This document shows positions 1-27,625 of a DNA stretch of 27,625 nt, one piece after another. Location: the IMG/VR virus record IMGVR_UViG_3300032285_001417, positions 1-27,625 of that record. One strand, given 5' to 3'. This DNA is from a virus. The notes under the pieces were generated by a model. The model was not told where the DNA came from. It saw only the letters and a program-made list of their open reading frames with translations, and searched no databases. Both the position numbers and the translations under genes were made by a program. Position 1 is the first letter of the stretch. Each line of letters starts with the position of its first letter.

Positions 1-1
1 C

Positions 2-103
2 AAATCTGACTATTACGCAGCTCGCACCAAGGCATTGAAAGCAACCACTTTTGATCCCGAAGCAGCGGGCAAGCAGTACGATGACGAAAGGACTGAACCA
101 TGA
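2..103 (+). CDS. C-terminal end of unknown phage protein (5' partial)
   Basis: The reading frame is open from the left edge and stops at a TGA that overlaps the ATG of the next gene (ATGA). Only the last 33 residues are visible. They contain KSDYYAARTKALKA followed by TFDPEAAG, which closely matches residues 26-52 of the 1025-residue M15 peptidase protein that starts at 17468 (22 of 27 aligned residues identical by hand). After this segment the protein ends within a few residues, so it lacks the peptidase domain. It may be a short stand-alone paralogue of the N-terminal region of that ejection protein. Its upstream length is unknown. The role is not recognised. Confidence 0.7.
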   Translation, partial: KSDYYAARTKALKATTFDPEAAGKQYDDERTEP

Positions 104-345
104 AAGCGATCTCCACGACTCGTAACCTCGAGAAGATGTCTCGCGTACATGAGCCCGCCGGTGAGCAGGTGCATCAGATCCGAGGCAAAGGGATGAATAT
201 CGGCGGTTCCGACCCGCGCGCATCTAACAACGTCAAACCTATTTCACAGCCCCGCATGCCAAGCGGTCAGGCCCAGAGCTACCTCCCTGCCATGAAGAAC
301 GGCGGCGTTGTGCCTGGTGTCCCGCACCACGGCAAGGGCTGCTAA
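100..345 (+). CDS. Small phage protein of unknown function (81 aa)
   Basis: The start ATG overlaps the stop of the preceding gene. AAAGGA sits about 8 bases upstream as a ribosome binding site. The protein is basic and low in hydrophobic residues, rich in Gly, Pro, Ser and Asn, with no membrane segment or signal peptide, and ends in HHGKGC. It looks largely disordered. Its place among small genes directly before scaffold and capsid suggests a minor virion or assembly factor, but no family was recognised and no function is claimed. Confidence 0.75.
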   Translation: MKAISTTRNLEKMSRVHEPAGEQVHQIRGKGMNIGGSDPRASNNVKPISQPRMPSGQAQSYLPAMKNGGVVPGVPHHGKGC

Positions 346-350
346 CGAGG

Positions 351-393
351 TCCGCATGTGCGGATATTACCCGGCCAGGTAAGGAGTTACATC
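351..393 (+). promoter_or_regulatory. Hairpin-containing leader before the 90-aa repeat protein
   Basis: TCCGCATGTGCGGA (351-364) is a perfect palindrome. It is followed by TTACC (367-371) and GGTAA (378-382), which can pair around a six-base loop that runs into the AAGGAG ribosome binding site (381-386). The stretch GGATATTACC (362-371) recurs with one change at 4212-4221, before another virion gene with the same AAGGAGT site. Whether this is a promoter, an RNA-processing site or a translational control hairpin cannot be decided from sequence alone. Confidence 0.4.
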
Positions 394-666
394 ATGGCAA
401 ACATCGACTTCCCCAAAGGGGGTAAGACCAAGATGTTCAGCAACAACTCTGCGGGTCCGCAGGTTGCTGGACAAAGCTCAAGCATGGGCAAATCAAGCGA
501 CAAGTTCGCAAAAGGTGGTTCGAAGGTTGGTACGTTGAATACCTCCGCCGGTCCACAGAAGGCTGGTCAGACATCGTCTGCTGGTCGTTCGGGCGACAAG
601 TTTGCTTCGGGTGGCAAGACCCACATGTTCGGCAAGGGCTCCGCTAACGCTGCTCGTCCGAAGTGA
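394..666 (+). CDS. Small Gly/Ser/Lys-rich phage protein with internal repeats (90 aa)
   Basis: I chose the ATG at 394 because AAGGAG lies at 381-386. An in-frame upstream ATG at 358 sits inside a palindrome without a ribosome site. The protein has two imperfect 32-residue repeats (residues 9-40 and 41-72) sharing the core SAGPQ-x-AGQ-x-SS and ending DKFA-x-GG, then a partial third copy (73-90) that again shows KT-x-MFGKG. Similar short proteins with KTKMFGK-type repeats are common in tailed phages of Gram-negative bacteria and lack an assigned role. It is basic, probably disordered, with no membrane segment. A minor capsid or packaging-associated role is only inferred from position. Confidence 0.8.
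   Translation: MANIDFPKGGKTKMFSNNSAGPQVAGQSSSMGKSSDKFAKGGSKVGTLNTSAGPQKAGQTSSAGRSGDKFASGGKTHMFGKGSANAARPK
418..663 (+). repeat. In-frame 96-bp repeat, two copies plus partial
   Basis: Two 96-base units (418-513 and 514-609) and a shortened third (610-663) encode the repeated segments of the 90-aa protein. DNA identity is imperfect, so the repeat is conserved mainly at protein level. Confidence 0.65.
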
Positions 667-675
667 GGTGCTTCC

Positions 676-870
676 ATGAAGCCCGAGGACCACGTCAAAG
701 TATCTAAGGGAAAGCCTTACGAGCGGGAAACTCTTCCTGATCGTCATGCGCCAACCCAGATCACTGGCGGCGATATGTATAATCGCCGTCGCAACGACTA
801 TCATAAGAATTCGAAAGCTCCCGATTTTGAGAGCATCTTCGGTACTCTTGTGATGCCAAAGCCACGGTGA
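676..870 (+). CDS. Hypothetical phage protein (64 aa)
   Basis: The start is ATG with GAGGTG about 6 bases upstream, nine bases after the previous stop. The product is hydrophilic and basic, with an RRR run near residue 37 and no hydrophobic segment. It lies between the repeat protein and another small gene in the run leading into scaffold and capsid. No family was recognised. Tight spacing and same-strand packing support it as a real gene. Confidence 0.65.
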   Translation: MKPEDHVKVSKGKPYERETLPDRHAPTQITGGDMYNRRRNDYHKNSKAPDFESIFGTLVMPKPR

Positions 871-873
871 TCA

Positions 874-1113
874 ATGGACCGTGAGCTGATTTTGGCAGCC
901 GCCAAACTTCAGAGAACCGCCCCCGAGAGCTGGAAAGAGTTCTTGGGGGCCTTTGAAGAACACACCAACAAATCCCGCGATAACTGCATCTCGTCGCCAC
1001 TGGAAACACTCGCCCTGAACCAAGGCCGCGCACAAGCTTGTGTCGCGCTCCTCAAAGTTCTGCGCGACTGTATTTCACTCGCTGACCAGATCGAGAAAGC
1101 GAAAAACAGATGA
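874..1113 (+). CDS. Hypothetical alpha-helical protein (79 aa)
   Basis: The start ATG is three bases after the previous stop, and the stop overlaps the scaffold start (ATGA), so translation is probably coupled. The protein looks all-helical. A first half with SWKEFLGAFEEH is followed by a helix around QGRAQACVALLKVLRDC. Proteins of about 80 residues with a W-x-x-F-x-x-AF...QGRAQ pattern are seen just before scaffold genes in other podovirus-like genomes, as far as I recall. Function is unknown; a head-assembly accessory role is inferred from position only. Confidence 0.7.
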   Translation: MDRELILAAAKLQRTAPESWKEFLGAFEEHTNKSRDNCISSPLETLALNQGRAQACVALLKVLRDCISLADQIEKAKNR

Positions 1114-2156
1114 CTAACCTAGCTATTCAAAACGACCCAAACATTGTTCTTCCTCCTTCCGTACGCGCTACCATTGCCAAGGCAGACGCCTACTACGTCG
1201 AAGATCAAAATACAGAAAATGCACAAGATACGGAAAATGTGCAGGATCTAAACAATGCGGACACTCCCACCGAAGCACCAGAAGCGACCGCCGCCCAACC
1301 TACCCAGGACGAACAGCCCAAGCCCGAACCTACCCAGGTCACGGATGGTAGCGAAGACGACCTAAGTTGGGAACGCCGCTACAAGGCTATGAAGGGACGC
1401 TTCGATCGGTCTCAGGATCAGATCAAGGCAATGTCCGAACAGATCTCCAGTCTTCAGAATTTGATGGCCACATTGCAGACTGTGCGGCCTGATGCTGGCT
1501 CTGAATTTGGCGAAGCACCTGCTTCGACGAAGCTTTTGACCGAAGATGAAGAGCGCGATTACGGCCAGGATTTCCTGAAAGTTGTGGGAAAGAAGGCTAA
1601 AGAGGAGCTCTCTCCTGAAGTTTCTGCGCTCAAGAAACAGGTCGCTGATCTCGAGGCGAAACTGACGGGTGTCAATGGTTTCGTGGCACAAAACGCACGC
1701 GAAAAGATGCTCAGCGATATGGATGCGCGTCTTCCCAATTGGCGCGAAGTCAATGTCAATGATGAATTTAAATCATGGTTGGCCTTGCCTGATCCTTATT
1801 CTGGTGTTATTCGTCACGATATGCTGAAGGCAGCATACGCCGGAAATGATACCCGCCGTGTACTTGCTTTCTTCAATGGCTTCCTCGCTGAAGAGGCTGC
1901 CGTGGCCCCCGCCAGAGCGGACTCGGATCAGGGGACAGTGGTCCCCAAGATCCCACTCCAAGACTTGGCCGCGCCCGGTAGAGCTAAGACAGCTGCGGCA
2001 TCTGGTGCCCCCGCTGAGAAGCCCTTCTTCACACGCGCTCAGATTGCTGCGTTCTACGCGGACTGTGCCACCGGCAAGTATCGGGGCAAAGACGCGGAGA
2101 AAGATCGGATGGAAAAGTCCATTTTTGATGCTCAGCAAGAGGGGCGTATTCGATAA
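1110..2156 (+). CDS. Capsid scaffolding protein
   Basis: A scaffold would fill the procapsid and guide coat assembly before leaving the head. The gene sits directly upstream of the major capsid gene, the usual scaffold position. The 348-residue protein is acidic and hydrophilic. Residues about 25-90 are low-complexity Asn/Glu/Pro/Thr/Gln. Next comes a helix beginning SWERRYKAMKGRFD, followed by QISSLQNL and other coiled-coil-like stretches to about residue 190. The charged C-terminus (FFTRAQIAAFYADCATGKYR) resembles the coat-binding tails of phage scaffolds of this type. The start overlaps the previous stop. No protease motif is visible. An alternative label is capsid assembly protein; sequence alone does not prove it leaves the head. 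Confidence 0.8.
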   Translation: MTNLAIQNDPNIVLPPSVRATIAKADAYYVEDQNTENAQDTENVQDLNNADTPTEAPEATAAQPTQDEQPKPEPTQVTDGSEDDLSWERRYKAMKGRFDRSQDQIKAMSEQISSLQNLMATLQTVRPDAGSEFGEAPASTKLLTEDEERDYGQDFLKVVGKKAKEELSPEVSALKKQVADLEAKLTGVNGFVAQNAREKMLSDMDARLPNWREVNVNDEFKSWLALPDPYSGVIRHDMLKAAYAGNDTRRVLAFFNGFLAEEAAVAPARADSDQGTVVPKIPLQDLAAPGRAKTAAASGAPAEKPFFTRAQIAAFYADCATGKYRGKDAEKDRMEKSIFDAQQEGRIR

Positions 2157-2179
2157 CCCTTCTTTGAGGAACCATAACC

Positions 2180-3169
2180 ATGTCATTCGGTTCAGCTACT
2201 TCTGGTACTACCCCTCCGCTTTGGCCCGCTGGCTCTACTGCCAACGGTTTGAAGGCTGCTGGTTTTATCCCTGAAATTTGGTCGGGCAAGCTCGTTGAGA
2301 AGTTCTACGCTTCCACCGTTCTCTCTGCTATTTCCAACACCGACTACGAAGGCGAAATCAAGCAGTTCGGCGACAAGGTGAACATCCGCACCAAGCCGAC
2401 CATCACCATCAACGACTACCTGCCCGACGGTGACCTGTCCGTACAGCGTCCTACCGGCGGTCTGCTCACCTTGAACATCGACCAGGCAAAGTACTTCAAC
2501 CTCGCCCTGGACGACGTCATGAAGATCCAGTCCGACGTCAACCTGATGTCTGTCTGGGCTGACGATGCTTCTCAGCAGTTCAAGATCACCATCGCCAGCG
2601 CTGTATTGCTTGGTATTCTCAACCAGGCTGGCACGAAGAACAAGGGCGCGACAGCCGGTGCAATCACCAGCTCGATCAACCTCGGTGTCACTTCGTCTGG
2701 TCCTCTGGCTCTGGTGCCCAGCAACGCGACCACAGGTCAGGTCGATGTTCTCGACATGCTCCTGCGTCTCGGCCAGGCTCTCGACGAGCAGAACATCCCA
2801 GAAGAAGGCCGTTGGGTCGTCCTCCCAACCTGGGCTGCCACGCTGATCAAGAAGTCGGAACTCCGCCAGGCTTACCTGTCCGGTGACTCCGTCTCCATCC
2901 TGCGTAACGGCCGTTTGGGCGCTGTTGATCGTTTCACGATCTACGCTTCCAACCTGCTGCCTTCTGGCGTCGCAGCTGGCTTGGCTGCTGGTGAATATGT
3001 TGTGTATGCCGGTCATGCCCACGGCCTGACCTTCGCTTCGCAGTTCACCAACGTCGAAACGATCCGCTCCGAGCGCTCGTTCGCTAACCTGCTCCGTGGC
3101 CTCCAGGTCTATGGCTACCAGGTTGTGGACAACAAGGCTCTCGCTCAGGCGATCGTGACCAAGGTCTGA
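2180..3169 (+). CDS. Major capsid protein
   Basis: This is the probable coat subunit forming the icosahedral head. It has 329 residues, a normal size for HK97-fold coats of podovirus-like phages. The N-terminal part has FIPEIWSGKLVEKFYASTVL, then GDKVNIRTKP and DYLPDGDLSVQRP. These are typical of a family of phage coat proteins in which an N-arm is followed by a beta-rich stretch reading about threading and spine helices. The C-terminal part (SERSFANLLRGLQVYGYQVV, then a short tail) also fits. The start is preceded by GAGGA at 2166-2170. A strong hairpin terminator follows, as often seen after highly expressed coat genes. Codon use is strongly G/C at third positions, unlike the fibre genes. 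Confidence 0.93.
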   Translation: MSFGSATSGTTPPLWPAGSTANGLKAAGFIPEIWSGKLVEKFYASTVLSAISNTDYEGEIKQFGDKVNIRTKPTITINDYLPDGDLSVQRPTGGLLTLNIDQAKYFNLALDDVMKIQSDVNLMSVWADDASQQFKITIASAVLLGILNQAGTKNKGATAGAITSSINLGVTSSGPLALVPSNATTGQVDVLDMLLRLGQALDEQNIPEEGRWVVLPTWAATLIKKSELRQAYLSGDSVSILRNGRLGAVDRFTIYASNLLPSGVAAGLAAGEYVVYAGHAHGLTFASQFTNVETIRSERSFANLLRGLQVYGYQVVDNKALAQAIVTKV

Positions 3170-3182
3170 TCCTAGCAAATAA

Positions 3183-3211
3183 CCCCCCGGTCAATGCCGG
3201 GGGGTCTCTTT
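3183..3211 (+). terminator. Rho-independent terminator after the capsid gene
   Basis: CCCCCCGG (3183-3190) pairs perfectly with CCGGGGGG (3197-3204) around the loop TCAATG, followed by TCTCTTT. The 8-bp G/C stem is strong but the T run is interrupted by C, so termination may be partial and allow read-through to the adaptor genes. An ATG inside the 3' arm (3194) opens the same frame as the next gene, but it is unlikely to be used. Confidence 0.85.
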
Positions 3212-3223
3212 ACGGGGGATCAG

Positions 3224-3577
3224 ATGGCGCTTGATACAGTCCAAGATTATCTGGACAAAGCACGGGTACTTCTCCAGGACACAGTCCAGCCGTATCGCTA
3301 TTCCGATGCGGAACTGGTTTCGTGCCTTGATGAAGCTATTCTGGAATGTCGCCGTCTACGTCCCGACCTTCTGCGCAATTATTTCCGTACGAGTCTGCCC
3401 GATTTCAGCCCGACAGCCTTGACTGCTCCGGTGCCCATCGACCCGCAGTACCGCATGGCGTTCGTTTATTATGTAACTGGCCAGGCTCAGCTCCGTGACG
3501 AAGAGAACACTCAGGACGCACGCGCAACCGTGTTCCTGAACAAGTTCGTGTCGCAGCTCCTGACCATCCAGGCGTGA
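3224..3577 (+). CDS. Head-tail adaptor protein, DUF6682-like
   Basis: The probable role is a small adaptor joining the portal to the tail. The 117-residue protein begins with a helical segment (VQDYLDKARVLLQDTVQPYRYSD) and continues with ELVSCLDEAILECRRLRPDL. This is the pattern I know from phage adaptor proteins labelled DUF6682: repeated LLQD, Y-x-x-x-EL and EA-x-x-E-x-x-x-LRP. The C-terminal half ends in a helix with FLNKFVSQLL. I chose ATG 3224 because GGGGGA lies about 5 bases upstream, and because the earlier in-frame ATG (3194) sits within the terminator hairpin. Position right after the capsid gene agrees with the call. Confidence 0.75.
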   Translation: MALDTVQDYLDKARVLLQDTVQPYRYSDAELVSCLDEAILECRRLRPDLLRNYFRTSLPDFSPTALTAPVPIDPQYRMAFVYYVTGQAQLRDEENTQDARATVFLNKFVSQLLTIQA

Positions 3578-3584
3578 GGGGCTC

Positions 3585-4208
3585 ATGGCAAACGCTGACA
3601 TGAACCGGATGATGGACAATGCCCGGATCCGGCTCCCTGGAGCCACCGACGGCACCATTCAGCTCGAGCTCTTTTCCTGCCTGAACGAGTTCTTCCAGTC
3701 GTCCAACATCTGGACGGAGGACGTTCCGTTCCAGGTCTTCCAGACCTCCTTGAACTTTTATGAGAACCCCGAGGCCTTTACCTACGAGGTAACGCCGACG
3801 ATGGGGGTGATCAACCGCTTGATGTACATGCTGGACACCCAGGGCAACCCGCGCGGTGGCTCCATGGCGACGCCTGGTGTGATCATCCTTGATTATTCGC
3901 CTGAGACTGACACGACCTACACGGCCACCGTCGGGCTCACGGTAACGGATCCCACGACTCGTGACGGATATCCCGAGTTTCCGGCCTGGATCCTGAACAA
4001 ATACGGCAATGACATCCTCGATGGTGTCCTTGCCCGCATGATGTCACAGCCAGCTAAACCCTACTCAAATGCTCAGCTTGCTTTGGTTCATGCAAAGAAC
4101 TTTCGTGGTGCAATCTCGCAAGCGAAGGTTGAAGCACAGCATAAAAACGTATATCGTGGGCAGAGCTGGCGGTTTCCTCGTACATTTGCCCGCAGGCGAA
4201 TTCGTTAA
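3585..4208 (+). CDS. Probable head-tail connector or tail adaptor protein (207 aa)
   Basis: It starts seven bases after the adaptor stop with a GAGGGG site. The N-terminal half has a short helix followed by TIQLELFSCLNEFFQSSNIWTED and a beta-rich domain with QTSLNFYE and FTYEV. The C-terminal half is helical and ends in the basic QSWRFPRTFARRR. This C-terminal WRFP pattern occurs in structural proteins of similar podovirus-like genomes next to the DUF6682-type adaptor. The most likely role is a second connector ring or a tail tubular A-like protein. The exact position in the tail cannot be told from sequence. Confidence 0.6.
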   Translation: MANADMNRMMDNARIRLPGATDGTIQLELFSCLNEFFQSSNIWTEDVPFQVFQTSLNFYENPEAFTYEVTPTMGVINRLMYMLDTQGNPRGGSMATPGVIILDYSPETDTTYTATVGLTVTDPTTRDGYPEFPAWILNKYGNDILDGVLARMMSQPAKPYSNAQLALVHAKNFRGAISQAKVEAQHKNVYRGQSWRFPRTFARRRIR

Positions 4209-4211
4209 TTT

Positions 4212-4244
4212 GGATGTTACCTGTGGGTGACTAAGGAGTGAATT
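4212..4244 (+). promoter_or_regulatory. Leader hairpin with shared GGATGTTACC element
   Basis: GTTACC (4216-4221) can pair with GGTGAC (4226-4231, one G-U pair) around a four-base loop. It lies directly before TAAGGAGTG, a strong ribosome site, and the ATG at 4245. GGATGTTACC (4212-4221) matches GGATATTACC at 362-371 in nine of ten positions, and both are followed by AAGGAGT. No T run follows, so a terminator is unlikely. Promoter, processing site or translation control remain open. Confidence 0.4.
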
Positions 4245-4667
4245 ATGGCTACGTACAATAAGTTCAATCAGTTTACGAAAGACATCATCGACGCGAAGCA
4301 CAACTTCGGCTCGAATGTGTTCAAGGTCATGCTGACCAACACGGCGCCAACCGCCTCAAACCAGGTCAAGGCTGACATCACTGAAATCGCGGCTGGTAAC
4401 GGCTATACCGCCGGCGGCACAGCCACCACGATCACCGAGTCCACTTCTGGCGGCTCGGCCAAGGTCGTCGGTTCCAACGTAGTGTTTACCGCTGCGGGCG
4501 GCGTGATCGGTCCGTTCCGTTACGCAGTGCTCTACAACGACACGCAGACTTCTCCTGCTAAGCCGCTCGTGGCCTGGTGGGATTACGGTTCTTCGATCTC
4601 TTTGAATGATACTGAAACCTTGACGGTGAGCTTCGACGCCACCAATGGGATTTTCCAGATCAGCTAA
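4245..4667 (+). CDS. Virion structural protein of a widespread small family (140 aa)
   Basis: The protein starts MATYNKFNQFTKDI and continues with FKVMLTN-x-AP, ITEIAAGNGYTAGG, GPFRYAVLYND and WWDYGSSI. This family of about 140 residues is very common among tailed phage structural genes. It appears beta-rich after the N-terminal helix and is likely exposed on the particle, as a head decoration or tail/fibre-base protein. Annotation elsewhere varies, so I do not assign a position. A strong AAGGAG site precedes it. It sits at the border between connector genes and the fibre region. Confidence 0.8.
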   Translation: MATYNKFNQFTKDIIDAKHNFGSNVFKVMLTNTAPTASNQVKADITEIAAGNGYTAGGTATTITESTSGGSAKVVGSNVVFTAAGGVIGPFRYAVLYNDTQTSPAKPLVAWWDYGSSISLNDTETLTVSFDATNGIFQIS

Positions 4668-4684
4668 TTACCTGGTGAAGTAAC

Positions 4685-5524
4685 ATGACGATTTCGCTCA
4701 AACACGCTTTTACTTCCGCCAAGACTGATGGCACTGACTCGACGCTTATCCAGCCTTCGAACTGGAACGCCGAGCATACCATTACGCTTGCGGCTGGTAA
4801 GATCATTGGGCGTGATACGTCTGGAGCAGGAGCTGCTCAGGAACTTCCTCTTGCTTTCGATACCAGCGGCAACGCTGCCATGTCTGCCACCGGCTACTTC
4901 ACTCCGGCTGTTGGTACAGGCGTGCAGCGTCCTGGTACGCCCACCACGGGCATGTTCCGGTTCAACACCACTTCGGGCAAGTTCGAGGGCTATAACGGCA
5001 CAATCTGGGGTTCTATCGGTGGCGGCGGTACAATCTCCGATACCGCACCTTCAAGTCCTTCCGCTGGTGACTTGTGGTGGAACTCAGCCAACGGTCAGCT
5101 TTACATCTATTACACGGATGCCAATTCCTCGCAGTGGGTCATTGCCAATGCCTTCACGGGCGCGACCGGTGTCTATCTTCCCCTGACAGGCGGTACGGTC
5201 TCCGGCGACATCTCGATGAGCGGGACGGGGCAGATCAAAGTCCCCTCGGGCACCACCGCACAGCGCTCAGGCTCCCCGACAACGGGGATGCTTCGCTTCA
5301 ACTCGACGATCAACAAATTTGAAGGCTACCAGGGCTCTGCCTGGGGCTTCCTTGGTGGCGCAGCGGGAGCTGGCGGCGACGACATTTTTTATGAGAACGG
5401 AAAGACAGTCACGACCTCCTACTCGATCACATCGGGTAAGAACGCGATGTCCGTCGGCCCAATTACAGTTAACACCGGTATCACCGTCACAGTGCCGACC
5501 GGTTCTAGGTGGGTGGTGCTATAA
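4685..5524 (+). CDS. Tail fibre protein with duplicated GMxRFNxT module (279 aa)
   Basis: The protein is beta-rich, high in Gly, Thr and Ser, with no membrane segment, as in trimeric phage fibres. The N-terminal segment (ISLKHAFTSAK, LIQPSNWNAEHTIT) is typical of fibre proteins. Two copies of a roughly 30-residue module follow, one from about residue 80 (QRPGTPTTGMFRFNTTSGKF) and one from about 196 (QRSGSPTTGMLRFNST), each ending FEGY-x-G-x-xWG. Between them is YLPLTGGTVSGDISM, a frequent shaft motif. The C-terminus has KTVTTSYSITSGKNAMSVG and ends SRWVVL, another recurrent phage fibre ending. The stop overlaps the next start (TAATG). Confidence 0.85.
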   Translation: MTISLKHAFTSAKTDGTDSTLIQPSNWNAEHTITLAAGKIIGRDTSGAGAAQELPLAFDTSGNAAMSATGYFTPAVGTGVQRPGTPTTGMFRFNTTSGKFEGYNGTIWGSIGGGGTISDTAPSSPSAGDLWWNSANGQLYIYYTDANSSQWVIANAFTGATGVYLPLTGGTVSGDISMSGTGQIKVPSGTTAQRSGSPTTGMLRFNSTINKFEGYQGSAWGFLGGAAGAGGDDIFYENGKTVTTSYSITSGKNAMSVGPITVNTGITVTVPTGSRWVVL

Positions 5525-5913
5525 TGGCTGGAACAATCGTCGCTGACACAATCAATACTGGAACTGGCATTCAGAGCACGAACAATGCTTTGACTGGCTG
5601 CGCGAAGGCGTGGGTTAAATTTACAGGGGCAAGCGGAGCCGTCGCAAGTTCTTTCAACGTATCGAGCGTAACACGGACCAGCACGGGTAAATATTCGGTA
5701 AACCTCGCAACCGCTATGGCGGACACAAATTATTCAGTTTCTGTTTCAACGACTCATTCCAGCGCGTCAATTTATACGACAAGCACATTCGTTGATACGG
5801 CGGGGGCTACATTGTCAACATCGCTTGTGCCTATTGGTTCGATCCAAAGTAACGCAAATGCGGGCGTGAACGACGAGACAAACGTGTTCGTAACAGTTTT
5901 CGGAAACGGGTGA
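5524..5913 (+). CDS. Short tail fibre-domain protein (129 aa), paralogue of next gene
   Basis: I chose ATG 5524, which shares one base with the previous stop and has AGGTGGG about 10 bases upstream; a GTG at 5509 would also be in frame. The protein has CAKAWVKF, SFNVSSVTR-x-x-x-GKYSVN and MADTNYSV, and ends VFGNG. The same order (ALAWVNF, YNVSSVTKNGTGDYT, LADANYSV, ending NIFGNG) occurs in the neighbouring gene. This receptor-binding-type domain is often found at fibre C-termini; here it stands alone as a separate small protein. Composition is more AT-rich than the capsid genes. Confidence 0.75.
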   Translation: MAGTIVADTINTGTGIQSTNNALTGCAKAWVKFTGASGAVASSFNVSSVTRTSTGKYSVNLATAMADTNYSVSVSTTHSSASIYTTSTFVDTAGATLSTSLVPIGSIQSNANAGVNDETNVFVTVFGNG

Positions 5914-5922
5914 GGATCAATC

Positions 5923-6345
5923 ATGGCAAGCGTAATCAACGCCACTTCATCCGGCATCACTTCAACGGCTGACAGCACCGGCATCATGAAAGTTCAATCC
6001 AACGGCGTGACCGTCAGTGCGCTGGCTTGGGTAAATTTCAACGGAACATCCGCATCGCCAATTACGCCCCGCGCTGCATACAATGTGTCGTCGGTGACGA
6101 AAAATGGAACTGGTGATTACACACTCAATTTTACAAATGCGCTAGCGGATGCAAATTATTCTGTGTCAGCATCTGCTAGTGTAATTTTAACAGGTACTGG
6201 TGGCGCATGTGTTGTTGAAATCTATGATGCTTCTTCAGGTGGCACAAACCCCACAACCAGCGCACTTCGTATATATGTTCATCGGAGCGCGGTCAGCGCT
6301 TATGATGTTCCTTATGTTTGTGTAAACATTTTCGGTAACGGGTAA
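5923..6345 (+). CDS. Short tail fibre-domain protein (140 aa)
   Basis: Start ATG with GAGGA 8 to 9 bases upstream. The fold is probably the same as that of the previous gene, and shared motifs place the two as tandem paralogues: AWVNFNGT, YNVSSVTKNGTGDYTLNFTN, LADANYSV and a final FGNG. The middle part differs and carries a cysteine-containing insertion, as expected if surface loops diversify. Local base composition is low in G/C (24 of 60 at 6181-6240). Probably part of a compound fibre or an alternative receptor-binding subunit. Confidence 0.75.
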   Translation: MASVINATSSGITSTADSTGIMKVQSNGVTVSALAWVNFNGTSASPITPRAAYNVSSVTKNGTGDYTLNFTNALADANYSVSASASVILTGTGGACVVEIYDASSGGTNPTTSALRIYVHRSAVSAYDVPYVCVNIFGNG

Positions 6346-6354
6346 GGTGCGTAA

Positions 6355-6873
6355 ATGGCGTTAGTTCTCGATGGCACAAACGGGATTTCGGGGAATGTGA
6401 TGCAATCTGCAAACACGCAGGCAACCACTTCTGGTACCGTAATCGACTTTACCTCTATACCAAGCACGGTAAAGCGCATCACTCTTGCGTTAAATGGTGT
6501 TTCAACCAGTGGTACAGCTTTCCCGATCCTTCAGCTCGGCAGCGGTACCTTCACAACGTCGGGCTATATCACGCGCGGAATGTTTGCAGGGCAGGCCGCA
6601 GTTGGAAACATTACGCCACCCACAAACGGTTTCATGTTGAACACCAGCAGCGTTGGTGCCGGGAACCATTACGGTCTGGTGACGCTGGTCACTATGGGCT
6701 CAAACATTTGGATCGCCCAGACAGTAACGGGCTATGATCTCACTGGCGGATCGTATGGATTTATCGGTGGCGGTTCGGTCACGCTCAGCGGCATCCTCGA
6801 TCGTATCAGGCTTACGACATCAAACAACGCCGACACTTTTGATGCTGGCTCCGCCAATATTATTTACGAATAA
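6355..6873 (+). CDS. Tail fibre tip-like protein (172 aa)
   Basis: The start MALVLDGTNGISGNV is the shaft-entry motif seen in many T7-like fibres. Residues from about 17 to the end form a domain that is repeated as the C-terminal 152 residues of the 389-aa fibre gene at 7310. Shared motifs are TSGT-x-IDFTSIPS-x-VKRIT, a later SGNIW- or GSNIW-type motif, SL/TLSGIL, and the ending TFDAGS-x-NI-x-YE. This gene looks like a fibre reduced to its terminal domain. Even the stop codon and following ribosome site (TACGAATAAGAGGAT) are identical between the two copies. Confidence 0.8.
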   Translation: MALVLDGTNGISGNVMQSANTQATTSGTVIDFTSIPSTVKRITLALNGVSTSGTAFPILQLGSGTFTTSGYITRGMFAGQAAVGNITPPTNGFMLNTSSVGAGNHYGLVTLVTMGSNIWIAQTVTGYDLTGGSYGFIGGGSVTLSGILDRIRLTTSNNADTFDAGSANIIYE

Positions 6874-6884
6874 GAGGATCTGAA

Positions 6885-7298
6885 ATGTCACAAGTCATCA
6901 TCTACACAACGCAGACCGGCAACGTCGCAGTCTGCATCCCGACCGGCGAATTGCCGATCAACGAAGTTCTCGCCAAGGATTGCCCCGCTGGCGCGATCAT
7001 CGTTGACGCAAACACATTGCCCGAAGCAGACAATGATTTCTTCGATGCTTGGCGCCTGAACAACGGCGTTGTGGCGGTTGACCTCACGGCAGCCAAAACC
7101 ATTCACTCTGCTCGACTCGACGCCGCTGCAAAGGCTGAGGCAGCACATCGCTCGACAAACACGGGCATTGGTATCTCCAATGCGATCTCCGACGCCGACT
7201 TCATTGCAGCCCTCAATGCAAAGCGCGCGGCGATTGCTGCTGCGACTTCGACTTCTGAGCTCCGCGCAGTTTCGATTAACGACATCGTTACTTCATAA
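6885..7298 (+). CDS. Fibre-region accessory protein, possible tail fibre assembly factor (137 aa)
   Basis: The N-terminal half is a small mixed alpha/beta segment: SQVIIYTTQTGNVAVCIPTG, then INEVLAKDCPAGAIIVD and FFDAWRLNNG. The C-terminal half is helical and alanine-rich. Proteins with the pattern CPAGA-x-IVD...FFDAWRL recur beside fibre genes in tailed phages, where the C-terminal part resembles fibre assembly chaperones. Whether it stays in the virion or only aids folding is unknown. It is preceded by AAGAGGAT, the same site that follows the paralogous gene at 8480. Confidence 0.65.
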   Translation: MSQVIIYTTQTGNVAVCIPTGELPINEVLAKDCPAGAIIVDANTLPEADNDFFDAWRLNNGVVAVDLTAAKTIHSARLDAAAKAEAAHRSTNTGIGISNAISDADFIAALNAKRAAIAAATSTSELRAVSINDIVTS

Positions 7299-7309
7299 GG
7301 TAAAGCGAT

Positions 7310-8479
7310 ATGGCACTCGATTTTCCAGCTTCCCCGACGACCGGCCAGACCTTCAACTCAGGAGGTCAGGTATGGACCTATGATGGCCAGGGATGGGTCA
7401 GCGCCTACCAGGCGTCGGGTGCCGTGCGCGCGTCGTTCACTGCATCGGCGAGCCAGACCAGCTTCACAGTTACAGGCGGGTATCTGCCCAACCTGATCGA
7501 CGTCTACCAGAACGGCGTGAAGCTCATCAACGGCACGGACGTGACGGTGACCTCTGGCACCACGGTCAACCTGACGGTCGGCGCAACGGCTGGCGACATC
7601 ATCGAAGTGCTGGGCCTTTCTAGCTTTGCAGTTTCAAACTACCTGCCGCTCGCTGGCGGAACAATGTCTGGCAATTTGATCCACGCGACGGGAGCCAACA
7701 TACTTGGCGACTTTAGCAACTCGACTCTGCTCAGCCGCAGCAACTTCCAGACGAGCACCGTTAACGGAACCACTGGTATCTACGCCCTTCCCAGTGGAAC
7801 TGGTACGGCTGCATCCTGGCAAGCAACGAACGCTGCGGACCCCACGAACGCCAGCAAAATCCTGATCGCCACCAATGGCTCCACTGATGTGCAGCTTGTT
7901 TCTGGGCGCAACGGGACTGGCACTTATTTGCCATTGTCATTCTACACAAATAACACGCAACAGTTGCAGCTTTCCACGGCTGGTATTCTGACTGGCACGG
8001 CTGGCAACTTGATGCTTATACAGGGAACGGCGCAAAATAGCACTAGCGGCACAAGTATTGACTTTACAAGTATACCTTCTTGGGTCAAACGCATTACCGT
8101 AATGTTTAATGGCGTTTCTGTTAGTGGTACTTCTTCCGTTTTGGTACAAATTGGAACAGGCGGAGTACCTACAACAAGCGGTTACGTATCATCCAGTGCA
8201 GAAGTATATTCGGCGTCAGGTATTATTTCGTCAACCGCTGGATTTTTAATCTACGTAAATAACGCCGGATATTTAACCAGCGGTATAATCACACTTGCAA
8301 ACGTCTCAGGTAATATCTGGGTCGCATCTGGAACACTGGCAAATACAGCCGTTGTGCCATTTGTTGTGTCTTCAGGTGGAACCGTTTCGTTGGCTGGCAT
8401 CTTGAATATGCTTCGTATTACCACAGTCAACGGCACAGACACATTTGACGCTGGCAGCGTCAACATCATGTACGAATAA
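7310..8479 (+). CDS. Tail fibre protein, mosaic (389 aa)
   Basis: Probable receptor-binding fibre. The N-terminal segment (FPASPTTGQTFNSGGQVWTY) is followed by a beta domain around residues 40-105 (SFTVTGGYLP-x-x-IDVYQNGVKL, then GDIIEVLG). Next comes the shaft motif NYLPLAGGTMSGNL and a central domain with SGRNGTGTYLPLSFYTN. The C-terminal 152 residues, from about residue 238, are paralogous to the 172-aa gene at 6355. Base composition breaks at that junction: 37 of 60 G/C at 7501-7560 but 23 of 60 at 8101-8160. The gene therefore appears to be a fusion of a local fibre stem with an imported tip domain. Confidence 0.85.
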   Translation: MALDFPASPTTGQTFNSGGQVWTYDGQGWVSAYQASGAVRASFTASASQTSFTVTGGYLPNLIDVYQNGVKLINGTDVTVTSGTTVNLTVGATAGDIIEVLGLSSFAVSNYLPLAGGTMSGNLIHATGANILGDFSNSTLLSRSNFQTSTVNGTTGIYALPSGTGTAASWQATNAADPTNASKILIATNGSTDVQLVSGRNGTGTYLPLSFYTNNTQQLQLSTAGILTGTAGNLMLIQGTAQNSTSGTSIDFTSIPSWVKRITVMFNGVSVSGTSSVLVQIGTGGVPTTSGYVSSSAEVYSASGIISSTAGFLIYVNNAGYLTSGIITLANVSGNIWVASGTLANTAVVPFVVSSGGTVSLAGILNMLRITTVNGTDTFDAGSVNIMYE

Positions 8480-8491
8480 GAGGATTAAAGC

Positions 8492-9307
8492 ATGAGTATC
8501 GCATCATATCTTTCTCAGCTTTTGAACTCTTCGGGATTGGTTCCGGTCGGTAAGATCAACGCGACAGGTACTCCTGGCGCATCAAATTTTTTGCGTGGCG
8601 ACGGTGCGTGGCAGACGCCGTCGGGCGGCTTTTCCAATATGTCTGTTGCCCTTTACGGTTCCGCCATCAACTCGTCTGGATCGTCACTGGTTTGGAACAG
8701 CAACGGTAACCTGACTTGGACCGTCCCAACTGGTATTACGCAGTGCAAAGTCACCGTTGTTGGTGGTGGAGCAAGTGGTTGTTATGCTTATGTGTCAGGT
8801 GCCAATATTGTTGCGGGCGGGGGAGGCGCGGGCGGTGCTTCTATTAGATATGTAACGGGACTTACTCCCGGCGGTACTGTAACGGTTACAGTTGGCGCAG
8901 GTGGAGCATCGGCAGGCACTGGCGGTGCCACTACAGTTAACGGTAATGCTGGAGGAACCTCTTCTTTCGGCGCTTATGCATCAGCAACAGGCGGCACAGG
9001 AGGCATTTCATCAATTGTCGCACCATGGCAAACAGGGGGAGCAGGTGGCACAGGTTCGTCAGGAACTTTTAATATCCAAGGTGGGTACGGATCATCAGGT
9101 GCTATGACGCTTTATTCCGCTTGCGTTAATGCTTTTCCACAAGGTGGTAATGGTGGGAATGGTATTTTTGGCGGTGGCGGGACAACAGGAACGTCAACCG
9201 TAACATCAGGTCGTGCTAATACTGGGGGCGGCGGCGCGGGTGTCAATGCTTCTTATATTGGGAATAGCGGCGCAGGCGGTTCTGGCGTTGTTATCATTGA
9301 ATACTGA
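8492..9307 (+). CDS. Glycine-rich tail fibre tip protein (271 aa)
   Basis: The N-terminal 45 residues contain INATGTPGASNFLRGDGAWQ, a common fibre motif. After a short beta segment (LTWTVPTGITQCKVTVVGGG) the protein becomes strongly glycine-rich to the end, with stretches such as AGGGGAGGAS, GAGGASAGTGGATT and GGNGGNGIFGGGG, and closes with GAGGSGVVIIEY. This matches the Gly-rich domain family found at phage fibre tips, where glycine runs can pack as polyglycine II and the loops bind the receptor. AT-rich composition continues from the preceding fibre tip. It has no homology by eye to the other fibres except the N-terminal motif. Confidence 0.85.
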   Translation: MSIASYLSQLLNSSGLVPVGKINATGTPGASNFLRGDGAWQTPSGGFSNMSVALYGSAINSSGSSLVWNSNGNLTWTVPTGITQCKVTVVGGGASGCYAYVSGANIVAGGGGAGGASIRYVTGLTPGGTVTVTVGAGGASAGTGGATTVNGNAGGTSSFGAYASATGGTGGISSIVAPWQTGGAGGTGSSGTFNIQGGYGSSGAMTLYSACVNAFPQGGNGGNGIFGGGGTTGTSTVTSGRANTGGGGAGVNASYIGNSGAGGSGVVIIEY

Positions 9308-9315
9308 GGTGTATG

Positions 9316-9579
9316 ATGAAGTCGGCTCTTATTTCTCCTGATGAAAAAGTTTACAAATACGACGGCACATTGCTTGGCGAGCGCGTTGCCGAAGTGACAG
9401 TGCAACCATTTGAAGTTGCGCCCCCGTTGTTTTGGGTTCAGTGCGCCGACGATGTTGCTACAGACCAATTTTATTGGGACGGAAATACTTGTGTTACAAT
9501 TCCACCCCGCCCAACACCTGTTGCACAGTTAACAACAGCAACCACTACCGGACAAGGCGGTCCCAATGTCGTTGCTTAG
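9316..9579 (+). CDS. Small fibre-region protein (87 aa)
   Basis: Two ATGs are adjacent (9313 and 9316). I prefer 9316 because GAGG at 9306-9309 is then six bases away rather than three. The protein reads KSALISPDEKVYKYDG, then RVAEVTVQPFEVAPPLFWVQC and ATDQFYWDG. Small proteins with the pattern ISP-x-E...RVA-x-V...FEVAPPLFW-x-x-C-x-DD are recurrent next to phage fibre genes, without known function. There is no membrane segment. Its 3' end overlaps the cupin gene by 14 bases in another frame. Confidence 0.65.
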   Translation: MKSALISPDEKVYKYDGTLLGERVAEVTVQPFEVAPPLFWVQCADDVATDQFYWDGNTCVTIPPRPTPVAQLTTATTTGQGGPNVVA

Positions 9580-9835
9580 TCGCCCCCTCGAACTCGGAAA
9601 ACTGAACGGCATCATCTACGACTTTGAGAACGCTGGCGACGAGCTCGAGCGGCACGTTCACACAGAAGCCGACGTGCATATCTCCATCGTCGCCCGTGGC
9701 TCCTGCAAGGTGTTCGGCGACGGCTGGGAAACGGTTGCTCAAACTGGCGCGGTCCTCGACTGGGAACCGGGCCAGTATCACGGTTTCATTGCTCTCGAGC
9801 CCAACACGCGCCTTGTGAATATTATCAAAGGGTAA
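9566..9835 (+). CDS. Single-domain cupin protein (89 aa)
   Basis: This is a small beta-barrel (cupin) protein with likely metal-binding histidines. Residues 24-45 fit cupin motif 1 (G-x5-HVH-x5-H-x6-G, with H30, H32 and H38 as candidate ligands; the usual Glu is replaced by His). Residues 61-74 fit motif 2 (PGQYHGF, with H72). At 89 residues it is a minimal one-domain cupin. The start overlaps the previous gene, with AAGG about 8 bases upstream. The context, between fibre genes and the repeat protein, would fit a virion or fibre-associated role, but sugar or small-molecule binding or an enzyme activity is equally open. Confidence 0.75.
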   Translation: MSLLSRPLELGKLNGIIYDFENAGDELERHVHTEADVHISIVARGSCKVFGDGWETVAQTGAVLDWEPGQYHGFIALEPNTRLVNIIKG

Positions 9836-9846
9836 GGGGATGACCG

Positions 9847-11139
9847 GTGGCTATAGCGTTTTATCGCGGAGCGTTCGAACCTAGCGCTTTTGAGGTCGCA
9901 AAGTTTTATACTTTGACGACCAGCTATAGCACTTATTCTCAAACCGGATACGCAGCGGGCATCGCTTACGGCCACAAGGTCGTGGCCAATTACGGCTCCT
10001 ATTCCCAAACTGGGAACGTGGCGGCGCTCACCTCCACCCGCAAGCTGGCGATCGCCCAGGGGGCATACGTTTATACCGGATACCAGGCTGGTATCGCCGC
10101 CACCCGCAAGCTCTCGAGCGCACAAGGCACGTTCTCTCAGACTGGATACGCTGCGGCTCTCGCAGCCACCCGCAAGCTCACACTTGCCCAGGGCGCTTAT
10201 TTCCAGACGGGCTATACGGTTTCGCTCAGGGCAAGCCGTGCACTCTCGTCAGCCTATGCAGCCTATGGTCTAACCGGTTACAGCGCGTCGTTCAGGGCCG
10301 CCCGCCAGCTGCCTTTGACCAAGGGCACGCTTACCTACCAAGGTAACATCGCCGGACTTGCTTATGGTCATAAGCTAAATATTGCTTATGGATCATACGC
10401 TTATAATGGCTATGCAAACACCATCAAGGCGACCCGTCAGTTGCCGGCAACTACCGGCGCCATCTATGGTCAGTACTTCCAGACGGGTTACACTGTCAGA
10501 TTGATCCATGGCTATATGCTTGGGATCGGCGGATCCAGTTACCTCAACGCCGGCCAGAACGCACAATTCAGTGCAGCTCGTCGTGTGGCAGCGGGGCAGG
10601 GCGCCTACGGACTTGTTGGTTACGGCGTTTCCCTTGTCAAAATTCTTTCACTTGGTGCTCGCGGAACGTCGTTCTCTGTTACAGGTAACGCCGCTGGCGT
10701 GGCTGCGCAGCGCCAACTGGCGTCGAACTATGGCACCCTGTCAGTCTCTGGCCAGCTCGCAACCATCATTGCTACACGCGCTTTGGTGGGTGATTACGGC
10801 GTTTACGCCCAATATGGCGCTGGCACCCTCAAGTATAACCGCAATCTTCAAGCCTATCTTGGGGGTTATTCGGTTGTCTTCAATAATGCACGCTTGTATG
10901 AAAGCGCTTTTTTCTATACAGATAATGAAATCATTTATGTGCCGACGGAAACCAACTCCGTAGTTGTTCCCGCTGGCAATGTTGATGCCGACGTTACGAT
11001 TGAGGTTCCATTCGAGATCCAGCTGCTCCAAGTCGAGGAGGAGTATCGGATCATCAAGGTTCCGGCAAACGATAACATTGAGGAGCTTGCCGAGTACCGC
11101 AGAGCGGTCGCGGAGAACAGGATGAGGGTGAGGCCATGA
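9847..11139 (+). CDS. Tandem 22-residue repeat virion protein (430 aa)
   Basis: Start is GTG with TAAGGGGA about 6 bases upstream. After a 26-residue lead, residues 27-337 form about 14 tandem units of 22 residues, plus a partial unit to about 355. The consensus is [YQ]-G-[ST]-[YF]-x-x-x-G-x-x-[AV]-x-[ILF]-x-[AY]-[TG]-[RH]-[KQA]-L-x-x-x. One unit (203-228) has a four-residue insertion. The regular small-aromatic-Gly-aliphatic pattern suggests a beta-solenoid or repeated hairpin fold. The last 75 residues are different: acidic and beta/helix mixed, with EIIYVPTETN and KVPANDN. Similar repeats occur in phage virion proteins without known function. It lies between the fibre genes and a fiber-tail adaptor, so a fibre stalk or scaffold is likely. 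Confidence 0.8.
   Translation: MAIAFYRGAFEPSAFEVAKFYTLTTSYSTYSQTGYAAGIAYGHKVVANYGSYSQTGNVAALTSTRKLAIAQGAYVYTGYQAGIAATRKLSSAQGTFSQTGYAAALAATRKLTLAQGAYFQTGYTVSLRASRALSSAYAAYGLTGYSASFRAARQLPLTKGTLTYQGNIAGLAYGHKLNIAYGSYAYNGYANTIKATRQLPATTGAIYGQYFQTGYTVRLIHGYMLGIGGSSYLNAGQNAQFSAARRVAAGQGAYGLVGYGVSLVKILSLGARGTSFSVTGNAAGVAAQRQLASNYGTLSVSGQLATIIATRALVGDYGVYAQYGAGTLKYNRNLQAYLGGYSVVFNNARLYESAFFYTDNEIIYVPTETNSVVVPAGNVDADVTIEVPFEIQLLQVEEEYRIIKVPANDNIEELAEYRRAVAENRMRVRP
9925..10911 (+). repeat. Tandem 66-bp coding repeat, about 14 copies
   Basis: Units of 66 bases encode the 22-residue repeats. Most boundaries fall every 66 bases from 9925, with one 78-base unit at 10453-10530 and one 63-base unit near 10795. 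DNA copies have diverged (different codons for the same residues), indicating an old expansion kept by selection on the protein. Confidence 0.75.
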
Positions 11140-11429
11140 AGCTCGCCAATTTTGTAAAAACTCCAGCTGAGCGCAAGCGTTATACGCTTGACTATTCGGA
11201 CTGGCTGGATACTGGCGAGACCATCGCTTCCGTTACCTTTGGGGTAAGCCCATCGACGACGAACACACTTCAGATCGACGCTTTCACAATTGGCAGTCCT
11301 GCCACTTCAGTCATCTTCTTTGCGAACTTCGGTGACGCAACTAACCAGTACACGGTTGATGTCCAAGTCACGACATCGGGCGGCCAGACCAAAGAAGACA
11401 CCATTCTCTTCTCAGTCAGGAGCGCCTAA
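11136..11429 (+). CDS. Probable phage fiber-tail adaptor protein (97 aa)
   Basis: The start ATG overlaps the previous stop (ATGA), and the stop overlaps the next start (TAATG). The protein begins with a basic segment (KTPAERKRYTLDYSDWLDTGETI), followed by beta strands with an Ig-like spacing (ASVTFGVSP, SVIFFANFGDATNQYTVDVQV). Small proteins with the pattern K-x-P-x-E...RYT-x-DYSDWLD-x-GE are labelled phage fiber-tail adaptors in other genomes, as I recall. The position after fibre and repeat genes supports this role. There is no membrane segment. Confidence 0.7.
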   Translation: MKLANFVKTPAERKRYTLDYSDWLDTGETIASVTFGVSPSTTNTLQIDAFTIGSPATSVIFFANFGDATNQYTVDVQVTTSGGQTKEDTILFSVRSA

Positions 11430-11674
11430 TGGACCCCGTCGAACTCTCAAAACTTTTAGAACAAGCAGCTGAGAAGGGCGCCAAGCGTGCCCTCGAGCGT
11501 ATCGGTCTCCATGACGAGGACGCCGGAAAAGATATCTACGACCTCCGCAACCTGATCGACGGGTGGCGCGGAGCGAAGAAGGCAGTCAGCTCCGCCTTCC
11601 TGCAATGGCTCACAGTCGCGATCCTGGGCCTTATGACAGGGATCGCCTATTTCAAGATCGGAGTGGGTAAGTGA
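11429..11674 (+). CDS. Single-TM small protein, DUF6127-like, lysis-associated (81 aa)
   Basis: Residues 1-55 are charged and helical (LERIGLHDEDAGKDIYDLRN, then GWRGAKKAV). One transmembrane segment follows near residues 58-77 (LQWLTVAILGLMTGIAYF). The pattern resembles small phage proteins grouped as DUF6127. It is coupled by overlapping start/stop codons to the 3-TM holin gene, which is followed by the muramidase. It could be a pinholin-type partner, an antiholin or another lysis-timing protein. No lipoprotein box or signal peptide suggesting a spanin is visible. Confidence 0.7.
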   Translation: MDPVELSKLLEQAAEKGAKRALERIGLHDEDAGKDIYDLRNLIDGWRGAKKAVSSAFLQWLTVAILGLMTGIAYFKIGVGK

Positions 11675-12195
11675 ACCTCCTCAAAACTTTTGGTCCCCTT
11701 CTGGGTCAGATTGCCCCGACGATCGCTACCGCCCTTGGTGGTCCGGTCGCAGGCCTGGCTGTCAAGACGCTCTCCAATATTCTCCTGGGCCACGAGAATG
11801 GCTCGGACGACGAAGTGACGTCGGCCATGGCCGGCGCGAGTCCTGACCAGCTCGCTGCTATCAAGCGCGCTGACAACGACTTCAAAGTCCAGATGGCGAC
11901 GCTGAAGATCGACCTGGTGAAGATCGCAGCCGATGATCGCAACTCGGCTCGCCAGATGCAGATCGCTGTGAAGTCGCAGCTTGTTCCCACGCTGGCAGTG
12001 ATCGTTATTTCGTCCTTTGTTGGCGTGACGATCGGTACTCTTCTTGGCTACGCCAAGATCGAAGGAGCGCTTGCTGGAACTCTCGTTGGGTATCTCTCTG
12101 CCAAGGCAGAACTCGTATTGTCGTTCTATTTCGGTTCTTCGGCTGACAGTGAAAAGAAGAGCGACATGCTCTATCGCTCAACTCCTACGGGGTGA
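11671..12195 (+). CDS. Holin of the 3-TM type (174 aa)
   Basis: Starts with GTG overlapping the previous TGA; GAGTGGG lies upstream. The protein has an N-terminal hydrophobic segment (IAPTIATALGGPVAGLAVKTL), a charged middle part with DNDFKVQMATLKIDL, and two C-terminal membrane segments (LVPTLAVIVISSFVGVTIGT and ALAGTLVGYLSAKAELVLSF). This arrangement fits holins of the 3-TM family, also found in gene transfer agents. It would form inner-membrane holes that let the muramidase reach peptidoglycan. Gene order (small TM protein, holin, endolysin) supports the call. Confidence 0.85.
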   Translation: MNLLKTFGPLLGQIAPTIATALGGPVAGLAVKTLSNILLGHENGSDDEVTSAMAGASPDQLAAIKRADNDFKVQMATLKIDLVKIAADDRNSARQMQIAVKSQLVPTLAVIVISSFVGVTIGTLLGYAKIEGALAGTLVGYLSAKAELVLSFYFGSSADSEKKSDMLYRSTPTG

Positions 12196-12197
12196 TC

Positions 12198-12794
12198 ATG
12201 AATTTCATCGGCGCTGCCATTCGGCTCAAGTCAGCAGATCTGGAGATTGCCGCCCGTGAACTCGACATCGAGCTCGCGGCGCTGAAGGCCGTGATCGCTG
12301 TCGAGACAAGCGGTTCAGGCTTCGACGCGCATGCGCGCCCCCGTGCCTTGTTCGAGCGTCATTTCTTCTATCGTCACCTACTTGATCAGCCAGCCAAGCT
12401 CGATCGGGCAGTGAACCTTGGACTCGCCTATCCGAAGTGGGGCACGCGGCCCTACCCCAAGGGCTCCGACGGTGTCTACCAAGAGATCACCAATGCCTGC
12501 GAGATCGACGAGGAAGCTGCTCTGCTGTCCACGTCCTGGGGCCTTGGTCAGATCATGGGTGAGAACTTTCGCCTCGCCGGATGCGCTTCCGTACATGAGA
12601 TGGTCGAGCAAGCCGTGACATCCGAATACCTCCAGCTTCAGCACATGATGAATTACATCACTGCGACTGGGCTGGATGACGAACTTCAGAAGCGGGACTG
12701 GGCCGGCTTTGCCCGCCACTATAACGGCCCTGCCTATCAGAAGAATGAGTACGACGTAAAACTTGCAAAAGCTTATGAGGTTTCAAATGGCTAA
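12198..12794 (+). CDS. Endolysin: N-acetylmuramidase family
   Basis: The enzyme cleaves N-acetylmuramic acid-glucosamine bonds to lyse the host at the end of infection. The 198-residue protein matches the phage muramidase family (PF11860 type). It has a helical N-terminal segment, then AVETSGSGF with likely catalytic Glu36, then PRALFERHFFYR, SWGLGQIMGENFRLAGC and ARHYNGPAYQKNEYDVKLAKAY. The order and spacing are complete, so it looks active. ATG 12198 is preferred over the in-frame GTG at 12192 because GGGG at 12189-12192 is correctly spaced for it. No signal peptide is seen, so it depends on the holin. Confidence 0.92.
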   Translation: MNFIGAAIRLKSADLEIAARELDIELAALKAVIAVETSGSGFDAHARPRALFERHFFYRHLLDQPAKLDRAVNLGLAYPKWGTRPYPKGSDGVYQEITNACEIDEEAALLSTSWGLGQIMGENFRLAGCASVHEMVEQAVTSEYLQLQHMMNYITATGLDDELQKRDWAGFARHYNGPAYQKNEYDVKLAKAYEVSNG

Positions 12795-12954
12795 GATGAC
12801 AATGAAGGCGTTCGAAAAGACCGCCATGGACAAGAAGATGGACAAGGCTGGTGCTAAGAAGGCAGGCGTGTCCATGAAAAAATGGGAAGGCTCGAAGGCT
12901 GATGACAAGGCCGACAAGAAAGCCATGGCCAAAATGAACAAAGGCAAGAAGTAA
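12787..12954 (+). CDS. Small lysine-rich protein (55 aa)
   Basis: I chose ATG 12787, which has GAGG at 12777-12780; the gene overlaps the muramidase end by 8 bases. About a third of residues are Lys, spread through helices with Ala, Met and Asp (DKKMDKAGAKKAG, then KADDKADKKAMAKM). Its stop overlaps the next start (TAATG). Very basic small proteins of this kind recur beside DUF6321-like proteins in phage genomes. DNA binding or condensation in the virion is possible but not shown. Confidence 0.7.
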   Translation: MAKMTMKAFEKTAMDKKMDKAGAKKAGVSMKKWEGSKADDKADKKAMAKMNKGKK

Positions 12955-13256
12955 TGGCAAAGTCCCCTGCATGGCAGCGCGCAGAGGGCAAGAACCCCGC
13001 TGGTGGCCTCAACGCCAAAGGCCGCGCCTCCGCGAAAGCAGAGGGGCACAACCTGAAGGCACCAGTGAAGGCAGGCGACAATCCTCGCCGTGCGAGCTTT
13101 CTGGCCCGCATGGGGAATATGCCAGGCCCAGAGCACGACGAAAAGGGACGCCCAACACGTCTTTTGAAGTCGCTCCAGGTCTGGGGAGCATCATCGAAAG
13201 CTGATGCGAAAGCCAAAGCCAAGGCGATTAGTTCTCGCCTGGGGAACAAAAAGTAA
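12954..13256 (+). CDS. Small basic phage protein, DUF6321-like (100 aa)
   Basis: The protein begins SPAWQRAEGKNPAGGLNAKG and continues with GDNPRRASFLARMGNMPG, then RPTRLLKSLQVWGASSKADA and a lysine-rich end. This ordered set of motifs is a widely conserved phage protein of about 100 residues that I know as DUF6321. Its function is unknown. The conserved N-terminal half and basic composition suggest binding to nucleic acid or packing inside the head. The start overlaps the previous stop, so it is translated with the Lys-rich gene. Confidence 0.8.
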   Translation: MAKSPAWQRAEGKNPAGGLNAKGRASAKAEGHNLKAPVKAGDNPRRASFLARMGNMPGPEHDEKGRPTRLLKSLQVWGASSKADAKAKAKAISSRLGNKK

Positions 13257-13274
13257 CAGTGTGAGTAACAAGTT

Positions 13275-13487
13275 ATGGCAAAAATTGGAAAGAAATCAAT
13301 TATGGTTGATACTCCAGAAGACGTGAATATCGGTGACGCCGTTGAAGCCGCAGTTGCTGCTGTGGAGAACGTCGTAAAGGTCGCTGTCGCGGACGTTGAA
13401 GAAGAGGTCGTTGAGCTCTCTGAAGCAACCAAGGCAGAGATGGCCGCAGGCCTCGAAGCACTCAAGAAGTTCGTAACCGGAGCGTAA
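13275..13487 (+). CDS. Hypothetical acidic helical protein (70 aa)
   Basis: After a short basic N-terminus (AKIGKKSIMVDTPED), the protein is a single long Val/Ala/Glu-rich helix. It contains AVAAVENVVKVAVADVEEEV and ends LEALKKFVTGA. It has no clear membrane segment because charges are spread along the helix. The ribosome site is weak. It precedes the nozzle gene by three bases. No family was recognised. A small coiled-coil or cap protein is possible. Confidence 0.6.
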   Translation: MAKIGKKSIMVDTPEDVNIGDAVEAAVAAVENVVKVAVADVEEEVVELSEATKAEMAAGLEALKKFVTGA

Positions 13488-13490
13488 CCT

Positions 13491-15566
13491 GTGGTCGCGC
13501 TCAAGCTCCAGAACTTTGGTGGTCAGATCCCGGCAGTGGACAATCGTCTGCTGCCGCAGGACTCTGCTGCTCTGGCGCAGAACGCATGGGTCTACACAGG
13601 TGCACTTGAGGGGATGCGTCAGCACAAGCTGATCTATACCCCAACAAACCCCGACGCCAAAAAGATCTATCGGATACCCAAACAGTACTACGACAAAGAT
13701 CATATCCAGGACTCGTACTGGCTAGAGTTCCTCGAGCGCGACACTGACGTCATTCATTCGCCGGCGGTGGATGACTCGTACGAGCGCTATTACTGGGCTG
13801 CGTCTCAGAAATATTATCCGACCGCTCCTCAGTATAATACCAAGACTCGCATCGCTGCGGGGCAGGCTCCGTTTACGTTGGGCATCCCCGCGCCCACCTA
13901 TGCGCCTGTAATTTCAAAGAAATTGCAGTCCTATACGATGGACGCAGCAACAGCAGCTTATTACCTCGCTGGTCGCGCTGCTGCGCTCTATCACCAAACC
14001 AACTTCGAAGTTGATCCCGAGACCCTTGCCAACGGGCTCCCTGACGTCACCTCGAAGGCCATAGCCTATTCGGTCGATGGCTTCAGTGCTCAGATGCGTC
14101 GCAAGACTACGGTTGGTACGCATCGTGTGGTCATCGACGACCATGGCAACGTCACTGATGCCATACCGACGACGCCTGTGGCTGCTATCACCACGAGCCA
14201 GCCCACACCTCTCCTGGGGTCTTGGGCCTATGTCTATACGTGGGTTAGTGCCTATGGCGAAGAGTCGCCTCCGAGCCCAGCCGTTACCTTCGACGGTAAT
14301 ATCGATGAGACACGCTATGTGCGCGTGACGGCTCCAAACTCGTCCGTGACGACGAACCGGAATATCACCACGGTCCGTATCTATCGCACGGTCACTGGTG
14401 CCACCGGCGCCGCGAGCTACTTCTTCCTCGCAGACATGGACATCTCCAAGACGTCCTACACGGACGACACGAGCGATGTGGATATCGTGAACAACAATAT
14501 CCTGGAGTCGCTTTACTGGGATCCTCCGCCGTCCGATCTCGAGGGCATGATTGCCATGCCAAACGGAATTCTTGCGGGCTTCCGCAAGAACGAGATTTGG
14601 TTCTGCGAACCCTATCGCCCCCATGCCTGGCCGAGCCCCTACACGCTTGCAACGGAGTATCCGATTGTAGGACTGGGTGTTACAGGACAGACGCTGATCG
14701 TTGCCACCACGGGCTATCCCTATGCCGTGACTGGCACGCATCCGACCAACATGAACATGACTCGCGTCGCCACCTACGAGCCCTGCATGTCGCGCGGCTC
14801 GATCGTGTCTGGCGTTGATGGGGTCTATTACGCCTCGCCCAATGGCGTGGTTCGCGCCTATGGTTATGTAGTTGAAGTGATCTCCAAGGCCTTGATCACC
14901 AAGGATCACTGGTTGGATTACCTCTATGTGCAGTCTCTGAGAGCAGCTCGCGTCAATGGTGCCTATTACACCTGGGGCTCTGTTCTGCCCGGCTGCTTTG
15001 AGGCCACAGGGTTCGAGGGCACAGCGTTCCTCGAGGATGATTACACCGGCGCTCGCAGTGGGGCACTCATCGAATTTACGAACCAGCGCGTCGCCTACAA
15101 CACGCTCTACACCGACGATCCGATCCTGAACGTCACGACGGACCATTGGACCGGCGAAGTTTTCATTCTTCGCAAGGGCAAATATTACTGGTTTGATTTG
15201 TCTTCAAGCAATCCGCATGCGCCTTATAAGTGGCGCTCCAAGGTTTTCGAGATGCCAAACAAGCGTAACCTCGAGGCCATGCGTGTTTATTTTGGTACAC
15301 CGGACGGGAACTATTTACCTGACGAGGTAAACGACGCTGACGATGATTACAGCATCAACATGCAGTACGACACGGGAGATTTGGCGATCGTGCGTGTCTA
15401 CGCGGATGACAGGCTGGTCTTTGCCCGTCAGCTCGAGGTGTCAGGCGACCTTTTCCGGCTGCCATCTGGGTTCAAGGCGATCTATTGGCAGATCGAGATC
15501 GAGGGCATCGTGCCAATTTACTCGGTGGAAATCGCGACGGCGGCCAAGGAGCTGAAGAGTGTCTAA
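13491..15566 (+). CDS. Tail nozzle (tail tubular protein B-like) virion protein
   Basis: Probable nozzle of a short tail. The 691-residue protein starts GTG, with GGAG at 13479-13482. Its N-terminus LQNFGGQIPAVDNRLLPQDS, followed by AQNAWVYTGALEGMRQ, is typical of large podovirus nozzle-like proteins. The middle part is beta-rich with propeller-like repeats of W and Y (WAYVYTWVSAYGEESPPSP, TTVRIYRTVTGA, FRKNEIWFCEPYRP), a Fibronectin-like stretch near residues 240-310, and a C-terminal DRLVFARQLEVSGDLFRLPS domain. Length is close to T7-type nozzle proteins. No portal or tape measure is here, consistent with a podovirus. The exact position was not proven. Confidence 0.8.
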   Translation: MVALKLQNFGGQIPAVDNRLLPQDSAALAQNAWVYTGALEGMRQHKLIYTPTNPDAKKIYRIPKQYYDKDHIQDSYWLEFLERDTDVIHSPAVDDSYERYYWAASQKYYPTAPQYNTKTRIAAGQAPFTLGIPAPTYAPVISKKLQSYTMDAATAAYYLAGRAAALYHQTNFEVDPETLANGLPDVTSKAIAYSVDGFSAQMRRKTTVGTHRVVIDDHGNVTDAIPTTPVAAITTSQPTPLLGSWAYVYTWVSAYGEESPPSPAVTFDGNIDETRYVRVTAPNSSVTTNRNITTVRIYRTVTGATGAASYFFLADMDISKTSYTDDTSDVDIVNNNILESLYWDPPPSDLEGMIAMPNGILAGFRKNEIWFCEPYRPHAWPSPYTLATEYPIVGLGVTGQTLIVATTGYPYAVTGTHPTNMNMTRVATYEPCMSRGSIVSGVDGVYYASPNGVVRAYGYVVEVISKALITKDHWLDYLYVQSLRAARVNGAYYTWGSVLPGCFEATGFEGTAFLEDDYTGARSGALIEFTNQRVAYNTLYTDDPILNVTTDHWTGEVFILRKGKYYWFDLSSSNPHAPYKWRSKVFEMPNKRNLEAMRVYFGTPDGNYLPDEVNDADDDYSINMQYDTGDLAIVRVYADDRLVFARQLEVSGDLFRLPSGFKAIYWQIEIEGIVPIYSVEIATAAKELKSV

Positions 15567-15897
15567 CACCAAGCCGAGGATCCCGAGCACCCCAACATTC
15601 ATGCAGGACTTCGTTACGATGTCCTCGACCGTTGCGGCGCTTAAAGTGGCGATGGATACGCTCACGGCACAGATGCACGGGTCCAACTTTACGACGCCGC
15701 GTATTTTCATTTTGGACGCAATCCCAGCTGCAACGTCTCTTTACGATGGCGACCTGTGGGTCAACAAGACCACCCAAGCACTGTCGTACCGTTCAGCTGG
15801 AAGTTGGGTTACAATCTACGATCCCGTGGCGATCGAGCAGCGATTTGCTTCTATTGAAGCAAAAATTTCTCCCAGTGGTGGCGGTAGCGGTCTATGA
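15559..15897 (+). CDS. Hypothetical small structural protein (112 aa)
   Basis: Start is GTG at 15559, overlapping the nozzle end by 8 bases, with AAGGAG about 7 bases upstream. The N-terminal half is helical (STPTFMQDFVTMSSTVAALK). The C-terminal half has FILDAIPAATSLYDGDLWVN and ALSYRSAGSWVTI, a beta-rich pattern like that in fibre or nozzle-tip proteins. The stop overlaps the next start. No firm family. Linked translation with the nozzle suggests a tail component. Confidence 0.65.
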   Translation: MSNTKPRIPSTPTFMQDFVTMSSTVAALKVAMDTLTAQMHGSNFTTPRIFILDAIPAATSLYDGDLWVNKTTQALSYRSAGSWVTIYDPVAIEQRFASIEAKISPSGGGSGL

Positions 15898-16331
15898 TTG
15901 AATACAATAACCCTGTTCATGCAGAGCTTATTGCGGACCGGTCCAAGGCGATCCTGAACAAAGAACTGGACCAGTGCATTTCTCGCACCCGTGACGGCGA
16001 GCTCATCGGCGGGGGCATCTACACAAATTATACTGGTCGTAGTATTTGTATGCACATTGCAGGTTTCGTATCTGATTGGCTCAATAAAGATCTGCTTTGG
16101 GTAGCGTTTCACTATCCTTTTGTGCAGCTTAAATGTCAGAAGATCATAGCAATGGTGCCCGCCACCAATTATCATGCACTTGAATTCGACAAGAAATTGG
16201 GGTTTAAGGAAGAAGCAATTATCCGCGACGTCTATCGTGAGGGCGATATGATTGTGCTTTCGATGTATAAAGACGATTGTCGGTTTCTGAAAATTAAACC
16301 ACAGACAATTGCACAGACGGAGTATGACTGA
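15894..16331 (+). CDS. GNAT-family acetyltransferase-like protein (145 aa)
   Basis: It resembles the GNAT acetyltransferases that lie among tail and ejection genes in podoviruses. Visible features are the central strand-turn GGGIYTNYTGRSICMHIAG (residues 39-57), FHYPFVQLKCQKIIAMVP (72-89), and the motif-B segment NYHALEFDKKLGFKEE (92-107). The usual R/Q-x-x-G-x-G loop is poor: the candidate QLKCQK (78-83) has Lys where related phage proteins often have Gly, so acetyl-CoA binding may be changed. Base composition is notably low (23 of 60 G/C at 16021-16080 versus 37 of 60 at 17041-17100), a sign of separate origin. The substrate is unknown. The start and stop both overlap neighbours. Confidence 0.75.
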   Translation: MIEYNNPVHAELIADRSKAILNKELDQCISRTRDGELIGGGIYTNYTGRSICMHIAGFVSDWLNKDLLWVAFHYPFVQLKCQKIIAMVPATNYHALEFDKKLGFKEEAIIRDVYREGDMIVLSMYKDDCRFLKIKPQTIAQTEYD

Positions 16332-17464
16332 TGGGTGGCGGAAAAGGCGGCGCACCTGCGGCACCCGATTATGGCCCGATTGCTGCGGCCAGTCGTGATG
16401 CGGCGGCTATTCAAGCTCAGCTAGGTCGGGAACAGCTCGACTGGGCGAAGCAGCAGGATGCGATGAACCGCAGCCTTGCGAACAAGGTTGTTGGTTCGGC
16501 CCTGGATACCCAGGCTGTCAACAGCGAAAACGCTGCCTATGACCGCGCTCGCTACCAGGACATGTACCAGCCGCTGGAAAACCAGGCGGTTGCTGACGCT
16601 CAGTCCTACAGCTCGCCAGAGCGCCAGCGCATGGAGATGGGCAAGGCCGAGGCGACGGTCAACCAGACATTTAACGCGCAGCGCCAGGGTGCTCTCCAGA
16701 ACCTCGAGAGCTTCGGTGTCGATCCGACATCCACCCGCTATGCGGCGTTGGATCGTGGCATGCAGATCAACCAGGCAGCGGCATCTGCTGCGGCTGGTAA
16801 CCAGGCCCGTATGACCACTGAAGCCCAGGGTCGTGCGCTCCGTTCTGAAGCGATCAATGTGGGCCGTGGCTATCCTGGCCAGGTCGCACAGACCTATGGC
16901 ACGGCGCTTCAGGCTGGTAACCAGGCAATCAACTCATCGCTGGCGACCACACAGACCGGTGCCAACACGATGGGCACCGCCCCTCAGTATTTCGCGGGTC
17001 AGACCAACAATCTGAACACCTGGGGCAACACCCTCAACATGGGCTACCAGAACCAGCTGGCCCAGTACAACGCGAACCAAAACAGCTCGTCGGGTTGGGG
17101 ATCCGCGCTTGGTCTGGCAGGTGGCCTGCTCTCTGCGCCGCAGTCGTCGATCATGGGTGGCATGCTTGGCTTCGACGAAGGTGGCGCAATCCCTGATGAC
17201 GGTAGTCAGGGCGGCCACGTTCCGGTCTCTGCCAGCCCCTCCCAAGGCGCTGTCGTCGATGACGTACCAGCTCGCCTGACTCCTGGTGAGTTCGTTCTGC
17301 CCAAGGACGTTGTCCAGTGGAAGGGCGAGGAATGGGCTCAGAAGGAAATTCAGAAGGCGCGCGAAGCCCGCAGCAAGGCTCAGGCTCGGCCCACCATGAA
17401 GGCTGCTTTGCCGCAAGCTCCAACTTTTGCATCGCGCTCCGCCGGTGCTCTACCTGTGGGGTAA
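16331..17464 (+). CDS. Internal virion (ejection) protein, Gln/Ala-rich (377 aa)
   Basis: The N-terminus MGGGKGGAPAAPDYGPIAAA precedes a long helical Gln/Ala/Asn-rich region (residues about 20-260) with no membrane segment. A Gly-rich hydrophobic stretch follows (WGSALGLAGGLLSA). The last 100 residues contain GMLGFDEGGAIPDDG and VPARLTPGEFVLPKDVVQWK. This pattern is seen in phage structural proteins that precede very large ejection proteins, and the GEFVLPKDVV end is a recurrent signature. It probably forms part of the internal core and is injected with DNA. No enzyme motif seen. It begins one base before the previous stop ends (TGATG). Confidence 0.7.
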   Translation: MGGGKGGAPAAPDYGPIAAASRDAAAIQAQLGREQLDWAKQQDAMNRSLANKVVGSALDTQAVNSENAAYDRARYQDMYQPLENQAVADAQSYSSPERQRMEMGKAEATVNQTFNAQRQGALQNLESFGVDPTSTRYAALDRGMQINQAAASAAAGNQARMTTEAQGRALRSEAINVGRGYPGQVAQTYGTALQAGNQAINSSLATTQTGANTMGTAPQYFAGQTNNLNTWGNTLNMGYQNQLAQYNANQNSSSGWGSALGLAGGLLSAPQSSIMGGMLGFDEGGAIPDDGSQGGHVPVSASPSQGAVVDDVPARLTPGEFVLPKDVVQWKGEEWAQKEIQKAREARSKAQARPTMKAALPQAPTFASRSAGALPVG

Positions 17465-17467
17465 TCC

Positions 17468-20400
17468 ATGTCTTTCGGTCGTGAAGTAAAAGATTTCATC
17501 AGTGCGTTTGGCTCAATGCGGCAGCTCCAGCAGGGGCAGGCAAAGTCCGACTATTACAACGCTCGCGCGAAGGCATTGAAGGCGTCCACCTTCGACCCGG
17601 AAGCCGCCGGCGATGAGTATGATCGCAAAGGCCCCGGCGCCATCGACACGGGCGACGACCATGACCATGCAGGTGGTACGATCAATCACGCCAGCATCGC
17701 AACATACGGCGATCCCCGCCAGCCAGACTGGGCGAAAAACAACATTGTTACGGTCGAAGCACCCAATGGCGTGAAGTTCCAGGTCCACAAGTCGTCAGCT
17801 GACGATTACAAGGGCTTCCTGAAAGAGCTCAGTGACACCGGATACGAGATCAAGGACGGCGGCGGCCACAACGTGCGCAACATTGCTGGTACGAACAAAC
17901 TGTCCCAGCACGCCTTCGGTAACGCGATCGACATCAATCCAGGACCGAACGCTCGTGGCGGCAAAGGGAACCTTCCCGACAACATCAATGACATTGCTTC
18001 GAAGTACAACCTTACCTGGGGAGGTAACTGGAAAAATACCGACCCCATGCACTTCGAATGGCATCCTCCGGCCAACACCAATACGGCTGCGCCATCTAAC
18101 AATATCCCAACTCCTCCTGTGCGCCCTGCCGCTCCCACTTCAGCGGGTGAGCCCTATCGTGTGGGCGCGCTGGATGACACAGATGCGAGCCCTGATGGTG
18201 TGCAGCTCGAGCAGTTGGCTGCCACTGGCGGCATGATCCGCCCTGTTGCGTCTTATGAAACCGCTGGTCCCGTGGATGACTATGATCCCGATATCGACAG
18301 CGGCCCCGATGAACTCGACCAGATGCAGGCGCAACATGCCAGTGCCAGCGAAGCCGAGGGTGACGGCGGCGGTGGCGGAGACGATAGTACTCTGTTGGGT
18401 AAAGCGCTTCACGGCGGCATGACCTTCATGCAGAGCCATTTCGGGCTCGGTCAGCAGAACGCAGCCGTGGGTAACGACCCCCAACGTGCTCAAGCCCAGC
18501 GCCGCTTTATGCAGGGTGAAGGCGCGATGGATCCGCACGAATATGCTGCGGCGTCTCGCGCAGTCGATCCTCGCGGCAAACTCAACGACGCCCAGCGCAA
18601 CATCTACATCCTTGAAAAGATGTATGATTTCCATCTTCGCCGTGGCGACCCCGCTTCGGCTGACAAGGCTGCGGCTGCGCTGATCCAGTACACGTCCAAC
18701 CAGGCCGCCAAGTATGGTCAGGCTGCGGTCGAGGCTGGCAAGCGCGGCGACCTCAAGGGCATGGTGGACAATGCCAAGAAGGGCTACGAGTTCACTCCCG
18801 ATGGCCATGACGCCGACGCAGAGATCCGCCCTGACGGTAACATCGAGATTACCCGCAAGGATGCCAAGACTGGCGAACCTAACGGCTCGATGACTGTCAC
18901 ACCCCAGCAGCTGTTCAACGCGGCGGTGGGACTCTCCAACAAGTCATCCTACTGGGACTCGCTGATGGAAGCGGGCTCTCGCTATAACGCCACCCGTCCT
19001 GGAGCTCGCAACCTTGCGATGCAGCGCGCGACTGGATTGATCGAGCAGTTCCGTGCCGCAGGTGGCGAACCCGACAAGCCCCAAGGTGCTCCTGCTCAGG
19101 CGGCTCCTGCTCAGGGTGCCAAGCCCCAGGGCGCTGTTCCTGCTTCTGTTGATGGTGATGGTGGTGGAGATCCGGCACCGGCACCTACTGCTTCTGTACC
19201 GGCCGCTCCTACCCCTGGAGGTAACCTACCGACTTTTGCTCGGGGGGACGTACCGCCAGCTGTTACGTCCAGCCAGGCGCCGGCTGTATCAGACCAAGAT
19301 ACAACTGAGGGCAGCGGTGCAGGCGAAGAAAGCGTCGTGAGTCCTTCAGGTACTGCCAGTGCAGCGCCGCAAGGTGCAGTTCCGACCAGCCCGAATTATC
19401 CACAGCTTCAGCGTCCGTCGGTTCCGCCCTTCGAGAGCATTGCGCCGCGTCCTGAGATGAACGCTCAGCAGCGCCAGATCATCCAGCAGTTGACTGCGAT
19501 CAATCCGTCTGCTGCTCGTGCCCTCGAAGCCGAGTGGAAGCAGAACGTGCTTGCGCCGTGGCTCCAGCAGAAGCAGGACTACATGAAAGAGGCGCAGCGC
19601 AAGGCTGACCTCATCTATCAGCAGAGCCGTGAAGATCGCCGCGTTTCGGTTTCCGAGGCGGGTGCCAACCGTCGTCAGACGTTCCAAGAAGAGCAGGCAA
19701 ACAAACGGCAAACATTCCAGGAGCAGCAGGCCAATAAGCGTTCGCAGTTTCAGGAAGATCAGGCGAACAAGCGTACGCAGGCTCAGCAAGAGCATGATAT
19801 GCGCTTGCAGCAAGAGCGTGAAAATCACGACAAGCGCATGGAGTATTACAAGAACTCCAAGCCGGTCTCGGTCAATGACCTGATGAAGAAGGACGAGAAC
19901 CAGGACGAGTTCTTCGGTCGCATCAATGGTGCGATCATGAACAACATCCTCTCGACCTATCGTGACGATCAGGGCAAGCCTCTTACCCAGGACGGTAAGC
20001 CGATTGACGAGAACTGGGTCAAGCAGCGCATCGGTTCGCAGGCGCTCCAGGCACTTCGCGACACGACGATCGACGTCATGCGCTACAACGGGAACCTGTC
20101 TCATGACACGGCTGCGGCTGTGGCACTCCAGATGACTTATCCCGGTCGCACCGGTGATGAAGTCACGCCATACAAGACCAGCCCAGTTCCATCGGTTCCT
20201 GGTGACACTGACGATCGTGTGCTCGTGAAGTTCCGTGGCGACAATCCTGCGCTTCGCAGTGTGGTTCTTCCCGCTGAAGCCGTGCAGCGTATGGACATGA
20301 TCCGTGGTCAGCGCACCAAGAAGGACGTCACCGATATCTTCAACCAGATGATCTCGGGTGAAAAGGAACTCAAGCGCAAAGAAGACCTGGCTGCTGCCAC

Positions 20401-20545
20401 CAAAAACGTCAAGGACCGCGACGAATATTACAAGTCCATTCGCGGTAATGCTGTGGTTCCGTCAGATGCTGAGCTAAAACTTGTTCCCAAACAGGGTGCT
20501 TTAGATATAAATAACGGTAAGTCTTTTCCTCGTCTGCCTTTTTAA
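17468..20545 (+). CDS. Ejection protein with M15 peptidoglycan peptidase domain (1025 aa)
   Basis: Probable internal virion protein that cuts peptidoglycan during genome entry. Residues about 95-200 form an M15 (VanY/L-Ala-D-Glu type) zinc peptidase: LSQHAFGNAIDINPGP gives H148 and D155, and TDPMHFEWHP gives D192 and H195, in the expected order. An N-terminal segment (residues 26-52) is copied in the truncated gene at the left edge. Residues 200-330 and 535-660 are Pro/Ala/Gly-rich linkers. Residues 733-776 contain four 11-residue repeats (ANKRxxFQEEQ type), predicting a hendecad coiled coil. The C-terminus is mixed helix. No signal peptide, as expected for a virion-delivered enzyme. Confidence 0.85.
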   Translation: MSFGREVKDFISAFGSMRQLQQGQAKSDYYNARAKALKASTFDPEAAGDEYDRKGPGAIDTGDDHDHAGGTINHASIATYGDPRQPDWAKNNIVTVEAPNGVKFQVHKSSADDYKGFLKELSDTGYEIKDGGGHNVRNIAGTNKLSQHAFGNAIDINPGPNARGGKGNLPDNINDIASKYNLTWGGNWKNTDPMHFEWHPPANTNTAAPSNNIPTPPVRPAAPTSAGEPYRVGALDDTDASPDGVQLEQLAATGGMIRPVASYETAGPVDDYDPDIDSGPDELDQMQAQHASASEAEGDGGGGGDDSTLLGKALHGGMTFMQSHFGLGQQNAAVGNDPQRAQAQRRFMQGEGAMDPHEYAAASRAVDPRGKLNDAQRNIYILEKMYDFHLRRGDPASADKAAAALIQYTSNQAAKYGQAAVEAGKRGDLKGMVDNAKKGYEFTPDGHDADAEIRPDGNIEITRKDAKTGEPNGSMTVTPQQLFNAAVGLSNKSSYWDSLMEAGSRYNATRPGARNLAMQRATGLIEQFRAAGGEPDKPQGAPAQAAPAQGAKPQGAVPASVDGDGGGDPAPAPTASVPAAPTPGGNLPTFARGDVPPAVTSSQAPAVSDQDTTEGSGAGEESVVSPSGTASAAPQGAVPTSPNYPQLQRPSVPPFESIAPRPEMNAQQRQIIQQLTAINPSAARALEAEWKQNVLAPWLQQKQDYMKEAQRKADLIYQQSREDRRVSVSEAGANRRQTFQEEQANKRQTFQEQQANKRSQFQEDQANKRTQAQQEHDMRLQQERENHDKRMEYYKNSKPVSVNDLMKKDENQDEFFGRINGAIMNNILSTYRDDQGKPLTQDGKPIDENWVKQRIGSQALQALRDTTIDVMRYNGNLSHDTAAAVALQMTYPGRTGDEVTPYKTSPVPSVPGDTDDRVLVKFRGDNPALRSVVLPAEAVQRMDMIRGQRTKKDVTDIFNQMISGEKELKRKEDLAAATKNVKDRDEYYKSIRGNAVVPSDAELKLVPKQGALDINNGKSFPRLPF
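19664..19795 (+). repeat. Four tandem 33-bp coding repeats (hendecads)
   Basis: Each 33-base unit encodes A-N-[KR]-R-x-x-[FA]-Q-[EQ]-x-[QH], repeated four times without gap. Eleven-residue periodicity is typical of right-handed or straight coiled coils. Codons differ among copies. Confidence 0.8.
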
Positions 20546-20554
20546 AGGTTTATC

Positions 20555-23500
20555 ATGGCTGATTATGTTCCCGCTCGGAGTCTAGGTGATGTCATCCCGG
20601 AAGAATACCGGGCAGAACCTACCACGGTTGGAGACTATTTCCGGCCAGCCGTTGCCGCCGTTGGCGATCTTGGTGCGCAGGGCTGTGCCATTTCTCGTTA
20701 CTTCAACGAGAAGATCGGCGACACGGACTCGGCGACGATTGACCGGATCAATCAGCAACAGAACCAGGACTGGGCCGACTCCGTTCGTGCCGGCATGTCC
20801 AACACTGCACGCGAAGGTCTCGAGTCCAGCGTCCTGAGTTCGGACTTCTGGGAACACCCTATCCGCAACGCGATGCTCAAGTCATCGGCGATGGCTCCTG
20901 CCATGATCGCAGGCATGCTTCCCGGTGGCCTCATCGGTGACGCGTGGTTGGCTACGACTGCCGCCGCTGGTACCAACGCAGCCCTGAACGTCGGTGCGTT
21001 CCTGAACGACGTCGATCAGAAGGTCGATAAGGCCGCTGACGCTGATCTCCAGAAACAGTCAGACTACTACGCTGGCCTGCGCCAGCGCATGGACGAGCCC
21101 GAGGCCCGTAAAGAATTCAAGAACTTCATGGCGTCCGACAAGGGGCGCCTGGCGTTGCTTGCCATCGTGGGTGCCGCAGCCGGTGTCACGACCCCTGGCG
21201 GTGTGATCGCTCGCACGACAGGTAAGGACGTCATTAATGAGGCTGAGCGCAGTGCGCTTGGTCACGCCCTGGTGCACGGCGGCGAGGGTGCGTTTGGTAT
21301 GGGTGTGCAGTCTGGCACGTCCAGCGCGGTAAGCCAAAACGCCGCCATCGCTGGTGGCTTCCAGAAAGAGTTTGATCTCCAGCAGTGGTTTTCTGAAGTC
21401 GCCGAAGGCATGGGCCTGGGCGGCATCATGTCAGGCGCCACCGGTGCTCTGACCGGCAAGCGCCCTGCAAAGGAAAAGGTTACCGACGAAGGTAAGAAGC
21501 CAAAGGTCGAGATCCAGGAGGCTCCCGAAAAGGGACCGGACGCGACCGAGCAGGCTGTCACTGGTACTCAGGAGTCCAAGCCTAACGTCACTGAACCGGT
21601 CAACACCGAACAGCAGCCTGCCCCCAAGCAGGAGACAGCTCCTCCGGCAGCGCCTGAACCCCCTGCGCGTCGCCTCCCTGGCGATCTCGAAGACATTTTC
21701 ATCGGCTCGCCGTTCGACGAGCGCGTTTATCCAGAACGCACCAGCGCACCACGGGAAGAGGATCCCGTCGCGCAGCTCAGGCGTGAAGGTTTCAGCGGCG
21801 ATGCGCTCGATGAAGAGGGCTATCGTCGTTACGGCAAAGACTGGTTCGATATGGAGCATCAAGAGGAAGCTCCTGCCCAACCGTCTGGTGGCGCTCCACA
21901 AGACGAGCAAGTGCGTCAGCTCCTTGCTGCCTTCAACCGGACCGAAGAGAAGCCCGTCGTCCGTGGCCCTAATGATGAGGCCGCTCGTCAGGCTATTGCC
22001 GATCTGGACTCGACCGGTCGCACTCGCGAGTCCATGGCCAAGCGCCTGAACGACGAAGAGAACATCCCCGAAGCCAAGCCGCAGCTCGATGCTCAGCGCG
22101 ACCAGGCCGGCGAGCGCAAGGCGATCCTCTACACGAATGGCGAGACTGCTCCCAATAACCCGCCCGAAGGGTTCAAGCGCACCAAGACCAAAGCCGGCGT
22201 GATCGACTACGATCCTACCAAGGTCACCAACAAAGAGGTGATGGATCACGTCAAGAACAACACGCTGAACGATCTCCTCGAGCTCGGACCGCACAACAAG
22301 GAAGATGTTGCAGCATCGGTTGCAGCGGGTCATGAGCCCGTCGCCGTTGTCGCTCGCACGCCAGAAGGCGTTGCGACCCGTGAAGCTGCATCGACCACTG
22401 AGCTCGCTCCCAAGACCGCAGAGGTCATGGCGCGGACGAAGAAGAGCAATGAAGCAACCGTTGCGATTGAGCCCGTCAAGAATGTTCTTGACGGACGCGC
22501 CAACGGCAAGGGTAAGCCCGACGACCTGTTTGCGGTCAACGCGGGCGACCGTCCTGCTCCCAAGGACACATGGGTGCCCCCGTCAGAAGCTGACAGCAAG
22601 CTTGTCACGATTGGCGGCATGGACGTCTGGGTTCGCGACAACAAGCTTGTTGGTCGGGTTGATCCTGAAACCGGTGAGAACACCTGGCTGACAAAAGCTC
22701 AGAGTGCCACCTTTACGGGCCAGTTTCGCGTTCAGCTGCGCAAGATGCGCGAAAAAGGTGAGACCCCTGAAGCGTCTGCACCGAAATCAAAGCGCGAGAC
22801 TACCAAGCAGGAAATTGATCGTCTGGCCAAAGAGCAGGCAGCCGACAAGGCACGCAAGTTCGTCACGCAAAGTGCTGACTTCGATAAGGTCGTTGCAGCC
22901 CGTGACTCGGCTGATGCGCTGGCCAAACCTTCCAACGTCGATCTGACGCCCAAGGAAAAGGTTGAGCCTTCTGAGGTTCGCAAGGTCGAACTGACCGACG
23001 AAGAAAAGCAGAAAAAGGTCGAAGAGGACAACCGCAACCGCGAGGCTAAGGCTCGAGCCGAAGAGCAAAACAAGCTCGCCAAGGCAACGAAAGAAGCCAG
23101 CCAGAAGCTCGCCAAGACCAAGGATCCTGAGCAGCGTCGTCAGGAGGCCGTCGAAAAGCGTGCCGACCAGATCAAGAAGGAAATGGCGGCTCACGGCTAC
23201 ACGATCAAGGACGAGCAGGCGCTTCGCCAGGCTGAGCGTGACATTGCAGCAGCCGAGGCCAAGGCCAAGGAAAACAATTCACAGATCGACTTCGCTGCTC
23301 GTCGTTGGCTCGACGACACTGCCGGCGCACCTGATGCAGCAGGGCATATTGCCACCGGCACCGAGCGTGCGCCTGAGCCCAATGAGATCAAGCAGTCCTA
23401 TCCGCTCTCCGTGGCAATCCACGCTGCCGACGAGAGCAAGTTCGACAATGTCTCTAAGCCGATGCGGATGCTCCTCGATGGCCTCAAGAAGCGCCTCGAG

Positions 23501-26500
23501 GACACGATCGGTCATGTGGATGTCCATGTCGTTACTCAGGAGACGATGGACAGCCTGAACCCCAACAAACCAGCCGGCACCGTGAAAGCGTATTTTGACG
23601 CCGACAAGAACCACATCGTCATCAGTGACCGCCACGTCGGCAAGAACGGCGCGATGGATATGCGCGTGCTCGCCCATGAAGGGATGCACGCCCTGATCGA
23701 CCATGCGCTTGAGCGCGACACGAACATGCAGCGTGTCATCAACCGGATGATCGATCATCTCCGGTCGGAGACCGATGAGTATTACCACGGCTTCAAAGAC
23801 CCCCACGAGTTCATCGCCGAGGCGCTTTCCAGTCCGAAGTTCCAAGAGCTCCTGATGGAGACCAAGGCTCCGAAGGATCTGATCGCGGAGCTCAAACTGG
23901 ATAAGGCGCCTGGCAACGGCTCGATGTGGTCAGCGATGATCGAGTCGATCCGTCAGTTTGTCCTGACTAGGATGCCGTGGGTGGCCAAGGACGGCCACAA
24001 CATGATGTCTGCGGTCCTGCGCGTCGTCGATAAGCTCGACCAGAAGGCAGAAGTCATTCGCGCGGTTGAGCAAAAAGAACCTGCAACACCTCGCCGTTTC
24101 ATGGAGTCCGCTGGGAACTTTACCCCTGAAGGTAACGAGGCCCACCAGGAAAACCTTGACCAGATGTTCCGTGTGCCGCTCAAGGAAGCCTTGCTGCGCG
24201 ACACGAGCAATCTCGTCCAGATGGTGAGGGATCCGGTCTTCAAGACGGCCGAGTTCATCTCCAAGGCAGCGACAGATCCGCGTGGCACGATGTCAGAGAT
24301 CGCCAACCGCGATCGCGGCATCATCGCTCAGCGTGCGGCAAGCCTGTTCACGACCAATGACCAGTTCCGCCAGGCTCACGAGTCCAAGCTGCCGATGATC
24401 CGTGGGATCTTCGACCAGATCGAGAAGGCCGGTGTCTACGGCGCCGAGCTGAAGGAGCGTGGCACCGACATCGCTGCGGCCCTCTATCGTGCTCAGCAGG
24501 CCGTGCCTGGTGCCTTTGATCGTTTCGCTGATCTGATCCAGCGCCAGACCATGTATGGCGTCGATGCCTCGAGCGCGATCGGGGAAGGACGCAACAAGCA
24601 CCTTGAGCTGACCAGGGCAGCCGAGAAGCGTATGCGCAACCCGTCTGACCAGCACGCAGCTCCCATGAAGAACTGGGAGGCGCGTAACGCCCATGCCAGC
24701 CTCAAGGCTGACTATGACGCGCTGGTGAAGGAGCATCCCGAGTTCGCCAAGCTCCAGAAGGCGATGTTCGACTATTACGACCAGTCGCACGCCGCCATGA
24801 CCAAGGGCATCCTCGACCACATCCTGCGAACCTATGAGTTCGATGGCACGCCAGCTGAGCGTGCGGCGATGGTGGACCAGCTCTACAACAACCGCCTGAG
24901 CGACGACATGAAGTCGTTGTTGGAAGCGAAGATCGGCAGCAATGCCGTGTCGCAGATTATCAACGCGCAGGCCTTCAAGAAGATCGAAGGGCCATACGCT
25001 CCGCTGATGCGGCGCGGCGAACATGTCGTGCTTGGGGAGTACAAGCTCCCCGAGGCGAAGAACGCGATCAACCGTCCTGAGCCCAACGTCTATGAGTTCA
25101 AGACCGCGAAAGAGGCGCACGACTTTGCCGTCAATTCCGGTCTGCACTTCAATGTCGAGAAGGCCTATTACGACAACACCACGGGTGAGAAGACCACCAA
25201 GGTCGGCGGCCTGAACACCTCCGGCGGTCCTGAAGAACGCTTCGCTGTCACGCTGCAAAACAAGCACGTCGAGTTCCACGAGAACCGTGAGGATGCACTC
25301 GCATCGCACAAGGCGCTTCACGCGTCTGGTGAGTTCGAGAACCTCGCCGTGGGCGAGCGCGACAGGATGCAGAACATGGAAGGTGAGTTCACCGGCCGTG
25401 GCGTCATGGCGCTGATCAAGAGCCTCGAGCAACAGGGCGGCTACAAGTCAGCCCCCGAGGAAGTGCGTGAGCAGCTGCGCAACACGATCAAAGAGGCCGG
25501 CATCCGCGCGATGTCTGGCAACCGTGTCCAGTCCCGCCGCTTGCCTCGTCGCCGTGTCGAGGGTGCGTCAAACGACATTTTACGTAACCTCTACGATTAC
25601 AACAATTCAGCAATGAACTATATCGCCCGCCTCAAGTTCCAGGAGCCCATCGAGAATGGTCTCAAGGAGATGCGGGACCATGTCGAGTCGCAGCGTTACA
25701 GTGGCAACTATGACGAGCTGACACGGCTCGCCAATCAGGTCACTGACCGTGCGCGTGCAAAAGATCCGAATGACTATACGGGCGCCTATACCGACTGGAC
25801 GAAACGTCTGGGCACCTGGTCGTACATCGACCGGATGATGCGTCCGTCGCATTTGATCTTGCATCAAACCCATTTGCCGATGATCACCGCGCCGATCATT
25901 GCTGGCCGTCACGGGCTGGCTGACACCTATGGCATGATGATCAAGACCTGGAAGCAGGCGACCCGCGCCTATAAGGCCGGTGGCGAGGACTTCATCAATT
26001 CGATCGCCGACTCCATGCACAAGGGCACCAACTATGGTGATATGTTCAAGGAGAGCTTCAAGGGCGAGAAGGATGCCAAGCGCCTTGGAGAAATGTGGGA
26101 CAAGCTGACCGAGATCGGCTGGCTGCACCCGCAGTCCAACAGCGAGATCCAGAAGTACATGCCCGCCACCCAGAAGGGTGGTGTGCTCGGTGGCATGGAT
26201 CGCGCGATCCAGAAGTTTGACACCGTGTTCCGTCACCTGACGAATTCCACCGAAGCGATCAACCGCTTCGTGGGTGCGTCAATGGCGTATAGGCTCGAGT
26301 TCGCAAAGCTTACCCGCGAAGGTATGAAAGAGGCTGACGCTCACGCCAAGGCTATCGACTATGCGCGTGACACGATCTCAAACACGCAGGGTGTTTATTC
26401 CAGCACCAACGCTGCGCCGATCTTCAAGAATAAGTGGCTGCGGCCCTTCTTGCAGTTCCGCCAGTTCCCCAACATGATCTATAACCTGTTGGCTCGTACC

Positions 26501-27379
26501 ACTATCAAAGCGTTCAAGGGTGACACCCGCGAAGAGCGCGTGCAGGCAGCTGCAAGCGTCGCGCTCCTGCTCGGTACCCACACCGCCATGACGGGTATCC
26601 TTGGCGGTCTTCCGATGGAAGCCTTCAAGATCGCTGGCATGGTCAGCCGTGGCCTGGGCCTGACCCAAGGCGACTGGAACGATGTCGAGCAGGCTGTCTC
26701 CGACAAGGTGCTCGAGACGATGGGGCACACGATGGGCGAGCTCGTCCTTCACGGTGCCGGTCGCTACGCCAATGTGGACGTCCACCATCGTATGGGTCTG
26801 AACTCGTTCTTCACCTTCGGTATGCCCGACAAGCTGGACAGCACCAACATGTGGGCGTGGATGGGCAAGCAGATTGCTGGTGCACCTGGTGGCCTGGCCG
26901 AAGATACCTTCAGAGGTATCCATCAAATGATGAATGGCGACTTCCACGGCGGCATGATGAGGGCGATGCCTCTCCAGATGCTGCGTGACGTTGGACGTGC
27001 GTGGGAAGGTGGATCCAAGTCCACAACTGGCTACCAGTACCAGGGCGCCGGCGACACGGCTGCTCGCCTGTTGGGCTTCACTCCCGCCAGCGAAGCGGAA
27101 TTCTACGAGAAGAAAGCTCAGACCTACCGCACGGTGGAACGCTACAACGATCAGCGTTCTGAACTGATGCGCACCTGGTCAACATCGAAGCCTGAGCGTC
27201 GCGAAGAGGTTTGGTCACGCATCCAAGCCTGGAACAAGGACAAGCCCAAGGACGCACAGATCACCAAGGGGGATTTGATCAAGTCCCTCAATCGTCGCGA
27301 GAGCTCGGACCGCATCAACGGCATCCCTGTCAACTCGCACAATCGTTGGGCCGTCGAGTCGTCGGCAAGCCTGAATTAA
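20555..27379 (+). CDS. Giant ejection-type virion protein with HEXXH metallopeptidase motif (2274 aa)
   Basis: It is probably the largest core protein, injected with the genome and spanning the envelope. Hydrophobic Gly/Ala-rich segments lie at about 110-150, 198-220 and 280-300, suited to membrane insertion. Residues 300-740 are Pro/Glu/Lys-rich and disordered; 742-905 is a highly charged coiled coil. HEGMH at 1041-1045, preceded by MRVLA, is followed by EFIAEALSS with E1089 as candidate third zinc ligand; this resembles metallopeptidases of large phage polyvalent proteins. The C-terminal 1100 residues are helical. RPFLQFRQFPNMIYN (1963-1977) may correspond to the PLxRFG-type end domain of that group. 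Much longer than T7 gp16 (about 1300). Confidence 0.75.
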   Translation: MADYVPARSLGDVIPEEYRAEPTTVGDYFRPAVAAVGDLGAQGCAISRYFNEKIGDTDSATIDRINQQQNQDWADSVRAGMSNTAREGLESSVLSSDFWEHPIRNAMLKSSAMAPAMIAGMLPGGLIGDAWLATTAAAGTNAALNVGAFLNDVDQKVDKAADADLQKQSDYYAGLRQRMDEPEARKEFKNFMASDKGRLALLAIVGAAAGVTTPGGVIARTTGKDVINEAERSALGHALVHGGEGAFGMGVQSGTSSAVSQNAAIAGGFQKEFDLQQWFSEVAEGMGLGGIMSGATGALTGKRPAKEKVTDEGKKPKVEIQEAPEKGPDATEQAVTGTQESKPNVTEPVNTEQQPAPKQETAPPAAPEPPARRLPGDLEDIFIGSPFDERVYPERTSAPREEDPVAQLRREGFSGDALDEEGYRRYGKDWFDMEHQEEAPAQPSGGAPQDEQVRQLLAAFNRTEEKPVVRGPNDEAARQAIADLDSTGRTRESMAKRLNDEENIPEAKPQLDAQRDQAGERKAILYTNGETAPNNPPEGFKRTKTKAGVIDYDPTKVTNKEVMDHVKNNTLNDLLELGPHNKEDVAASVAAGHEPVAVVARTPEGVATREAASTTELAPKTAEVMARTKKSNEATVAIEPVKNVLDGRANGKGKPDDLFAVNAGDRPAPKDTWVPPSEADSKLVTIGGMDVWVRDNKLVGRVDPETGENTWLTKAQSATFTGQFRVQLRKMREKGETPEASAPKSKRETTKQEIDRLAKEQAADKARKFVTQSADFDKVVAARDSADALAKPSNVDLTPKEKVEPSEVRKVELTDEEKQKKVEEDNRNREAKARAEEQNKLAKATKEASQKLAKTKDPEQRRQEAVEKRADQIKKEMAAHGYTIKDEQALRQAERDIAAAEAKAKENNSQIDFAARRWLDDTAGAPDAAGHIATGTERAPEPNEIKQSYPLSVAIHAADESKFDNVSKPMRMLLDGLKKRLEDTIGHVDVHVVTQETMDSLNPNKPAGTVKAYFDADKNHIVISDRHVGKNGAMDMRVLAHEGMHALIDHALERDTNMQRVINRMIDHLRSETDEYYHGFKDPHEFIAEALSSPKFQELLMETKAPKDLIAELKLDKAPGNGSMWSAMIESIRQFVLTRMPWVAKDGHNMMSAVLRVVDKLDQKAEVIRAVEQKEPATPRRFMESAGNFTPEGNEAHQENLDQMFRVPLKEALLRDTSNLVQMVRDPVFKTAEFISKAATDPRGTMSEIANRDRGIIAQRAASLFTTNDQFRQAHESKLPMIRGIFDQIEKAGVYGAELKERGTDIAAALYRAQQAVPGAFDRFADLIQRQTMYGVDASSAIGEGRNKHLELTRAAEKRMRNPSDQHAAPMKNWEARNAHASLKADYDALVKEHPEFAKLQKAMFDYYDQSHAAMTKGILDHILRTYEFDGTPAERAAMVDQLYNNRLSDDMKSLLEAKIGSNAVSQIINAQAFKKIEGPYAPLMRRGEHVVLGEYKLPEAKNAINRPEPNVYEFKTAKEAHDFAVNSGLHFNVEKAYYDNTTGEKTTKVGGLNTSGGPEERFAVTLQNKHVEFHENREDALASHKALHASGEFENLAVGERDRMQNMEGEFTGRGVMALIKSLEQQGGYKSAPEEVREQLRNTIKEAGIRAMSGNRVQSRRLPRRRVEGASNDILRNLYDYNNSAMNYIARLKFQEPIENGLKEMRDHVESQRYSGNYDELTRLANQVTDRARAKDPNDYTGAYTDWTKRLGTWSYIDRMMRPSHLILHQTHLPMITAPIIAGRHGLADTYGMMIKTWKQATRAYKAGGEDFINSIADSMHKGTNYGDMFKESFKGEKDAKRLGEMWDKLTEIGWLHPQSNSEIQKYMPATQKGGVLGGMDRAIQKFDTVFRHLTNSTEAINRFVGASMAYRLEFAKLTREGMKEADAHAKAIDYARDTISNTQGVYSSTNAAPIFKNKWLRPFLQFRQFPNMIYNLLARTTIKAFKGDTREERVQAAASVALLLGTHTAMTGILGGLPMEAFKIAGMVSRGLGLTQGDWNDVEQAVSDKVLETMGHTMGELVLHGAGRYANVDVHHRMGLNSFFTFGMPDKLDSTNMWAWMGKQIAGAPGGLAEDTFRGIHQMMNGDFHGGMMRAMPLQMLRDVGRAWEGGSKSTTGYQYQGAGDTAARLLGFTPASEAEFYEKKAQTYRTVERYNDQRSELMRTWSTSKPERREEVWSRIQAWNKDKPKDAQITKGDLIKSLNRRESSDRINGIPVNSHNRWAVESSASLN

Positions 27380-27395
27380 ACGAAAGGAATTTGAA

Positions 27396-27625
27396 GTGAG
27401 CAGACGTGATCCTAGCTCTCACCGCACGCCCGAACAGATCCGCAAGATGGACCGTGGCTATGAGGCCACACCTGAAATGCGGAAGAAGCGCGCCATGAAC
27501 AATGCCGCTCGGGCCATGCTTGCCAAGGAAGGCAAGGTGCATAAGGGCGACGGAAAAGATGTGGACCACAAGAAGATGTTGAAGGATGGTGGCGGCAACA
27601 CTCGTTCGAACTTGCGCGTGCAGTC
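27396..27625 (+). CDS. HNH endonuclease-like protein (3' partial)
   Basis: The gene starts at GTG 27396 with AGGA 7 bases upstream and runs off the right edge; 76 residues are visible. The N-terminal half is basic and helical. The visible core GKDVDHKKMLKDGG, then GNTRSNLRV (residues about 53-75), carries D57-H58, N68 and N72-L-R, which fit the HNH nuclease pattern DH...L-x-x-GG-x-N...NLR-x. Small HNH proteins next to phage terminase genes assist DNA packaging, and others are homing nucleases. The neighbour to the right is not visible, so the choice is open. Confidence 0.75.
   Translation, partial: MSRRDPSSHRTPEQIRKMDRGYEATPEMRKKRAMNNAARAMLAKEGKVHKGDGKDVDHKKMLKDGGGNTRSNLRVQ

Follow-up and report, generated by a model that had tools for sequence, protein, structure and literature searches.

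Why a phage protein of 2274 residues should carry a metallopeptidase motif in its middle is the question raised by this locus, a 27.6 kb virus record with a podovirus-type late module (27,625 nucleotides, analysed over the full length and called the window below). Zincin-like peptidases were described by Iyer et al. (2017) as the commonest domain of polyvalent proteins, with 12 clades, and both self-processing and effector hypotheses were already stated for them (PMC5512222). Because polyvalent-protein metallopeptidases were predicted in 2017, the kind of domain is already known. Its fold, homology, conservation, gene context and exchange as a module were determined here by computation. Of three proteins ejected by a short-tailed phage into its host before the DNA follows, the protein in question, called the giant below, is very probably the largest, and its open reading frame (2274 codons on the plus strand at 20555-27379, as given in the earlier note) was recovered in the ORF listing of the window (Table 1).

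Table 1. Features of the window; residue numbers are those of the 2274-aa protein.
Feature	Nucleotide position	Strand	Basis
Major head protein	2180-3169		Part of late module
Muramidase	12192-12794		Part of late module
Internal virion protein, phrog_511	13491-15566		Part of late module
377-aa first module gene, gp14/EP3-like position	16331..17464	+	phrog_8003 virion structural protein, E 8.5e-85; synteny
1025-aa partner, gp15/OEP-like position, Peptidase_M15_4 murein-hydrolase domain	17468..20545	+	PF13539, E 9e-13
Giant ORF, 2274 aa, ATG start	20555..27379	+	ORF call; NF032893, 209 bits; phrog_37402, E 7e-144
N-terminal region, residues 1-320	20555..21514	+	Hydropathy; weak phrog_2206 similarity
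Charged coiled-coil-like linker, residues ~735-910	22757..23284	+	Composition
Predicted zincin-type metallopeptidase domain, residues 946-1175	23390..24079	+	AlphaFold2 model, VIA-align, hhalign
HEGMH, H1041-E1042-x-x-H1045, predicted two zinc ligands and general base	23675..23689	+	Invariant in relatives
H1078, seven residues before E1085	23786..23788	+	Tyr there in 51/58 relatives
E1085, probable third zinc ligand	23807..23809	+	Unchanged wherever a relative's motif was read
E1089, candidate ligand of the earlier note	23819..23821	+	Conserved inside subfamily only
C-terminal, mostly helical scaffold, residues 1176-2274, including PLxRFG domain 1569-2251	24080..27376	+	NCBIfam and prediction

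Tail protein genes are also present in the late module of the window. A GNAT-type acyltransferase gene (phrog_4470, 15894-16331) is located between the tail genes and the ejection module, and a series of small ORFs of beta-rich, fibre-like character (4245-11139) includes a 430-aa protein (9847-11139) with tandem 'TGYxxxIxATRKL...YGTYS'-like repeats and no PHROG match. The giant is the last and largest product of a three-gene internal-protein module (377, 1025 and 2274 aa), and in most relatives proteins of 260-440 aa and 450-1050 aa likewise precede it in this order. The internal proteins of T7 are gp14, gp15 and gp16. By analogy, this conserved three-gene module looks like T7 gp14-15-16 or an ejectosome with the giant as TEP-type protein, and the giant, whose C-terminus is of the PLxRFG type, was accordingly read as an ejection protein. 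The ejection proteins of phage PhiM1 are EP3, OEP and TEP (PMC11440229). By position the giant would correspond to T7 gp16 and to the PhiM1 tetrameric ejection protein. Relatives were detected in virions by mass spectrometry in three cases, namely Cellulophaga phi14:2 gp076, Pectobacterium CB1_77 and JC1 gp69 (PMC9144972). Together with the module context, these detections make the designation as a virion protein, used in the earlier note, probable.

The murein hydrolase of the middle protein is swapped between relatives (M15 in the window, Phage_lysozyme2 in locus L030, Hydrolase_2 in L034), and a 980-aa protein encoded at the syntenic position in L030 is a homologue (E 4e-36) of the window's 1025-aa protein. 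Residues 310-506 of the 1025-aa protein are homologous to L030 despite the differing hydrolase domain. A convergent DUF927/primase-like gene often sits after the giant gene in relatives; genes for DUF927/primase-polymerase-like proteins of 930-1030 aa converge on the giant in L006 (15526-18624), L014 (13342-16197) and L045 (11664-14465, minus strand).

The giant scored 209.1 bits against NCBIfam model NF032893 (PLxRFG; curated cutoff 100) over residues 1569-2251, and phrog_37402 spans most of the protein (E 7e-144). Named relatives include EVB29_085 of Rhizobium phage RHph_TM27A (2307 aa). In L132, at about position 10001, a PLxRFG C-terminus was found in a 723-aa ORF lacking an upstream peptidase, which may represent a frameshift, a split gene or a short form. 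The layout proposed in the earlier note was largely recovered. Its membrane-prone N-terminal segments were reduced to one clear hydrophobic stretch at residues ~199-220 (mean Kyte-Doolittle 1.77), whereas the stretch at ~110-150 is milder. The charged coiled coil was recovered as a coiled-coil-like stretch of the linker, with 25 K+R and 24 D+E in residues 801-900. For the last 1,100 residues, helices were predicted over most of the length, plus a single small alpha/beta subdomain. Pfam searches with the whole giant and with its peptidase domain alone gave zero matches, and the giant of the window, used by itself as query against PDB sequences, gave nothing at E values up to 1. The peptidase is the sole recognised enzyme domain of the window giant; other enzyme domains are present in relatives. 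An RNA polymerase domain was absent from the Pfam and PDB sequence searches, and phrog_2206 (virion RNA polymerase) matched the giant only weakly and only via its N-terminus. A profile-profile comparison of this N-terminus with two Schitoviridae N-termini was negative, so that the idea of an N4 polymerase chassis devoid of polymerase is supported in part only. For the C-terminal scaffold, Foldseek found nothing among solved folds at E below 0.1, and VIA-align gave Z below 8 for all of them, the best (Z 6.7) being unrelated helical repeats; the values for N4 C2 (Z 4.7, rmsd 18.7) and the T7 core protein (Z 4.5) were both non-significant.

The HEGMH motif at residues 1041-1045 stands as described in the earlier note. 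A chance HEXXH occurred in 9% of shuffled copies of the giant; the motif alone therefore proves little, and it is conservation and fold that make the case for it. Relatives were collected by tblastn-confirmed scans; a scan of viral contigs with the single peptidase domain yielded zero confirmed relatives. HEXXH and the Glu were conserved in all 58 sequences of the relatives' alignment. In a set of 80 loci, for which the search pattern forced the Glu motif and left HEXXH free, HEXXH was found 47-68 residues upstream of the Glu motif in every locus. Another set was recruited via the C-terminal scaffold alone with patterns that forced neither element. All 31 loci with at least 260 residues upstream (out of 35) carried HEXXH followed by the Glu motif, the Glu being judged by eye from printed motifs where the script pattern missed it. 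The earlier note had made its reading depend on conservation of HEXXH among close homologues, and the motif was kept in 58/58 and 31/31 cases. A 2763-aa relative in L010 (6216-14504) contains two HEXXH motifs (HEGLH and HELLH) and possibly two peptidase domains.

An AlphaFold2 model of residues 946-1175 was obtained with a pLDDT of 90.1 and a pTM of 0.84. In model numbering, strands were assigned at 44-48, 67-70 and 75-79, the HEXXH helix at 91-109 and the Glu helix at 138-147. For residues 950-1115, inside this region, structure prediction had been proposed as a check in the earlier note, and the outcome was a zincin fold, not a fold devoid of a zinc site. The best VIA-align match was PhiM1 TEP (8vb2, residues 288-516; Z 9.7, rmsd 4.0, 146 residues aligned), followed by the N4 virion RNA polymerase (9pnt, residues 2133-2364; Z 8.0, rmsd 3.8, 172 aligned); lethal factor and PPEP ranked lower (Z 5.2 and below). 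Profile searches matched the internal virion protein 9sfn_G (4e-16), PhiM1 gp48 (8vb2, 1e-11) and gp10 (23sg, 4e-10), and more weakly the N4 polymerase (3e-6) and lethal factor (6e-6). Comparison by hhalign with the C1 domains of two Schitoviridae virion RNA polymerases gave a probability of 99 (E 4.6e-18). According to this model, the domain is a zincin-type metallopeptidase fold of the polyvalent-protein kind; the resemblance to polyvalent-protein metallopeptidases that the earlier note had pointed out is supported by the model and the conserved HEXXH and Glu.

The third zinc ligand was reassigned. The earlier note had named E1089, and a Glu is indeed present there, but the ligand is most likely E1085, four positions away, as judged from conservation and spacing. 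The equivalent of E1085 is kept in 8vb2, 9sfn, 23sg and the Schitoviridae proteins. The position of E1089 is occupied by W (9sfn), Q (8vb2) or G (23sg) in solved ejection proteins, by T, W or Y in Schitoviridae and other phage proteins, and by W, D and H in L105, L119 and L131, respectively. Since E1085 is invariant in all relatives with a motif reading while E1089 varies, E1085 was favoured and E1089 rejected. The profile alignment to lethal factor ends with profile position 140 at residue 741, which would place E1085 at 735 provided that its final seven columns contain no gaps. Lethal factor (Tyr728, Glu735) and PPEP-1 (Tyr178, Glu185) likewise have a spacing of seven residues between Tyr and Glu.

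The domain is not inherited strictly together with the remainder of the giant. Locus L105, the closest relative by C-terminus, shares 54-69% identity with the window giant across residues 1301-2274, but 17-26% in the peptidase and 26-30% further upstream. L014 is the closest relative by peptidase (38%), and its C-terminal BLAST similarity to the window giant was undetectable. Expressed as relative bit score to the window, the values for peptidase and C-terminus were 0.04 and 0.57 for L105, and 0.31 and 0.00 for L014. The nearest neighbour by peptidase differed from that by C-terminus in 43 of 82 proteins. By these comparisons the peptidase is exchanged between relatives as a module, with HEXXH and Glu retained. 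As HEXXH and E1085 survive the exchange, the proteolytic activity of the predicted peptidase is probably selected. Such cassette exchange with the catalytic residues kept has apparently been little appreciated in the literature searched. In the open frame of the L105 giant, HEXXH falls at residue 1045; the peptidase of this giant belongs to another subfamily (HELLH...ELLAWG), and a sharp exchange boundary with respect to the window was seen near window residues 1176-1300. Self-cutting of proline-rich linkers in the manner of Pro-Pro endopeptidases was considered and rejected, as the N-terminal parts revealed no enrichment of Pro-Pro sites (227 observed vs 220 expected).

An even chance is given to the following proposal: the giant is the third and largest ejection protein and carries an active, exchangeable gluzincin-like peptidase that acts in trans after ejection. 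Inside the capsid it would belong to the internal core, and it would pass through the tail before the DNA does; the 377-aa and 1025-aa proteins would go with it, and the 1025-aa protein would supply the M15 murein hydrolase. The hydrophobic N-terminus may be placed in the inner membrane, and the helical PLxRFG C-terminus may serve as scaffold. Zinc would be coordinated by H1041, H1045 and E1085, with E1042 as putative general base. The peptidase would then probably cut a host protein or other ejected proteins, this choice of substrate being a preference. The replacement by His of the Tyr usually found seven residues before the third ligand was counted against this explanation, as were the non-significant fold matches of the C-terminal scaffold to N4 C2 and the T7 core protein and the weakness of the N-terminal similarity to virion RNA polymerases.

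The strongest competitor, although rather unlikely, is self-processing, in which the giant's own linker (~300-945) is cut after ejection or inside the capsid and the N-terminus or a cargo is freed from the C-terminal scaffold. Iyer et al. (2017) put this forward as their principal hypothesis for such domains, and DdrB of P1 is cut before packaging (PMC5512222). The long charged linker of the giant and the joint divergence of N-terminal region and peptidase in L105 are consistent with it, and cargo domains of relatives lie exactly between N-terminus and peptidase (InPase in 3/21, LPD22 in 2/21, GNAT in 1/21). In the window giant, however, nothing was recognised in this slot. As the catalytic Glu persists through exchange and the giant has no other recognised enzyme domain, the freeing of an attached enzyme cannot be its only use. 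The conserved C-terminal scaffold looks an unlikely place for cleavage, since the peptidase is swapped without regard to it and the same peptidase type precedes unrelated C-termini. The virion RNA polymerase of N4, which has a homologous domain, was reported as packaged unprocessed (PMC5512222), and the recombinant full-length enzyme was obtained without evidence of degradation (PMC12633501), which argues against constitutive self-cleavage in this relative. The similarity of the peptidase follows that of the N-terminus and that of the C-terminus to much the same extent (partial correlations 0.26 and 0.33), so that action in cis and in trans is not separated by this measure.

The domain might also be catalytically idle, with a structural role or a metal-binding one in the ejection channel. 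Ejection proteins of solved structure pack tightly into cores, the giant has His in place of the usual Tyr, and protease activity is unreported for PhiM1 gp48 or N4 gp50 in the literature searched. This is nevertheless improbable, as E1042, a residue required for catalysis but dispensable for folding and for binding zinc, does not vary in 58/58 and 31/31 sequences, even where the domain has been exchanged. A contribution to the opening of peptidoglycan was proposed by the PhiM1 authors, who assigned TEP residues 268-528 as 'endolysin/exotransglycosidase-like' from BLASTP and DALI (PMC11440229). The location in a wall-crossing ejection protein would fit such a role, but the same TEP region matches zincin by profile and fold, the wall function already resides in the neighbouring protein (M15, or lysozyme or cell-wall hydrolase in relatives), and similar domains adjoin the RNA polymerase in N4; the peptidoglycan role was consequently regarded as very improbable. 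The matches suggest that PhiM1 TEP 268-528 belongs to the zincin group, which is apparently little appreciated in the literature searched.

If the domain is active, podophages deliver a protease among the first molecules entering the cell, before phage gene expression, either as an extra step of genome delivery or as an immediate counter-defence. A broader reading, which we consider doubtful, is that otherwise unlike phage ejection machines (the T7-like PhiM1 and phiKMV types, N4-like, crAss-like and PLxRFG giants) have one enzyme in common, a single family of active zinc peptidases, which passes between scaffolds as a cassette because it attacks different proteins of the host, perhaps those of defence, right at the onset of infection. 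A BFVD entry from a crAss-phage is named 'RNAP associated protein fused to zincin protease'. The prediction of 2017 becomes testable in model phages such as N4, and the expected zinc ligand for mutagenesis is corrected to E1085 from E1089.

Compared with known systems, the giant differs from M34 gluzincins (lethal-factor peptidase domain) and Pro-Pro endopeptidases by its distance (Z ~5), H1078 at the Tyr position and the lack of a Pfam ATLF match, but shares with them HEXXH, the Glu as third ligand and the zincin arrangement. With PLxRFG/DarB-like giants (NF032893; Bcep22-like JC1 gp69) it has in common the C-terminal domain and the location at the end of the structural module; the methylase-helicase pair of DarB-like giants is missing from the window giant, and the DarB-like giant of a Vibrio phage (L003) had no HEXXH within the stretch examined. 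N4 gp50 (C1; 9pnt, 11fw; PMC12633501) resembles the giant in a homologous zincin with a membrane-type N-terminus before it and a long helical C-terminus behind it, whereas the giant lacks the RNA polymerase domain and similarity outside the zincin is weak. PhiM1 gp48 (8vb2; PMC11440229) is shorter (1263 vs 2274 aa), has Gln at the E1089 equivalent and was published as endolysin-like; it matches in zincin fold (Z 9.7), HEXXH with the E1085 equivalent and the class of third ejectosome product, the likeness resting on the zincin part, as the match of the C-terminal hub was below significance. Polyvalent proteins differ in that the peptidase is the only recognised enzyme domain of the window giant. 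The giant resembles them (PMC5512222) as a giant phage protein predicted to be delivered at infection, in the HEXXH helix with the Glu in the next helix, and through the InPase, LPD22, LPD39 and GNAT domains of its relatives.
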